Positions 1-64,000 of a stretch of DNA of 64,000 nt are shown piece after piece. Within the stretch, counting starts at the first letter, position 1. The number at the start of each line of letters is the position of its first letter. The position numbers were made by a program, and so were the translations under genes. The DNA is from Phyllobacterium sophorae (lineage in GTDB: Bacteria > Pseudomonadota > Alphaproteobacteria > Rhizobiales > Rhizobiaceae), in NCBI RefSeq assembly GCF_003010965.1, contig NZ_PGGM01000017.1:62001-126000 (forward strand), written 5' to 3'. Under the pieces are notes generated by a model, which worked only from the letters and a program-made list of their open reading frames with translations, was not told where the DNA came from and did not search any database.

Positions 1-466
1 CCTGATCGCAGCCGGCGACCTTCGCAGGAACGATTGTCATGACGGGGGCAGACAGGATCGGATATCGGCCCCCGGGCACGTAGGCTCCAACAAACTCGAC
101 CGGAATGATCCGGTGTCCCAGGTGCAATCCGGGAAGCGCATCGAATTCGAGGGGAAGTATGGTTCGAAGTTGCGCCTCGGCGAACGCCTTGACCCGCTCA
201 ATGGCGAACTCCGTGTCTTTGCGGGTTTGAGGATCGAGGCTGGCAACCGCTTCCAGGCGGTCATCCAGGCTCACTTCGAAAGCCTCAATATCCACGCTGT
301 CGTACGTGCGGGAGTATTGCCGCAGGGCAGCGTCCCCTTGTGCGCGCACATTTGCAATGATGTGCTTGACGGTGGCCTCGATTGCGGCCGTATCCGATCC
401 CGAAGAACGGTTTGGCGTCTTGAGATGTTTGATTTTGTCGTCGAGTGGGTTGAAGCGGTTTGGCAT
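1..466 (-). CDS. Histidinol dehydrogenase family protein, partial (C-terminus beyond left edge)
   Basis: N-terminal 155 residues of a HisD-family protein, cut by the window edge. Family members oxidise an alcohol via the aldehyde to the acid using NAD+ and Zn2+. The frame is open from the ATG at 466 to base 2, and an in-frame TAG lies four codons upstream, which fixes the start. Residues 127-136 read GAYVPGGRYP and 145-153 read IVPAKVAGC, the characteristic YVPGG...PAKVAG segment of the family. A biosynthetic HisD would normally sit with his genes. Here the neighbours are a divergent XRE-cupin regulator and a polyamine-type ABC importer, so I infer a catabolic paralogue (compare sulfopropanediol dehydrogenase HpsN) with unknown substrate. 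The family call is firm; the substrate is not. Confidence 0.82.
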   Translation of the reverse strand, partial: MPNRFNPLDDKIKHLKTPNRSSGSDTAAIEATVKHIIANVRAQGDAALRQYSRTYDSVDIEAFEVSLDDRLEAVASLDPQTRKDTEFAIERVKAFAEAQLRTILPLEFDALPGLHLGHRIIPVEFVGAYVPGGRYPILSAPVMTIVPAKVAGCDQ

Positions 467-634
467 CTCTAATCTCTAATTTGCTTGCTTCGCGAGGTCT
501 GTCGTCACAATCGTGCACCTGCGGGTTGACTGCAATTGCTCCCGGGGCAGCCGTTCAGTATATTCACCACAGATGAGCGGTCTAACCTTGGGGGCAGCTT
601 GATCGCGACACGGCACTCCACGGGGAAGGATTCC

Positions 635-1183
635 ATGCCAAAGATCGGCGTCAAATTGCGGGAAATGCGGCGCAGGCGCGATTTGGGCGTGCGTGAACTG
701 GCGGCACGGTCCGGCATCTCCCATTCCACCATTTCCTTGATAGAACGCGACAGGATGAGTCCGTCGATCGACACGTTGAGTGCGGTCCTTGATGCTCTTG
801 GAACGACGCTGCCGGGGTTCTTCAGCGATCTTCAGTCGAGCCTGCCATACACGCCGTTTTATGGATCAGACGAATTGGTGGAGATCGGCAAGGTCGAAAC
901 GATATCCTACCGTGTCATTGGCCTCAATCACCCCAACAGGCAACTTCTCATGCTGCACGAAACCTATGCGGTTGGTGCTGATACGGGGGAAGCGTTCGCC
1001 CATGCTGCCCAGGAGGCGGGAATGGTCATTAGCGGCGCAGTTGAAGTGACGGTCGGGGGGCAGAAAAAAATCCTCAAAAAGGGCGATGGGTATTATTTCG
1101 ACAGCCGGCTTCCCCATCGCTTTCGCAATGCCAGCGAGGAGAAAAGCGAGATCTTGAGCGCAATAACCCCACCGACATATTGA
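635..1183 (+). CDS. XRE-family transcriptional regulator with C-terminal cupin domain
   Basis: A 182-residue one-component regulator. Residues ~1-65 form a Cro/CI-type helix-turn-helix (VRELAARSGISHSTISLIER, then SPSIDTLSAVLDAL). Residues ~105-180 form a cupin_2 sensor domain (HAAQEAGMVISGAVEVTVGG, then GDGYYFDSRLPHRFRN). This architecture is that of PuuR-like regulators of polyamine and amino-acid use. The open frame extends upstream to 536, but the ATG at 635 is preceded by GGGGAAGGA at 622-630 and begins the conserved HTH region, so I chose it. It is divergent from the HisD-like gene and lies just upstream of a polyamine-type ABC operon, which it probably controls. Ligand unknown. Confidence 0.88.
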   Translation: MPKIGVKLREMRRRRDLGVRELAARSGISHSTISLIERDRMSPSIDTLSAVLDALGTTLPGFFSDLQSSLPYTPFYGSDELVEIGKVETISYRVIGLNHPNRQLLMLHETYAVGADTGEAFAHAAQEAGMVISGAVEVTVGGQKKILKKGDGYYFDSRLPHRFRNASEEKSEILSAITPPTY

Positions 1184-1199
1184 CGAGAGGGGTTGCAAT

Positions 1200-1257
1200 C
1201 GGTGAATTTAATCACCGCTTTGCTTAATCGGGCTTTCAATCAAGTGAAACTGTGATT
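1200..1257. promoter_or_regulatory. Inverted repeats in front of the polyamine-type ABC operon
   Basis: Two inverted repeats lie between the regulator and the binding-protein gene: CGGTGA-N6-TCACCG at 1200-1217 and AATCA-N10-TGATT at 1238-1257. They are candidate operators for the adjacent XRE-cupin regulator. This is inference from position and symmetry only. Confidence 0.35.
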
Positions 1258-1294
1258 TGTTAGCCTTTGTCATAGAAAAACAAGGGGAATGACG

Positions 1295-2335
1295 ATGAAA
1301 ATTCTGAACGCAGCGTTGATGGCATGCGCGCTGGCCACCATCGGAACAATGACCGCTGAAGCCCGTGATCTGACGGTCGTGTCCTGGGGAGGCAACTACC
1401 AGGACGCGCAGCGCAAAATCTACTTCGAACCCTTTGCAAAGCAGAGCGGAAAGCCGGTGCTGGATGAGAGTTGGGACGGCGGCTACGGTGTCCTCCAAGC
1501 CAAGGTGAAAGCGGGCATTCCAAACTGGGACGCGGTCCAGGTCGAGGCGGAGGAACTTGCGCTTGGCTGCGCGGATGGCATTTACGAAAAGATCGACTGG
1601 GACAAGTTCGGCGGCAAGTCCGCGTTCCTGCCCGCTGCCGTCAGCGATTGCGGCGTCGGCGCGATCGTTTGGTCAACCGGAATTTCCTACGACGGCGACA
1701 AGCTCAAGCAAGCGCCGGCCTCTTGGGCCGACTTTTGGGACACGACGAAGATTCCCGGCAAGCGCGGCCTGCGTAAAGGAGCCAAATACGCGCTTGAATT
1801 CGCCTTGATGGCAGACGGCGTGGCCGCCGATGAAGTTTACGCGGTTCTTGCCACGCCGGAAGGCGTCGACAGGGCCTTCAAAAAACTCGATGAGCTGAAG
1901 CCGAACATTGTCTGGTGGGAGGCCGGAGCCCAGCCGCTGCAATTGCTCTCTTCAGGAGAAGTGGTCATGACGACGGCCTATAACGGACGCATAAGCGGTC
2001 TGAACAGGTCCGAAGGCAAGCACTTCGGCTTTGTGTTTCCCGGCAGCGTCTATGCGATCGACAGTTGGGTGATCCTGAAGGACAGTCCGAACAAGGACGC
2101 GGCGATGGATTTCCTCGCTTATGCCAGCAAAGCGGACAACCAGTCCAAATTGCCCGAATACATCGCCTACGGACTGACCAACACCGAGGCGGGCAAGCTC
2201 GTGCCTGCAAAATTCCAGGCCGAGCTTCCGACCTCGCCGGAAAACCTCAAGGGAGCGATTGCCCTGGATGTCGATTTCTGGACCGACAATTCCGAGGCTC
2301 TGACGCAGCGTTTCAATGCCTGGCTCGCGCAGTGA
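1295..2335 (+). CDS. ABC transporter substrate-binding protein (spermidine/putrescine/opine type)
   Basis: Periplasmic solute-binding protein of the PotD/SBP_bac family, about 346 residues, with an N-terminal Sec signal (MKILNAALMACALATIGTMT, cleavage after AEA) and the family opening DLTVVSWGGNYQDAQRK. It binds the substrate and delivers it to the permeases encoded downstream. ATGs occur at 1289 and 1295. The Shine-Dalgarno AAGGGGA at 1282-1288 touches the first but is six bases from the second, so 1295 is preferred. A strong hairpin follows the stop, as is common where the binding protein must outnumber the membrane subunits. The polyamine or opine label is inferred from family resemblance; the ligand cannot be read from the sequence. 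Confidence 0.88.
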   Translation: MKILNAALMACALATIGTMTAEARDLTVVSWGGNYQDAQRKIYFEPFAKQSGKPVLDESWDGGYGVLQAKVKAGIPNWDAVQVEAEELALGCADGIYEKIDWDKFGGKSAFLPAAVSDCGVGAIVWSTGISYDGDKLKQAPASWADFWDTTKIPGKRGLRKGAKYALEFALMADGVAADEVYAVLATPEGVDRAFKKLDELKPNIVWWEAGAQPLQLLSSGEVVMTTAYNGRISGLNRSEGKHFGFVFPGSVYAIDSWVILKDSPNKDAAMDFLAYASKADNQSKLPEYIAYGLTNTEAGKLVPAKFQAELPTSPENLKGAIALDVDFWTDNSEALTQRFNAWLAQ

Positions 2336-2344
2336 CGTTGGTCT

Positions 2345-2374
2345 GCAAGGGCGCTGAGACATCAGCGCCCTTGC
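2345..2374 (+). terminator. Perfect 13-bp stem-loop after the binding-protein gene
   Basis: GCAAGGGCGCTGA (2345-2357), loop GACA, TCAGCGCCCTTGC (2362-2374), with no U-run behind it. It starts ten bases after the stop of the binding-protein gene and ahead of the ATPase gene. It probably acts as a partial terminator or 3'-end protector giving unequal expression within one operon. Confidence 0.6.
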
Positions 2375-2458
2375 ATTCGCCGTCGTGACGGACAGGTTCG
2401 CGGCTTGTCGGACCCGTCACCGTTGCGCATTGTTTCATGAGAGCCGAGGTGATCGACA

Positions 2459-3526
2459 TTGAGCAATCCATTCATTCGCTTGGAGGAGGTCAGCAAATCC
2501 TTCGGTCTCCTCACCGTTGTTGAGGGATTGAATCTCGAGATCGGCAAGGGGGAGTTCATCAGCCTGCTGGGCCCGTCCGGCTCGGGCAAGACCACGATAC
2601 TCATGATGCTTGCAGGGTTCGAGAATCCGACAAGCGGCGCAATCTGGGCGGGCGGCAAACGCATTGACAGTTTGCCGCCGCACAGACGCAACATGGGTGT
2701 CGTCTTCCAGAATTATGCCCTCTTTCCGCACATGACGGTGTCGGAGAACGTTGCCTTCCCCTTGAAAATGCGCGGCCTCCCGCGTGCGCTCATAAAGGAG
2801 CGTGTCGAAAAGGCGCTCGATATGGTGCAGCTTGGTTCACTCGCCGAGCGGCGTCCCTCGCAGCTCTCGGGTGGTCAACAGCAACGGGTTGCCCTGGCGC
2901 GTGCCCTGATCTTCGAGCCAGAAGTGGTCTTGATGGACGAACCGCTCGGCGCGCTGGACAAGCAGCTGCGCGAACAGATGCAATTGGACATCCGCGATCT
3001 GCATCGACGGCTCGAGCTGACAATCGTCTTTGTGACCCACGACCAGTCGGAGGCGCTGACGATGTCGGATCGCATCGCGATCTTCAATCGCGGAAAAATT
3101 GAACAGATCGGCAAACCCTCCGACATCTATGACCATCCAAGCACGCAATTCGTGGCGGAGTTTATCGGTGAGACAAACCTGGTACGAGGCTGCGTACAAA
3201 CGATCGAAGGCGGTACCGCCCGTGTCCAATTGCCCGGCGGGCAGGTGGTTTTCGTTGCAGCAGCAACGGACCTTCGCCCAAACGGCAGCGTTTGCCTGTC
3301 GATAAGGCCCGAGCGAATAAAGGTGGGACGACGTGAGGCTGCGGGCAACAATATTACCGCGGCCATCTTTGATGTCGTCTATCACGGGGATCATTTGCGG
3401 CTGCTTGCCCGGAGCGACGGCCAGGGGCTTGTCGTCAAAACCGACCGCAGCCAGCCGACGCTTTCGATTGGCGAGGAAGTGCAACTTTCCTTCCTGCCGT
3501 CCGATTGCTGGGTGGTGCGCCCATGA
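2459..3526 (+). CDS. ABC transporter ATP-binding protein (PotA type)
   Basis: Cytoplasmic ATPase of the importer, 355 residues. The nucleotide-binding domain has Walker A GPSGSGKT (residues ~38-45), Q-loop VVFQNYALFP, signature LSGGQQQRVALARAL, Walker B VVLMDEP and the switch histidine in FVTHDQSEA. A C-terminal TOBE_2-like domain follows from ~residue 240, as in PotA/MalK-type proteins. The start is TTG at 2459 with GAGGTGA ten bases upstream; no better ATG is present before the conserved region. The stop codon overlaps the first permease start (ATGA), showing translational coupling. Confidence 0.93.
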   Translation: MSNPFIRLEEVSKSFGLLTVVEGLNLEIGKGEFISLLGPSGSGKTTILMMLAGFENPTSGAIWAGGKRIDSLPPHRRNMGVVFQNYALFPHMTVSENVAFPLKMRGLPRALIKERVEKALDMVQLGSLAERRPSQLSGGQQQRVALARALIFEPEVVLMDEPLGALDKQLREQMQLDIRDLHRRLELTIVFVTHDQSEALTMSDRIAIFNRGKIEQIGKPSDIYDHPSTQFVAEFIGETNLVRGCVQTIEGGTARVQLPGGQVVFVAAATDLRPNGSVCLSIRPERIKVGRREAAGNNITAAIFDVVYHGDHLRLLARSDGQGLVVKTDRSQPTLSIGEEVQLSFLPSDCWVVRP

Positions 3527-4704
3527 ATGCGCCAAGACTGAGCAAACAGGTGATTTCCCTGGTGCTCGTCGCGCCGCTGTTGCTGTTTCTTGTTGTCTTT
3601 TTCGCCTTTCCCCTCGTTACGATGATGAAGTCCGCGGTATCCGATCCGGTGGCCGCGCGCGCGCTTCCTGCCACCGCCCGTGCGGTTGCGGGATGGGATC
3701 GCGTCAGCCCTCCAACCGAAGCCATGAAGACTGCCTTTGTTGCCGACATACGCCAGATCAATGACGACCAATTGTTTGGGGACCTTGTACGGCGATTGAA
3801 CAGCGCAAAATCCGGCTTTCGCACGTTAATGACGAAAACACGTGCGGCCGCTTCAAACGCCGCTGGAACCATTGATCTGATCGCTCTGGACAAACGATGG
3901 GCTGATCCTTCCTATTGGCAGGCCGTTAGCGTTGCAGCGTCGTCAAGCATTACAGACCGCAACCTTCTGGCAGCGGTTGACCTGCAACGGGACGCGTCCG
4001 GTGCAATAACCGCTCTTGCGGCCGATGCTTCGGCGAACAAGACCATCATGCTGCGGACGTTTGTGATGGCTTTGACGGTGACAGTGGCGTGCGTCCTCAT
4101 CGGACTTCCCTTTGCCATGATCGCAGCTTCGCTCGACGGCTGGAAGCGGCAGTTGTTGCTGGGTGCAGTGCTGTTGCCTTTGTGGACGTCACTCCTGGTG
4201 CGGACCGCCGCCTGGTTCATCCTGTTGCAGGACACGGGCCTGATCAATTCGGCCCTGATGCAATTGGGCTTAACGTCCGGCCCCGTGCCGCTGATCTTCA
4301 ACCGGACCGGCGTCATCATTGCCATGACTCACGTCCTGCTTCCCTTCATGGTGCTTCCCATCTTCAGTGTGCTGATCGGCATCCCGAAGAATCTGATGCC
4401 GGCCGCGGCCTCCTTGGGAGCCCATCCCGTGCGGGCATTCTGGGCTGTCTTGCTGCCTCTGTCACTGCGCGGCGTCGTGTCCGGTTCGCTTTTGGTATTC
4501 ATGAGCGCCCTCGGATACTACATAACGCCCGCGCTGATTGGTGGTGCCAAGGACCAGATGATCAGTTCGGTGATTGCCTACTATGCGACGGGCGCCGCCA
4601 ACTGGGGCATGGCTGGGGCGCTTGGACTGGTTCTTCTTTCGGCCACGTTGATCCTCTACGCGGTCTATCTGCGGCTCTCGTCAGAACGGGAGGCGCGGGC
4701 GTGA
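3523..4704 (+). CDS. ABC transporter permease with long periplasmic insert (PotB type)
   Basis: Inner-membrane permease, 393 residues, starting at the ATG that overlaps the ATPase stop. After a first membrane helix (~9-33) comes a roughly 140-residue hydrophilic segment (~34-174) before the usual permease core of about five helices. The EAA-type loop is recognisable around PAAASLGAHPVRAFWAVLLP. Ordinary PotB permeases are about 280-310 residues and have a far shorter first loop. The extra segment should face the periplasm and might contact the binding protein; that is inference. The gene overlaps the next permease start (GTGA). Confidence 0.9.
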   Translation: MNAPRLSKQVISLVLVAPLLLFLVVFFAFPLVTMMKSAVSDPVAARALPATARAVAGWDRVSPPTEAMKTAFVADIRQINDDQLFGDLVRRLNSAKSGFRTLMTKTRAAASNAAGTIDLIALDKRWADPSYWQAVSVAASSSITDRNLLAAVDLQRDASGAITALAADASANKTIMLRTFVMALTVTVACVLIGLPFAMIAASLDGWKRQLLLGAVLLPLWTSLLVRTAAWFILLQDTGLINSALMQLGLTSGPVPLIFNRTGVIIAMTHVLLPFMVLPIFSVLIGIPKNLMPAAASLGAHPVRAFWAVLLPLSLRGVVSGSLLVFMSALGYYITPALIGGAKDQMISSVIAYYATGAANWGMAGALGLVLLSATLILYAVYLRLSSEREARA

Positions 4705-5489
4705 ACGTGTTGCGTTTTTCCAAACTCGTCTTCGGTTCTGCGACCGTGTTCTTTCTCATAGCACCGCTGATTGCGATCCTGCCGCTCGCCTTCACCGACA
4801 GCGTCTTTCTCAATTACCCCATTCCGGGTTATTCGACCCGCTGGTTCGAAGAGCTGTTCACCGCTGGCGTGTGGCAGCGCTCGATCATCAACAGCCTCAT
4901 CATCGGCTGCGGCACCACCGTGCTCGCCACGGTTCTGGGGACCGTGGGTGCCCTCGGACTTCGCGACAGGCAGCTTTCGCTGGCGCTCGCGACCATCAAG
5001 ACGATTTTTCTGCTGCCAATGGTGGTGCCGGCGGTGGTGCTCGGCGTCGGCATGCAGCTCATGTTTGCGCGCTACGGTCTGACCAACACCTATCTTGGGG
5101 TGATCATCGCCCACACCGTGGTGGCCGTGCCCTTTGTCGTCGTCAACGTCCTGGCCGTCCTGCAGGGGATCGATCGCCGACTGGAGCAGGCCGCAGCCAG
5201 CCTCGGCGCAGCACCCGTCACGGTGCTCAAACAAGTCACCTTGCCGCTGGCGCTGCCTGGCATCGTCTCGGGAGCTGTTTTCGCCTTTGCAACGTCGTTG
5301 GACGAAGTCGTGCTCACACTGTTTGTGGCCGGCCCAAACCAGCGCACGCTCGCACGGCAAATGTTCTCGACAATTCGGGAAAACATCAGCCCTGCAATCG
5401 CGGCCGCAGCCTTCGTTTTCATTGTCGGCACGGTCTTGATTGCGGTCGTTCTGAATTTTTCGCGAGGCACCAAACAGGCGAATGGATAG
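4701..5489 (+). CDS. ABC transporter permease (PotC type)
   Basis: Second permease of the importer, 262 residues, starting with GTG at 4701, which overlaps the preceding TGA. An open frame runs far upstream (to 4089), but that part is a shadow of the first permease. The protein has about six membrane helices and a clear EAA loop (EQAAASLGAAPVTVLKQVTL). Together with the genes from 1295 it completes a binding protein-ATPase-permease-permease importer. No further catabolic gene is in the operon. Confidence 0.92.
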   Translation: MNVLRFSKLVFGSATVFFLIAPLIAILPLAFTDSVFLNYPIPGYSTRWFEELFTAGVWQRSIINSLIIGCGTTVLATVLGTVGALGLRDRQLSLALATIKTIFLLPMVVPAVVLGVGMQLMFARYGLTNTYLGVIIAHTVVAVPFVVVNVLAVLQGIDRRLEQAAASLGAAPVTVLKQVTLPLALPGIVSGAVFAFATSLDEVVLTLFVAGPNQRTLARQMFSTIRENISPAIAAAAFVFIVGTVLIAVVLNFSRGTKQANG

Positions 5490-5655
5490 CCATCGTTGAA
5501 CTTTCGTGCGGTGAAGTTCTGGCTGCTTTTATTGAAACGCCGTATATCTGAGCCGTTCCAGTTTTCAGGCGCCAAGCCCGCCGTACTCGGGCCGGATCGA
5601 GTTGCGGCTGACAAGGTTCTTGACATTTGACTGACCTGCGGGTGGATAGGTTGTC

Positions 5656-6453
5656 GTGAGCACTACAAAACTCCTGCTGAGCTTGCCGCTGCTGGTGGCT
5701 TTTGCCTATGCGTTGCTAGTCGGCCTGGTGTATTTTTCACAGCGCAGCCTCCTTTATCCCGGCGCCAGCCCCACACCTGCTCCACAGCACGCGAGCTGGG
5801 GTGAAAACGTTTCCATCAGGACGCCCGACGGAGAGACGCTTCATGCACTCCACGCCCAGGGCGAACCTAGCAGGCCTTCGGTGCTGTTCTTTCTCGGCAA
5901 TGCTGACCGCGTCAGCAACTACGGCTTCCTCGCAAAGGGGCTGGCCGAGCGCGGCATTGGCCTGCTGGCGATCTCCTATCGCGGCTATCCGGGATCGACC
6001 GGCTCGCCGAGCGAGATCGGACTACTGACCGACGGCATTGCTGCGTTCGACTGGCTTTCGGTTCGCTCCCAAGGCGAGATCGTCGTGCTCGGCCAGTCGC
6101 TGGGCAGCGGCGTCGCCGTCAACACGGCAGGACAAAGGCCGGCTGTCGCTGTCATCCTTGTGTCGGCCTATCTGTCGGTTCTGTCGCTCGCCCAGACGCA
6201 TTACCCGTTCTTTCCGGTTGCGCTGCTGATCAAGGACCCTTTTCACTCGGATCTCAAAATTGCGAAGGTGAGGCAACCGAAACTTTTCATCCACGGCCGG
6301 CGTGACGACATCATCCCGCTGTCCTCGGGCGAGGCATTATATCGGACCGCTTCGGAGCCAAAGCAGATGCTGATCTACGACGATTCTGGTCACAATGATA
6401 TTTGGGACGAGCGCATGGTTGCCGATGTCATCGCCTTTGTGGAGGCGCTATAA
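5656..6453 (+). CDS. Membrane-anchored alpha/beta hydrolase (BEM46/ABHD13-like)
   Basis: A 265-residue serine hydrolase with an N-terminal membrane anchor (residues ~5-28). The catalytic triad is visible: nucleophile serine in GQSLGSG, aspartate in HGRRDDIIPL and histidine in SGHNDIW. An oxyanion-side segment LSYRGYPGS-like (AISYRGYPGSTGSPSE) places it in the BEM46/ABHD13 group of peptidase-S9-like hydrolases. The start is GTG at 5656. It stands alone in its transcriptional unit, with 166 bases before it and 335 after. Substrate unknown. Confidence 0.85.
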   Translation: MSTTKLLLSLPLLVAFAYALLVGLVYFSQRSLLYPGASPTPAPQHASWGENVSIRTPDGETLHALHAQGEPSRPSVLFFLGNADRVSNYGFLAKGLAERGIGLLAISYRGYPGSTGSPSEIGLLTDGIAAFDWLSVRSQGEIVVLGQSLGSGVAVNTAGQRPAVAVILVSAYLSVLSLAQTHYPFFPVALLIKDPFHSDLKIAKVRQPKLFIHGRRDDIIPLSSGEALYRTASEPKQMLIYDDSGHNDIWDERMVADVIAFVEAL

Positions 6454-6788
6454 ACCGGCACACATTAAGCTCGCTAGCGCAAATCCCCGGCAGCGGGGTC
6501 TTCAGATGCCTTGGATTGCGGCGGATCCGGCTTGCCTTGTGCTGTATCGGTAGCCCTGGGAACTGCCACGCGGCAAAGAATTGCACGTCTCATGACATTT
6601 GGCCTTCGCTTGACCCAGCCGAACAACGGGTCACGCTATTGAAAGCCTATGTGACAGCGTCTGTGCATTCGTGATCGGGTTCTTGCCGAAGTGATGGCAT
6701 TCCTCGTTTTAACATTGGCCACGCTGTTATATGACCATTTGATAACGATTGAGTAACGACCTTCGTCGCCAGCAGCGGGAGACAGCTA
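6454..6788. other. Intergenic, one small hairpin
   Basis: No gene seen. CCCCG at 6485-6489 pairs with CGGGG at 6494-6498 around a four-base loop and could help end transcription of the hydrolase gene, but there is no U-run. The region just before 6789 contains GGGAG (6777-6781), which serves the next gene. Confidence 0.5.
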
Positions 6789-8714
6789 TTGGCCGAGAGA
6801 GTACGGCAGATCAAACTGGAAACGGAGGGCATTGAGCGACCGGAAAAAATCTCCGTCCTGTCGCGCGCGCTCACGCGATCATTGCATGTTGCCGACTATC
6901 TTATCGCAACATGCGTGCTGTCAACGATCCTGGTCTTCCTGATTGAAATCATCGCGCGCGCTTCTCTTGTGGACACAATTGCGTTCTTTGAGCAGACAAA
7001 TCGACCGGCATGGACGACTGTCGGCATCTATGCGAGCATCGTCATTGCTCTTGATGCGGTTTTGGGACGCTCGTACCACGGGCTGCTTTTGATCGCCCCC
7101 CTTGCCTTGCTGTTCGCATGGATCGGGCGGCAGAAAGTGCTCTATCTTGGCGACCCGATTTATCCGTCTGATTTTCTCTATTCGCGTCAGCTCGTTGACC
7201 TGTTTCCCCTTCTTGCCCGCGAGCGGCCTTGGACGGCAGTTTGTATCGTCATGGCTGCTGTCATCACCCCGCTTCTGCTTGTCGTCCTCTGGCGCAGCTT
7301 ACGCTGCCGCGCACTGCCTTTGAACGTCAAGGCAAGGCTCTGGCGACTTGGGATCACCATGCCCTTGCTGGCCGTTTTTGTTGCTGCGATGGATCATTCC
7401 ATGTTTTCCTGGACGCGGGACCGTCTGCGCGTCCTGCCCATCATGTGGGACCAAAAAGAAAACTATGCATATAACGGCTTTACGATGGCTTTCGCGCTCA
7501 ACGTTCCAATGGCCAATGTTACGGCACCAGAAGGTTATTCGCAGCAGGTAATCGAGGCGATTGGAGCGCCGTCACCTGCGCATTTGACCGCCTCGGATCA
7601 GCCCGACATCATCATGATCATGAGCGAATCGTTCTGGGATCCGACCCGGTTGCCCGAAGTGAATTTCAACCGCGATCCCATTCCTGCTGTGCGCGCCAAC
7701 CAGACTGGTGCGATCTTTTCGCCGGAATTTGGCGGAATGACCGCCAATGTGGAATTCGAGGCGCTTACGGGCTTCTCCAATGCGTTCCTGCCCTATGGCA
7801 GCATTCCATACCAGCAATATGTGCGACGGCCATTGCCCTCGCTCGCGGCATTCTTGAAAAGCGCTGGCTATGTGACCAAGGCAATCCATCCTTTTCGCCA
7901 ATGGTTCTGGAATCGCCGCAACGTTTATGCGGCCCTGGGTTTCGACACCTTCATGTCTGAGGAAAATCTGCCAAAGCTTGCCGAACGCGGCCCGCTTGTT
8001 TCCGATCAGGCCCTGACTGAAGAGATCATCAGGCAAGCCGACCAGATAGAACAGCCGTTTTTCTTCTTCGCCGTCACGTTGCAAGGCCATGGCCCCTACG
8101 AAGCGAACCGGTACAAGGATCCGTCGATCGATGTGTCGACACCGGCCGGCGAAGCCGCACGCGCGACAATTCGCACCTTCGCCGAAGGTGTATCGGATGC
8201 CGATAGCAGCCTCAGGTATTTGATGAATTGGGCCAATAGGCGCAGCCGTCCCACGATTCTCGTTTTCTTTGGCGATCATCTGCCTCCGCTTGGAGAGGCT
8301 TACGTCGCAACCGGCTATATGAGAATGCACGTCGCTGATCGGCGGGCGCCACTTTCAGACATGCTCAAACAGCATGAGACGCCTCTGGTCATCTGGTCGA
8401 ACCGCACCGGGACGGATTTTGGTGTCGGCACGGTCAGCCCCGTATTCCTTCCCCTGCATGTGCTCGAGCTTGCCGGCATTGTTCACCCCTATTACACGGG
8501 TTTTCTCGGTTCAGTGCGCGACCACTACAAAGTCATCGACCGGCACATTCTTTGGTCGTCCAACGACGAGGCCAAGGAAAATTGGGCGGCAGCCCCGCAT
8601 ATAAACCCGTGGATTGGAAATTTTCGCCTGCTGCAATACGACATGATGTTCGGCGCACAGCACGGTATGATGAGGTTTTTCCCCGAAATGAATGCACAGC
8701 CACCAGCGATGTGA
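6789..8714 (+). CDS. LTA-synthase/MdoB-family sulfatase-fold membrane protein (probable phosphoglycerol transferase)
   Basis: A 641-residue inner-membrane enzyme. About five membrane helices occupy residues ~35-210. A periplasmic alkaline-phosphatase-like (sulfatase) domain follows, with SESFWDPTRL carrying the expected metal-binding acid and nucleophilic threonine, HGPYEANRY, and FFGDHLPPLG near the end. LtaS makes lipoteichoic acid in Firmicutes; relatives in Gram-negatives move phosphoglycerol onto periplasmic glucans (MdoB/OpgB; CgmB in Sinorhizobium). The latter role is inferred here, although no glucan synthase gene is adjacent. The start is TTG at 6789 with GGGAG eight bases upstream; no in-frame ATG occurs before the first helix. 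Confidence 0.85.
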   Translation: MAERVRQIKLETEGIERPEKISVLSRALTRSLHVADYLIATCVLSTILVFLIEIIARASLVDTIAFFEQTNRPAWTTVGIYASIVIALDAVLGRSYHGLLLIAPLALLFAWIGRQKVLYLGDPIYPSDFLYSRQLVDLFPLLARERPWTAVCIVMAAVITPLLLVVLWRSLRCRALPLNVKARLWRLGITMPLLAVFVAAMDHSMFSWTRDRLRVLPIMWDQKENYAYNGFTMAFALNVPMANVTAPEGYSQQVIEAIGAPSPAHLTASDQPDIIMIMSESFWDPTRLPEVNFNRDPIPAVRANQTGAIFSPEFGGMTANVEFEALTGFSNAFLPYGSIPYQQYVRRPLPSLAAFLKSAGYVTKAIHPFRQWFWNRRNVYAALGFDTFMSEENLPKLAERGPLVSDQALTEEIIRQADQIEQPFFFFAVTLQGHGPYEANRYKDPSIDVSTPAGEAARATIRTFAEGVSDADSSLRYLMNWANRRSRPTILVFFGDHLPPLGEAYVATGYMRMHVADRRAPLSDMLKQHETPLVIWSNRTGTDFGVGTVSPVFLPLHVLELAGIVHPYYTGFLGSVRDHYKVIDRHILWSSNDEAKENWAAAPHINPWIGNFRLLQYDMMFGAQHGMMRFFPEMNAQPPAM

Positions 8715-9085
8715 GACGAGGCACGTCGGCTTCTCTTAATGCCGCCATGGAATCGCGATGAAAAAGAGGAGATGCCACAACCAACAATTCCGGAGGGCAG
8801 AACCGAACGTCCATAGCACACACCGCGGAATCATTTGGCATTTTCAAACGGGTATCCTCACCTGCCGGTTTTGAACAACCGGCGAATTGGCGTGTCTAAC
8901 GAGGGGCCGGTTAGACGGCCCTGGCATGTTCGTCTCAACAATGAGGATTGGTTTGGGCGGTGAAGAGCCGACTTTGAGCGACCCTTAGTGGTATCGTGAA
9001 GCTCGTAGACTGGATCGCATGCAGGCCATGTTTTGATGCGCGCCCGGTCCCAGCAGCATAAAGGCGACTTATTCAGCAGCCTGTG
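8715..9085. other. Intergenic with a 7-bp hairpin
   Basis: No credible gene. GCCGGTT (8864-8870) and AACCGGC (8877-8883) form a stem with a six-base loop, a weak terminator candidate for the upstream gene. The rest is featureless and leads into the decayed region. Confidence 0.4.
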
Positions 9086-9390
9086 TCAACCCAATGCGAC
9101 ATCGGTCGTATAGTGCTCCCGCATGAAGTCGATGAAATTGTCACGGAACTGCCGCGTATGGGCATGAGCCAACTCATATGCGCTCAACGTCCTTCGACTT
9201 GATGGCTTCAAACATCAACTGGTGCTCATCGGTCAACAGGTACCCATCGTGGGTTCGTTCAGATACTCAAAATGCAGATGCAGCATCCTTTGGCCCTGAT
9301 TGAGCAGGCGCTCGTAGAAGCTTACAAAATGTAACGCTCCGGGCCGAGCGGCGGAGGCAGACAGCGCGTTAATTACAAGGAGCAAGGTCA
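9086..9390 (-). pseudogene. Relic of a GntR-family regulator (FCD domain, frameshifted)
   Basis: Three reading frames in series on the minus strand spell the C-terminal half of an FCD effector domain. The pieces are FVSFYERLLNQGQRMLHLHF (with LNEPT after it), then TDEHQLMFEAIKSKDVER, then AYELAHAHTRQFRDNFIDFM ending in a stop at 9086. At least two indels separate the pieces, and no DNA-binding domain can be found upstream, so the gene is dead. It suggests a lost catabolic module at this site. Confidence 0.75.
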
Positions 9391-9679
9391 TGGCCGCGCG
9401 CACAACCCCTTCATACGAGGGATTTTTTAGCACGGCAAATCCTGCCTGATGCCCAGGCAATGACTTCTCGGGTGTCATCGGCAAATAGCACCATTGGCCC
9501 GATGTCGTAATTTGATATGACCATTCCCTCAACCCAGTCAGCCGGATCACATCGCTGCGCGTTCGTGGTCTCATGTTCTAATAAGCTCACCGGATTGCCG
9601 CCTTTTAGTATTCGGCGCGGTTCAGTTTCCATTGCCGGCTCGGCCGCGTATTCCCAGACCAAAGAGAAAGACCCATTGT

Positions 9680-9732
9680 GAGGCTCGGCCTTCCCCGTGC
9701 AGGGCACATTGTGCAGGGGGAGGCCGAGCCTC
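9680..9732. repeat. 53-bp inverted repeat with 12-bp perfect arms
   Basis: GAGGCTCGGCCT at 9680-9691 and AGGCCGAGCCTC at 9721-9732 are perfect complements. After one mismatch the pairing continues (CCCC 9693-9696 with GGGG 9716-9719). The 19-base core itself contains GTGC/GCAC repeats. There is no U-run. It may be a relic of a mobile-element end or a structured RNA. Confidence 0.6.
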
Positions 9733-9772
9733 TGCTGATCCGGAGGGGAGATCAGCACCTGTTCATCGCCAT

Positions 9773-10069
9773 TCAATGCAGGTATCGCGGCGGGTCACAT
9801 CCGAGGCGAACGCTTGATGGTTGGATGATTGCCGTCGAACCGCTGTTGGTTTTCAGCAAGCTTTGTTCGCGCCTTACAGCCATGCTGGCGAGCCGGCCAA
9901 AGTCTCGCTCGCCGCGCTCAAAGAAGAATATGATGGCGCAGGCAACCCGTTCGGCAAGGGGATGAAATTGCGGATCGCGGTCAAGCATGGTGCAGGCCCT
10001 GCGATGGGCCAGCTCCAAAATGCGCCACTCAGCCGGGGAATACATGCGATCAAAGCTGGAAACAAACAT
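9773..10069 (-). CDS. Small conserved-looking protein of unknown function
   Basis: A 98-residue ORF starting at the ATG at 10069, with AAGGAG seven bases upstream. The first ~75 residues (RMYSPAEWRILELAHRRACT, AERVACAIIFFFERGERDFG) look like a compact helical protein, and I have the impression of similar short proteins in rhizobia. The tail after about residue 75 is less convincing and may be read-through. It is flanked by relics and may itself be intact or lightly damaged. Function unknown. Confidence 0.5.
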   Translation of the reverse strand: MFVSSFDRMYSPAEWRILELAHRRACTMLDRDPQFHPLAERVACAIIFFFERGERDFGRLASMAVRREQSLLKTNSGSTAIIQPSSVRLGCDPPRYLH

Positions 10070-10179
10070 AGAGTGCTCCTTCCACTCATGTTTGGCGGGA
10101 GCACGTTCCATCTCTCAAGCACCAGCAGCCGAATTTTGCCGGCGACCCCGCAACGATGCGCCCGATGTCCGAGTGTGTC

Positions 10180-10600
10180 AAATTAAATGTCCATTGGAGG
10201 ACAATTGCCGGAGATCCTTCGATGTCACCGCTACCCCATCGGCAATTCCTCAGCAAAAACGCCAACCATTCGTTGCTACCACACTCACAGCGGCGCGTTG
10301 GCCCCAACGACCGCTATCCAAGTGCCGCGAAACCTTGATGTAGCTCTCATCCGGATGCCACTTTGCAGAAGCGCAGCGCTTGCGCAGATCAAAGTGCTCC
10401 AACAACCTTGGAAAGAAGTCGATAGCCCGGCGATGCACCAATGGAAGGGTCAAAGCTCAATCCGCGTTCTGCCGCCATTTCTTCCCGATCGACAGGCCAA
10501 GCTCGTAAGACCGCAGAATCATGGACCTTCGAAAACGCGGTTCTTGAATAGAACGGATCGCCACGCAATCGTTTGCGCAGAGCAGCCAGTCGATGCTTTC
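10180..10600 (-). pseudogene. IS6-family transposase relic
   Basis: On the minus strand, two overlapping frames resemble an IS6/IS26-type transposase: REEMAAERGLSFDPSI, then FFPRLLEHFDLRKR and KWHPDESYIKV, the segment with the first catalytic aspartate (family WHVDETYIKV). The reading then breaks up again around 10250-10290. Frameshifts make it non-functional and no terminal repeats were recognised. It lies directly upstream of the nap operon. Confidence 0.75.
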
Positions 10601-10603
10601 TGA

Positions 10604-10848
10604 TCTGTAGTACGTTGAAATGGGGCTGATGCCTCAATCGACTTGGGGCCAATCCTCGATGTTACGCAATCGCGGAGCTCGGTATGCGGCACGCGACCGG
10701 CAATTTACGCTGTTTCGTTACTGTAACGTACTTTCACCGTTGCGTCTCGCGCCGCATAAACGAAGCTAAAGCGGCATTGATCCTCACATCGGATCACGCT
10801 GACTTCAGCGGGAATCGAAAGGTTCGGCGCGTTGTGTAAGAGGCGTTG
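10604..10848 (+). promoter_or_regulatory. Upstream region of the nap operon
   Basis: The only symmetric element seen is CGTTAC-T-GTAACG at 10716-10728. No convincing FNR/FixK box (TTGAT-N4-ATCAA) was found; the nearest string, beginning TTGATCC near 10777, lacks the second half. The ribosome-binding site for napE is AAGAGG at 10839-10844. Confidence 0.35.
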
Positions 10849-11040
10849 ATGTCCAAATTTTCCGGATCCCCCGTATCCAAAGAGACGCGCCGGTCGCGGC
10901 GGCGGGCGGAAATCCTTACGTTTCTGGTGCTCGCGTTCGGCATTTGGCCGGTGGTTGCCGTGGGTGTGGTCGGCGGCTACGGCTTCCTTGTCTGGATGCT
11001 GCAACTCATTTTCGGGCCGCCGGGCCCTCCCTCTCATTGA
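10849..11040 (+). CDS. napE: NapE, small membrane component of the nitrate reductase operon
   Basis: A 63-residue protein with one membrane helix (~residues 22-50: FLVLAFGIWPVVAVGVVGGY) preceded by basic residues, and the conserved ending FLVWMLQLIFGPPGPP typical of NapE. Its exact function is unknown in the family. It is the first gene of a six-gene operon, twelve bases before napF. The ATG at 10849 is used; a TTG lies one codon upstream. Confidence 0.9.
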   Translation: MSKFSGSPVSKETRRSRRRAEILTFLVLAFGIWPVVAVGVVGGYGFLVWMLQLIFGPPGPPSH

Positions 11041-11051
11041 GAGGCAGCATA

Positions 11052-11549
11052 ATGGCAAGGAACATTTCCCGACGAGCTTTCTTTGGTGCAGGACAAGTAC
11101 CCGGGTTGACCCGCATCCTTCCGCCCGGTGCGACGAAGGAAAGTCTGCTCGCCTGCAGCAGCTGCGGCAATTGCGTGGATGCCTGTCCGACCCATATCGT
11201 CAGCCTTGTCGGCAATTTGCCGTCCCTCGACTTTTCCGCTGGCCAATGCACCTTCTGCGGTGAGTGCGCGAACGCCTGTCCAGAGCAGGTTTTCCAGAGC
11301 GCACTCCAGCATCGCTTCGCGCATATTGCCCTGATAACCGACATCTGTCTGGCCCAAAACAGGGTCGAGTGCCAGTCATGCCGCGACGCCTGTCCCGAGC
11401 AGGCGATCCATTTTCGCCCTCAAGCCGGGGGACCTTTTTTTCCTGTGCTCGACAACCAGGTTTGCAACGGATGCGGCGCCTGCATCAACGTCTGTCCCGT
11501 GGCTGCAATAAAGGTTCGCGAGCTATCGCAGGAGGCGGCACATGCGTGA
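11052..11549 (+). CDS. napF: NapF, ferredoxin-type protein
   Basis: A 165-residue cytoplasmic iron-sulfur protein with four cysteine clusters (CSSCGNCVDACP, CTFCGECANACP, CQSCRDACP, CNGCGACINVCP). It has a basic N-terminus with RNISRRAFF. NapF is thought to help mature or load the Fe-S cluster of NapA before Tat export. The frame is open from 10944, but the ATG at 11052 gives the usual length and start. The stop overlaps napD by eight bases. Confidence 0.93.
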   Translation: MARNISRRAFFGAGQVPGLTRILPPGATKESLLACSSCGNCVDACPTHIVSLVGNLPSLDFSAGQCTFCGECANACPEQVFQSALQHRFAHIALITDICLAQNRVECQSCRDACPEQAIHFRPQAGGPFFPVLDNQVCNGCGACINVCPVAAIKVRELSQEAAHA

Positions 11550-11826
11550 CAGGGCGGGCACGTACCACATTTCCAGCGCCATCATCATGACGCTCCCTGC
11601 CATGCACGAAACCGTGCTCGCACGGCTCCACGCAATGGCGAATGTCGAGGTCCATGCGCACCAGGGCAACAAGATCGTCGCCGTGATCGAGGGCACAAGC
11701 ACGGGCATTCTCGGCAACTGTCTGTCGCAGATCTCCGCCCTTGACGGGGTCATGGCGGCGAACATGGTTTTCGAGCACGTCGAAACGGAGGAGACGCCAA
11801 GCAATGACCAAACTGACGCGGCGTGA
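11542..11826 (+). CDS. napD: NapD, chaperone for NapA maturation
   Basis: A 94-residue cytoplasmic chaperone of the NapD family ([13 protein letters not shown] near the N-terminus, [17 protein letters not shown] in the middle), which binds the Tat signal peptide of NapA and prevents premature export. It starts inside napF and ends 23 bases inside napA, so translation of the three is coupled. Confidence 0.92.
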
Positions 11827-14305
11827 AGTTCTCAGGGCGCATGCGGCTGCAGTCGCGGCCGCCACCGCCGGTATCACATTGCCTGCGTTGGCGCAGCCGG
11901 TGCCGGGCGGAGTGAGTGCACTCGAAATCAAGTGGTCGAAGGCACCCTGTCGCTTCTGCGGAACAGGCTGTGGCGTCATGGTGGGGGTCAAGGAGGGCCA
12001 GGTAGTTGCAACGCATGGCGACATGCAGGCGGAGGTCAATCGCGGTCTGAACTGTATCAAGGGCTATTTCCTCTCGAAGATCATGTATGGCGCGGATCGC
12101 CTCACGACGCCGCTGTTACGCAAGAGCGGTGGCGTCTATAGCAAGGATGGTGAGTTCGAGCCCGTTAGCTGGGACGAAGCCTTCGACGTCATGGCACAGC
12201 AGTGCAAGAAGGTGCTGAACGAAAAAGGCCCCACAGCTGTGGGAATGTTTGGCTCCGGACAATGGACCATCTTTGAAGGATACGCGGCCACCAAGCTGAT
12301 GCGGGCCGGCTTCCGCTCCAATAACCTCGACCCGAACGCGCGGCACTGCATGGCCTCTGCAGCCTATGCCTTCATGCGCACGTTCGGCATGGATGAGCCG
12401 ATGGGCTGTTACGATGATTTCGAGCACGCCGACGCCTTCGTGCTGTGGGGCTCGAACATGGCGGAGATGCATCCGATCCTCTGGACGCGGATCGCCGACC
12501 GGCGGCTCGGCCATGAACACGTCAAGGTCGCGGTTCTTTCCACCTTCACCCACCGCAGCATGGATCTTGCCGATGTGCCGATCCTGTTCAAACCGGGAAC
12601 AGATCTTGCGATCCTTAACTACATTGCCAATCACATTATCCAGACCGGACGGGTAAACGAAGAGTTCGTCAAGCAGCATACGACGTTCATGCGCGGCGTG
12701 ACCGATATTGGTTACGGCTTGCGCGCCGACAATCCTCTCGAGGTTAAGGCCACCAATGCCGCCGATCCGGCAAAAATGGAGGCAATGGACTTTGCGGAGT
12801 TCAAGACTTTCGTCTCGAAGTATACGCTCGAGATGGTGGCGGATCTGACCGGCGCTGATTCAGCGTTCCTGGAAGAGCTTGCCGAGCTCTATGCTGACCC
12901 CGGGCGCAAGGTGATGTCGCTTTGGACCATGGGCTTCAATCAGCATGTGCGCGGCGTGTGGGCGAACCAAATGGTCTACAACATCCACCTGCTGACGGGC
13001 AAAATTTCCGAGCCGGGCAACAGCCCCTTCTCCTTGACCGGCCAGCCTTCGGCCTGCGGCACGGCACGTGAAGTGGGCACTTTCGCTCACCGCTTGCCCG
13101 CGGATATGGTGGTCACCAATCCGGAGCACCGCAAGCATGCCGAGGAGATCTGGCATGTGCCCCACGGCATCATCCCGGATAAGCCCGGCTATCACGCCGT
13201 CGAGCAGGACCGGATGCTTAAGGACGGCAAGCTCAATTTCTATTGGGTGCAGGTCAACAACAACGTGCAGGCCGCCCCCAATACCAGCAATGAAACCTAT
13301 CTGGGTTACCGCAACCCTGATAACTTCATCGTGGTCTCAGACGCCTATCCGACCATCACGGCGATGAGCGCGGATCTCATCCTGCCGGCGGCCATGTGGG
13401 TGGAGAAAGAGGGGGCCTATGGCAATGCCGAGCGGCGTACCCATGTCTGGCACCAGCTGGTGCAGGCACCCGGCGAGGCACGCTCGGATCTATGGCAACT
13501 GGTCGAGTTCTCAAAACGATTCACGACGGATGAGGTCTGGCCTGCGGAGATCCTGGATGCCAATGCGAATTACCGCGGCAAGACGCTTTACGACGTGCTT
13601 TTCAGCAATGGTGTGGTCGACAGTTTCGCCGCGCGTGAAATCAATCCGGATTACGACAACAACGAGGCGAAGGCATTCGGCTTTTACATTCAAAAGGGAC
13701 TGTTCGAGGAGTATGCAACCTTCGGGCGCGGGCACGGGCACGACCTTGCGCCCTATGATCGCTACCACGAAGAACGCGGACTGCGCTGGCCTGTTGTCAA
13801 CGGGCAAGAGACAAGATGGCGTTATCGCGAGGGTTATGATCCTTACGTCAAGCAAGGTGAGGGCGTCAAATTCTACGGCCGGCCGGATGGCAGGGCTGTC
13901 ATTCTCGCCGTCCCCTACGAGCCTCCGGCCGAATCTCCCGACGACGAATTCGATATCTGGCTGGTGACGGGGCGCGTGCTTGAGCACTGGCACTCCGGCT
14001 CGATGACCATGCGCGTACCGGAACTCTACAAGGCATTCCCCGGCGCTCTATGTTTCATGAACGCGGATGACGCCCGCAAGCGCGGCATCAACCAGGGGGG
14101 CGAGGTCAGAATCATCTCCAGGCGCGGAGAAATCCGCTCCCGTGTCGAAACCCGGGGACGTGATCGCATGCCGGCGGGCGTGATCTTCGTGCCGTGGTTC
14201 GATGCCAGCCAGCTCATCAACAAGGTCACCCTGGATGCAACGGATCCCATTTCCAAACAGACGGATTTCAAGAAATGCGCTGTCAAGATTGTCTCGGTCG
14301 CATAG
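11804..14305 (+). CDS. napA: NapA, periplasmic nitrate reductase catalytic subunit
   Basis: An 833-residue molybdoenzyme reducing nitrate to nitrite in the periplasm. The N-terminus carries a twin-arginine signal ([20 protein letters not shown], cleaved near LAQ). The [4Fe-4S] ligands follow in [13 protein letters not shown] and CIKGYF. The molybdenum-ligand cysteine is in [13 protein letters not shown], and the C-terminal dinucleotide-binding domain contains [14 protein letters not shown]. The length is normal. The start at 11804 overlaps napD; the frame continues upstream to 11741 without a better start. Confidence 0.97.
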
Positions 14306-14766
14306 CCCTTCGACCACGGTCGGTGCTGATAATTTTTACACTGGCTCTGTTCGTGGCACCCGCTGCCATCGCCCAGATGGTTCCCGCTCTGTCCGGCCCT
14401 AACCAGGCGATGGGAGAGATTCCCGCAGCGCCGATGCCAAAATGGATCGTCGATGATATCCGCAAAATGCGCGCTTATCCGGATCAGCCGCCTGTCATCC
14501 CGCATTCGATCGAAGGTTATCAGCTGTCCGTGAACACCAACCGCTGCCTGTCGTGCCACAAGCGGGAGTTCACGCAAGGGTCCGGCGCTCCGATGATCAG
14601 CGTTACCCACTACATGACCCGCGAAGGCCAGATGCTGGCCGACGTGTCGCCTCGCCGGTATTTCTGCACTGCATGTCATGTGCCACAGGCAGACGTGCGG
14701 CCCCTCGTCGACAACAAGTTCAAGGATATGAGCGAGTTGGGCTTTAAACCGGCCGGGAGCGAGTAG
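14275..14766 (+). CDS. napB: NapB, dihaem cytochrome c electron-transfer subunit
   Basis: A 163-residue periplasmic dihaem cytochrome that passes electrons from NapC to NapA. A signal peptide ([19 protein letters not shown]) precedes two haem-binding motifs, CLSCH (~residue 93) and CTACH (~residue 132). The ATG at 14275 lies 31 bases before the end of napA, an unusually long overlap. It is the last usable start before the signal peptide. Confidence 0.95.
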
Positions 14767-14772
14767 CGCGTG

Positions 14773-15468
14773 ATGGAGCGGGTGAAAAAAATCTTGGCCT
14801 GGGTTTGGAAAGTCCTCAGCACCCCTGCGGCGACACTGAGCCTCGCATTCCTGACATTGGGAGGTTTCGTCGGCGGTGTCATGTTCTGGGGGGCTTTCAA
14901 TACCGCTTTGGAACTGACAAACACTGAAGCTTTCTGTACGTCCTGCCATGAAATGAGGGACAATGTTTATCAAGAGCTGACACGCACCATCCATTTCTCA
15001 AACCGCTCGGGCGTTCGAGCAACCTGTCCCGATTGCCACGTGCCGCACGAATGGACAGTCAAGATTGCCCGCAAGATGCAGGCCTCGAAAGAGGTGTGGG
15101 GAAAGATATTTGGCACAATCAACACCCGCAAAAAATTTCTGGATCACAGACTTGAGCTGGCGCAGCATGAGTGGGCACGCTTGAAGGCCAATGACAGTCT
15201 GGAATGCCGCAATTGTCATTCGTCAGTGGCAATGGACCTTTCCAAGCAGACACAGCGAGCCGCCGAAATCCATACGCGTTATCTCCTATCAGGCTCGGCA
15301 ACCTGCATCGATTGCCATAAAGGCATCGCCCATGAACTTCCCAATATGCAGGGGATTGACCCCGGCTGGAAAATGCCGCCGGAGCTTGAAGGCGAGAAAC
15401 TGCCCGCTGCGTCTGCCATTGAAGATCTGAAGCGGGCCATTGCTGCCGCGCACAGCAGCATCGACTGA
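14773..15468 (+). CDS. napC: NapC, membrane-anchored tetrahaem quinol dehydrogenase
   Basis: A 231-residue NapC/NirT-family cytochrome: one N-terminal membrane helix (~residues 18-42) and four CXXCH motifs (CTSCH, CPDCH, CRNCH, CIDCH). It oxidises quinol and reduces NapB. A GTG precedes the ATG by one codon. With NapC and no napG/napH, the operon is of the alphaproteobacterial napEFDABC type, usually used for redox balancing or the first step of denitrification. Confidence 0.95.
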
Positions 15469-15709
15469 CCATTTCGGGCGGGGCCGAGTGACGAAAGCCG
15501 CTCCCCTTGTTCTTGCGAGCCAAGGGATGTAACGCAGTTTCGTTGCATCCGATCCTCGAATACCAGGCAAGTTATCGCCTCATGGTCCAGGGGAGACCTT
15601 GCACCACGTCCCAATGTTGCGCTGCCAAACCCACCAGAAACGAAAGTTTGGACGCTGAGGCTGCAATGCGTCTTGCCTGCTGATATGACAATAGAGGCCA
15701 TCGGCTATC

Positions 15710-16978
15710 TCAGCTCCGCCACTCAAATCCCGGATTGAGCATCGCTGCTCTCACGCTCTCGCAATCGGCAGCTGTTACCCCTGCCTCCCGAAATACCGGG
15801 TACCATCTTTGAGCGATGGTCGATTGGATCTCATTAATGATCGCCGCGGCCCTTTGGACATCAAGAGCGAAACGCGGGCTTTGGGACAATAAGTTCTCGC
15901 GCGTCGCACTGCGTCCGCCCGTGCCAATTTCCATGGCGAGAAAGCGCTGTTGAGAAAGGACAGGTTTTGGCACGAGGTCGTAGGCCGGGGACAGCCGCCA
16001 GCCACCCGCATTCGAGGTGAGCGCGGTGTTGCGCGGATGATCATCATCATTGTTGACCAGGATGTTGAAGGCTATGCGACGGAACAGCTGAATCCGATCT
16101 TCGCCTTCGACTTTCCCAAACTGGCGGATGCGGTCAGCCAGACGCAAATAGCTCCAGTTTGACCTGTCGTTCTCCGACCCTTGAAGCACAGTAAGTGCGC
16201 TGACCATTCGATGACGCAGCCAGCCGCCGTCCGTCAGATCACGGTCGAACCTTTTCACCAGCAGCACCGGGCGGCCAGCTATCGATATGGTACGGGTGAA
16301 GGCGGTTTCTATGCCGCACTCGGCGGCCAATTTCAGCGTCGCGTGTTCAATGTGGACAAGATCATAATTATCGTCGGGCCTGGTGAATTTTGCCAGCCAT
16401 AGCGCGCCGCCATCTTCCACCACTGCTTTCGGGCGCGCACCGCCCATTGAAGTTCCATGTTGCAAGAGGTGGGCGGCTTGAGCGGTATCGGCATGGTCGG
16501 GAAGATCGCGGCCAGCCTGGACGGCATCGGCGGTTGCCATCAGCAGTCCAAGATCCAGTGTCCTGTTGAACTTGCGCAACGGCGCTGGCGGCGTTGGACT
16601 CAATCCAAAGCCCAGCGCGCCAATCCGGTCGTCAGGTGAATTCAACAGATAGCCGATTTCAGTCGGCCCTGCGCCGAGTGCCCGGTCAATGATGAACCTG
16701 CCCCAATAATCGGGGGAGGCATCGCGGATCGCACCAAACATGCCCTTGTCGCCGACGTGATCAAACCGCTGACGCGCCACGACGTTGATTTCGACCGGAT
16801 CGAGCGGCACGGCGTTCCGGCGATCGAGGTACGAACGGCCGTAGACGAAACGGCCGACCTCGATACCAGATGTCTCAACAACCGTCTCCAGGCGTCCAGC
16901 GACGACCATTTCAGTTGTGCCGGGTAAAGTGATGTACACGAATGTGGTGTTGGCTCGTGGATCGGCCCTAGAAGTCAT
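15710..16978 (-). CDS. hipA: HipA-family serine/threonine kinase toxin
   Basis: A 422-residue kinase toxin of the HipA family; the E. coli relative phosphorylates glutamyl-tRNA synthetase and causes persistence. The HipA N-domain spans roughly residues 15-110. The glycine-rich loop is in GTSMGGARPKAVVE, the catalytic loop NNDDDHPRN (catalytic Asp) and the metal-binding motif SPAYDLVP. All expected catalytic residues are present, so the toxin looks active. The ATG at 16978 lies inside the end of the antitoxin gene (11-base overlap), the standard coupled order antitoxin-toxin. Confidence 0.93.
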   Translation of the reverse strand: MTSRADPRANTTFVYITLPGTTEMVVAGRLETVVETSGIEVGRFVYGRSYLDRRNAVPLDPVEINVVARQRFDHVGDKGMFGAIRDASPDYWGRFIIDRALGAGPTEIGYLLNSPDDRIGALGFGLSPTPPAPLRKFNRTLDLGLLMATADAVQAGRDLPDHADTAQAAHLLQHGTSMGGARPKAVVEDGGALWLAKFTRPDDNYDLVHIEHATLKLAAECGIETAFTRTISIAGRPVLLVKRFDRDLTDGGWLRHRMVSALTVLQGSENDRSNWSYLRLADRIRQFGKVEGEDRIQLFRRIAFNILVNNDDDHPRNTALTSNAGGWRLSPAYDLVPKPVLSQQRFLAMEIGTGGRSATRENLLSQSPRFALDVQRAAAIINEIQSTIAQRWYPVFREAGVTAADCESVRAAMLNPGFEWRS

Positions 16979-17303
16979 CGTCCATACCTCCGGTGCCTGT
17001 CTTGGCGCGCTGTCTCGATGCTGACGCTTCAAGCGCGATACCCACCCTGTCGTTCAACGGATCGGCGATCAACACCAGGTCCGGCAACAGTCCGTAAACC
17101 CACAAGGCCGTAATGAGCACGCCGACCGAGACTGTCGGATCGCCCTTTTCGAGCCGCGAGACTGTTACTCGGTGAACGCCAATGCGCGAAGCGACGTCTT
17201 CCAGCTTGAAGTTGCGGCGCAGTCTGGCTGTACGGAGCTGCCGGCCCAGTGTCACTGCAGCATCATGGACTTCTCCGGGCATAATAAGGGCGTTTTTACT
17301 CAT
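16968..17303 (-). CDS. hipB: HipB-like XRE antitoxin
   Basis: A 111-residue DNA-binding antitoxin. The helix-turn-helix is at residues ~20-75 (LRTARLRRNFKLEDVASRIG, VHRVTVSRLEKGDPTVSVG). It would neutralise HipA and repress its own operon. The frame opens at 17342, but the ATG at 17303 has TAGGTGAC just upstream and leaves the palindromic operators in non-coding DNA, so I prefer it. Confidence 0.9.
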   Translation of the reverse strand: MSKNALIMPGEVHDAAVTLGRQLRTARLRRNFKLEDVASRIGVHRVTVSRLEKGDPTVSVGVLITALWVYGLLPDLVLIADPLNDRVGIALEASASRQRAKTGTGGMDDDF

Positions 17304-17305
17304 TT

Positions 17306-17432
17306 TGTCACCTATAGACGACGCAAGTCCTCCTTGTGTCATTTATAAGTGACATAAACTATGATCGCTTGGCTGTCAATGACTGTCATTTAAAAGTAAC
17401 CTTATGTAAGATAATGTCATCTATATATGACA
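17306..17432. promoter_or_regulatory. Four TGTCA-N8-TGACA operator-like palindromes upstream of hipBA
   Basis: Palindromes sit at 17306-17323 (TGTCA...CGACG, half degenerate), 17337-17354 (TGTCA-TTTATAAG-TGACA), 17384-17401 (TGTCA...TAACC, degenerate) and 17415-17432 (TGTCA-TCTATATA-TGACA). The eight-base AT-rich spacer is constant, and sites are 31, 47 and 31 bases apart. This matches the known architecture of hipBA operators bound cooperatively by HipB, so I assign them to this antitoxin. Confidence 0.75.
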
Positions 17433-17799
17433 AAGGTGCTGCCACGATGTTCGCTGGGAGGCCGCCGTCGCGGTTGGACGTCGTTAGGTTCATGATAGGT
17501 GGTGCTCACGCGACGGCATGGGTGGTGTCGATCCTATCGAAACCGCGGCGGTCAACCCAGGCATTCATCGGCGCCAATCAAAACGGGATCGAGCCCCAGC
17601 CCCAGATGGTGGTGAAGATCGGGCCATGGCGACAGCTGCAGTTTCCCCAGATGCTCCGATCTCGCGCGCCACCAAGCGTCGGGCGTTTGTCGTTGATGGG
17701 CGAGGCGTTTCATATGATCGCATCCACCCCACCCCTTTCCCTTCCATCCATGGGCAAGATACACATGGTAGAAACAATTGCTCTGATGTAAGCTAAACC
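17433..17799. other. Intergenic, nothing recognised
   Basis: Short open frames exist on both strands but none has a ribosome-binding site, a family pattern or codon structure that persuades me. No repeats beyond the hip operators. Confidence 0.4.
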
Positions 17800-19239
17800 A
17801 TGGAACTGATGAGGAAAATCATCGGGAAATGGTTCGGATACAGTCGTGCTGCAGTTTCCGTTTCCATAGCATTGCTCGGCATCCTGTTGTCTGCTCTGCC
17901 GAACCATGCACAGGAACCTCAGGCCGTCAAAAGCGCGCTTGTATTACAGCTCGAGGGGATCGTTGGTCCGGCCCTGTCTGATTATATATTGCGCGGCTTG
18001 CGAACGGCGGGTGAGCGCAATGCTTCTCTTGTTATTGTGCAAATGGACACCCCGGGCGGTCTGGATACGTCGATGCGCGAAATCATTCGCGGCATTCTCG
18101 CCTCGCCGGTGCCCGTGGCCACGTATGTCAGTCCGAGCGGCGCGCGCGCAGCAAGCGCCGGCACCTATATTCTCTACGCCAGCCACATAGCGGCGATGGC
18201 ACCGGGCACAAATCTTGGCGCTGCGACACCCATCCAGATCAGCGATTTGCCTTTTCCAGGTGGTGACGAGGCAAAAAAGGACAAGGAAGAGGACACCAAG
18301 GCCAAGAAACAAGGCGACAACGCCACTGCTCCGCCGACGCCGCACACGCCGATGGAGGCGAAGGCGATCAACGACGCTAGTGCCTATATCCGCTCGCTCG
18401 CCGAATTGCGCGGACGCAATGTGGACTGGGCTGAAAAAGCCGTGCGCGAGGCAGCAAGCCTTTCCGCCAGCGCAGCACTGAAGGGAAATGTGATCGATAT
18501 CCTCGCAACGAATGTTGATGAACTTCTCGTGCAGATCAATGGCCGCAGCGTCAAAGCGGGTGGAAACAATATCACGCTTGATACTAGCGCTATCACGCTT
18601 GAGCGGATCCAGCAGGACTGGCGCACTCAACTGCTGATGGTGATCACAAACCCGAATGTTGCTCTGGTCCTGATGATGATCGGCATCTACGGACTTATCT
18701 TCGAGTTCATGGCGCCGGGTTCGTATTTTCCAGCAACCATCGGCGCGATCTGCCTGCTGATCGGCTTGTACGCACTCGCTGTGCTTCCCGTGAATTTTGC
18801 CGGCCTCGGACTTATCGTTCTTGGCCTTGCGTTGATGGCGTCGGAAGCCTTCATAACATCCTTCGGCGTTCTGGGTATTGGCGGTGTCATAGCTTTCATA
18901 TCGGGCGCCACGATATTGATTGACACCGACATCCCGGCCTTGCGCATTTCCTGGCCGGTAACCGGCGCGGTTGCCCTTGCCAGTCTGGCGCTTTCGTTGA
19001 TCGTGATGCGCCTGGTCTTTTCTTCGCAAAAGCGTCCGGTCGTGACGGGCAGCGAGGAGATGGTGAGGGCCCATGGCGAGGTCTTGGACTGGTGTGGAGG
19101 CCGCGGGCACGTCCTTGCCCATGGCGAACGGTGGGCAGCAGTATCTGAGGCACCGCTGACAAAGGGACAGCAGGTCCGTATAGCCGATATCAATGGTGTT
19201 GTCCTCAAGGTTGAACTCGATCAGCCTGAGAGCAGCTAG
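17800..19239 (+). CDS. NfeD-family membrane serine protease (ClpP-class)
   Basis: A 479-residue long-form NfeD (1510-N type). A signal peptide ends near NHAQ (~residue 38). The ClpP-like protease domain contains VQMDTPGGLDTSMREI and the nucleophile region SGARAASAGTYI. A charged, low-complexity insert rich in K/D/E spans ~residues 155-190. Four or so membrane helices follow (~290-410), then a C-terminal NfeD OB-fold. In studied relatives the protease cleaves stomatin-like proteins. The slipin gene lies directly downstream, forming the classic pair for membrane quality control. Confidence 0.92.
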   Translation: MELMRKIIGKWFGYSRAAVSVSIALLGILLSALPNHAQEPQAVKSALVLQLEGIVGPALSDYILRGLRTAGERNASLVIVQMDTPGGLDTSMREIIRGILASPVPVATYVSPSGARAASAGTYILYASHIAAMAPGTNLGAATPIQISDLPFPGGDEAKKDKEEDTKAKKQGDNATAPPTPHTPMEAKAINDASAYIRSLAELRGRNVDWAEKAVREAASLSASAALKGNVIDILATNVDELLVQINGRSVKAGGNNITLDTSAITLERIQQDWRTQLLMVITNPNVALVLMMIGIYGLIFEFMAPGSYFPATIGAICLLIGLYALAVLPVNFAGLGLIVLGLALMASEAFITSFGVLGIGGVIAFISGATILIDTDIPALRISWPVTGAVALASLALSLIVMRLVFSSQKRPVVTGSEEMVRAHGEVLDWCGGRGHVLAHGERWAAVSEAPLTKGQQVRIADINGVVLKVELDQPESS

Positions 19240-19484
19240 GAGCCGCTTTCGACCATAGGATGATTTTGACGGAGCACATTGTGACAAGATCAAGAACACT
19301 GTCCGCCGATATAAGACACCGGTCCCGCGCCGTGGCATTTCCGGCCGGTGAATGCCCAATTGTCAGGCAGCTTGGTTCGGTGGAGCACATCAGCCCCACG
19401 CGTTTGTGCATGGAATGTCTCGCTTGGCGCGTGACAGAACAGGGCCAATATGGACTGAAAGGGCTCTAAATGGAGGATATTTCA

Positions 19485-20243
19485 ATGCTTATCACCATTA
19501 TTGTCCCGATCATCATCCTACTGATGCTCTTGGCCGCCGCCATCAAAATATTGCGAGAATATCAGCGCGGCGTGGTGTTCACACTCGGCCGTTTTACCGG
19601 CGTTAAGGGGCCGGGGCTGATCATCCTCATCCCCTTTGTCCAGCAAATGATGCGTGTGGATCTGCGGACTGTGGTGCACGATGTGCCGAGCCAGGACGTG
19701 ATCTCGAAGGACAATGTCTCGGTACGTGTCAACGCGGTGCTTTATTTTCGTGTCATCGACCCCGAGCGGGCGATGATCCAGGTCGAGGACTTCTTGATGG
19801 CAACGAGTCAACTGGCCCAGACGACATTACGCTCCGTCCTTGGCAAACACGATCTCGACGAGATGCTGGCCGAGCGCGACAGGCTTAACATTGATATTCA
19901 GGAAATTCTTGACGCACAGACTGACGCCTGGGGCATCAAGGTCGCGAATGTCGAGATAAAGCATGTCGATCTCAACGAAACCATGATACGCGCCATTGCC
20001 CGTCAAGCCGAGGCCGAACGCGAACGGCGAGCCAAAGTCATCAATGCCGAGGGCGAGCAGCAGGCTGCGCAAAAGCTACTGGAGGCTGCTCATATTCTGG
20101 GGCAACGGCCAGAAGCGATGCAGCTACGTTACCTCAGTACGCTGAATGTTATTGCCAATGAGAAAACCTCGACGATCGTATTTCCCTTTCCGATGGAAAT
20201 TGGCGAGTTCTTCAAGGCAGCGGCGGCAACCCAAGCCAAATAA
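19485..20243 (+). CDS. Slipin (stomatin/prohibitin-family membrane protein)
   Basis: A 252-residue SPFH-domain protein: an N-terminal membrane hairpin ([20 protein letters not shown]), then the stomatin core ([39 protein letters not shown]) and a C-terminal coiled coil rich in A/E/R ([19 protein letters not shown]). It forms membrane microdomains with its NfeD partner encoded upstream. An ATG also exists at 19470, but GGAGG at 19472-19476 lies eight bases before the ATG at 19485, which I take as the start. Confidence 0.92.
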
Positions 20244-20593
20244 CAGTGCAATAGAAGCGTATTTGCGCAGGAAATTGCCCTGTTGATCAGCCACGACTGA
20301 TAGATGACCTTTTGTTGCAGGCTGCCTGGATTTTTAAGATGGCTCCAACGCATCCCTCGCAAGTCGAGGAGAACAGACCCAGATTCATCTGCCTGGCCCG
20401 GCCGGATCGCGCTGATTTGCCCCTCCTTTCGAACGCAAGCAACGCCACCACCGGGGCGTTGCTTGTGGGGATTTGGCGCCGATTGCCACCGTGTTGATGT
20501 GCGTAAATGCAAAGAGGTGTATCATCGAAGCTCACCCGTACTTTCCAAACGATGGAGGTTTCCGTGAGCGACACGGGCTAGGAGACGTGAGCC
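20244..20593. other. Intergenic with an 11-bp stem-loop
   Basis: CAAGCAACGCC (20436-20446) and GGCGTTGCTTG (20455-20465) form a perfect stem around eight bases. It resembles a factor-independent terminator without a U-run. No gene seen. Confidence 0.5.
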
Positions 20594-20896
20594 ATGCGAC
20601 ACAAGATCCTTCTCATCGCCTTGCTCTTTGCGGCGCCGGCATTTGCGCATGACGCTCCGTTTGGCTGGGCCTACGGTGCCGAATGTTGCAGCATGAGAGA
20701 CTGCTGGCAGGAGAAAGATGGCGCCATCGAAGAAACGCGCACCGGCTACCGTGTTGTCCTCACCGGTGAATTGATCGCCTACGGTGACAAGCGCATCAAG
20801 CGATCGAAGGATCAATTCTTTCATCGCTGCACAGCTGCCGCAGTTCCCACGGCGAGACAATCGATTTGCCTTTACGTTCCACCGAAATCATTGTGA
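20594..20896 (+). CDS. Small secreted protein of unknown function
   Basis: A 100-residue protein with a signal peptide (HKILLIALLFAAPAFAH) and a mature part with four cysteines in AECCSMRDCW, HRC and SICLYVPP. The pattern ECCSxxDCW...CLFVPP recurs in small periplasmic proteins of rhizobia, as I recall; function unknown. AGGAGA nine bases upstream supports the start. Stands alone. Confidence 0.75.
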   Translation: MRHKILLIALLFAAPAFAHDAPFGWAYGAECCSMRDCWQEKDGAIEETRTGYRVVLTGELIAYGDKRIKRSKDQFFHRCTAAAVPTARQSICLYVPPKSL

Positions 20897-21140
20897 GTGC
20901 CATCAACTTTGTTGGTCTCTCAATTCCCCGGCAGAGCTCAGGATCGAAAATCTCAAATAAAAGGCACGTTCTCAACTGCAACGCGACGCGATTTGTTGCG
21001 AGCAGCGGTTCGTGCCGAAATTGCCATAGCCCTAACTGGCTCGTGTCTATCGGCGGCATCGGCATGTCGATTCCCGCAGGCAAGCGGCAAAATGGATTCA
21101 GAGACGGGGCGGCGCTGCGTGATCCTGCATCGCCTTTCGA

Positions 21141-21767
21141 TCAGTTTGCTGCGAAGCAGTAGAAAAGACCATCCCCACCGGTACCCTTGAAAGCCTCCTG
21201 CGTGCAGCCGCCGCGCGTGGGATGGGAGGAATTCCAGGATTTGGCCTCGGCAGAGTCATCCAGGCCCGTGCGGTCACTGTGGCCGACAATCGCCGCCCCC
21301 TCCGCGCCTCCCATCGTCCAGTTGCCGCATGTTTCGGGTGCTGCGGTGCCATCGGCCTTTGACCCGGTCAGAATGTCGTGGCGGTTCGGTGTGTCACCGC
21401 GGCCGTTGATGACTTCGCCTTTTTCGTTGAGGGCCGTCTGCTTGGTCAGGTTGTTTTTGTCGCCATGGAGCGAGGCGACATCGTCGGCTATCCTTTCGCC
21501 CTTGGCGTTGTACCAAGGTCCCTGGCCGATGCGGTCTTTGGCATTTTCGGCGTCAGTGGAAAGGTAGGCCTTCCACGTCTTGCCCGTCGAGCCGCTGGCC
21601 GTGGCGAGCGTGCTGCAATACGCGTCCGCGCTCGCAAGGCCGCCAAGATCTCCGCCCTTTCCAGGATTTGCGCTGGTGACGAAGAAGCTCATGGTGGTTT
21701 CCTGGGCGTTGGCCACCACGACCGAACAGGCCAAAGCGGCCGCGACAAGTGCAGGCCAGTGTTTCAT
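21141..21767 (-). CDS. Secreted lectin-like (C-type-lectin/endostatin-fold) protein
   Basis: A 208-residue exported protein: signal peptide MKHWPALVAAALACSVVVAN, then a domain beginning MSFFVTSANPGKGGDLGGLA, DAYCSTLA, with TWKAYLST and cysteines towards the end (ETCGNW, RGGCTQ, FYCFA). The 'GxGxxLGGLxGADxxC...WxAYLS' pattern is that of a bacterial lectin-like family related to collagen NC10/endostatin folds. The frame runs upstream to 21863; the ATG at 21767 begins the signal peptide. Role unknown, probably extracytoplasmic. Confidence 0.75.
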   Translation of the reverse strand: MKHWPALVAAALACSVVVANAQETTMSFFVTSANPGKGGDLGGLASADAYCSTLATASGSTGKTWKAYLSTDAENAKDRIGQGPWYNAKGERIADDVASLHGDKNNLTKQTALNEKGEVINGRGDTPNRHDILTGSKADGTAAPETCGNWTMGGAEGAAIVGHSDRTGLDDSAEAKSWNSSHPTRGGCTQEAFKGTGGDGLFYCFAAN

Positions 21768-22432
21768 AGCGTCTCTCCCTGGTGCAGATCTAACCACCAG
21801 ATGAGCGTATGGCGGGCAAGGATCGGAGTAAAATCGAAATCTTGTGATGAGATTCTCAGCCAAGGTCCGCCGTCACCGCAGGGGACCATGCAACTGGGGC
21901 GCAAAGTTACCTGGCGCGAGCGGACGCAGGCGTATTTGTGAATGCGAGCCTGTTGATGGTGCGAACCTTTGTGGCTGCGCGAGCCACCCACACGCTCCGA
22001 GTTTCATCTGATAGGGCTCTGTTCGCCTGGCTGGCAATGCAACAGATAGGACACCTGGGCTGCCATCGGCCCGCAACCTGCTGTGCTGTGTAGTGCCGGT
22101 TTTCTGATGGCGGAAAGACGGCGTCTGATCGAGGCACTTGCCCCGTGCCGCGCGAGCGCCGAGGCGAAGCGACCAATCGGCCTATACGGTCGCCCAGTCG
22201 CAGCAGAACTGCATCGTGCGGGTGATTGCAACTTACTGCCACCGCACAGCTTTGGCGCCTGTTCTTGGTTTGCACAGAATCGTGAAGGATATTCACTCAA
22301 CGGTCGACAACGTGCTTGTTGTGGAGCTCCTGCTCGCCTGTATCTCAACATTGTACAAAGTGAATCGGCCTCGCTACGCCGCTGTCTGGCGCTCGACCTC
22401 AATCGGGTCTTTCCGACAAGTGCCTTTGGGCA
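21768..22432. other. Intergenic, nothing recognised
   Basis: Several overlapping open frames, none with homology I can recognise or a convincing start. Possibly decayed sequence. Confidence 0.35.
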
Positions 22433-22942
22433 TCACGAACGTTGCAGCGTCACCGTTACGGGCGGGCCACTGCGAATGGTTTGGTAGACGACGCAGTAGC
22501 GCTCGGTGAGCTTGAGGAGCTGATCAAGCTTGTCTTGTGGTGCGTCCGTTTCAACAGCGAAGAATAAGCGGATCTGCGCAAAGCCGACAGGCGCATCCTT
22601 GGCGACACCGAGGGTGCCTCGGAAATCGAGGTCACCCTCGGCCGACACGGCAGCGGACTTGACCGGGATCTCCAGTGCCGTCGCCACCGCCTTCAAGGTA
22701 ACGCCAGCGCAGGCGACAAGCGCGTCGAGCAGCATGTCGCCGGAACAAAGTTCGATGCCGGTTCCCCCCGTCGCTGGATGCAGGCCTGCGATGGCGAGAA
22801 GGTGTCCAGTCTCCACTTTGCAAGCGATGGCTTGATCGTCGAGCGTTCCGCGCGCCTTCAGCGTGATACAAGCATCCGCCGGGTTGGCCTTGTAACGCTC
22901 CTTGAGCGGCGCTTGAATGGCACGCAATTCGGCAGCATCCAT
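22433..22942 (-). CDS. OsmC/Ohr-family protein
   Basis: A 169-residue OsmC-like protein. The two conserved redox cysteines appear in LLDALVACAGVTL and LTERYCVVYQT, as in thiol-dependent peroxidases that reduce organic hydroperoxides. The middle contains the usual domain-swap strand region (AVSAEGDLDFRGTLGVAKDA). It stands alone; the substrate could also be a small sulfur metabolite, since many OsmC paralogues are uncharacterised. Confidence 0.88.
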   Translation of the reverse strand: MDAAELRAIQAPLKERYKANPADACITLKARGTLDDQAIACKVETGHLLAIAGLHPATGGTGIELCSGDMLLDALVACAGVTLKAVATALEIPVKSAAVSAEGDLDFRGTLGVAKDAPVGFAQIRLFFAVETDAPQDKLDQLLKLTERYCVVYQTIRSGPPVTVTLQRS

Positions 22943-23454
22943 GGTGGTTCGCCTCCATTGTCTGGCACTATTTTTGCGACTGAAGAAGTGCCGCGCCTGG
23001 ATCGAAAGCGAGGTAACTTGTTCCTCTCAAGGGTTGCTCGGTGTCAGCCAATTATCAAGTGAAATCCTTTCCGCTCCAAGGCAATCTTGTGCGCCATTGC
23101 CACCCATGAAAGGTGAAGCGGCCGGCCGCCAACAACAGTGAGTTAAGCGATAACTGCACGGGCAGCACGTCACGGGCGGCTAATCGCGTCGCGCGTTCAA
23201 TGACGAGGGAAGCGTCAAAACACGCGCCGGGATCCTGGCCGCTCCTGCCGAACAACGGATGCCGTCGCGGCCGGGTGCTCCCCTCAAAAATTTGCGGTAT
23301 TGGTCAGCAAAGACCACCAGACGATGCATCATCGTCTAAATTTAGCAAGAGATGGCGCTATGTCGGTTCGGTCGGCCGCTAACGACTGCGCCGAAGGAGG
23401 AACCAGCGCCACTGGACGGCTCACCGCTATTTGGGGTCACCGCCAGATAAGGTC
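22943..23454. other. Intergenic, possible decayed sequence
   Basis: No credible gene. A minus-strand frame near 23055-23255 (VIERATRLAARDVLPVQLSL) has protein-like composition but no family I recognise and no ribosome-binding site. Confidence 0.35.
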
Positions 23455-23477
23455 TCAGCGGTCGATGACGAGATCAC

Positions 23478-24518
23478 TCAACGGTTTGGAACAACACGGC
23501 AGGAAGAAACCTTTCCTCCGTTGGGCTTCATATCGACGAAGCCGCTGGTAAGCTTCGACTTGCAGGTACCGCAGAGCCCGTTTGAACAGGACGAAGGAAT
23601 TCTAACGCCCGATTTTTTCGCGGCGGAAAGCACGGTCTGCTGCGTCGAAACCTGGATCGACTTGCCCTGTTTTGAGAACGCGACCTTGAAAACCTTGTCT
23701 TCTACAGTGTCCGGCAAAGTGGCCCGGACGTCCTCGACCACCGCGTCGAAACTCTCTTCAATGTACCGTTCGGGTGGCACGCCGAGTTGGGCGGTAATTT
23801 TTCGTGCAGCTGCCATGAATGGCGCTGGACCGCAGCACATAACGGTGCGCGCCGCGATGTCTGGGACGGTCAGCTGCAAAAGCTCTTTGGAGATGCGACC
23901 ACTAAGTCCCGGCCACGACTGTTCTCCAGACAGATCCTCCGGCAAAAGGTACAGTCGCAACCCCTTCAGACGATTGGCAATGTTGGTGAGCTCGGATCGA
24001 AAAACGAAATCGGCCGGCGTACGTGCTGCGTGCAGGAAAACAACATCCACCGGCGTTGTTGCATCCGCGAGTTCTCGCACCATCGACATGACCGGCGTTA
24101 TACCAGAGCCGCCGCTAAGAAATAGGAACTTTCTGTCTTTGCCGGCCGGACGGATAAACTGGCCGAGTGGGCCGTTCGTCCGGACAATAGTGCCCGGGAT
24201 CAGGTTGTCATGAAGCCAGTTTGAGATCCTTCCGCCCGCTACGCGCTTGACCGTGATGGAGAACGCGTTTGTCCGCAAGGGTGAGGAGGAGATGCTGTAG
24301 CATCGCGTCTCCGTTTCACCTTCCAGGTCGGTTTCGAAAGCAAAGTACTGGCCGGCCGAAAAACGAACATGCTTTCCGTCGCACGCGGCGAAAGTAAATG
24401 TTTTTACATCGTGCGTTTCCGCGTGCACATCAATGCATACAAGCTCATTGTCCACCTGCGGATCCCAGTATTCAACTGTTCGGGCGTCGTGCGCCGGGCG
24501 GGTGATATTAATACCCAT
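23478..24518 (-). CDS. Flavin/[2Fe-2S] reductase of the Rieske oxygenase, 3' end frameshifted
   Basis: Reductase component that passes electrons from NAD(P)H via FAD and a plant-type [2Fe-2S] cluster to the oxygenase (GbcB-like). As read it has 346 residues: flavin motif RCYSISS (72-78), nucleotide motif GGSGITP (136-142), and ferredoxin cysteines C311, C316, C319. After GFVDMKPNGG the frame ends in an atypical tail, VSSCRVVPNR. The shifted frame reads GFFLPCCSKPLSDLVIDR with a stop at 23455-23457, which looks like the normal family C-terminus including the fourth cluster ligand. So there is a short deletion/frameshift near 23500, real or from sequencing. The start overlaps the oxygenase stop by 11 bases. 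Confidence 0.85.
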   Translation of the reverse strand: MGINITRPAHDARTVEYWDPQVDNELVCIDVHAETHDVKTFTFAACDGKHVRFSAGQYFAFETDLEGETETRCYSISSSPLRTNAFSITVKRVAGGRISNWLHDNLIPGTIVRTNGPLGQFIRPAGKDRKFLFLSGGSGITPVMSMVRELADATTPVDVVFLHAARTPADFVFRSELTNIANRLKGLRLYLLPEDLSGEQSWPGLSGRISKELLQLTVPDIAARTVMCCGPAPFMAAARKITAQLGVPPERYIEESFDAVVEDVRATLPDTVEDKVFKVAFSKQGKSIQVSTQQTVLSAAKKSGVRIPSSCSNGLCGTCKSKLTSGFVDMKPNGGKVSSCRVVPNR

Positions 24519-25761
24519 GGGCGCGCATCCTTTCGACATACCAGGTGGCGAAGTTGTCGAGCTGACCCTCTGTGAAAGGTGAGTACGGGCCGGGCTCGTA
24601 GGCGGGATCTTCCACGCCCAGGTGGGACCGGCCAACGAGTTCGCCATCCTGGTCGGTTGTCGCGATCCACACGCTCGTCAGCTTGGCCAACTCATAGTCG
24701 ACCCCTTCAATGGCGTCTTTGTGCACAAGCCATTTTGTACGAACCAGGGTACGATTTGCCGACAGAGGGATTACCATGGACGTTACCGCATGGTCTCCCA
24801 TGAAGTGGTTCCAGCTATTGTGACCCCACAGATGCGTGTCCCCGAGATCTTTCCGGCTCATTTTGCCGAGCAGCTTTGCTGAGGCTGCCGTAGTGTCCGC
24901 AGTCTGTGACTCGCCCTTACCCGAAATGATCAAGCGCTGGGTGCGGAAGTTCGTCGCATGGCCAGCAAGCTGTTCGACCGGCGCCGAAGGATATCCGCCC
25001 GCTTCCCAAGCTTTGATTCGTTGTTCGTAAAGCCGTTGATATTCCTCTGCCTCAGCGCGATCCTCCTGGCTGAGCGTGTCAGCATCATATCCAAAATCCT
25101 GCTCAACGAAGGATACGCAAAGTTCCGGATGGTTTGCAGCGCAATGATAGCATTCACGATTGTTTTCGATCGTGAGCTTCCAATTGCCCTTTTCAATGAC
25201 ATCCGTTTGATAGGCGACCTTGGCATTGCGAATATCGTAGGGAGCAAGGCGCTCTTCCATCACCGCCTCAAGATTGGCGATATCCTGCGGTGGCGTGTCC
25301 GAGAGACAGACATAGATGAGCCCGCCAATCGACTTGAAATTGACGGTCTTCAGGTTGCGGCACGATTTGTCAAAGTTCGTGCCCATGTGAGGCGCATAGA
25401 CGAGTTCTCCGGACAACTCATACGTCCATTGGTGATAGGGACAAACGAGCTTGGAGATCACCGTTGGCCCAGCATCGAGCAAACGCGATCCGCGGTGGCG
25501 ACAGACGTTGTGCACCACTTGGATGTTGTCATCATCGTCACGCAGCACAATAAGACTTGTTGATCCAATGTCGATGACTGTTGCGTCACCCGGTTCCGGG
25601 ACATCGCACTCAAGTCCGATATAGATCCAGTGATTGCGGTAGAAGACGTCGAGATCTGCCCCAAAGACGTCCTCGCGCGTATAGAGGCCCGCGGGAAGGG
25701 TGTAGCCCTCGGCACGCGCGTCGAGGAGTGCGGAGATGGAAGACGAAAACGTGCTCAGCAT
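24508..25761 (-). CDS. Rieske non-haem iron oxygenase, alpha subunit (quaternary-ammonium demethylase type)
   Basis: A 417-residue oxygenase. The Rieske cluster ligands are C87, H89, C107 and H110 (CRHRG...CPYHQW). The mononuclear iron histidines are H206 and H211 in ECYHCAANHPE. The overall pattern matches the GbcA/Stc2/CntA group, which demethylate glycine betaine, stachydrine or carnitine. I cannot choose the substrate. AAGAGGA five to six bases upstream of the ATG supports the start. Encoded with its reductase and divergent from a LysR regulator. Confidence 0.9.
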   Translation of the reverse strand: MLSTFSSSISALLDARAEGYTLPAGLYTREDVFGADLDVFYRNHWIYIGLECDVPEPGDATVIDIGSTSLIVLRDDDDNIQVVHNVCRHRGSRLLDAGPTVISKLVCPYHQWTYELSGELVYAPHMGTNFDKSCRNLKTVNFKSIGGLIYVCLSDTPPQDIANLEAVMEERLAPYDIRNAKVAYQTDVIEKGNWKLTIENNRECYHCAANHPELCVSFVEQDFGYDADTLSQEDRAEAEEYQRLYEQRIKAWEAGGYPSAPVEQLAGHATNFRTQRLIISGKGESQTADTTAASAKLLGKMSRKDLGDTHLWGHNSWNHFMGDHAVTSMVIPLSANRTLVRTKWLVHKDAIEGVDYELAKLTSVWIATTDQDGELVGRSHLGVEDPAYEPGPYSPFTEGQLDNFATWYVERMRAHGY

Positions 25762-25839
25762 GACATCCTCTTATGATTATATATTGCCAGAATGGGGCGA
25801 AAAGCTTTAGTTTTCAACGGCACAAATAGTTTTGGAATG

Positions 25840-25856
25840 CATAATAAAATATTATG
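25840..25856. promoter_or_regulatory. Perfect AT-rich palindrome in the Rieske-LysR intergenic region
   Basis: CATAATA-AAA-TATTATG lies between the divergent genes, 17 bases before the lysR start. It has the symmetry of a LysR-type recognition site and probably mediates autoregulation and activation of the oxygenase operon. Inference from position. Confidence 0.5.
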
Positions 25857-25873
25857 TATGAGGACGAGGCGAC

Positions 25874-26767
25874 ATGCATTTACGAAAGAGATTGCCCTCG
25901 CTGACGGCACTGGTGGCGCTTGAGGCGTCTATCCGCCATCGAAGCTTTACAGCTGCAGCAAAGGAACTCGGTGTCACTCAGGCAGCCGTGAGCCGTCAGA
26001 TCGCTTCGCTCGAAGAGAATATCGGCAGACCCCTGTTTGATCGCCGGCATCGCTCGATAGAGCCAACGCCAGCTTGTCTCATTCTTGGCAGTACCCTGGC
26101 GGAAAGCTTCGCGAATATTGCCGACAGCGTGGAAGCAGTGCGGGCCAGCTCGACGGACGTTGTCACCATCGGCGCAACGATCGCCTTCTCGTCCTTCTGG
26201 CTTTTGCCAAAAATAGCGGAACTGCGGGAGCTTAATCCCAGCATCCAAATTCGTGTGGTTTCTCAGGACGCCAAGCTCGACCTTGAAAGCGGCGGCATGG
26301 ACATTGGCGTACGATACGGCATTCCGCCATTCAATGACGGGACGGTCATCGCATCATGTGGCGACAGGATCTTTCCAGTGTGCTCCCCCGAATACGCACG
26401 GAGCCACGATCTCATGACCTTTCCTGACGGCGAGTACGAGCTCATTGAGACGGACGTCCCGAACAGAAGCTGGTACAGGTGGGCCGATTGGTTTGCGCGC
26501 GTGGGAAGGAAGAAAGGTGCTGTGCGATCCACGCTTCGACTTAGTCATTACACAGAAACAATCTCCGCAGCTCGATCCGGTCAAGGAGTCGCATTGGGGT
26601 GGGATACCCTGATTGCGACATTCCTTTCAGACGGAAGCCTGGTCAAAGTTGGCGACATGGAACTGGAAGCAGAAGGCCGACACAATATTCTGGTCCCGCT
26701 CAATGCCAAACGCTCGGCGAACTCAGATCTGACGGCCGCCTGGCTGACGCAGGCCTTGCAGCGGTAG
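25874..26767 (+). CDS. LysR-family transcriptional regulator (GcvA-like)
   Basis: A 297-residue regulator: N-terminal winged HTH (SFTAAAKELGVTQAAVSRQI, residues ~24-43) and a LysR substrate-binding domain from ~90. The sequence RLPSLTALVALEASIRHRSF at the N-terminus is typical of the GcvA subgroup. Divergent from the Rieske oxygenase operon, so the probable activator of it, with the demethylation substrate or product as ligand. Confidence 0.92.
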   Translation: MHLRKRLPSLTALVALEASIRHRSFTAAAKELGVTQAAVSRQIASLEENIGRPLFDRRHRSIEPTPACLILGSTLAESFANIADSVEAVRASSTDVVTIGATIAFSSFWLLPKIAELRELNPSIQIRVVSQDAKLDLESGGMDIGVRYGIPPFNDGTVIASCGDRIFPVCSPEYARSHDLMTFPDGEYELIETDVPNRSWYRWADWFARVGRKKGAVRSTLRLSHYTETISAARSGQGVALGWDTLIATFLSDGSLVKVGDMELEAEGRHNILVPLNAKRSANSDLTAAWLTQALQR

Positions 26768-26928
26768 CTGCCGCGCTCGACGTCGCCCAAACATATTGGG
26801 CGTGCGGTCCGCACCGCTTTGCCGAGCCACTGAGCAACGCTTGACGGATGTGTTAAGACCGTCATACAATACGACAGGCTTGTGGCAGCCTTGCTGCACT
26901 TCCACGCCTTGATCAGGGAAGGGATGCC

Positions 26929-27340
26929 ATGAGTGAATTGAAATCCACTCAAACGACAGGCTTTGCGCAGACCGGGGACGGGATCCGGCTGTCCTATCGT
27001 ATTTTGCCGGACAGGGGGCGGGCCGCTGCATCCTCATTCACTCGCTGGCCATGGACAAGCATTTTTGGGAGCCGACGGTCGCCGCGCTTGCCGGTGCCGC
27101 AGAAGTTCGGCATGGTATGGTGAAAACGCACGCTAAGCTTGGGCTGAACGCGCCGATAGGGCCAGAAATGAGGGGTTGAAGGCACTCGTTGGGTTTCAAA
27201 ATACCCGCTGGTTCAGCGACAGCTTCCGCGAGGCAAAGCCTGAGATCGTCGATGCCGCCGTAGCCACCTTCCTCGCCAATGAAATCGACGCCTATATCGC
27301 AACGTGCAACATGCTCGGTGCGGCCGGCGCGAGATATTGA
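26929..27340 (+). pseudogene. Alpha/beta-hydrolase relic (enol-lactonase-like)
   Basis: Starts as an ORF (FAQTGDGIRLSYRILPDRG). It then continues in a second frame with the oxyanion and cap region (GRCILIHSLAMDKHFWEPTV) and finally in a third frame with the C-terminus (RWFSDSFREAKPEIVDAAVA to a stop at 27338-27340). The central part with the nucleophile elbow is missing. It was a 3-oxoadipate-enol-lactonase-like hydrolase, possibly once part of the GntR-UbiX module that follows. Confidence 0.8.
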
Positions 27341-27452
27341 AAAGAAAGCATAATCAGGCGACTATCGCCCGATTCATGGATATGGAGGCATCCTGGAAAT
27401 CCGGTACCCCGCCCATGTCAACAACGCAAGCAGAAGCATTGCGAGGAGCAAA

Positions 27453-28139
27453 ATGAACAATCCAGTGACTGAACCATTCGGTCCGATTACACATGAATCT
27501 GCGCCGCTGAGAAACAAAATCATGAGGTCGCTGCGGCGGGCAATTGAGACCGGTGTGCTGGAGCCAGGAACCCGGCTGGTGGAAAAGGACCTGTGCCAAC
27601 AGCTCAATGTCAGCCGCACGTCGCTGCGCGAAGCATTGCGTCAACTGCAGTCGGAAGGCATCCTTACCGATTTCAACAATCGCGGCCTGGCGGTGGTCAC
27701 CGTCACAACCGAGGACGCAGAGAATATCTATCGTATCCGCGGTGTGCTGGAGCAGCTGATTGTTGAGCAGTTTATCGAGAATGCGTCCGAAGCGGAGGTT
27801 CAGGCGCTCAAAGCCCATTTTGCCCAATTGCGGGAAGCCTATCTGCATGGAAATGCCGAAGAAATCGTCGCCAACAAACGCGATTTCTACGACCGCATTT
27901 GCACCGGCGCCCGCAATCCCATCGCGTTCGGCGTTCTCAGCAAGCTGACTGTGCTGACGTCGCCGTTGCGCCGCCGGTCAGTGGTGCGCACGCAACGGCG
28001 AAGTCAAAGCATTGCCGAGATCGAGAAGATTGTCAGCGCCATCGATAAACGTGACAAGGCCGCTGCCAAAGCGGCTGCCGAGGAGCATGTCGCTCATTCC
28101 GCCCGCTCGGCGCTTCATGCTGACGAACCGGCCAACTAG
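27453..28139 (+). CDS. GntR-family regulator with FCD domain
   Basis: A 228-residue regulator: winged HTH at ~25-90 (VEKDLCQQLNVSRTSLREAL) and an FCD ligand-binding domain at ~95-215 (IYRIRGVLEQLIVEQFIENA). Good Shine-Dalgarno GAGGAGC. The stop is two bases before the ubiX-like gene, so the two are co-transcribed. Such regulators usually sense the carboxylate degraded by their partner enzymes. Confidence 0.92.
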   Translation: MNNPVTEPFGPITHESAPLRNKIMRSLRRAIETGVLEPGTRLVEKDLCQQLNVSRTSLREALRQLQSEGILTDFNNRGLAVVTVTTEDAENIYRIRGVLEQLIVEQFIENASEAEVQALKAHFAQLREAYLHGNAEEIVANKRDFYDRICTGARNPIAFGVLSKLTVLTSPLRRRSVVRTQRRSQSIAEIEKIVSAIDKRDKAAAKAAAEEHVAHSARSALHADEPAN

Positions 28140-28141
28140 CC

Positions 28142-28726
28142 ATGCGTCGCATCATTATCGCGATAACGGGGGCCTCCGGAGTCATCTATGGCGTGCGCGC
28201 ATTGCAACTTCTACGTGACATTGCCGATGTCGAGACCCACGCGATAATTTCGCCGGCAGCGCTGCGCACTGCAACTGACGAAATCGATATGAGCGCCGAG
28301 GAGATCCGCGGCCTCGGCGACAAACTTTATAATTACCGGGACATTGGTGCTGCCATTTCTTCCGGTTCCTTCCGCACGGCCGGCATGCTGATTGCGCCAT
28401 GTTCGGTAAAGACGCTCAGCGGGATCGCCAACTCATACAATGACGAGCTGATCGTCCGCGCCGCGGACGTCAGCCTTAAAGAACGCCGCCGTGTGGTGTT
28501 GCTGTTTCGCGAAACGCCGCTGCACGCCGGTCATATCGCCTTGATGGATCAGGCCACGCGAAACGGCGCGATCGTCATGCCGCCGGTTCCAGCCTTTTAC
28601 AGCAAACCGCAAACGATCGATGACATGGTCAACCAGACAGTTGGCCGCGCGCTTGATCTGTTCGACATCGATCTGCCGGTTGTCAAACGCTGGAAGGAAG
28701 ATGAACCGGGTCAACCGGCCTCATAG
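28142..28726 (+). CDS. UbiX-family flavin prenyltransferase
   Basis: A 194-residue flavoprotein of the UbiX/Pad1 family: ITGASGVIYG at residues 8-17, LIAPCSVKTLSGIANSYNDE in the middle, and the family segment LLFRETPLHAGHI. UbiX attaches a dimethylallyl group to FMN to make the prenylated cofactor of UbiD decarboxylases. No ubiD gene is present in the window, so a partner must be elsewhere. The GntR gene upstream suggests inducible, catabolic use rather than ubiquinone synthesis. Confidence 0.92.
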   Translation: MRRIIIAITGASGVIYGVRALQLLRDIADVETHAIISPAALRTATDEIDMSAEEIRGLGDKLYNYRDIGAAISSGSFRTAGMLIAPCSVKTLSGIANSYNDELIVRAADVSLKERRRVVLLFRETPLHAGHIALMDQATRNGAIVMPPVPAFYSKPQTIDDMVNQTVGRALDLFDIDLPVVKRWKEDEPGQPAS

Positions 28727-29227
28727 GCCGGCCAATGCCTGCTCAATGACGGCAATGTCACGACGCGCGGCTTCGTCCAGATCTGAGCCATGATAGTGTC
28801 GCACGACGAGTGCCAGGTTCTGGCCGTTACCATGGTTGCCGTCATCTGAAATCATCGCCAGCAACAGCCCTTCGGTTTCCAGCACGGCGAGTTCGATCCG
28901 CTCGGCCGACAGTTCTGCGGCCTTAACAGCGTCACGCAGGACCTCGGATTGATTGTCAGGCGCGGGTCTCGGTCCGGTTTTCAGCCGCTTGCGAACGGTG
29001 CGCAAAGGTGCGACGACTTCCTCGCGCCATTCTCTCACCAGCTCAATGATATGCTGTGTCTTTGCCGGTGAAAGAGCAATCGATCCTTGGTTGAGCCAGG
29101 CGGCGAAAAGCAAAACCGGCACATCCACACCGTGCCGCTCCTGCAAAACAAGACATGCATCGGCGACGCCCGGAGCCTTGTAGAGGCGCCGCGCAAAATC
29201 CCACAACCCAATGTTTACATCCTGCAT
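28721..29227 (-). CDS. TIGR02444-family protein
   Basis: A 168-residue protein. It begins MQDVNIGLWDFARRLYKAPG and contains LLFAAWLNQGSIALSP, the pattern of the TIGR02444/DUF2390 family (uncharacterised, cytoplasmic, helical). The frame opens at 29317, but the ATG at 29227 starts the conserved domain. Converges with ubiX and overlaps it by six bases. Confidence 0.8.
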   Translation of the reverse strand: MQDVNIGLWDFARRLYKAPGVADACLVLQERHGVDVPVLLFAAWLNQGSIALSPAKTQHIIELVREWREEVVAPLRTVRKRLKTGPRPAPDNQSEVLRDAVKAAELSAERIELAVLETEGLLLAMISDDGNHGNGQNLALVVRHYHGSDLDEAARRDIAVIEQALAGL

Positions 29228-29599
29228 GCTGGCCCTCGTGATATTCGCGGAGCCGATAAGGCTTCTTCCCGCTCTACCAGCTTCAGCATTATCCGCAAGC
29301 CCTACGTCACGCGCCATGTCAACTTGATGACAGGCCCATCAACGACCACAGAGCCGTGCCAGCCGTGAGGTCGTCGCGAGGCTTACGGCAAATTTGCAAA
29401 CGCTATCAAAATCTGAGCAACCAATCCGCCGTGACGGTCGGGGGACGTTGACCCGTCTTTGCGAAGAACGACATGAAAGGCCAGAACCAGCGCCAATCAT
29501 GCCGGTGTCGCTGGCAAAGCAATGATCCATGCTTGGAGGGCGGGGGCGGGCTGGCACCATCATCTGTGCAGGTTGCTGGAACTATGGCATAACTAAGTG
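29228..29599. other. Intergenic, nothing recognised
   Basis: Divergent promoter space between the TIGR02444 gene and the EamA transporter. No repeats or small genes seen. Confidence 0.4.
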
Positions 29600-30571
29600 A
29601 TGGCGATACATGTCTTGGCAGTCGACAGCGGCGCGGTCAGGACGGAACAGGCGGCGGGCAGTTCGGCTGCAGTCGGCTATTCCGTGGCGGTGCTCTGCTG
29701 GCTCTTGTCGGCCGGCGTCTATATCGCCGCAAAATGGGTCTCCTCCGAGATGCCACCCTGGGCACTCTGCTTCTGGCGCGTGCTGATCGCCTGGGCAATC
29801 CTGCTGCCGCTGGTGCGTGGCCATTTCGGTTCTATTGCCGCGCTGATGCGGGCACGGCCCCTCGAACTGCTCCTCGTCGGCGGCATCGGGCTCGCGATCT
29901 GTCAGGGCATGGTGTTCATCGGGCTTGAATATGCCGACGCCACCACGGCCGGCATCATTGTGGCCCTGATCCCGATCATCACCATGATCCTCGCCCGTTT
30001 CATCCTGGGCGAGCCGATGGGAACCTGGCAGGTGATTGGATCGGTCATTGCCTTCCTCGGGATCGTCGTCATCATTATCAAGGGCAGCCCGGCGGCGTTG
30101 ATGCGTCTCGACGTGAATTCCGGGGAACTTTGGGTCGTCGCCGGCGCTGTCTGCTTCGGTCTCTATGCTGTTTTGCTCCGCCGCGCGAAATTCGAGCTGG
30201 AGCGTCTCCCGCTCCTGGTAGTGCTGCTCGGCGCTGCAGCGCTGACTGCACTGCCCTTCTATCTCGGGGAGCTTGCTTTAGACGAACGCTCAACGCTCGA
30301 TGGCAGCGGGCTCATCGCGCTGGCCTATGTGGCGATCCCCGGCGGAGCGCTGATGTATTATCTTTTCAATTGGAGCGTCGAAGCGCTCGGTGCAGCGCGG
30401 GCGGGCATGCTCCTCTATCTCCAGACAATCTTTGTCGCCGTACTCGCCTATTTTTTCCTTGGCGAGCACCTGCAATCCTATCATTTCAAAGGCGCGGCGC
30501 TCATCGTTGTTGGCCTGCTTTTTGTCACCCTGCTTAAGCCGCACACCACGCCTGTGGCGACAAAACCATAG
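29600..30571 (+). CDS. EamA/DMT-family transporter
   Basis: A 323-residue inner-membrane protein with ten predicted helices in two EamA repeats (first ~residues 28-150, second ~165-305). The repeat hallmarks FWRVLIAWAILLPL and AYFFLGEHLQSYHFKGAAL are visible. Family members export amino acids, nucleosides or drugs; substrate unknown. ATG at 29600 preferred over the GTG at 29597. Monocistronic. Confidence 0.9.
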   Translation: MAIHVLAVDSGAVRTEQAAGSSAAVGYSVAVLCWLLSAGVYIAAKWVSSEMPPWALCFWRVLIAWAILLPLVRGHFGSIAALMRARPLELLLVGGIGLAICQGMVFIGLEYADATTAGIIVALIPIITMILARFILGEPMGTWQVIGSVIAFLGIVVIIIKGSPAALMRLDVNSGELWVVAGAVCFGLYAVLLRRAKFELERLPLLVVLLGAAALTALPFYLGELALDERSTLDGSGLIALAYVAIPGGALMYYLFNWSVEALGAARAGMLLYLQTIFVAVLAYFFLGEHLQSYHFKGAALIVVGLLFVTLLKPHTTPVATKP

Positions 30572-30931
30572 GCTCAGAGCGACGGCCCTCATTAGCATCT
30601 TGAAACGAATGCTTGGCCTCGCCGGTCATCGCGTAAACAGCCCCCGATGTTCTCGATGGATACTTCGAAAGAGAGCCTGGTCTCCATGTTGCGTTCTTGA
30701 TCATGTTGCTCAAGCCATGCAGCAGAATACCGAATTTGCGCATGTTCTCGCCATCACAGATGCTGAATTATAGCGTAACAATAGCGCACTTCCCTTCCTG
30801 GACATCATGACCGCAAACGCCAGCGAGAACGCCCGGTGGGTGGCGTTATCAAGCCAAAGCTGTAAACTATTTGCCATCGCATACAGTGGTTCCCGTACCC
30901 TTGCGAGACGAACAGCAGCACATTGCCAGCC
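30572..30931. other. Intergenic, nothing recognised
   Basis: No convincing gene. Leads into the DeoR relic and the decayed region. Confidence 0.35.
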
Positions 30932-31160
30932 ATGCGTCAGAACCGCTTGATCGAACTTATTCAGGAGCATGGACAGGTCGCGGTTGCCGAACTCGTGGCG
31001 CTGTTCGATAAATCGCGCGATACAATCCGCCGGGATTTGGACTTGCTCGAGCAGCGTGGACTTCTTGTCCGCAGACACGGCGGCGCTGTTCATAACGCCA
31101 CGCTTTCCGCGTGGATACAACGTTCGGCCTGCGAATGGACGAACATGGAAGGAAAGGCTA
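30932..31160 (+). pseudogene. DeoR-family regulator relic
   Basis: The N-terminal HTH of a DeoR regulator is intact (MRQNRLIELIQEHGQVAVAE, DTIRRDLDLLEQRGLLVRRH, GGAVHN). The frame then shifts, with VDTTFGLRMDEHGRK continuing the family pattern in another frame, and homology stops. The sugar-phosphate sensor domain is gone, so the gene is non-functional. Confidence 0.8.
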
Positions 31161-31277
31161 TCCAGGCTCGTTGCTGGGAATCACCGAGCCGCGGGATAAT
31201 CGAGGGCCACGTCGCCAATCCTGCGCGTTTTGGAATGCGCTTCGCAATTCTGCGGAGGACAAAAGGGTCGTTGAATC

Positions 31278-31706
31278 TCATATCGGTCGATATAGCATCA
31301 CGCGACCGGCTGGGACGAGCTGCAGGATATAATCGAAATCACTGACATTCCTGGTGAGAATCGTAAGGCCAAGCTTTTGCGCCTGCAGGAATAATACACG
31401 GTCATGCAGTGCCCGAAGTCGTGCATCGGCCTTGTAGCCCTGCAGACGGCATAACATACCCGACAGGAGGGCGGCACTGCCCAAACCATCAGGATCTGGT
31501 GCGAAAGTCCGATGGGGAGGCATATCCTTCACAGTGGCAGCGATCTATCCAGGCAAATTCGCACGCAGGCGCCCAGCGCCATGCATTTGTCCGAACCGCG
31601 CAAAAGCGATGCTGGCTGGTACCCCACTTCGAATAAGCAGACGAAGATCTCGCCCCATTCGTGGCAGCCGGTCGCGATCGAGGGCGATGGAAGCGAAGAC
31701 GAATAG
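31278..31706 (-). pseudogene. PIN-domain (VapC-type) toxin relic with in-frame stop
   Basis: The minus strand reads RDLRLLIRSGVPASIAFARF, then a TAG at 31545-31547, then IAATVKDMPPHRTFAPDP and LFLQAQKLGLTILTRNVSDF ending at 31278. The C-terminal part has the PIN signature TILTRNVSDFD. The stop lies mid-protein in an otherwise continuous frame, and the N-terminal domain is also missing. A former type II toxin gene. Confidence 0.7.
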
Positions 31707-31921
31707 CACCCAAAGCTAACACCCTCTGGCCTAAACTAATTGTACAAAATTTGGGGACGATCCACCGTTATGGTTCGGCAACCTACGGATCTGCAAAGGG
31801 TCCGCAAAACTGTTTATGTCAGTTGCGGTGTTGCGGATTTCAGGCGCGCGAGTAAGTTCGCAGCGCTTAGCCGAGATTCCAGTTTCGTCGGTTCATTAAA
31901 GAGTGAGAGTTAGGGGAGATG

Positions 31922-32146
31922 ATGTACTGGCGCTATGTGATAACACGCGGTGATATATTTGGGATCCTCATTATCGTCGTTCTGCTTGTCGGCATTCTGT
32001 ATATTGGAACAATGCATCCGGGACTGGCAGAAAAGACCAACCATGGTTTTGCTCCTGACTGGACGTGTTTACCCGTGGACAAAGGCGATCCTGTTTGTTT
32101 CAGGCCCCCCATTCAAACAACCGATCCGAGCAATCAGCCAAAATAA
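31922..32146 (+). CDS. Small single-span membrane protein of unknown function
   Basis: A 74-residue protein with one helix (ITRGDIFGILIIVVLLVGIL, then YIG, residues ~7-30) and a short periplasmic tail with cysteines (DWTCLP, DPVCFRPP). AGGGGAG lies four bases before the ATG at 31922; a second ATG is one codon upstream. I believe similar short proteins occur in rhizobia, but cannot name a family. It is the only intact-looking gene in a decayed stretch. Confidence 0.6.
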   Translation: MYWRYVITRGDIFGILIIVVLLVGILYIGTMHPGLAEKTNHGFAPDWTCLPVDKGDPVCFRPPIQTTDPSNQPK

Positions 32147-32204
32147 CGCGCAAACGTGGCTCGACCCAATCGGAGCAAACGAAACTCATGTGCGCAACAA
32201 CTTG

Positions 32205-32579
32205 TCGAGGAATTTCCCAACAAAATCGACGGATATTTGAACGCCATTGGATAAGGAATGCCATTGACAGTGGGTCACGAAGTGCGATCGTGCGGATGTT
32301 GGATCGCAATGTCGATCTCGCGTGTAGAGACAATGAGGGATACACAGTTCTGCATGCCCGCTCGAGAGGAAGCAACCGGACAAGTATGACGTATTCACGA
32401 TCCTCCCTGGTCATGGTGCACCAGTAAATGCCCCCGGCATCAATGATTGGACGCCGGCACATATGGCAGCGAATTTCGAGGATAAGAAGGGCTGAAGATT
32501 CTCATTTATCACGGGCCAGATTTATCCACCCGCACCCGTATTGATGAATATGCGACGCCGCTAGAGCAAGCGCGTCAAC
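32205..32579 (+). pseudogene. Ankyrin-repeat protein relic
   Basis: Three frames in series give ankyrin repeats: AIVRMLDRNVDLACRDNEGY (then TVLHA), KYDVFTILPGHGAPVNAPGI (then NDWTPAHMAANFEDKKG), and GLKILIYHGPDLSTRTRIDE (then YATPLEQARQL). The second frame ends in TGA. The homology stops exactly where an IS-end-like sequence begins (32580). Confidence 0.75.
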
Positions 32580-32596
32580 TAGGCCCTGTTGACAAA
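32580..32596. repeat. Solitary IS5/IS427-type terminal repeat
   Basis: TAGGCCCTGTTGACAAA matches, with one difference in 17, the reverse complement of the right end (plus flanking TA) of the intact element at 39186-39202. It marks an old insertion into the ankyrin gene. No matching partner end was found nearby. Confidence 0.6.
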
Positions 32597-32878
32597 GTTT
32601 TCCATCATGAAGAAGTTTTGAGCCCCAAGCATTTGGGGGATGCGTTGCCACCGTCTTCAGCAATTTTCGAGAAATACCGATCCGCGCTCATATCGCAACC
32701 GTTGTCAGCGATCTGGCGAGGTCACGGCTCGGCGATCTTCTTGGAGTTTGGCCACTTGTCTCCCTGAGTGAGGCGCGACGGGTCTGTCGGAAATTCACGG
32801 GGCGACTGCACAGTCATGATCGAGTGGAGTTGGCGAATTGAAAGTGAAGACGCACCCCAACGCCGACGACGTTCCTGA
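32597..32878 (+). pseudogene. Fragment of an unrecognised protein with in-frame stop
   Basis: One frame reads SSAIFEKYRSALISQPLSAI, then WRGHGSAIFLEFGHLSP, a TGA at 32765-32767, and RRDGSVGNSRGDCTVMIEWS to a stop at 32876. The composition and continuity across the TGA indicate a decayed coding sequence. I recall similar small proteins in rhizobia but cannot name a family. Confidence 0.5.
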
Positions 32879-32908
32879 CCAAGAATTTCGACACGCATCC
32901 CATACCTC

Positions 32909-32954
32909 GCCTAAGATACGTCGCTAACGACGTCGTTAATGACGTGTCTTAGGC
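32909..32954. repeat. 46-bp near-perfect palindrome
   Basis: Begins GCCTAAGATACGTC and ends GACGTGTCTTAGGC, centred on TAACGACGTCGTTA. Twenty of 23 pairs match and there is no loop to speak of. It can form a long cruciform or hairpin. No U-run; not the end of any recognised gene. Confidence 0.8.
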
Positions 32955-32991
32955 CATCAAGGCGCTATCCGGCAGGCGGCGCCAATCGGGT

Positions 32992-33078
32992 GCTTACGAT
33001 TCAGAGTGGCGCATAATTGAGACGCCGTTATCTGCGGAGCGTGGAAGGAAATCCCGACCCGCGTACCCGCGGCAGGAT
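32992..33078 (+). pseudogene. IS5-family transposase N-terminal fragment
   Basis: AYDSEWRIIETPLSAERGRK (then SRPAYPRQD) aligns with the start of the intact transposase at 38422 (SDPEWRIVEPLLPTERGRKSRPSHDNR). Only this fragment remains. Confidence 0.75.
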
Positions 33079-33108
33079 TGCTGCCTCTGTACTACCGTCA
33101 AAGCGACA

Positions 33109-34110
33109 CTACTGGACCTTGATCACAACCTTGCCCTTCACACGACCCGTCTCGACATAGGCCAAAGCCTCGGGCGTTTGGTTGAAGGGGAAAATCTTGT
33201 CCACGACGGGGCGCAAGGCCCCACTGTCGATCAACTCGGCGATCTGTTCGAGTTGCCGACCATTGGCCCGCATGAACAGGAAAGAATACTGAACACTACG
33301 GCTCTTCGCCTTCTTGCGCACGCTGCGGCTCAACAGCCGGACGACAAGCTTCAAGAGCGCGTTCAGACCAAGATCTTTGGCGAACGCCGGGTCCGGCGGG
33401 CCCGAAATGGAGACTAAATGGCCGCCCGGCTTCAGGACGTTGAGTGACTTCGCAAGCGTCTTCGGATCCTGGCTGTTCAGGACCACGTCATAGCCGGAGA
33501 GAACTTTCTCGAAGTCCTGGCTCTTGTAGTCAATCACCACATCGGCGCCGAGGCTTTTGACAAGAGCGGCATTTTTCGCACTCGTCGTCGTCGCGACCGT
33601 TGCGCCCAGATGCTTGGCGAGTTGGATCGCGATCGTACCGACGCCGCCCGAACCCGCCTGAATGAAGACTTTCTGGCCCGGCTTCACCTTCGCGATATCG
33701 ACGAGGGCCTGCCACGCCGTCAGCGCGACCAGTGGGATGGACGACGCTTCTTCCATATCCAGCGTACGGGGTTTCAGTGCTGCATCATCTTCGTGGATGG
33801 CGATCAATTCCGCAAACGTGCCGACGCGGTGGTCCCTCGGCCGCGCATAGATCTCGTCGCCGACCTTGAAGCGGTTGACACCGGAGCCGACCTTGACGAC
33901 AGTCCCAGCGACATCATGGCCAAGCACGAAGGGCGGACGGTAAGGCAGGAAGATCTTGAAAGCGCCGTCCCTGACCTTGGAATCGAGCGGGTTGACGGAT
34001 GTGGCATGGACGCGAACGAGGACGTCGCCATTTTGAACCTGCGGATCCGGCAGTTCGGCAAGGCGCAGCGCGCCCTTCTTCTTGTACTTGTCGACGACAT
34101 AAGCTTTCAC
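33109..34110 (-). CDS. NADP-dependent MDR oxidoreductase (quinone oxidoreductase-like)
   Basis: A 333-residue medium-chain dehydrogenase/reductase without structural or catalytic zinc ligands. The GroES-like domain contains VHATSVNPLDSKVRDG and VLGHDVAGTVVKVG. The Rossmann motif is AGSGGVGTIAIQLAK. This is the zeta-crystallin-like branch that reduces quinones or enones. The frame opens at 34203; GTG at 34110 with GGAGA upstream is the natural start. It is downstream of, and co-oriented with, the TetR gene. Confidence 0.88.
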   Translation of the reverse strand: MKAYVVDKYKKKGALRLAELPDPQVQNGDVLVRVHATSVNPLDSKVRDGAFKIFLPYRPPFVLGHDVAGTVVKVGSGVNRFKVGDEIYARPRDHRVGTFAELIAIHEDDAALKPRTLDMEEASSIPLVALTAWQALVDIAKVKPGQKVFIQAGSGGVGTIAIQLAKHLGATVATTTSAKNAALVKSLGADVVIDYKSQDFEKVLSGYDVVLNSQDPKTLAKSLNVLKPGGHLVSISGPPDPAFAKDLGLNALLKLVVRLLSRSVRKKAKSRSVQYSFLFMRANGRQLEQIAELIDSGALRPVVDKIFPFNQTPEALAYVETGRVKGKVVIKVQ

Positions 34111-34257
34111 TGGAAATCTCCGGTCTGTTGGTTCGTTGCTGGCAAGGTTTTGATTCGCCGCGCAGCGGCAAAGTTCAGGTATTGTCGGAGGCAATGATGC
34201 CAAGTGTGACCCCGTCCGAACACTTATAGAGCGCGCGCTCTTGTATGGATTTCAGGC

Positions 34258-34839
34258 TCAAGAGGCCTGTGAGTGCGTAAGACCCGCCAAGGCGCGTAAG
34301 GCGTTCTTTCCAGCCTGCAGAATGCGGTCCGACACTTCATTATTGACCGCCCGTGCCAGTTGGAGCGTCCCGATCAGTGTCGCAAAAAATGCGTATGCCA
34401 CGTCCTCCCTCGCTTCGACATCTGCTGGAAGCGCTTCGGCAAGCAGGAGCACAAGGATGCGGGACTGTTCGGCATACATGCCGCGCGTCTCCTCCGGCTG
34501 CCGCGCGAGCTCCGGCAGCAGAGCTGCGGAGGTGCAGCCCAGTCCCGGATTGTCCCGGTGTTCTGGCGAGAGGTAGAAGTCGATCACGCCGTCGAGCCCC
34601 CCTTCGTCCAACACCGCGCGCAGCCATACTGCTTGTTTGCTCAGGGCATCAGACAACGTTTCCCGGACGAGATCGGCTTTCGAGGGAAAGTGGGGATAGA
34701 AGGCGCCATTGGTTAGGCCGGCATCCTTCATGATCGTCGCAAGACCCGAGCCCGCAATTCCATCCGTGCGAAACCGCTCGATAGCGACATCGATGATCTT
34801 CCGGCGTGACGTGTCTTTTCGGCCTTTTTCGTATCGCAT
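34258..34839 (-). CDS. TetR-family transcriptional regulator
   Basis: A 193-residue repressor: TetR HTH at residues ~10-57 (GIAGSGLATIMKDAGLTNGA, FYPHFPSKADLVRETL) and an AcrR-like ligand domain. The N-terminus MRYEKGRKDTSRRK is nearly repeated in the broken TetR copy at 37842, as is a motif upstream. Probably controls the oxidoreductase genes on either side, responding to an electrophile or quinone (inferred). Confidence 0.92.
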   Translation of the reverse strand: MRYEKGRKDTSRRKIIDVAIERFRTDGIAGSGLATIMKDAGLTNGAFYPHFPSKADLVRETLSDALSKQAVWLRAVLDEGGLDGVIDFYLSPEHRDNPGLGCTSAALLPELARQPEETRGMYAEQSRILVLLLAEALPADVEAREDVAYAFFATLIGTLQLARAVNNEVSDRILQAGKNALRALAGLTHSQAS

Positions 34840-34864
34840 GAGGTGCCCTTCAAATTTCTATTGA

Positions 34865-34877
34865 ATTATGACCATAA
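34865..34877. promoter_or_regulatory. Candidate TetR operator upstream of tetR
   Basis: ATTATGACCATAA includes the inverted repeat TTATG-AC-CATAA, 26 bases from the tetR start. On the gene strand GTCATAATTCAAT matches GTCATAATGCAAT at 37806-37818, at the same distance from the broken TetR copy. Likely an autoregulatory site. Confidence 0.5.
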
Positions 34878-34962
34878 CATCATGAGGTGGGCATAATGCA
34901 ACTGCTCTCCTGGCACAGCTGCGGGTGCACACGTCGCGCGCGGAGCGGCTGCAAAACCGCTT

Positions 34963-34999
34963 GGAGTCTGCCCGGTTGGCGTTTAGCCGGGCAGACTCC
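34963..34999 (-). terminator. 13-bp stem-loop after the MDR/SDR operon
   Basis: GGAGTCTGCCCGG (34963-34975) and CCGGGCAGACTCC (34987-34999) pair perfectly around eleven bases. Read on the minus strand it follows the stop at 35061 and is succeeded by AAGCGGTTTTG, a weak U-run. Probable terminator of the three-gene operon. Confidence 0.7.
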
Positions 35000-35060
35000 T
35001 GCTTCTTTAGTGATCGCGTGTCATTTCGGGAAAACGAAGCTCCGCTTTCCCCTGACAACC

Positions 35061-36047
35061 CTAAAGATTGACATCGACGACCGTGCGGCCCTGGATGTGC
35101 CCTCCCAGAATGCTCTCCGCGACGCCGGCGACCTGCGCCAGACCGATGGCTGTCGTCGTGCGCGCGAGCTTCGCGAGATCCAGATCGCGGGCGAGGCGCG
35201 CCCAGGCCTCCAAACGCACCGCCTGCGGGGCATTGACCGAGTCTATGCCGGCAAGGGTAATATTGCGCAGGATGAAAGGGAGCACCGTGGCAGGAAGGTC
35301 GCGGCCCTGGGCAAGGCCGCAGCTGGTCACGACGCCACGATACTTAGTCTGTGCCAGGACGTTTGCCAGCGTATGACTGCCGACGCTGTCGATTGCGCCT
35401 GCCCAGCGTTCGGCCGCAACGGGAGCTCCCGGTTCCGACAGTGTGTTCCGATCGATGATCTCTGCCGCTCCGAGCTCCCGCAGATAGGCTGTTTCCTCAA
35501 GTCGGCCCGTGGAGGCTATGACGCGGTATCCGAGCCCCGAGAGCAGCGCGATGGCGATGGATCCGACGCCGCCATTGGCTCCCGTCACGAGGATGTCGCC
35601 CTGATCGGGCGTGATCCCGCCATGCTCAAGTGCCAGCACGGACAGCATGGCCGTGTAGCCAGCAGTGCCGATGGCCATCGCATCCTTCGTGGAGAGCGAT
35701 TCGGGGAGCTTGACGAGCCAGTCGCCGCTCAGCCGGGCCTTCTGCGCATATCCGCCGTGATGGGTCTGGCTCAGCCCCCATCCGTTGGCAACCACCCGGT
35801 CGCCAACCTTGAAATCAGGATGGGAGGACGCTTCCACCGTTCCGGCGAGGTCGATGCCAGGAACGAGCGGAAACGTCTGGATCACCGGCAGTCGTCCGGT
35901 TACGGCTATCCCGTCCTTGTAGTTCACGGTCGAGTAATCCACGGCGACTGTCACGTCGCCGTCCATCAGATCGGCCTCGGTCAGGTCTACGATCGTCGTG
36001 GAGAGCGTATCGCCATCCTTGGAGGCGAGCAAAGCTTTGAACGTCAT
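35061..36047 (-). CDS. MDR-family oxidoreductase (AcuI/YhdH-like)
   Basis: A 328-residue zinc-free MDR enzyme. The start FKALLASKDGDTLSTTIVDL, the segment VDYSTVNYKDGIAVTG and the Rossmann motif GANGGVGSIAIALL fit the acrylyl-CoA/quinone reductase AcuI-YhdH group. It uses NADPH to reduce an activated double bond. AGGAAGAAG precedes the ATG. Last gene of a minus-strand operon behind two SDR genes (gap 39 bases). The very long open frame on the opposite strand here is a shadow. Confidence 0.9.
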   Translation of the reverse strand: MTFKALLASKDGDTLSTTIVDLTEADLMDGDVTVAVDYSTVNYKDGIAVTGRLPVIQTFPLVPGIDLAGTVEASSHPDFKVGDRVVANGWGLSQTHHGGYAQKARLSGDWLVKLPESLSTKDAMAIGTAGYTAMLSVLALEHGGITPDQGDILVTGANGGVGSIAIALLSGLGYRVIASTGRLEETAYLRELGAAEIIDRNTLSEPGAPVAAERWAGAIDSVGSHTLANVLAQTKYRGVVTSCGLAQGRDLPATVLPFILRNITLAGIDSVNAPQAVRLEAWARLARDLDLAKLARTTTAIGLAQVAGVAESILGGHIQGRTVVDVNL

Positions 36048-36086
36048 TGTCTTCTTCCTATCGAATTGAGGGTGTGGCGATGCAGA

Positions 36087-36875
36087 TTATCTGGCGACGC
36101 GATAGCGTTCGGCGGCATGCTGCTGACGGGTGTTGGGAAGCATGGCCTGCCGGGCCGCCTGATACGCATCCCACTGCGTTGGGTCGGGAAGCGGCGGGAT
36201 CGTCACCGCCTCGCGGCGATCATAGCCGACGAGGGCCGCATCCACGAGGTCGCCGACCTCCATGACGCCCGTCATCGTGTTAACGTCGATGCCGGAGTGC
36301 TCCCAGATTTCTGTCCGCGTCGCGGCGGGAAGAACGGCCTGGACGTAGACGCCCTTTGGACCGAGTTCGAGGCCGAGGCCCTGCGACAGGAAGGTGACGA
36401 AGGCTTTGGTCGCGCCATAAACGGACATGGCGAACTCGGGCGCGATACCGACGACCGACGAGATGTTGATGATGGAGCCCGTCCCTGCCTCCGCAAACCG
36501 CGGTGCGACCGCATTTGCGAGGCGAACGACAGCGGTGGTATTCAGCGCCACGAGACGGGCTACGTCTTCGGTTTTCTGATCGAGGAAGCCGCCGCGTAGA
36601 TTGCCGCCAGCGTTGTTGATGAGAACGCCAATAGTGTGATCCTCGCGCAGGCGGGTCTCCACCGTCTCGAGGTCGGCGATCTCGGTGAGGTCGGCCTGAA
36701 TGATGTCGATCGCGACGCCGGTTTCTTGGCGAAGACGCGTCGCAACGGCATCGAGGCGGGTCTTGTTACGGGCCACGAGAACGAGATCATGTCCGCGGCG
36801 CGCAAACCGCTCCGCATAGACTTCGCCGATACCGGTCGATGCGCCGGTGATGAGAACAGATGGACGGTCGGACAC
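36087..36875 (-). CDS. Short-chain dehydrogenase/reductase
   Basis: A 262-residue SDR: cofactor motif TGASTGIG (residues ~9-16), NNAGG, catalytic Ser in NISSVVG and YxxxK in YGATKAF. The start GTG at 36875 has GAGGTA seven bases upstream; an ATG at 36911 is possible but lacks a ribosome-binding site. Middle gene of the operon. Substrate unknown; carbonyl reduction is likely. Confidence 0.9.
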   Translation of the reverse strand: MSDRPSVLITGASTGIGEVYAERFARRGHDLVLVARNKTRLDAVATRLRQETGVAIDIIQADLTEIADLETVETRLREDHTIGVLINNAGGNLRGGFLDQKTEDVARLVALNTTAVVRLANAVAPRFAEAGTGSIINISSVVGIAPEFAMSVYGATKAFVTFLSQGLGLELGPKGVYVQAVLPAATRTEIWEHSGIDVNTMTGVMEVGDLVDAALVGYDRREAVTIPPLPDPTQWDAYQAARQAMLPNTRQQHAAERYRVAR

Positions 36876-36916
36876 AGTAATTACCTCGCTTTGATCAACG
36901 GTTGTAAACATGATGA

Positions 36917-37735
36917 TTATTTTCCCGGCATGCCGAACTGCTGCCGCAAGGCCTTGTCGAACACCGTCGCGGGCAAGAGGCGTCGCAGCAGGCTGACCTG
37001 CCACGCGACCTTGCCGACGGTATAACGTTGGCGATGGCGCTTGGCCGCGGCCGCCAGAACCACTGCGCTCGCCACGTCCTCGGGCGTATCAGCCGTGAGC
37101 TTCGACTTCTCGTAAAAGTCATGCACCCAGGCGCGCCCGGCGTCATACTCCGCCATCTTGGCATCCGGTTCCGGCGAGCTGTGGTCGAAACTGCCCTGGA
37201 CGGTGCCCGGCTCGATCAACGAAACGCGGACGTTGAAACCGCGGATTTCGTGGTCGAGCGACTCCGAATAGCCTTCGAGGGCATACTTGCTCGCGGCGTA
37301 ATGCGCCGAGTACGGTGCCGGTACGAACCCCAGCGCCGAACTGAGGTTGACGATGCGCCCCTCTCCGCGACGCCGCATTGAAGGCAGCACGGCGTTGGTC
37401 ATCCGCATGACACCGAACAGGTTGACGTCGAACAGGCTCTGAACCTGAGCGATGGAGGACTCTTCAGCCCCACCAAACATCCCCAGGCCGGCGTTGTTGA
37501 CGAGAACGTCGATACGTCCGGTGCTTGAGAGCACCGTCGAAACGAGCGACGCCACAGAGTCTTCATCGGTCACGTCACAAGCCAGCATCGAGATCTGGCC
37601 CGAGCTCTCGCTACTCGGCTTGCGGCTCGTGCCGAAGACTGTGAAGCCGGCTCGTGCCAAGGCCTCGGCACTCGCGCGACCGATACCGGATGAGGCTCCC
37701 GTTACAAGCGCGGTCTTTTTGGAATTTAAGGTCAT
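36917..37735 (-). CDS. Short-chain dehydrogenase/reductase
   Basis: A 272-residue SDR: TGASSGIG (residues ~12-19), NNAGLG, catalytic SSALG and YAASKYALEG. Classical 'oxidoreductase' type 17-beta-HSD-like. Start ATG at 37735 with GGAGACAG upstream; the frame continues to 37747. First gene of the three-gene operon, divergent from the broken TetR copy. Confidence 0.92.
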   Translation of the reverse strand: MTLNSKKTALVTGASSGIGRASAEALARAGFTVFGTSRKPSSESSGQISMLACDVTDEDSVASLVSTVLSSTGRIDVLVNNAGLGMFGGAEESSIAQVQSLFDVNLFGVMRMTNAVLPSMRRRGEGRIVNLSSALGFVPAPYSAHYAASKYALEGYSESLDHEIRGFNVRVSLIEPGTVQGSFDHSSPEPDAKMAEYDAGRAWVHDFYEKSKLTADTPEDVASAVVLAAAAKRHRQRYTVGKVAWQVSLLRRLLPATVFDKALRQQFGMPGK

Positions 37736-37798
37736 TACTGTCTCCAAACCGCTGAGTTTTTACCAGTGGCGCACCATTGCAGTACGATCACTTAGACA

Positions 37799-37814
37799 CA
37801 TTACAGTCATAATG
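37799..37814. promoter_or_regulatory. Candidate operator between SDR operon and TetR relic
   Basis: CATTA-N6-TAATG. Its GTCATAAT core is shared with the region upstream of the intact tetR. It is 28 bases before the relic's start and ~70 before the SDR start. Confidence 0.5.
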
Positions 37815-37841
37815 CAATGGCGAAAATTGCAAAGAGTGAGG

Positions 37842-38012
37842 ATGCATTACGAAAAGGGCCGAAAGGACAGCTACAGATGCGGCATGGTGGGGATTGCAGC
37901 GCAGAAGTTCCGAGCCGACGGCATTGCCGCCACGGAACTCGCCGGCATCGTGAGCGAAGCGGGGCCGAATAATGGGGCTTTTATCCCCGATTCAAGTCGA
38001 AGGCGGCGCTGA
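37842..38012 (+). pseudogene. Truncated TetR-family regulator (paralogue of 34258-34839)
   Basis: The first ~45 residues resemble the intact regulator: MHYEKGRKDSYR, FRADGIAATELAGIVSEAGP, NNGAF. Then a frameshift (the expected HFKSKAALI appears in the next frame) and loss of the ligand domain. A duplicated regulator that decayed, perhaps before the nearby IS insertion. Confidence 0.85.
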
Positions 38013-38351
38013 TCTTCAACAGAAGCTGCCGCACGATCGCGAACCATCGGGCTCAACTTCTCGCAGCTTACCGAATGCGGCGTGGATGGAAGAAAAGCGA
38101 CCTTACCTCATTGCAGACGCTCCATATCAGCCCGGCGGCAAGGCAGCGCATGGCCAAGGTCGTCGGAACCGGTCGGCCGCTGGTACATCCCTATCGGTCA
38201 CTGTCGGGTAGAATAATCGACACGGCGCAATCGTGGCAGGTATTGTTTGCTCCCGACAGTACGCCCGCCGCGCGCCGAAGGGCATTCTGGAAATGGCCGT
38301 GGTGCAATCAGTACATCGAGGCGATGTATCGTGCCGAACACGTCCGAGCTA
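38013..38351. other. Sequence between TetR relic and IS element, nothing certain
   Basis: Open frames are present but lack start signals and family patterns. Probably the decayed rest of the regulator and unknown DNA. Confidence 0.35.
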
Positions 38352-39200
38352 GGTTATGTTAACAAAGTACCTTCCCAAATCAGGCGGGAAATGATTCAAG
38401 ACTGCTTTTTAGGAGGCGGTTTTGGCACGAGGCGATTTGAGCGACCCAGAATGGCGGATCGTCGAGCCGCTCTTACCGACAGAACGCGGGCGTAAGTCGC
38501 GTCCATCCCACGATAACCGCCGCTTTTTGAACGGGATGCTTTATGTCTTGCGCGTCGGTTGTCCATGGCGCGACATGCATGAGCGGTACGGCAAGTGGAA
38601 CTCGATCTATGTGCGTTTCCGTCGCTGGGCTGAGCAAGGCGTGTGGGACGCCCTGCTGGAGACGCTCGTGGAATTGGGGCTGACCGATGACTGGCAGCAT
38701 ATGATCGACAGCACGACGGTTCGAGGCCATTCACAGGCAGCGGGCGCTAAAGGGGGACTTATAGGGAGGCTTTTGGTCGATCACGCGGCGGCTTTACGAC
38801 AAAAATCCATGCCCGCGCGGACGGTCAAGGACGCCCTCTTGGCTTCGTCCTGACGGGCGGCGAAACCTCAGATTTCGCCGCTGCGCCTGACTTGCTGGCA
38901 ATGCCAGTCGGCAAACCAAGACTGTTTCTGGCCGATAAAGGCTATGATGGTGACGCCATTCGCGAAGAGCTTTTAATTCACGGCATAAAGCCAGTCATTC
39001 CACCCAAAGCGAACCGCAAAAACCCGCCATCGTGCGATTTCAAAGCCTACAAGGATCGCAATCGTATCGAGCGGATGTTCAATAGACTTAAACAATTCCG
39101 ACGCATTGCTACACGTTACGACAAGACCCGAAAATCCTTCGAAGCCTTCCTAGCTTTAGCCGCGGCAAGGATTTGGCTGCCACATTTTGTCAACAGGACC
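38352..39200 (+). mobile_element. IS5-family (IS427-group-like) insertion sequence, 849 bp
   Basis: The left end GGTTATGTTAACAAAGT and the reverse complement of the right end, GGTCCTGTTGACAAAAT, agree at 13 of 17 positions. Both ends are flanked by TA (38350-38351 and 39201-39202), the usual target duplication of the group. It encodes a two-frame transposase. Two older fragments of related elements lie at 32580 and 32992. Confidence 0.85.
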
Positions 39201-39203
39201 TAG
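38422..39203 (+). CDS. IS5-family transposase, two frames joined by -1 frameshift
   Basis: The first frame runs 38422-38853 (TTG start, AGGAGG six bases upstream; DPEWRIVEPLLPTERGRKSR, and MIDSTTVRGHSQAAGAKGG with the first catalytic Asp). The -1 frame continues the protein as REAFGRSRGGFTTKIHARAD to a stop at 39201-39203 and holds ADKGYDGDAIR (second Asp) and DRNRIERMFNRLKQF (Glu). The slip site AAAGGGGG is at 38749-38756. The joined protein is complete. Its stop TAG is formed by the TA of the target duplication plus a host G. Confidence 0.88.
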
Positions 39204-39540
39204 GCCGCACCGTTGCTGTCCGCTTTTTGGATGGGTTGAACAAGATATGAGCGGTCGATATATATTTTTGTACAGCGCCGGGTTTGGCATGACTCTAAAA
39301 TTACAGAAGAATACTCCAATTTCGCTAAGCAATTCTCATCATTGACATTTTAGGGTTGCGATCTAACGCTAATTAAGCTCAGTCTGCAGTTGTGCTCGTC
39401 ATGCTTTGGGAAAGAGTTAGATGGATGGTCTGCAACGCGGGCATTCGAGTTTGGAGTCGAGTTTTTCCACTTCCGTCCTGCAAAATCATCGTCCTCCATT
39501 TATAACAAATGTGCCGGAACCAGGTCCTGGAATGTGCGCT
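39204..39540. other. Intergenic, nothing recognised
   Basis: AT-richer than its surroundings; no gene or repeat seen. Confidence 0.4.
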
Positions 39541-40671
39541 TCAGAAGAGCAAGAGTGTTCGCAGGAGGCTTTCAAATGTAACCTTCGTGTTATCGGTCTG
39601 CCAGTCCGGGCGCGTATCGTCCCCGCGCTTGTGTATGTTGCTGGGGCTATATCCGAACTGTTGCGTGAAAGCGCGACTAAAGTTGGCTGCTGAATCGAAA
39701 CCGATTGCCAAACCAACTTGGGCTATCTTTCGGGGGTCTGAAGGATCGGCCAACATCGCATGCGCTGCGGACAGGCGCCGTCGGCGAATATAGTTCGCAA
39801 CGCCGCCGGAGGTTTCGAAGAGTTCGTAGAGGCGCGTCCTCGAGATCGCCAGTTCCCGGCCGAGAGCATCCGGTGTCAGGTCGGGCGAGGCAAGGTTGCT
39901 CAGTATGAAGCGTCTCGCCCGCGTCATCAATCCTATCTGCGAAATCTGATCATTACTGCCTTCACGGTCCACCAAGGGCGTAATCGTGTCAAAAATCATT
40001 TCCCGCAAGCGGTCCTTGACGCCCGGAAGATCGTCGTGCGTTAGTCGATTGAGATTTCCTTCAATGCTCGACAGAAAATCGATAAGCAATTTCGCTCGGT
40101 ATCCACCTAAAACGACGTTTTTGCTTGCGGTCGTCAAGCCACCTCGATCGGCATACAGGTCAACCGGAACGATCAAGCTGACCGAATCCGTTGCCAATGC
40201 CCGCCCGCTGAACGGATGACCGAGTGAGCGAACTTCAATCATACCTGGTTCATTTTGCGCAACCCGTCCATCAATGCCGGTCCAAGTGCGACCGACACGG
40301 AGGAACGTTATCTGCCAATGGTCAATTGGACTGAACCGCACCTGGTCTGGCGAGCGTTCATAACGGAAAGCCGGAGCGGTTTGTTGCAGCAACAGCATGC
40401 CGCCCAAATTCCAGACAGCTTGCCGGACGACGAATCCATCCTCGGGACCAACATTGTCCGGCAAACGCGTGTCTGACAACACCGCCATATGCTCCTGCCA
40501 GGCAAGAAACTGCTTGTGTGGGGCAAGGCTTTCCGTCTCAAAACGCAGCGGATTCAAGAGGGTGTTTTTCACCTCATCGTCACCAAGGGGATCTTGTGAG
40601 ACGCGCGGCCAGCGACGACGTTCTATGGATACCGGCTCTAGATGCGGCTCATCCTCACGATCATCCGACAT
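39541..40671 (-). CDS. AraC-family transcriptional regulator
   Basis: A 376-residue regulator: an AraC_binding_2/cupin-like N-terminal domain (~60-240) and a C-terminal double HTH (~275-370: TPDALGRELAISRTRLYELF, VGLAIGFDSAANFSRAFTQQ, FGYSP). Start ATG at 40671 (another at 40674) after GGGGGC; the open frame to 40770 has no ribosome-binding site. It sits upstream of, and divergent from, the polysaccharide operon. In S. meliloti the AraC-like c-di-GMP sensor CuxR occupies the neighbouring position. An RxxxR string (RRWPR, residues ~20-24) is present, but I do not see the rest of a c-di-GMP signature, so equivalence is only a hypothesis. Confidence 0.85.
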   Translation of the reverse strand: MSDDREDEPHLEPVSIERRRWPRVSQDPLGDDEVKNTLLNPLRFETESLAPHKQFLAWQEHMAVLSDTRLPDNVGPEDGFVVRQAVWNLGGMLLLQQTAPAFRYERSPDQVRFSPIDHWQITFLRVGRTWTGIDGRVAQNEPGMIEVRSLGHPFSGRALATDSVSLIVPVDLYADRGGLTTASKNVVLGGYRAKLLIDFLSSIEGNLNRLTHDDLPGVKDRLREMIFDTITPLVDREGSNDQISQIGLMTRARRFILSNLASPDLTPDALGRELAISRTRLYELFETSGGVANYIRRRRLSAAHAMLADPSDPRKIAQVGLAIGFDSAANFSRAFTQQFGYSPSNIHKRGDDTRPDWQTDNTKVTFESLLRTLLLF

Positions 40672-41530
40672 CATTGCCCCCAGCCAAAATCCGGAATGAC
40701 GAAAACGTCGTGCATTGTTAGCATCGTATAGCCGTCTCTGCTCGCTTGCCGAATGTACGAAGGTACGCAATCGCCATGGATCGCGCCAACCGCCGAACCT
40801 GTCTCGCAGATAGTTAAGGAGTTCAAAAATAATACGATGTCAAGGGCCAGGAAATCTAGCAGTAGCATGTCCACCCCGTTTTACTTTGAAGTTCTCATTT
40901 ATTACTAGGCCCAGATCCGAGCGATAGGCACCGAAAACTCTCTCCTTCATAACGATTCAAGGTGTCGCCCCAAATCAACGGTGTGCTTTCCAGTTATCTA
41001 CGCGATCCTGAACCACACGTGAATGAGCGTCCTGGAGGAGGTCCTCCAGTTCCATTCGTTTCCGGACTTAGGCGCGTGAGTGCTTGTGTCCGCGGCGGCC
41101 CGAATAACTGGCTGCGGCGCGCCGCCCTCAGGACTTTACATTTTAAGAGTTGCGGGCGGATTGTGAGGGCTGACCGTCGCGGGCTTGCGATGGTCCCAGT
41201 TCGCCACACATCTCGAAACGAACACCCGTCCAGCCAGTGTGTGATGATGCTGCGGCAAAGAAGTGCTGTTCGGTGCGGACAGGTTCGACCAATTCACAGC
41301 GTTCTGCGCCAAGGCGGACCATTCAGGCCTGCTGATATCCAAAAATGGACGAATTGAATAGTTTCCGGATTCCCTGATATCGCAACTCAGTAAGGGGGAC
41401 GATATTAGAAATGACGAAATTCGCTTCAGGAAAAAACCGGAAAAGCTCTGTTAGTTTTCAGTGATTTTCACATGTCTTCTTCCTTCGCAAGCATTAACGC
41501 AAATATCGTTGTTATAGTTGGGAGAGTTCT
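40672..41530. other. Long upstream region of the polysaccharide operon
   Basis: About 860 bases without a credible gene. The last 200 bases are AT-rich and contain a TATAGT-like -10 string around 41514. The ribosome-binding site for uxs is GGGAGAG at 41520-41526. Length and composition suggest complex regulation; no clear operator was found. Confidence 0.4.
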
Positions 41531-42544
41531 GTGAGCATTGTCTTCAATTCGTCTAACTTTCGTTCTGATCGCGCCTCGAAACGACGCGTTCTTGTTGCGG
41601 GTGGCGCGGGGTTTCTAGGATCTCATCTTTGTGAATTTCTTTTGCGCGAAGGCCGGACCGTCGTGTGCGTCGACAATTTTTCTACGGGACGGATGGAAAA
41701 TTTGCGCCACCTGCTGCGCTTTGACACGTTCAGCTATGTACGTCACGACATCGTTGATCCGATCGATCTGCCTGTGGACGAGATCTACAATCTCGCCTGC
41801 CCGGCGTCGCCGCCGCACTATCAGGCCGATCCGATCCATACGATGAAGACCAACGTCATCGGTTCACTTAATCTTCTCGAGCTGGCCGCACATTATCAGG
41901 CGCGCATTTTCCAGGCTTCCACCTCGGAGGTCTACGGCGATCCGCACGTGCATCCTCAGCCTGAAAGCTATTGGGGCAATGTCAATTCGTTCGGTCCGCG
42001 GTCCTGCTATGACGAAGGCAAGCGTTCCGCCGAAACACTTTTCTATGACTTCCACAAGCAATACGGCGTCGACATTCGTATCGTGCGCATATTCAACACC
42101 TATGGTCCGCGCATGCGTCCAGACGACGGCAGGGTCGTCTCCAACTTCATCGTACAGGCACTCAAGGGCGAGGATATCACCGTTTACGGCGACGGATCGC
42201 AGACTCGCTCCTTCTGTTATGTCGATGATCTGATCGAAGGTTTTCACCGGCTCATGTACAGTCCTCGGGCCATTCACACGCCGGTCAATATCGGCAATCC
42301 GAGTGAATTCACCGTGCGTGAACTGGCCGAGCAGATTGTCGCCATGACCGGCTCGCCATCGAAAATCGTCTATCACCCTCTGCCTACAGATGATCCGCGC
42401 CAACGCCGGCCCGATATTGCGCTCGCAGAGCGGGAGCTCGGTTGGGCACCGAGCATTGCGCTGACAGACGGCCTGAAGTCGACGATAGCCTATTTCGAAC
42501 GCCAGCTGGTCAGGCCCAATGGGGAACTCGCAGAGGTGGCATGA
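41531..42544 (+). CDS. uxs: UDP-glucuronate decarboxylase (UDP-xylose synthase)
   Basis: A 337-residue SDR-fold enzyme converting UDP-glucuronate to UDP-xylose with enzyme-bound NAD+. Seen: NAD motif GGAGFLGSH (24-32), the UXS marker CPASPPHYQ (90-98), the active-site run TSEVYGDP (131-138) and YxxxK as Y160/K164 in [13 protein letters not shown] start at 41531. Its stop overlaps the next start (ATGA). First gene of a seven-gene operon; its substrate is made by the ugd product in the same operon. Confidence 0.93.
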
Positions 42545-43530
42545 TGAGTGGGCAGAACGTACTGGTTGTCGGCGGCGCGGGCTTTATTGGAAGTCATACC
42601 GCCAAGCTCTTGTCGAGACAGGGTTACAAGCCTGTCGTCTATGACAATCTCTCGACGGGGCATCGCGCATCCGTGCGTTGGGGAACTTTCGTTGAAGGCG
42701 ACATTCTCGACACGCAGCGGCTCATTGCGGTGGTCGAGGATCACGATCCGATCGCGGTGATCCATTTCGCCGCCTCGGCCTATGTCGGTGAATCTGTCGA
42801 GCACCCGGCTAAGTATTACCGCAACAATGTCAGTGGGACGCAGTCGCTGTTGGAAGCTTGCCGGCTCGCCGGCGCACGCAATGTCATCTTTTCGTCAAGC
42901 TGTGCAACCTATGGCGTTCCGGATCAACTGCCGATCCGCGAAGGCGAGGCGCAGCGCCCGATAAACCCATACGGTCGCACCAAGCTGATCGCGGAGCAGA
43001 TGCTTGCCGATTATTCGGTTGCTTATGATCTGGGCTATGTGGCGCTGCGTTATTTCAATGCATCCGGAGCGGATATCGACGGCGAAATCGGCGAAGCCCA
43101 CGATCCTGAAACGCATCTCATTCCGCGGGCCATGATGGCTGCCGCAGGCAGCATCGACTTTCTCGAAATCTACGGCAACGATTACGATACGCCGGACGGC
43201 ACCTGCATCCGCGATTACATCCATGTCGCCGATCTGGCACGCGCGCATGTGCTGGCAGTCGAACATCTCGTCAACGGCGGGGACAATATGGCCGTCAACC
43301 TGGGTACCGGGCGTGGCACCTCAATCAAAGAAATTCTCGATGCGATCGGGCGCCTGACAGGCCGTAACGTGCCGGTTGAAATGCGCGATCGCCGTGCCGG
43401 CGACCCTCCGGTGCTTTATGCTGATCCGGCGCTTGCAGCGGAAAAGCTTGGCTTTCAGGCACTTTATTCCGATCTCGATACGATCATTCGCACGGCGGCT
43501 CCCTTCTTTGGGCTGGAGGTGCGGACATGA
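42541..43530 (+). CDS. uxe: NAD-dependent UDP-sugar 4-epimerase (probably UDP-xylose/UDP-arabinose)
   Basis: A 329-residue GalE-family epimerase: GGAGFIGSH (11-19), SSSCATYG (118-125) and Y144/K148 in NPYGRTK. By sequence it could be UDP-glucose 4-epimerase. Placement directly after a UDP-xylose synthase, as in the S. meliloti uxs1-uxe pair, argues for conversion of UDP-xylose to UDP-L-arabinose. Translationally coupled to uxs; its end overlaps the synthase gene by four bases. Confidence 0.85.
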
Positions 43531-45371
43531 ACACACGCCGTGTCATAGGGGAATCTGCCCAAGACGAACCCTTGTTGATTCCGGTTTTTACCGGCTGGCG
43601 GCGCGTGGAATATCTGCTCGGCGCAGCGTTGTGGGCCGCGGCGCTTGTCTACTTTTGGCGCTGGTGGCTTGAACCTGCCAACCATGTGAATCTTGCGGGC
43701 TCGATTCTGGTTACGGCTATCCTGGCTTGGGTGACGTTGTTGCCGGCCTATTTCATTGTCCTGTTTTTCCGTGCGCGCCGTCCAAGTGGCACGTTGAGAC
43801 TTCCGGCAGGAAGCCGCATCGCTATGGTGGTGACAAAGGCGCCGTCTGAACCTTTCGAGGTGGTGGCCGAGACATTGCGTGCCATGCTGACCCAGGATGT
43901 GGCGCACGACACATGGCTTGCCGATGAGGACCCTTCTGCGGCAACGCTCGCCTGGTGCGAGAAACATGGCGTCTTCGTCTCCACGCGCAAGGGACGCGCG
44001 GACTATCACCGCAAGACGTGGCCACGACGCACGCGCTGCAAGGAAGGCAATCTCGCCTTTTTCTATGACCATTACGGCTACGACGCCTACGATTTTGTGG
44101 TGCAGCTTGATGCGGACCATGTACCGGATTCAGACTATTTGTTTCAGATGCTGCGTCCCTTCGCTGATCCGGCTGTGGGGTATGTCTCCGCACCCAGCAT
44201 TTGCGACCGCAATGCACAAGAAAGCTGGTCCGCGCGCGGACGTCTCTATGCCGAAGCGAGTATGCATGGATCTTTGCAGGCCGGTTACAACAACGGTCTC
44301 GCCCCGCTTTGCATCGGGTCGCACTATGCGGTTCGCACCGCGGCATTGAAGGAAATCGGCGGCCTTGGACCGGAATTGGCGGAAGATCATTCCACCACTT
44401 TGATGATGAATGCCCATGGCTGGCGCGGCGTTCATGCGCTCGACGCCATCGCACATGGCGACGGACCGCGGACATTTGCCGATCTTATCACGCAGGAGTT
44501 TCAATGGTCGCGCAGTCTGGTGATGATCCTGCTGCAGTATTCGCCCAGGCTTGTTGGTCATTTGCCGCTGCGACTGAAATTCCAGTTTCTGTTCTCGCAG
44601 TTCTGGTATCCGCTTTTTTCTCTCTTCATGGCGCTGATGTTTGTCTTGCCGATCTTTGCGCTCGTGTTGGGAGAAAACTTCGTTGCCGTTACCTATCCCG
44701 ATTTCCTGAGCCATTTTCTGCCCCAGGCGATCATGTTGATTGTGTTGGCCTATCGCTGGCGCGCTTCCGGCACATTCCGCTCGCATGATGCGAAAATACT
44801 GAGCGTCGAAATGACCCTGTTTCTGTTCGCGCGCTGGCCATGGGCGATGGCTGGGACGCTGGCTGCGCTGCGCGATTGGGCAACGGGTTCCTTCGTGGAT
44901 TTCCGCGTCACGCCGAAGGGGGCGTCAGAAGTGGATCCCCTGCCGTTCCGTGTGCTCGCACCCTACGGTTTCCTGGCGATTCTCTCGATCCTGCCGGTGC
45001 TGCTTATCCCGGACGCCAGTGACAACAGCCGTGGCTTCTATGTCTTTGCCATCGTCAACGCCGTGATTTATGCGCTCCTCCTGTTCGTTATCGTTCTCCA
45101 GCACGCTCGTGAAAACACGGTTCGCTACCGCACGCGGGTTTATCGCCCAGCGCTTGCCGCCAGCTTGCTTGCTCTTGTGGCTCTGCCGACCTTTGCAACC
45201 GCCGAACGGGGCCGCGACGGCATTGAGGCGCTCGCATGGGGAACCCAAAGCTTTTCCTTGTTCGAGGACCGCTTTTCGGTTGCTGGCGCAGGCGTCGGAG
45301 GTCGCGATGTTCACAAAACCATATTCAATCCGCGCTGGCGCACAAACGCCCCCACCATTTCAACGCAGTAG
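43527..45371 (+). CDS. apsS: Membrane glycosyltransferase, family 2 (cellulose-synthase-like; ApsS-like)
   Basis: A 614-residue processive-type GT2. Two N-terminal helices (~30-82), a cytoplasmic catalytic domain (~95-335) and about six C-terminal helices to ~535. Catalytic elements: LADEDP (131-136), DADHV (195-199) and AEDHSTT (285-291). The product-binding motif is QEFQW (323-327) instead of the canonical Q(Q/R)xRW. There is no PilZ domain. It would polymerise and export a glycan from nucleotide sugars made by its operon. The start overlaps the epimerase stop. Confidence 0.85.
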   Translation: MNTRRVIGESAQDEPLLIPVFTGWRRVEYLLGAALWAAALVYFWRWWLEPANHVNLAGSILVTAILAWVTLLPAYFIVLFFRARRPSGTLRLPAGSRIAMVVTKAPSEPFEVVAETLRAMLTQDVAHDTWLADEDPSAATLAWCEKHGVFVSTRKGRADYHRKTWPRRTRCKEGNLAFFYDHYGYDAYDFVVQLDADHVPDSDYLFQMLRPFADPAVGYVSAPSICDRNAQESWSARGRLYAEASMHGSLQAGYNNGLAPLCIGSHYAVRTAALKEIGGLGPELAEDHSTTLMMNAHGWRGVHALDAIAHGDGPRTFADLITQEFQWSRSLVMILLQYSPRLVGHLPLRLKFQFLFSQFWYPLFSLFMALMFVLPIFALVLGENFVAVTYPDFLSHFLPQAIMLIVLAYRWRASGTFRSHDAKILSVEMTLFLFARWPWAMAGTLAALRDWATGSFVDFRVTPKGASEVDPLPFRVLAPYGFLAILSILPVLLIPDASDNSRGFYVFAIVNAVIYALLLFVIVLQHARENTVRYRTRVYRPALAASLLALVALPTFATAERGRDGIEALAWGTQSFSLFEDRFSVAGAGVGGRDVHKTIFNPRWRTNAPTISTQ

Positions 45372-45389
45372 TAAAAGGCAATCAAACAC

Positions 45390-46820
45390 ATGAAGATCGC
45401 AGTCATAGGAACGGGCTATGTCGGATTGGTCAGCGGGACCTGTTTCGCCGCCTGGGGCCACGAGGTTATATGCGTCGACAAGAACGCTCAGAAAATAGAT
45501 GGCCTCAAACGCGGCGTTGTGCCGATTTACGAGCCCGGTCTGGATGAACTGGTGGAACGCAATTCAGCGGCAGGCCGCTTGCGCTTTACCTGCAATCTGA
45601 CCGAAGCAGTGAAGGGCGCATTGGTCGTGTTCATCGCGGTTGGAACCCCGCCGCGTGCCGGTCAAGGGGATGCTGATCTGTCGTTCGTTTACATGGCCGC
45701 CCGGGAACTGGCGCCGCTGCTTGAAGACGATGCCATTGTGGTGGTGAAGTCCACGGTTCCGGTGGGCACAGGCGATATCGTGCAGAAGATCATCGGATCG
45801 GTGCGTAAAACCGGCGCTTTCTCGGTTGCGTCCAACCCCGAATTCCTGCGGGAAGGCGTTGCTATACGCGATTTCCTGGAGCCTGATCGCGTTGTGATCG
45901 GCGTCGAGGATGAGCGCGCGCGCAAGGTTCTCATGGAACTCTACGGTGTGGCTTTGCAAGCGCACAAGACGCCCATCGTGGTCACCCAGCGCCGGACGTC
46001 GGAACTGATCAAATATGCCGCCAACGCATTTCTGGCGACCAAGATTACCTTCATCAATGAATTGGCCGATCTTTGCGAGCAGGTTGGCAGCAATGTAAGT
46101 GAACTGGCCCTGGGAATGGGTCTCGACAAGCGCATCGGCACGAGTTTCCTCAATGCTGGTCCCGGTTACGGCGGCTCGTGCTTCCCGAAAGATACGATGG
46201 CGCTGTTGCGCACAGCCCAGGACTACGGCGTGTCGGTGCGGATCGTCGAAGAAACTGTGACCGCCAATGAAGCGCGCAAGCGCCGCATGGCTTTGAAAGT
46301 CATGGATGCCTTAGAAGGTGATGTGGAGGGCCGGACGATTGCCGTTCTGGGTCTCACTTTCAAACCTGATACTGATGACATGCGCGATGCACCTTCCGTT
46401 CCCCTCATCGAAACCCTGCAGCGTTTCGGCGCCATTATCCGCGCCCATGACCCCGTGGGTATGGAGAATGCCGGCCGCATCCTCTCGGGTGTCGAGTTTT
46501 TTGACGATCCCTATGAATGCGCGCACAACGCCGATGCTGCTGTCGTCATTACGGAATGGGACAGCATTCGCAAACTCGATCTTGCGCGCCTGAAGAAGAC
46601 CATGCGCCAGGCGGTGTTGATCGATCTCAGAAATGCCTTTGAGCAGGGTGTTGCGGAAGAAATCGGCTTTCGTGTTTCGGCCATCGGCCGATCAACGACG
46701 GCTCGGTATGATGGGAGTAGCTCGACCGCGCTGCCTCACATGGCCGAGCGAGTCCAGCCAGGACCAAGAGCGCAGGGCGCTCATTTCGAGACAGCGGGAG
46801 GTTCCAATGACAATCTCTAA
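45390..46820 (+). CDS. ugd: UDP-glucose 6-dehydrogenase
   Basis: A 476-residue Ugd: NAD motif GTGYVGL (7-13), NPEFLREG (149-156), the lysine region KYAANAFLATKITFINE (208-224) and catalytic Cys264 in GGSCFPKD. It makes UDP-glucuronate, the substrate of Uxs. The C-terminal ~40 residues (after GFRVSAIGRS) are an extra polar tail not needed for catalysis. It lies 18 bases after the synthase gene and overlaps the next gene by 14 bases, so it is firmly within the operon. Confidence 0.96.
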   Translation: MKIAVIGTGYVGLVSGTCFAAWGHEVICVDKNAQKIDGLKRGVVPIYEPGLDELVERNSAAGRLRFTCNLTEAVKGALVVFIAVGTPPRAGQGDADLSFVYMAARELAPLLEDDAIVVVKSTVPVGTGDIVQKIIGSVRKTGAFSVASNPEFLREGVAIRDFLEPDRVVIGVEDERARKVLMELYGVALQAHKTPIVVTQRRTSELIKYAANAFLATKITFINELADLCEQVGSNVSELALGMGLDKRIGTSFLNAGPGYGGSCFPKDTMALLRTAQDYGVSVRIVEETVTANEARKRRMALKVMDALEGDVEGRTIAVLGLTFKPDTDDMRDAPSVPLIETLQRFGAIIRAHDPVGMENAGRILSGVEFFDDPYECAHNADAAVVITEWDSIRKLDLARLKKTMRQAVLIDLRNAFEQGVAEEIGFRVSAIGRSTTARYDGSSSTALPHMAERVQPGPRAQGAHFETAGGSNDNL

Positions 46821-47361
46821 ATCTGAAAGGGCTGGGTTCCTGCGGGGCGCCCGGATGATAACGACAGTTGCTTGCGCCGTATGCTGCATTGCCGCACCGG
46901 CTCTCGCCGCGGCGTCGAAAGCGCCTGACCAGCCGGCAGGAACCCGCGCCATGACGCCTTTCGAAATCTACGCACTGTACAAGGACAAGAGCTGGCAGTG
47001 GGACAACGGCGCGGGGCATATGATGGATGCCGGGCGGCAATTCACGGCCTGGGCCGATGGAGAGAAAGGCAAATCCTGGGCAGAAGGTCGCTGGGTCATC
47101 ACCGGGACAGGCGGGTTGTGTCTCAATGCGACATGGCATTCCGGGCAGGGCGCTTTTCCAGCCAAGACCTGTTTCTCCCATCGTATCGGCAATGGAACCA
47201 TCTATCAAAAGCGCGAGCCCGATGGTGAGTGGTACGTCTTTCGCCACGCCAAAGCACGCGAAGACGACGAGGCCCACAAGCTGGTATTCACCGATCTGGT
47301 TTCTCAACAACGCGACAGCATCAAAACCGCGCTTGGCGCGGCCCAGTTGCCCGAACAATAA
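46807..47361 (+). CDS. Secreted DUF995-family protein
   Basis: A 184-residue exported protein: signal peptide to about residue 35 (ACAVCCIAAPALAAAS), then a DUF995 domain (EIYALYKDKSWQWDNGAGHM, WAEGRWVITGTGGLCLNATW, YVFRHAKAREDDEAHKLVF) with two cysteines (LCLNA, TCFSH). Corresponds in position to apsH1 in the S. meliloti locus. Paralogous to the protein at 48457. Likely periplasmic, assisting polymer export or processing; mechanism unknown. Confidence 0.82.
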   Translation: MTISKSERAGFLRGARMITTVACAVCCIAAPALAAASKAPDQPAGTRAMTPFEIYALYKDKSWQWDNGAGHMMDAGRQFTAWADGEKGKSWAEGRWVITGTGGLCLNATWHSGQGAFPAKTCFSHRIGNGTIYQKREPDGEWYVFRHAKAREDDEAHKLVFTDLVSQQRDSIKTALGAAQLPEQ

Positions 47362-47376
47362 GAAAAGGAGGGGGCG

Positions 47377-48321
47377 ATGAAAAGTCTCTATAAACTAACC
47401 GCAGCTTTGCTTTGCGGTGCATTCGTTTCCGGTGGCGTATATGCGGCCAGCGGTGTGTCAGGAGCGAGTATTGACGGCCGCAACAAGTTTCAGGATAAGC
47501 GGCCCATCATCACGGCTGACGCCGTGACACCCGGCGCCTATGATCCGCACGGGGATTATACCAACGATTCCAATTCCAAGATCGAACACCTGTTCCTGCC
47601 GTGGGAGGATGTGGATCTGACCACACTCAGTGCTGCGGACGCCTATGCGCGCGAGCGTGGACGATCCCTCTTGATCACCATCGAACCGTGGTCCTGGGCG
47701 CGAGAGTGGCGCATCAGCCCGGACGATCTGCTCAATGGGATCCTGGCCGGACGGTACGATTCCAACATGTCGGCGGTCTGCTCCGCCGGAGCAAAGCTGC
47801 AAAGCCCGGTCACGATCCGCTGGGCGCAGGAAATGGAAGATAATGACGGGCAGTTCACGTGGGCCTTCTGGAAGCCGGAAGGTTATGTGAAGGCCTATCG
47901 ACATGTAATCGATGTATGCCGCAAGCAATTTCCGTCGGCCCAATATATGTGGTCGCCGAAAGGAGAGGAGGGGCTGGAAGCCTACTATCCGGGGGATGAA
48001 TATGTCGACATCATTGGTCTGTCCGTCTTTGCCTACCAGCCCTATGACAAACTGGAGGTCGGTCACGACACGACGTTTGTTGAGCGGACAAAACCCGGAT
48101 ACGATCGTGTAACCCGCTTCGGCAAACCAATCGCTATTGCCGAGCTTGGCTATGAAGGCAACGACGATTACGTTCGCAACTGGGCGGCAGAAGCAAACAA
48201 GCCACATACCGAGTTCCCTGCACTGACTGCGGTTGTCTACTTCAACGATCGTGAAGTCTATCCGTGGCCGAGGGATGTCGGCCGACCTGATTGGCGCGTC
48301 GCCAACCATCCGCTGGAGTGA
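47377..48321 (+). CDS. apsE: Secreted glycoside hydrolase, GH26-like (ApsE-like)
   Basis: A 314-residue periplasmic or extracellular TIM-barrel hydrolase. Signal peptide (LTAALLCGAFVSGGVYAASG). The acid/base glutamate is in TIRWAQEMEDNDG (~residue 153) and the nucleophile glutamate in AIAELGYEG (~residue 252), the clan A pattern of GH26 and related families. Very strong ribosome-binding site (GGAGGGGG). It would trim or release the polymer made by the operon's synthase, as endoglucanases do in cellulose operons. Confidence 0.82.
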   Translation: MKSLYKLTAALLCGAFVSGGVYAASGVSGASIDGRNKFQDKRPIITADAVTPGAYDPHGDYTNDSNSKIEHLFLPWEDVDLTTLSAADAYARERGRSLLITIEPWSWAREWRISPDDLLNGILAGRYDSNMSAVCSAGAKLQSPVTIRWAQEMEDNDGQFTWAFWKPEGYVKAYRHVIDVCRKQFPSAQYMWSPKGEEGLEAYYPGDEYVDIIGLSVFAYQPYDKLEVGHDTTFVERTKPGYDRVTRFGKPIAIAELGYEGNDDYVRNWAAEANKPHTEFPALTAVVYFNDREVYPWPRDVGRPDWRVANHPLE

Positions 48322-48456
48322 TCCCCGGCTTTTAACTGAGCGGTTCGACTTTGCACAAGTTCGCGACCCGCTCCATCCCTTTGTTCTATGCTGTTCCAAA
48401 GCAAGAGCCCCAACGCATTGTCGCTGGAACTGCCTTATTAGTCAGGAGTGAAAAAA

Positions 48457-48975
48457 ATGTATCCGATCCGTTCAATTATCGTCAGTACGGCGCTGTCCGC
48501 ACTCTTGCTGGCTGGTAACGCCAGCGCTGCATCCAGGGCACAAGTCGATGATGCGACAGCAAAGCTTGCCGCCGCCGCGCCGCCGATGAAGCCCGTGGCG
48601 CTTGAAAAGCTCTATGCCGGTCGCACATGGAAATGGAAGGACGGGGGCGGGTTCTTTTCCGCCGACCGAAACCAGTTTTCCGCATGGACGCGCAAGGGGG
48701 CAGCCTGGTCTTACGCCGAGGGGCGTTGGTATGCGGCCAAGGGTGGAAAACTCTGCTTGCAGGCTCTGTGGTCGAGCAAGATGGAAAGAGGCGGCGCAGT
48801 CACTTGTTTCCTGCATCGCGAAAAGGACGGCGTCATTTACCAAAAGCCAAGCTTGGGTGGCAGCTGGTATGTCTTCCGGCATAACCCCGTTCAGGAAGGG
48901 GATGAAGCGCTCAAGCTGGTCAAAGGCGATCGGGTGAGCAAAGAAGCGGCCCAGCTCAAGGCCATTCGTCGATAA
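48457..48975 (+). CDS. Secreted DUF995-family protein, second copy
   Basis: A 172-residue exported protein: signal peptide (IIVSTALSALLLAGNASA), then DUF995 (KLYAGRTWKWKDGGGFFSAD, YAEGRWYAAKGGKLCLQALW, YVFRHNPVQEGDEALKLV) with the same paired cysteines (LCLQA, TCFLH) as the 46807 protein. The ATG at 48457 has AGGAG eight bases away; the GTG at 48448 does not fit. Last gene of the operon, 135 bases after the hydrolase gene. Confidence 0.82.
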   Translation: MYPIRSIIVSTALSALLLAGNASAASRAQVDDATAKLAAAAPPMKPVALEKLYAGRTWKWKDGGGFFSADRNQFSAWTRKGAAWSYAEGRWYAAKGGKLCLQALWSSKMERGGAVTCFLHREKDGVIYQKPSLGGSWYVFRHNPVQEGDEALKLVKGDRVSKEAAQLKAIRR

Positions 48976-48982
48976 ACTCCGC

Positions 48983-49020
48983 CAAGAGCTGCCAGGGCGG
49001 ATCATGCGCGGCAGCTCTTG
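48983..49020 (+). terminator. Stem-loop ending the polysaccharide operon
   Basis: CAAGAGCTGCC (48983-48993) and GGCAGCTCTTG (49010-49020) form a perfect 11-bp stem, eight bases after the last stop. No U-run follows. Lies between convergent genes. Confidence 0.65.
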
Positions 49021-49037
49021 TACGACGAAATTGCGCG

Positions 49038-49355
49038 CTATACGTTCGGCCGCTTAAAAATGCTTGGGGTAAAGCAACGCGCTTTTTGCCCAAAGCCGCT
49101 CGGCGTGCAAACATAAGAATTGCTGTTCATATATTGCGTGGCCGAAACTTTCACCACCTTGCCAGCAGACTTCTTGGCATAACGAATTTCGTTATTGACC
49201 CGATATTTGACGAGGTAGACGGTTCGGATCTCTTCTTTTGGTTTGCGGTTTTCCCCGGCTTGTGCGCTTGCGCTGAGAGCCGCGGAAACGGCAACTCCAA
49301 CGGCCGCTGTCGTTATCCATTTCAAACAATTCCGATTCCCGATAGAAAACTTCAT
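49038..49355 (-). CDS. Small secreted protein of unknown function
   Basis: A 105-residue protein with a signal peptide (TTAAVGVAVSAALSASAQAG) and a basic mature domain with two cysteines (SYVCTPSGFGQKARCFTPS). No known family that I can name. Convergent with the polysaccharide operon; no evidence for a role in it. Confidence 0.7.
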   Translation of the reverse strand: MKFSIGNRNCLKWITTAAVGVAVSAALSASAQAGENRKPKEEIRTVYLVKYRVNNEIRYAKKSAGKVVKVSATQYMNSNSYVCTPSGFGQKARCFTPSIFKRPNV

Positions 49356-49789
49356 GTCAGTAGCCTCCGATATTATTGTTCTGGAGAGCGTTTTAGTGAA
49401 CAGGATTTAAGGTTCCGGCCGAACTATCCTGAAAGTTTTATGCAAATTGTTGCTTCCCGACCGCTCCTCGTCCCGGCCGGAAGCGGGGAGACAGTTCCGG
49501 CGATCTTATTTTGTCCCGAGCGGGCCCAAACGCGGCCTCACAATGTCAGGTTGCGCAACGCGTGGCAAACAACGTCGAGATTGTTGTTACGCTGCGCGCA
49601 GCTACGTTAAATCTGCCGGTTAACGGTCGTGAATTCCGGGGCCTGTCACGTGCGATGCGACGGGCCTTACAATAGATCGATGGTGTCATAACCCGTCTCC
49701 AGCCGACCAGCAGTTCAACTCCACGCGCTTCTAAGGTTTGGCCAGGGCGCGCTTGGAGCGTGCGAGTGGTTTGCTGTGAGTAGCATGTG
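49356..49789. other. Intergenic, nothing recognised
   Basis: Divergent promoter region between the small secreted protein gene and the sugar ABC operon; no gene seen. Confidence 0.4.
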
Positions 49790-49803
49790 TGAAATATATT
49801 TCA
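49790..49803. promoter_or_regulatory. Perfect 14-bp palindrome, candidate SorC-family operator
   Basis: TGAAATATATTTCA reads the same on both strands and lies immediately upstream of a -35-like TTGACA (49818-49823) and -10-like AATGAT (49841-49846), spacing 17. TGAA...TTCA palindromes are typical targets of SorC-type regulators, and one is encoded in this operon. Confidence 0.6.
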
Positions 49804-49949
49804 GTATATGAATTATATTGACACAATGCCACAAAACTGAAATGATCCAAGGGTCGGGCTTCGGGAGGAAGGTCGGCGTCAATCCATGCAGTGAAGCGCT
49901 TGAGCGCTCGCGATCGTTATTGAGGATGGCTTCGGCCAGGGGAGGAATC

Positions 49950-50981
49950 TTGCGCAATTTTCTGAGCACAATCGCCATTGCCGCGGCGGCGTCGACCTTT
50001 TTGGGTTCGGCCCATGCCCTTGCCGAGGCCGCCAATCCGTTCCGGTGCAAACCGGACGAAAAATACGTCATGAACGTCATGGTCTCGGGGGTAGAATATT
50101 GGTTCCCGGTCTACGAGATGTTCAAACAGGCCGCGCAGCAGTTTGGCTGCAAGACCGAGTATACGGGCACGCCCGAATATGACGTAAACAAACAGATCGC
50201 TACCTTTGACCAAGCCCTGGCGCAAAAGCCGGCTGGCGTCCTGGTGCACCCGATGAACTCCGATCCGTTTATCGAGCCAATTAATCGCGCCATCGAACAG
50301 GGCACTGCCGTGGTGACTTTCGCAGCCGATTCACCCAATTCAAAGCGCGTCTCCTACATCACTTCCGACAATGTGGCCGAAGGGACTTATGCAGCAGATG
50401 CAGTGGCCAAGGCCATGGGCGGCAAGGGTGAATATGCCGTCCTGGAGAATCCTGGTCAGGATAATCACGACAAACGTGTCGCTGCCTTCATTGCTCGGAT
50501 GGAAAAAAAGTGGCCCGACATGAAGCTTGCGGGCAGAGCCGCTTCCAATCAGGATCCCACGAAGGCTTACCAGGCGGTGTTGAGTCTGACGCAAGCCCAT
50601 CCTGATCTCGGCGCTGTGTTTATGCCGGAAGCCAATTCCGCGATTGGAGCGGCCCAAGCTGCGAAGGAGGGTGGCGGCAAGGTTCGTGTGATGCTTGCCG
50701 ACGTCAATGCCAAAATTCTCGACATGATCAAGGCCGGTGAGATATTCGGTTCGGTGAACCCGAACCAGGGCATGCAGGGCTATATGGGCTTCATGCTGCT
50801 TTGGCTGGCCAAGCATCCAGACCTGATCGATCCTATGAACGATGCCAAGCGGTCAGGCTTCAATGCCATGAGCGTGCCCTTTGTCGATAATGGCTTTTCC
50901 ATTGTGACAGCCGAGAACGCTGACGATTTCTACTGGGACAAATATCTTCAGCGGCGCGGCACAAAGGGCATTGAGGAATAA
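49950..50981 (+). CDS. Sugar ABC transporter substrate-binding protein (RbsB type)
   Basis: Periplasmic sugar-binding protein of the peripla_BP_4 family, ~343 residues. The TTG at 49950 is preceded by AGGGGAGG and opens a good signal peptide (LSTIAIAAAASTFLGSAHAL). ATG at 49926 is an alternative, but its upstream GAGG is too close. The candidate promoter excludes a start near 49818. The mature protein has the family pattern EYTGTPEYDVNKQIATFDQA, GVLVHPMNSDPFIEPINRAI and LADVNAKILDMIKAGEIFGS. It supplies the importer encoded next. Ligand: a monosaccharide or polyol, unknown. Confidence 0.88.
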   Translation: MRNFLSTIAIAAAASTFLGSAHALAEAANPFRCKPDEKYVMNVMVSGVEYWFPVYEMFKQAAQQFGCKTEYTGTPEYDVNKQIATFDQALAQKPAGVLVHPMNSDPFIEPINRAIEQGTAVVTFAADSPNSKRVSYITSDNVAEGTYAADAVAKAMGGKGEYAVLENPGQDNHDKRVAAFIARMEKKWPDMKLAGRAASNQDPTKAYQAVLSLTQAHPDLGAVFMPEANSAIGAAQAAKEGGGKVRVMLADVNAKILDMIKAGEIFGSVNPNQGMQGYMGFMLLWLAKHPDLIDPMNDAKRSGFNAMSVPFVDNGFSIVTAENADDFYWDKYLQRRGTKGIEE

Positions 50982-51083
50982 CAACACCCATTGTGTTCGA
51001 TTGGCCAGCACAACGTCTGGATTACGGGAAGGGGTATCAGCGCCCCTTTCCATCCCTCACACGGGTCGATCCCAGGAGCTATC

Positions 51084-52625
51084 GTGACCGAAGCACCAAT
51101 CCTTGAAATCCGCAACCTCACAAAGACATTCGGTCCCGTCCTGGCATTGAGCGAGGTCAAATTCGAACTGTTTCGCGGTGAGATACACGCGCTGTGCGGT
51201 GAAAATGGCGCGGGCAAGTCGACACTTATGAATATGATCGCGGGGCTTCTGCAGCCAGATGATGGCGAAATCGTTGTGGATGGGCAGCGCGTCTCCATTG
51301 CATCACCGGCTGCGGCTCAGTCACTGGGGATCGCGCTCGTCCATCAGGAAATTGCCCTATGCCAGGATGCCACCGTGGCAGAAAATATCTACATGGCGGC
51401 AATCAACCGGCGGCGCATGCCCCTGATGAACTACCAAAAGCTTTACTGCGACGCACAAAGAGTGATGGATCTGCTCGCCCCCATTCCAGTGCGAACGAGG
51501 GTTGCCGATCTGTCTATCTCCAATCAGCAACTGGTGGAAATCGCAAAAGCGCTGACGCTCGATTGCAAGGTCCTGATGCTCGACGAGCCGACGGCGGCGC
51601 TGACCGAAAGTGAGGCGCGGCGGCTGTTCGCCATCGTGCGCGGGCTCAAGCAGCGCGGCATATCGATTGTTTATATCAGTCATCGCATGGCGGAGATATT
51701 TTCGCTGTGCGACCGCATAACCATTTTCCGCGATGGGCGTTACGTTGCGACCGACCCGATCGAGGCGGTTTCACCCGATGATGTGGTCCGCAAGATGGTG
51801 GGGCGCGAGATCACCCAGCTCTATCCTGACAAGCTCTTGCCACAGGAGAAACCCGGGCGCGCGATCCTCTGCGTCGAGGGCCTTGCCGACGGCAAGCGTT
51901 TTGCCGATGTGGATATCGAAGTGCGCGAGGGCGAAATACTCGGCGTTGGCGGCCTCATAGGCGCCGGCCGCAGCGAGATCGCCCAAACCATTTGTGGTAT
52001 CCGGGCCGCCGTGGCCGGAACCATCGCACTCAATGGTTCGCCGCTTAACATTCGCCACTATCGCGACGCGGTAGACGCTGGCCTCGTCTACCTGTCTGAG
52101 GACCGCAAGGGATCAGGTTTGTTTCTCGATATGCCGATCGCCGCCAATATCGCTGCACTGGACCTCGGCAGGCTGACGGGCCGGCTTGGATTGCTCGACC
52201 GACGTGCGGAGGCCCAGCAGGCCAGCTGTTTAACCAGAAGGCTCGGCGTGCGCATGGCCGGGGTCGAAGCGGCAGTCTCGACACTGAGCGGCGGCAATCA
52301 GCAGAAGGTGGCGATCGCCAAACAGCTGTCCATCAGCCCTAAGGTCATCATCATGGACGAGCCGACCCGCGGTATTGATGTCGGGGCAAAGGTGGAGATT
52401 CATCGCTTGCTGCGCCAGCTCGCAAGTCAGGGTGTCGGCATCATCGTAATCTCGTCAGAACTGCCCGAACTCATTGGGCTGTGTGATCGGGTGATGGTTG
52501 TACGTGAAGGCAAGATTGCTGGCGAACTCGGCGCGGACGAACTCAGCGAGGAAGCGATCATCCTGCTTGCCTCGGGCGTGCAACAGACGTCAACACAGCA
52601 AGAGGAAGCCAAAAATGTCGCTTAG
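51084..52625 (+). CDS. Sugar ABC transporter ATP-binding protein, two nucleotide-binding domains (RbsA/MglA type)
   Basis: A 513-residue fused ATPase. First domain: Walker [10 protein letters not shown] (~residue 40), [16 protein letters not shown]. Second domain: [17 protein letters not shown] in place of a canonical Walker A, signature [15 protein letters not shown] and [13 protein letters not shown]. The degenerate second Walker A is usual for this family. Start GTG at 51084 with AGGAG six bases upstream. The gene overlaps the permease gene by 11 bases. Confidence 0.94.
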
Positions 52626-53625
52626 GCAAGCGGGAGAAACGACTATGGCGGTCGAGATCAAGCCGGCAGGGCGCAGAGGCAATATCGCCCGCATGGCCAC
52701 GCTGCGCGAAGCCGGTCTGATCGCTATTATTTTGGCGCTCTGCATCGCCATGAGCTTCGCGTCGCCGCATTTCCTCACCTGGGGTAATCTGCGCGCGATG
52801 ATGATGAGTTTCTCGATCGAAGGCATCGTCGTCGTTGGCATGACCATTCTTCTCATCGTCGGTGGCATCGATCTTTCGGTGGGTTCCGTCGTCTGTTTCT
52901 CGATGGTGGTTTCGGGTGCACTGTTTCTTTCCGGGCTCGACCCGTGGACGGCCAGCCTCATCGGCATCGCAGCCAGCGCACTTATCGGTGCAGTCATGGG
53001 CTTTTTTGTCACCGTGGTCGGTCTGAACCACTTCATAACGTCGTTAGCTGCCATGGTGATTGTCCGCGGCATGTGTTTGGTCGTCACCAAGGGCACGCCG
53101 CTGTCGCTCTTTACCCTGCCTCCTGAATTCAAGGCGCTGGGCCAAGGCAGCTTTCGCGACATCCCCTATGTGATTTTGATCTTCGTCATGGTTGTGGCCA
53201 TCTTCGACTTCCTGCTGCGGCGTGCAACAGCCTTCCGCAAGGTCTTCTATACCGGCTCCAACGAGAAAGCCGCCCAATATTCGGGTATAAAGACCAGTCA
53301 TGTGAAGTTCTGGGTCACGGTTCTCTGCTCAACCCTTGCGGGCCTGGCAGGCGTCATCTACATGGCGCGCTTTGGTGCCGCCACGCCCACCTTTGGCGCC
53401 GGTATGGAGCTTAACATCATCGCTGCGGCGGTTATCGGCGGTGCTTCGCTCAATGGTGGCTCTGGCACTATTTTCGGGGCAATCCTTGGCATGGCGCTCC
53501 TTTCTGTCGTGACCAGTTCGCTGATCCTGCTCGACGTGTCGGTTTACTGGCAGGACATGATCAAGGGCTGTATTCTGCTCGCGGCGGTATCGATCGACCA
53601 TTTCCTGCACAGCAGGAAATTTTAA
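52615..53625 (+). CDS. Sugar ABC transporter permease (RbsC type)
   Basis: A 336-residue inner-membrane permease of the BPD_transp_2 family with about eight to ten helices. Family markers: [40 protein letters not shown]. Start at the overlapping ATG 52615 (AGAGGAAG upstream); MAVEIK at 52645 is a possible alternative with GGGAG upstream. Only one permease is encoded, as expected for a homodimeric RbsC-type channel. Confidence 0.93.
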
Positions 53626-53651
53626 TCCATTTCGAGGCGACGAGATAAATT

Positions 53652-54632
53652 ATGGCCCCATTGAGCACACGCGATGATATTTCCACCATCCGCCAGTTGC
53701 ACCAGGCGCTGGTTCTTCATTATGTCGAAGGCAAGACGCAGGCGGAGATCGCCAAGGAGCTCGGTATCTCGCACGCCACCGTCAACCGGCTTATCAAGCG
53801 CGGCCATCAGCTTGGTCTCGTCGAAATCAAGATTAAGTCTCCGATCGATCATCTACTCGAGATCGAGGCGCGGCTGGTGGCACTTGGCGGGATCGACAAT
53901 GCCGTCGTTGTGCCGTCAGTGTCGGACAATCCCCAGACCGCCCTCCAGCGCGTCGGCGAGGCAGCAGCACGATTGCTCCTTGATACGATAAAGAACGGCG
54001 ACAAGATCTCGATCACCGGCGGCAAAGGGGTGAGCGCGCTCGTCGCAGGGCTGAAGCCGGGCCGAAATTATGATGTCGAAGTCATTCCGGCCACGGGCCT
54101 GGTGCAGGGCAAACACTATACTGACGTTAATCATGTCGCTTCGTTGATGGCCGACAGGCTCGGTGGCCGCGCCTATCAGATGCATGCACCGCTCTTTGCT
54201 GATACGCCGCAACAGCGCGAGATGTTGATGGGCGTGCGCTCGGTAGCCGACGTTTTTCGCAAGGCCCGCGAAGCTGATGTTGCAGTGGTCGGAATCGGCT
54301 CCATTCTGACTGATGATTCGAGCTATTACGACTTGCATCCATCCTCGAGCGCGGACCGAAGCGCCATCGAAAAGTCGGGCGCTGCCGGCGAGTTGCTCGC
54401 GCATCTCATCGACCGTGACGGCCGGGTCTGTGACTACACACTCAACCGCTCGCTGGTTTCGCTGACGCTGGATGAATTCGCGACCATCCCCCGTTCGATC
54501 GGGATCGCGAGTGGCGCAAGCAAGGTAGCTCCAATCCTCAGCGCAATGCGCGGCAACCATCTCGACACGATCGTTACGGATGAGGCAACAGCCCTCCAGA
54601 TACTTGACCTCGCCAACCCGGAGGCAGCATGA
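53652..54632 (+). CDS. SorC-family sugar-binding transcriptional regulator
   Basis: A 326-residue regulator: N-terminal HTH (KTQAEIAKELGISHATVNRL, residues ~28-47) and a C-terminal sugar-phosphate-binding domain from ~60 (SITGGKGVSALVAGLKPGRN, VAVVGIGSILTDDSSYYDLH). Similar to EryD of Brucella and DeoR/SorC regulators that respond to phosphorylated sugars. It lies within the operon, between transporter and enzyme genes, and probably acts at the palindrome at 49790. Overlaps the next start (ATGA). Confidence 0.92.
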   Translation: MAPLSTRDDISTIRQLHQALVLHYVEGKTQAEIAKELGISHATVNRLIKRGHQLGLVEIKIKSPIDHLLEIEARLVALGGIDNAVVVPSVSDNPQTALQRVGEAAARLLLDTIKNGDKISITGGKGVSALVAGLKPGRNYDVEVIPATGLVQGKHYTDVNHVASLMADRLGGRAYQMHAPLFADTPQQREMLMGVRSVADVFRKAREADVAVVGIGSILTDDSSYYDLHPSSSADRSAIEKSGAAGELLAHLIDRDGRVCDYTLNRSLVSLTLDEFATIPRSIGIASGASKVAPILSAMRGNHLDTIVTDEATALQILDLANPEAA

Positions 54633-55624
54633 GCTCCCCACAAACTCTACGCCAGATCGGCAGGTCCGGCATTTCCGCATCGGCCGTGGGCCTGGGTACC
54701 TGGGCGATCGGCGGTTGGATGTGGGGCGGCACCGACGAGCAGATGTCGACGCGTGCTATCGAAGCGTCCATTGATGCCGGCGTCAGCCTGATCGACACCG
54801 CCCCGGCCTACGGTCTTGGCCGCAGCGAGGAAATCGTCGGCAAGGCCATCAGGGGCAAGCGTGATAAGGTGGTGATCGCCACCAAATGCGGGCTTAACTG
54901 GCACTCGGGCAAGGGCAACCATTTCTTCGATCAGGACGGCAAAGCCGTCAATCGCTACCTCGGCGCTGATGGAATTGCGCACGAAATCGAGCAAAGTCTG
55001 CGCCGGCTGGGCACCGACCATATCGACCTTTATATCACGCACTGGCAAGATCCGACCGCGCCTATCGTTGAAACTATGGCCGCGCTTGAACGAGTTCAAG
55101 CTGCCGGCAAGATCCGCGCCATTGGAGCCAGCAATCTCAGCTCTGGGGATCTCGACCAGTACGTCGGCTCGGGTCAGCTCGACGCTATCCAGGAACGCTA
55201 CTCAATGATTGACCGGGAGATCGAGGGAAGCCTTCTTCCAATCGCCCGTCGCAACAAAATTGCAACGCTCAGCTATTCCTCCCTTGGCCTCGGCCTTCTT
55301 ACCGGCGCCATTGATCCCGAACGCAAGTTCGCGGGCGACGACCAGCGCAAGGATAACCCCCGCTTTTCAAAGGCCAACCGGCAGAAAGTAGCACTCCTGA
55401 AGGAAGCGATTACACCAATTGCCGCGCAGCACGATGCAACAATGGCCCAGATCGCCATCGCATGGACCCTCGCTCAGCCAGGCATCACCTTCGCCCTGTG
55501 TGGTGCGCGGAACCCGGAGCAGGCGATCGACAATGCGCGGGCCGGGACAATCGCGCTCGCTGCCAGCGAAGTTGCCGCCATTGATTTGGCTGTCGCTACG
55601 CTTCTGGTGGCAATGGATGCCTGA
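54629..55624 (+). CDS. Aldo/keto reductase
   Basis: A 331-residue NADP-dependent AKR with the catalytic tetrad D56, Y61, K86 and a histidine in LYITHWQDP. The segment DTAPAYGLGRSEEIVGKAIR is typical of the AKR11-13 groups (YajO/IolS-like). It may interconvert the imported sugar or polyol, or handle the aldehyde released by the operon's aldolase. Both are inferences from context. Confidence 0.92.
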   Translation: MSSPQTLRQIGRSGISASAVGLGTWAIGGWMWGGTDEQMSTRAIEASIDAGVSLIDTAPAYGLGRSEEIVGKAIRGKRDKVVIATKCGLNWHSGKGNHFFDQDGKAVNRYLGADGIAHEIEQSLRRLGTDHIDLYITHWQDPTAPIVETMAALERVQAAGKIRAIGASNLSSGDLDQYVGSGQLDAIQERYSMIDREIEGSLLPIARRNKIATLSYSSLGLGLLTGAIDPERKFAGDDQRKDNPRFSKANRQKVALLKEAITPIAAQHDATMAQIAIAWTLAQPGITFALCGARNPEQAIDNARAGTIALAASEVAAIDLAVATLLVAMDA

Positions 55625-55643
55625 TCGGAGAGGCACTGCCAGG

Positions 55644-57362
55644 ATGAATCGCAGTGAAATTATTGCCGCTCTCCGCGATCAGCCCGAGGTGGCGGTGCTC
55701 GTCATTGGGGGCGGCATCAATGGTATAAGCGTGTTTCGCGAGCTGGCCCTGCAGGGTGTCGATGTCGTCCTGGCGGAGAAAGGCGACTATTGCTGTGGCG
55801 CGAGTGCAGCGCTTTCGCGCATGGTCCATGGCGGCTTACGCTATCTGGAGAATGGCGAGTTCAAGCTGGTGCGGGAGTCGCTCCTCGAGCGCGACCGGTT
55901 GTTGAAAAATGCCCCACATTACGTGATGCCGCTACCGACGACTGTTCCGGTATTCGACACGTTTTCCGGAATCGCTAACGGCGTTGTGCGCTTTTTCGGA
56001 CTGACGCGTCGACCGAGCCGCCGCGGTGCGCTGGTGATCAAAGCTGGGCTTATCATGTACGATCTGTTCACGGCGGCGAGGCGATTGTTGCCCAAACACC
56101 GGTTCAGGCGCCGCGCCGAGACGTTGAAGACATGGCCGGCGATTAACCCTGCGATCCGAAGCTCAGCCACCTACTACGACGCTTGGGTGAGCCGGCCCGA
56201 GCGGCTTGGCTTCGAAATGCTGCACGACGCCATGGCAGCCGGATCCTCCGCGCGGGCTTTGAACTATGTGCGGGTGTCGTCAAGCGAGGAGGGGCTTGTC
56301 CTCACCGATGCCTTGTCAAACGCCGCGTTGCCGCTTCGCCCGCGCCTTGTCATCAATGCCACAGGCGGCTGGATCGACCTGACCAACACGGCAATCGGGG
56401 CATTTGCGCCGCCGATGATGGGTGGCACCAAGGGTTCGCACCTGATCATCAACAACGGCGAACTTTTCAACGCCCTTGACGGCCACATGATCTACTATGA
56501 GAACGAGGATGGCCGCATTTGCATCCTGTTCCCCTATCTCGGCAACGTGTTGGTCGGCTCGACCGATATCCGCGTCGATGACCCCGAACAGGTGCGTTGC
56601 GAAGACGATGAGCGCCGCTACATCCTCCAGTCGCTCTCCTTCGTATTTCCATCCATAGCAATCAGCGACGAGGAGATCATGTTTCGCTTTTCCGGTGTCA
56701 GACCGCTGCCCGCCAGCGAGGATAGCTTCACCGGACGCATACCGCGTGACCACTTTTGTGAATTCATCGAAGGACCCGGACATTTGCCGCCTATCCTTTG
56801 CATGATTGGTGGCAAGTGGACGACCTTCCGCTCATTCGGGGCATTGGCGGCTGATATGGCGTTGAAACGTCTCGGATTGGCACGCAGCGTCAGTACCGAA
56901 GAGCTTGCCATTGGCGGCGGCTGCGACTTTCCTGCGGATTGTACACAATGGTGCCTCTCATTTGCCGCACGGCACGGAGTGACTCCAGAGCGTGCATCGA
57001 CGCTCCTGGAACGTTACGGCACTTGGGCTGAGGATGTCGCGGGCTATTGCGCCCGAACACCAGAGGCGATGCTAACGCAGTGCGGTTACTCGGCCAATGA
57101 AATTCGTTTCATCATCGAGCGGGAGCATGTTGAGTGTCTGGCTGATCTTTTCCTGCGCCGCACGACGATTGCTATCGCTGGCGGCCTCAGCCTGGATTTG
57201 ATCGACGAAGTTAGCAATATCATGGCCCTCCAGAAGGGCTGGGACGCCACCAAGGCGAGCGCCGAGCGCTTGGACTTCTTATCGTTGCTGGAATATCGGC
57301 ACGGCATCGACCTTTCGAACCTCTCCCGCATTCATGATAAAAGGAGCGCCCTATGCGCGTGA
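55644..57362 (+). CDS. FAD-dependent glycerol-3-phosphate dehydrogenase family protein (GlpD/EryB-like)
   Basis: A 572-residue flavoprotein: FAD motif VLVIGGGINGISVFRELALQ (~19-38), SRMVHGGLRYLENGEFKLV, GGTKGSHLII, and a C-terminal DAO_C domain. Normal GlpD proteins are 500-570 residues. In Brucella the relative EryB oxidises a tetritol phosphate. In a catabolic operon with a sugar kinase, oxidation of a polyol phosphate is more likely than glycerol use (inference). Start ATG at 55644; the open frame upstream is a shadow of the reductase gene. Overlaps the aldolase gene by ten bases. Confidence 0.9.
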   Translation: MNRSEIIAALRDQPEVAVLVIGGGINGISVFRELALQGVDVVLAEKGDYCCGASAALSRMVHGGLRYLENGEFKLVRESLLERDRLLKNAPHYVMPLPTTVPVFDTFSGIANGVVRFFGLTRRPSRRGALVIKAGLIMYDLFTAARRLLPKHRFRRRAETLKTWPAINPAIRSSATYYDAWVSRPERLGFEMLHDAMAAGSSARALNYVRVSSSEEGLVLTDALSNAALPLRPRLVINATGGWIDLTNTAIGAFAPPMMGGTKGSHLIINNGELFNALDGHMIYYENEDGRICILFPYLGNVLVGSTDIRVDDPEQVRCEDDERRYILQSLSFVFPSIAISDEEIMFRFSGVRPLPASEDSFTGRIPRDHFCEFIEGPGHLPPILCMIGGKWTTFRSFGALAADMALKRLGLARSVSTEELAIGGGCDFPADCTQWCLSFAARHGVTPERASTLLERYGTWAEDVAGYCARTPEAMLTQCGYSANEIRFIIEREHVECLADLFLRRTTIAIAGGLSLDLIDEVSNIMALQKGWDATKASAERLDFLSLLEYRHGIDLSNLSRIHDKRSALCA

Positions 57363-58195
57363 ACAAGAAAGTGCGTATGAACCGGTTGTTTGGCGCAGGA
57401 CGCTGTCTCGATGTCGCAGTCGATCACGGCGTGTGCAACGAACCGAGCTTCCTCGCCGGGTTGGAAGACATGGCGGGTGTTGTCACCCAACTGGTCAAAG
57501 CCGGACCCGACGCCATCCAGATGAACTACGGCCAGGCAGACTTGCTGCAGTCCGTGCCGGGCAAAGACAAGCCGGCCCTCGTCATGCGAATAGACATGGG
57601 AAATCCCTACAACAAGATCCGCCACCGCGCGATGTGGGCGGTGCTGCAGAATGAGACCGAGCCGCTGCTTGGCGCTATCGAAATGGATGCCGCCTGTGTC
57701 GTTGTGAACCTGTTCATGCTGCCCGATGAACCGGATCTGTTCCGGCAATGCGTCCAGAACATTGCTCGCGTTCGTGCCGACTGCGACAAATACGGCCTGC
57801 CGCTGATGATCGAGCCTTTGGCGATGCTTCCGGTGAATGAGCATGGCGGCTACATGGTTGACGGAGATGCAGAAAAGATCGTCACCTTGACGCGTCTGGC
57901 CCGGGAAATGGGCGCTGATATCATCAAGGCCGATCCGACGAGCGATCCCGCGGACTTCCATCGGGTTGTGGAGGCTGCGCGTTGCCCGGTCCTTGTGCGT
58001 GGCGGTGGCAAGGAGGACCTGCGCGTCGTGTTCGATAAGTCGGCCGCGCTGATGGCTCAAGGCGCTCTCGGCATGGTTTACGGGCGCAATATCTACCAGC
58101 ATGCCAATCCAAGTGCCGTGGTGCGGGGACTGATGGCAATCATCCACGATAATGCGGATGGGGCCACCGCCTGGGACCTATACAAGCAGGCATAA
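57353..58195 (+). CDS. Class I (DhnA/DeoC-LacD type) aldolase
   Basis: A 280-residue TIM-barrel Schiff-base aldolase of the FbaB/DhnA-LsrF type. VAVDHGVCNEP (~21-31) is the N-terminal phosphate/substrate segment, and the Schiff-base lysine is K192 in ADIIKADPTSDP. C-terminal phosphate-binding VRGGGKEDLR and GMVYGRNIYQH. Such enzymes cleave ketose phosphates to a triose phosphate plus aldehyde, or process related keto-phosphates. AAGGAG lies upstream of the ATG. Confidence 0.9.
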   Translation: MRVNKKVRMNRLFGAGRCLDVAVDHGVCNEPSFLAGLEDMAGVVTQLVKAGPDAIQMNYGQADLLQSVPGKDKPALVMRIDMGNPYNKIRHRAMWAVLQNETEPLLGAIEMDAACVVVNLFMLPDEPDLFRQCVQNIARVRADCDKYGLPLMIEPLAMLPVNEHGGYMVDGDAEKIVTLTRLAREMGADIIKADPTSDPADFHRVVEAARCPVLVRGGGKEDLRVVFDKSAALMAQGALGMVYGRNIYQHANPSAVVRGLMAIIHDNADGATAWDLYKQA

Positions 58196-58219
58196 CAACA
58201 GCGGACTCGGGAGGATCAA

Positions 58220-59734
58220 ATGGGGGGTTACATTCTCGGTCTGGATGCGGGTAATACCGTCATCAAGGCCATCATCTTCGATATGGCGGGGCGCGAACTT
58301 GCGCTTGCGGCTCGCGACGGCCGCTCGTACATGCCCAAGCCGGGCCATGTCGAACGCGATCTCAACGAACTCTGGCGCAATGCCGTCGCAGTCATCGGAC
58401 AGTGCCTCGACCAGGCCGGGATCGATGCTGGTGACATCATTGCCATAGGCTGCGCCGGACACGGCAACGGCCTTTATGCATTGGACGACGATGGCGAGCC
58501 GCTCATCGGCATCCAGTCGATAGACACCCGAGGGGCTGCTATTGTTGCTGAATGGGCGAAGGACAATGTTGGCGACCGTACGTATGCGTATTGCCTGCAG
58601 CAGCCCTGGGCAGCGCAAACACCGACCTTGCTCGCTTGGCTCAAGCGTTTCGAGCCGGCGCTTTTTGCGAAAATCGGTACGGTGTTGCTGTGCAAGGATT
58701 TTGTGGTGAACCGGCTGACAGGTGCGCGTTCCACCGACACCTCCGACATGTCAGGGTGCGGTCTGCTGCGGCTGCCGGAGCGGCGCTACGAACCCGATCT
58801 GCTCACCGCCTATGGTCTGGATCATTGCATGAGACTTTTGCCGCCGGTCCGGGAGGCGGCAGAGATCGCCGGGCATGTCACCTCTGACGTGGCCGCTTTG
58901 ACCGGCTTGCGCGCCGGGACGCCCGTGGTGGCGGGCCTGTTCGACGTGGTTGCCAGCGCCATCGGCTCCGGCGTGACGCGCACCGGGGCGGCCTCGATTA
59001 TCGCTGGCACCTGGAGTATCAACCAGGTTATCACCGATGAGCCCATCCGTGACCCTTCGATCTTCATGCTCTCGACCTTCGATCCGCAGCGTTATCTGGC
59101 GATCGAGTCCAGTGCCACCTCGGCAGCCAACCTCGAATGGATCGTTCGCGAGTTCGTCGAGCATGCGATCGAGGCAGATAAATCGCCGTTCGAGTTGTGC
59201 AGCGAGCTTGTCGCTGCTGCCGACCCCGAAGGAGACATTCCGATCTACCACCCGTTCCTTTATGGTTCACAGCAGAACGGCCATGCGCGCGCCGGCTTTT
59301 ACGGGATTGCTGGCTGGCACACACGGGCACATATGCTGCGCGCCTTGTTCGAGGGCGTCGCCTTCGAACACAAGCGTCACGTCGAGACCCTTTACAGGGC
59401 GGGCGCCAAGTTCGACGAGGTGGTCCTTTCAGGTGGCGGCGCGCGCAGCTCCATCTGGCCGCAAATCTTTGCTGACGTGCTCGGTGTGCCTGTCACCGTA
59501 GCGCGCAGCCGGGAGACCGGAGCGCTCGGTGCGGCCATCGCGGCCGCAACAGGTGTCGGAGCATTCGCCGACTTCGGCGCCGGTGCTGCGGCGATGACCT
59601 CCGCCGCAAGGCGCTACATGCCGGACAGCGCGATTGCTCCCTCCTATGCCCGGCGCTATCGCCTCTTTAGTGAACTCAGCCAGACCATGATTCCGATGTG
59701 GGATCGCATGGCCAGCGCGGCGGCCGCACAGTGA
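58220..59734 (+). CDS. FGGY-family carbohydrate kinase (LyxK/xylulokinase-like)
   Basis: A 504-residue kinase: N-terminal phosphate motif [11 protein letters not shown] (7-17), mid-protein [28 protein letters not shown], and C-terminal [20 protein letters not shown]. The pattern is closest, from memory, to L-xylulose/3-keto-L-gulonate kinase (LyxK) within the FGGY family. It would phosphorylate the imported compound for the operon's flavin dehydrogenase or aldolase. Strong ribosome-binding site GGGAGG. Stop overlaps the next start (GTGA). Confidence 0.92.
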
Positions 59735-61350
59735 CTGAAGCTTATCCCGCGTCATTCGGCGAATATGACTACGTCATCGTTGGCGCCGGGTCGGCCGGCT
59801 GCGTGCTCGCCAACCGGCTCTCCGCCGATCCGCGCACCCGCGTGCTGTTGCTTGAGGCCGGCGGCAGCGACCGTTACCACTGGGTCAACATACCGATTGG
59901 CTATCTCTACTGTATGGGCAACTCGCGCACCGACTGGCTGATGAAGACCGAGCCGGAAGCTGCACTCAACGGGCGCAGTCTCAACTATCCACGCGGAAAA
60001 ATTCTTGGCGGCTGCTCATCGATCAACGGCATGATCTACATGCGTGGGCAGGCCGCAGATTATGATGGTTGGAGGCAGGCCGGCAATGTTGGTTGGGGAT
60101 GGGAGGACGTGCTGTCCTTCTTCCGCAAGTCGGAAAATTACCATGGCGGCAGCGACGCCTTGCATGGCAGCGGGGGTGAATGGCGTGTCGAACGGCAGCG
60201 CCTGTCGTGGCCCATTCTCGATGCATTCCGTGCAGCGGCCGAAGAACTCGGTATTCCGCGAACCGATGACTTCAACGGAGGTACCAACGAAGGCTCTGGC
60301 TATTTCGAGGTCAACCAGAAGGAGGGCGTGCGCTGGAATACGTCCAAGGCTTTTCTGCGCGGGATATCGAGACGCAAGAACCTGCGGATTGTCACTGGCG
60401 CGGAAACCGAAACGCTCGACTTTGACGGTCGCCGCGTCAGGGGCGTGGTCTTTCGTCGGGCCGACGGTTTGCATCGTGTGGCCGCTCGCGAGACAATCCT
60501 CGCAGCAGGCGCAATCAACTCGCCGAAGATTCTGGAGCTTTCTGGCGTCGGGCGGGCAGACCTGCTCTCGCCTCTTGGCATTGATATGCGCCATCCCTTG
60601 CCAGGCGTGGGTGAAAATCTGCAAGATCATCTGCAAATCAGAACGGTGTTCAAGGTCGCCAATGCCGCGACGCTCAACCAGCGCTTTCACAATCCGTTCA
60701 GCCGCGCAGCGATGATCGTCGAATATGCGCTCCGGCGCAGCGGACCGTTGTCGATGGCGCCCAGCCAGCTCGGCATCTTTGCCAGGAGCGACCCGCGCCA
60801 TGAAACGCCGGATCTTGAATACCACGTGCAACCGCTGAGCACTGACAGACTCGGCGAACCACTGCACCGCTTTCCCGCAGTAACGGTCTCGGTATGCAAC
60901 CTGCGTCCGCAGAGCCGTGGCACTGTACACATGGAATCCGCGGATCCGCGCGCGGCAACGAAAATCCGGCCAAATTATCTTTCCACCGAGGGAGATCGTT
61001 CCGTCGCGGTCGCGTCGATCGAGCATGCTCGGCGTTTGATGAAAACCAGGGCGATCGCTCGTTTCGCGCCGGAAGAGATGCTGCCGGGCCCGCAGTTCGC
61101 CGGTCATGGCGAACTCATCCAGAAAGCGGGCGACATCGCGACCACGATCTTCCACCCGGTCGGCACCTGCAAAATGGGCTCCGATACGATGGCCGTCGTC
61201 GATTCTCGCCTGCGCGTTCACGGACTTGGTGATTTGCGCGTGGTCGACGCCTCGATCATGCCCACCATCGTCTCCGGCAATACCAATTCTCCGGTGATCA
61301 TGATCGCCGAGAAGGCGGCAGAGATGATCCTGCAGGATTCTCGGCGATGA
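59731..61350 (+). CDS. GMC-family FAD oxidoreductase (choline dehydrogenase-like)
   Basis: A 539-residue GMC oxidoreductase: FAD motif [16 protein letters not shown] (~16-31), GMC signature 1 [20 protein letters not shown], and the C-terminal catalytic histidine region HPVGTCKMG followed by [14 protein letters not shown]. Oxidises an alcohol to an aldehyde or ketone. Start GTG at 59731 coupled to the kinase stop. Last gene of the operon. An alcohol oxidase next to a kinase and aldolase suggests oxidation of a polyol before or beside phosphorylation. Confidence 0.93.
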
Positions 61351-61605
61351 AGTTCAGGGCAAGATAACAAAGGCTTTCAGCAGCTTCATCCGCGGACGTA
61401 AGGGCTGGCGTCGGGATCGGCGAGCCGCACGCCGGTGTCGAGTTCGAGCGTGCAATTGGTCGCGCCTTGGCGACCACGTCGACCTTGACGCCCCTTCAGC
61501 CAGTCCCGGAAAACGCCTGATGGTTTCCGTCATCTGTGCTCTCGTGAATGAGATCCCCAGTTTGTCAACCATGATCCGCTGGGTTAAAGTGAGGGTTCGT
61601 GGCGT

Positions 61606-62457
61606 TCACCCTGCCGCGTGCCATCCATCGCGGATATGGCGGTAGCCTTCGCGATAGACCGCTTCCGGCGTCTCGGAAAAATCGCGCCAGACCTTTGTCG
61701 CGGCGGCAAGATCCTTGAGCGCGCGGCCGAAGGCCTCAATCGTCAGCCAGCCGTCGTAGCCGCTCGCGCGCAGCGCCCTGAATGTCTCCGCCCAAGGAAT
61801 GTTTCCGCGCCCCGGCACGCCGCGGTCGTTCTCCGAAATGTGGACATGGATGATGCGGTTACTGTTTCGCGTGAAGGCGCCGATGGGATCGGACTCTTCG
61901 ATATTGCTGTGGAACGTGTCGTACATGGCGCGAATATTCGGATGCCCGACCGCGTCGACATGGGCCGCAAGGGCGTCCATCGTGTTAAACAGGTAGCATT
62001 CGAATCGGTTCAGCGCCTCAAGCCCGATCGTGACGCCGTGCTTTGCCGCATGATCGCCGATCGCGCGTTGCGAGGAGACCGAGCGCTTGAGTTCCGCCGC
62101 GCTCGGCCCGCTTCCGGAAAATTTGCCGAGCGTCGAATGCAGCGGCCCGCTCAAAATCGTGGCGCCGAGCGCATCGCTGCAATCGATTGCCCATTTCATG
62201 TAGTCGATGCCGCGTCTGCGGGTCGTGGGGTCGGGGGCGATCAGGTTCATCGAGGGGTCGCCCATGGCGGAAACGGCGGTCCGTTCCAGGCCGACCCGGT
62301 CGAGCAGGGCCCCCAGCCGGCGGTAGTCGTCGGGCGTGCCCGAAAAGATTGGAATCTCGACGCCATCAAACCCCGTGTCCTTGATGTCGCGCAACAGTCC
62401 TTCGTGCTTGCGGGCGACACTCGTGGTCCAGAGGAACATGCACATGCCGATCTTCAT
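61606..62457 (-). CDS. Sugar phosphate isomerase/epimerase family protein (TIM barrel)
   Basis: A 283-residue AP-endonuclease-2-fold enzyme. The four metal ligands expected for D-psicose/tagatose 3-epimerase-type enzymes can be placed: Glu in IGLEALNRFECYLFNT, Asp and neighbours in MYDTFHSNIEES, His in HVHISENDRG and Glu in TIEAFGRAL. The pattern ExLNRFE...DxFHxNIEE is typical of this group, which epimerises ketoses at C3 or isomerises hydroxypyruvate. Divergent from a second family member. The 255 bases after it, towards 61351, contain no intact gene. Confidence 0.88.
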   Translation of the reverse strand: MKIGMCMFLWTTSVARKHEGLLRDIKDTGFDGVEIPIFSGTPDDYRRLGALLDRVGLERTAVSAMGDPSMNLIAPDPTTRRRGIDYMKWAIDCSDALGATILSGPLHSTLGKFSGSGPSAAELKRSVSSQRAIGDHAAKHGVTIGLEALNRFECYLFNTMDALAAHVDAVGHPNIRAMYDTFHSNIEESDPIGAFTRNSNRIIHVHISENDRGVPGRGNIPWAETFRALRASGYDGWLTIEAFGRALKDLAAATKVWRDFSETPEAVYREGYRHIRDGWHAAG

Positions 62458-62800
62458 GTCCCCTCCCTCTGGCCCCCGTCGGTCACCGCGCAGTGTTCAA
62501 TATCAAGTTTCGTAATCTGGTAATACCAAAACTGAAATTTCGGTCAAGTCAATTCTCCGCTTCGCTAGTCTGCAGGTTTAGCGCAAAATCCAAAATACAA
62601 CATTAAATATAGGTATAATAAGATATATCTCCATTTGTCGTTCCGTCTTGCAGAGGGTGAGAAATTCCGGTAGAGCTTTTAACTAACCAACGATTGGCCA
62701 AACCAGATTGCCGAAGGCGACGGGACTGGCCGACGAGAAGGTCACCGTTTTGCCGCCACCCTCGGCGGTCGAGTGAGCTGCAACAGTCTGGGAGGACCCC
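62458..62800. promoter_or_regulatory. Divergent promoter region with GntR-type operator TGGTAATACCA
   Basis: A perfect palindrome TGGTA-A-TACCA at 62518-62528 matches the well-known recognition pattern of FadR/FCD-type GntR regulators. TATAAT occurs near 62612-62617 in the plus direction. GGGAGG just before 62801 is the ribosome-binding site of the plus-strand gene. The regulator itself is not adjacent in this window; it may lie beyond the right edge. Confidence 0.65.
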
Positions 62801-63688
62801 ATGCATCTTTCGACACACAACTGGATGCGGGCGGAACCGCTCGCCGTTACGCTAAAGCGCATCAAGAAATATGGCTACGAGAGCATCGAGATATCCGGTG
62901 AGCCGACACAGTACGACGTCAAGGAGACGCGCGCACTATTGAAGGAACACGGCATCCGCTGCTGGGGCGCCGTCACGCTGACGCTCGGCGAACGCAACCT
63001 TGCCGCCAGGGACGAAGGCCAGCGCGCCAGGTCAGTGGACTACGTCAAGAGCGTCATCTCCATGGTCAGCGAACTTGAGGGCGAAATCGTCACCCTCGTC
63101 CCGGCGACAGTCGGCAAGGTGGTTCCGGATGGGACCGAGGAGGAAGAGTGGAGGTGGGTGGTGGATGCCACCAAAGAGTGTTTTGCCCATGCCCAAAAGA
63201 AGGGCGTGCGCATTGCCGTCGAGCCGCTCAACCGTTTCGAAACCTATTTCTTCAATCGTGCCGCCCAGGCGCTGGCGCTCGCCGATGCCGTCAGCCCCCA
63301 ATGCGGCGTCTGCCTCGATGCCTTCCACCTGAACATTGAGGAGGAAGACATGTATGAGGCGATCCGTCTCGCCGGAAAGCGGCTTTTCGACTTCCATGTT
63401 GCCGACAACAATCGCTTCGCTGCCGGCCTCGGCCAACTCGACTGGCCAAAGATCATCGGTGCGCTGAAGGAGATCGGTTACGACGGCGCGGTGACGAACG
63501 AGTTTGTCGCGCCTGTTGACCGCACGCCGGCCGCCAAATATCCGGACATGGTGGAGCGCAACCCCGTTGACATTCCGCCGGAGCAGTTGAAGTTCATCCA
63601 GGACCACGGCTCAAGCCTTCTCACCGAGAAGTTCTACGACGATCAGATGCGGATCACCGCCGAGACCATCCTGCCGCTGATCAAGTAA
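62801..63688 (+). CDS. Sugar phosphate isomerase/epimerase family protein (TIM barrel)
   Basis: A 295-residue relative of the protein at 61606. Metal-site motifs: AVEPLNRFETYFFN, VCLDAFHLNIEEED, DFHVADNNR and VTNEFVAPVD. Strong ribosome-binding site. Together with the divergent gene and the downstream enolase-superfamily gene it forms the start of a sugar or sugar-acid catabolic cluster that runs off the window. Confidence 0.9.
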   Translation: MHLSTHNWMRAEPLAVTLKRIKKYGYESIEISGEPTQYDVKETRALLKEHGIRCWGAVTLTLGERNLAARDEGQRARSVDYVKSVISMVSELEGEIVTLVPATVGKVVPDGTEEEEWRWVVDATKECFAHAQKKGVRIAVEPLNRFETYFFNRAAQALALADAVSPQCGVCLDAFHLNIEEEDMYEAIRLAGKRLFDFHVADNNRFAAGLGQLDWPKIIGALKEIGYDGAVTNEFVAPVDRTPAAKYPDMVERNPVDIPPEQLKFIQDHGSSLLTEKFYDDQMRITAETILPLIK

Positions 63689-63742
63689 GAACGGAAAGGC
63701 ATATGCCCTGCGGCCTGCGGGCCGTGAAAGGGGATCCGACAC

Positions 63743-64000
63743 ATGCGTATCAAGACCGTAGAAGCCTGGTGGGTGAAGATTCCCATCGAGACGACCCGCC
63801 AACACCGCAGCGACTTCGGCCGGCTGACGACCTTCGACGCCGCGATCCTGCGTATCGAGACGAACGACGGCATCGTTGGCTGGGGAGAAGGGAAGAATGC
63901 CGCCGGCAGTGCAGGCACCTACGGCACGCTGGTGTATATGCTGAACCACGAGGTGGGGCCGAAGATCGTCGGCCGTGACCCCGCCGACATCTCCGCCATA
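63743..64000 (+). CDS. Enolase-superfamily (mandelate racemase/muconate lactonizing) protein, partial
   Basis: The first 86 residues, open to the right edge: RIKTVEAWWVKIPIETTRQH, then FDAAILRIETNDGIVGWGEG and a helical cap segment. This N-terminal capping domain is typical of sugar-acid dehydratases and cycloisomerases of the MR/MLE group. The catalytic barrel lies outside the window, so the reaction cannot be deduced. 54 bases after the isomerase gene, same strand, probably co-transcribed. Confidence 0.85.
   Translation, partial: MRIKTVEAWWVKIPIETTRQHRSDFGRLTTFDAAILRIETNDGIVGWGEGKNAAGSAGTYGTLVYMLNHEVGPKIVGRDPADISAI

Follow-up and report, generated by a model that had tools for sequence, protein, structure and literature searches.

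An arabinose-polysaccharide-type operon with its own ugd gene beside a CuxR homologue in Phyllobacterium sophorae

The operon and its S. meliloti counterpart

We analyzed a window of 64,000 nucleotides from Phyllobacterium sophorae, in which seven tightly packed genes at positions 41531-48975 encode, in order, Uxs, a GalE-type epimerase, a CesA-like GT2, Ugd, a DUF995 protein, a GH26-like hydrolase, and a second DUF995 protein. A preliminary description of this DNA had proposed these genes in this order on the forward strand, and sequence, Pfam, and solved-structure matches confirm the proposal. The operon opens with uxs (41531..42544, +), which encodes a UDP-glucuronate decarboxylase (UDP-xylose synthase), followed by uxe (42541..43530, +), which encodes a GalE-family UDP-sugar 4-epimerase; uxe starts at the ATG at 42541, overlapping uxs by 4 bp, rather than at the mechanical ORF start at 42442. 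The gene for the CesA-like GT2 polysaccharide synthase, apsS (43527..45371, +), starts at 43527 and overlaps uxe, again by 4 bp. Behind it lies ugd (45390..46820, +), whose product, a UDP-glucose 6-dehydrogenase, carries the motif GGSCFPKD and has Pfam support. The first DUF995 gene, in the apsH1 position (46807..47361, +; PF06191, E 1.8e-55), most likely starts at the ATG at 46807, after a GGGAGG, and would then overlap ugd by 14 bp. The operon closes with apsE (47377..48321, +), encoding a GH26-like glycosidase (PF02156), and the second DUF995 gene, in the apsH2 position (48448..48975, +; PF06191, E 2e-52). From uxs through this last gene, the intergenic gaps are -4, -4, 18, -14, 15, and 126 bp.

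The seven genes had been likened to uxs1/uxe/apsS/apsH1/apsE/apsH2 of the arabinose-containing polysaccharide (APS) locus of Sinorhizobium meliloti, an alfalfa symbiont, and the comparison supports that correspondence. Every product but Ugd matches our S. meliloti reference (locus L039, strain RCAM1115), at 37 to 77% identity: 73% for Uxs, 69% for Uxe, 77% for the synthase, 54% over 134 residues for the first DUF995 protein, 56% for the hydrolase, 37% for the second DUF995 protein, and 45% for CuxR, the product of the neighboring regulatory gene. A search of L039 for Ugd found none. Both loci have a divergent AraC/CuxR gene, the order uxs-uxe-synthase-DUF995-GH-DUF995, and a 44-bp element before uxs; they differ in the ugd gene that lies between the synthase gene and the first DUF995 gene here. 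The DUF995-GH-DUF995 tail of CuxR/APS operons is present in P. sophorae, and the S. meliloti trait of an operon without ugd is not. Since 57 of the 111 loci that we compared have ugd in this slot (Ugd hits >300 bits; a Ugd fragment in locus L047 is left out of the count), its absence does not define the wider family. The gene order itself recurs across many of the 111 loci, far beyond chance. The preliminary identification of the locus was essentially right; it missed the CuxR regulator and the probable operator, and to these we add the scars of ugd loss and the DUF995 association.

Among plasmid records, the best named synthase match is that of Phyllobacterium sp. A18/5-2 (96.5%). In the locus of that strain (L038, 9001-10844), uxe and the synthase gene are each split over two ORFs, through mutation or sequencing error. 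Locus L131 has uxs at a greater distance from the operon, and L132 has both uxs and uxe at a greater distance. One record titled Bacillus subtilis SK6B4 (L110) holds a Pseudochrobactrum-like APS operon and is probably a mislabelled or contaminated assembly.

The leading genes, uxs and uxe, are assigned by homology to a UDP-xylose synthase and a UDP-xylose 4-epimerase. Uxs matches 2b69, UDP-glucuronate decarboxylase 1, which we take to be the human enzyme (E 1.7e-114), and its CYDEGK (YxxxK) motif is present in 105 of 107 Uxs hits. Uxe scores 415 bits against TIGR01179 and matches 4twr at E 5.9e-180; its profile match is a UDP-glucose 4-epimerase, which cannot discriminate substrate. The putative substrates of Uxe are UDP-Xyl/UDP-L-Ara and possibly also UDP-Glc/UDP-Gal. 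Passages of PMC9938287 describe the Sinorhizobium Uxe as bifunctional and repressed by MucR. Operon Ugd scores 445 bits against TIGR03026, and a regex for its motif recognized 51 of 57 Ugd hits. The earlier claim that one operon encodes the complete route from UDP-Glc to UDP-L-Ara is supported, as a prediction.

Elsewhere in the window, an IS4/5-family transposase in two ORFs (38422-38853 and 38892-39203), apparently broken, lies between SDR genes and cuxR, and a HipA-like gene occupies 15710-17032 (-). Positions 49818-61350 hold a sugar ABC importer, a SorC/DeoR-type regulator, an aldo/keto reductase, a glycerol-3-phosphate-dehydrogenase-like gene, a DeoC/LacD aldolase, an FGGY kinase, and a GMC oxidoreductase; together they probably form a cluster for the catabolism of a polyol or sugar.

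History of ugd in the operon

The preliminary description spoke of ugd as inserted here, a wording that the wider comparison does not support. The same slot is filled in 48 of 80 named loci (the best 80 of 512 confirmed, ranked by closeness to the query), and the count over all compared loci given above, with the family-wide sample below, led us to reject the idea that it is unique to the source genome. We also sampled 297 genomes evenly across the family; ApsS occurs in 40, and in 19 of these 40 a Ugd lies directly behind it among the matches listed (to E 1.1e-147), by coordinates compared by eye, with 16 of the 21 negatives checked as loci L129-L144. Another Ugd match occurs elsewhere in 15 of the 19 ugd-bearing genomes, among the matches listed; in the other four (G138, G211, G270, and G068), none of the listed matches besides the operon copy reaches E 1e-60 or better. 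The literature that we searched, Schaper 2017 and 2019 lying outside it, yielded no description of ugd inside an APS operon.

Two histories could account for this distribution. The gene may have been inherited with the operon and lost repeatedly, or it may have been gained independently several times by transfer. We regard the latter as unlikely, albeit with real points in its favor. On the synthase tree, unordered parsimony needs at least 12 changes of ugd state over all 111 rows, and four distant operon Ugds stand outside the main clade, their joint grouping with it being rejected by an AU test (p 4.6e-6) whose groups were chosen after an earlier tree and in which long branches lead to two of the four. 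Because these four lie outside, ugd seems to have entered the slot more than once, and further gains are possible. The 53 main-clade operon Ugds, however, group in a single clade (SH-aLRT 87, below the starred level), and their distances covary with those of ApsS (r 0.84 over 52 loci, with 0 of 1000 permutations as high; L038, with its split synthase, is excluded) more than those of Uxs do (0.68). A single gain would require nine losses in the 91-row ApsS clade, and direct traces of loss exist: remnants of Ugd lie directly behind apsS in 4 of 54 ugd-less loci, with both ends in L047, L104, and L094 and a C-terminal piece only in L120 (E 8e-5).

These remnants establish loss of ugd in the lineages of those four loci, and they make early presence with repeated loss likelier than insertion in P. 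sophorae. We therefore return to inheritance and loss as the preferred history, with ugd probably entering the operon no later than the base of the CuxR-linked clade and several losses following. Scars of Ugd were looked for behind apsS in Sinorhizobium loci and none were found; loss in Sinorhizobium is probable as well. The fuller, ugd-bearing operon may be the older, with ugd lost in some lineages, and the gene in the operon is a common, probably old, variant of the known APS system.

The synthase, its companions, and the polymer

A refutation once envisaged for this locus was a synthase that grouped with unrelated GT2 families. Instead, ApsS and its S. meliloti counterpart share a clade of 91 rows with a support of 100 (FastTree). 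All 111 synthase rows have QEFQW in place of QxxRW, and this motif marks ApsS as a group of its own in the alignment, apart from BcsA with QRGRW. Bacterial BcsA shares the GT2 domain, but ApsS aligns only locally to the BcsA structures 5ej1/4hg6, at 68 bits only, and a Pfam search of ApsS gave no PilZ match. We rejected cellulose synthase as an identification on that missing PilZ match and a TIGR03030 score of 73.7 bits against a cutoff of 699.1. Control of the APS system by c-di-GMP is presumably transcriptional, through CuxR, unlike that of BcsA.

Profile matches of ApsE are led by beta-1,3-xylanases (2ddx, E 1.6e-9), with mannanases close behind, and its model (pLDDT 70, moderate) has a GH26 lichenase as its best Foldseek match (E 6.9e-14). 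ApsE shares with GH26 endo-beta-1,3-xylanases and lichenases the fold and both catalytic Glu positions; in the fold match, however, it is only 19% identical to the lichenases. The residues at these positions, E152 and E256, do not vary among the 43 aligned proteins, and a strict acid/base regex (RWAQE or RWAHE) matched 66 of 121 GH hits. E256 aligns with a Glu of AlXyn26A that, allowing for an offset of one, we take to be the residue mutated in the E243A entry. From the 2ddx alignment and general knowledge of GH26, E152 would be the acid/base.

The DUF995 family, PF06191, occurs in 45 of the 297 family-wide genomes, 39 of them among the 40 with ApsS (the exception being G326) and 6 among the 257 without it (G096, G144, G156, G215, G225, and G301, with a best match of 2.2e-23), where the ApsS and DUF995 samples are taken as identical, their handles agreeing. 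We examined six of ten DUF995 loci outside the operon, one from each of these six genomes, and found no APS genes nearby, save a weak Uxe-profile hit in L182. In the source genome, both DUF995 copies belong to this operon. The first is predicted to be exported and beta-rich; its model (pLDDT 85.6) has a confident beta-rich domain and a C-terminal helix. Foldseek gave no match to this model at E 0.001 or better (the best, at 0.18, were lipocalin-type barrels) and the DUF995 profile had no match in the PDB, so we assign no function from fold. In the literature searched for DUF995 function, the sole match to the term concerned a rice gene.

ApsS probably makes a pentose surface polymer, its probable arabinose content being taken by analogy from S. 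meliloti. Schaper 2019 is said to have found APS to be mainly or only arabinose. Under the inverting chemistry of GT2 enzymes, UDP-beta-L-arabinopyranose would give an alpha-L-arabinopyranan, which is stereochemically near beta-xylan and might be cleavable by a GH26 xylanase relative. A chain that is no arabinan but contains GlcA or xylose (a xylan, a glucuronoxylan-like polymer, or a mixed one), with products that differ between operons with and without ugd, is in our judgment improbable. Operon Ugd would supply UDP-GlcA as well, and profile searches place ApsE closest, among solved structures, to beta-1,3-xylanases; yet synthases from operons with and without ugd interleave within one clade, all keeping QEFQW, the presence of ugd varies between close relatives (L106 versus L120, L052 versus L047), and the seven genes contain no second glycosyltransferase. 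For the earlier suggestion that the polymer made here may differ, we found no positive evidence, and a pentose polymer remains the preferred reading. One point against the overall APS reading comes from passages of PMC7902896, according to which R. favelukesii has an APS cluster yet formed no wrinkled colonies.

CuxR, its probable operator, and the proposed pathway

Divergent from uxs lies a gene for an AraC-family homologue of CuxR (39541..40770, -; a 409-aa ORF with HTH_18). Its product matches PDB 5nla over residues 37-383 (E 2e-91), an entry whose title says no more than putative regulator and which we take to be CuxR; stretches of 5nla agree with the divergent regulator of L039 at 84 of 86 and 99 of 103 residues. 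The RxxxR motif reads ERRRWPR here (R52..R56). Both of its arginines are kept in 88 of 89 CuxR rows from 85 loci, the remaining row having a gap, and neither of the two AraC paralogues in the source genome that cover this region keeps both (a third paralogue does not reach this region). CuxR binds c-di-GMP through RxxxR, as stated in part of PMC9045272, and from its conservation we infer that the motif here is the one meant there. Passages of other papers have CuxR activating APS production (PMC7902896, PMC8546604) and binding more than one motif (PMC8151288). Four Rhizobium loci (L051, L053, L063, and L065, two of them titled R. rhizogenes) have the operon flanked by cuxR-like genes on both sides.

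An alignment of the upstream regions of nine close loci contains a single conserved block, a 44-bp element that lies at 41343..41386 (+) here and has two half-sites (G-N-A-Y ... GATAA) 20 bp apart. Of the 85 CuxR-linked loci, 43 served to train a matrix, which recovered the element in all 42 held-out loci, with a lowest score of 24.7. Among loci without a linked cuxR, it was found in 3 of 22, the other 19 scoring 6.0 or less; 4 of the 111 loci were unscored, as the uxs hit or 300 bp upstream was missing, and all of these counts are of related loci, not independent events. We searched for cuxR elsewhere in the genomes of five loci that lack a linked copy. In the three exceptions (L054, L104, and L121), it is present at 44-46% identity with RxxxR kept. 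L057 and L103, inside the ApsS clade, have neither a linked cuxR nor the element; their genomes also carry cuxR elsewhere, perhaps as part of a second copy of the operon. Over 2.28 Mb of loci, including those used for training, the matrix scored above 22 at 92 sites, with 87 upstream of uxs and 5 elsewhere, and the reversed matrix gave 0. Allowing up to 3 mismatches, a pattern tuned to the window matches the source genome at a single site. Matrix self-similarity over offsets of 14-27 bp is highest at 20 bp (0.369), followed by 26 bp (0.350) and 16 bp (0.337). A sigma-70 scan found promoter-like sites no commoner than in shuffles (4 versus 4.5).

Some relatives carry the element away from an APS operon. 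In two Rhizobium lusitanum loci (L195, 7627-9018; L196, 11389-12775), the element comes after cuxR, the 19-kb stretches yielded no APS gene, and the APS operon, with an element of its own, is located elsewhere in the genome. In Ensifer sp. LCM 4579 (L197, 9622-12166), a uxs-like gene (54%) is divergent from cuxR, the element lies between the two or overlaps the cuxR start, and no uxe or synthase gene was detected in 19 kb.

These comparisons show a link between the element and CuxR, and the element is likely the CuxR operator. That it is instead a conserved promoter or a MucR-related element is very unlikely: conservation does not by itself name the binder, and the loci are related, but the element tracks cuxR and not uxs, being absent from 19 uxs-bearing loci without a linked cuxR, L057 and L103 included, it adjoins cuxR in L195 and L196, and its half-site spacing, narrowly the best of 14 offsets, fits an AraC-family site.

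We hold with considerable confidence that this is a CuxR/APS locus, in which a c-di-GMP-switched CuxR would activate an operon for UDP-pentose supply and polymer synthesis. At high c-di-GMP, by analogy with S. meliloti, CuxR would bind c-di-GMP via RxxxR, occupy the 44-bp direct-repeat element, and activate uxs-uxe-apsS-ugd-DUF995-apsE-DUF995. Ugd, Uxs, and Uxe would take UDP-Glc through UDP-GlcA and UDP-Xyl to UDP-L-arabinopyranose, from which ApsS, a predicted inner-membrane processive GT2, would polymerize the pentose and push the chain outward. ApsE, a putative retaining GH26-like enzyme, may trim or release the chain, and the DUF995 pair, if exported as predicted, may assist in the periplasm or outside. 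More tentatively, we suggest a broader scenario that is possible but about which we have some doubt: a ugd-bearing operon as the ancestral form and the S. meliloti operon as a reduced one, ApsS as a class of its own for UDP-L-arabinopyranose, DUF995 as nearly private to the system, and a single operator, spaced at 20 bp, coupled to c-di-GMP.

The element offers one testable CuxR binding site across many Hyphomicrobiales, and DUF995, a domain of unknown function, becomes tied to one polysaccharide system. A ugd gene in the operon could free precursor supply from the housekeeping UDP-GlcA pool, and the four genomes in which the operon copy is the sole Ugd match at E 1e-60 or better among those listed may make their UDP-pentoses without relying on a housekeeping Ugd. 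The operon studied in S. meliloti may, in turn, be a reduced form.
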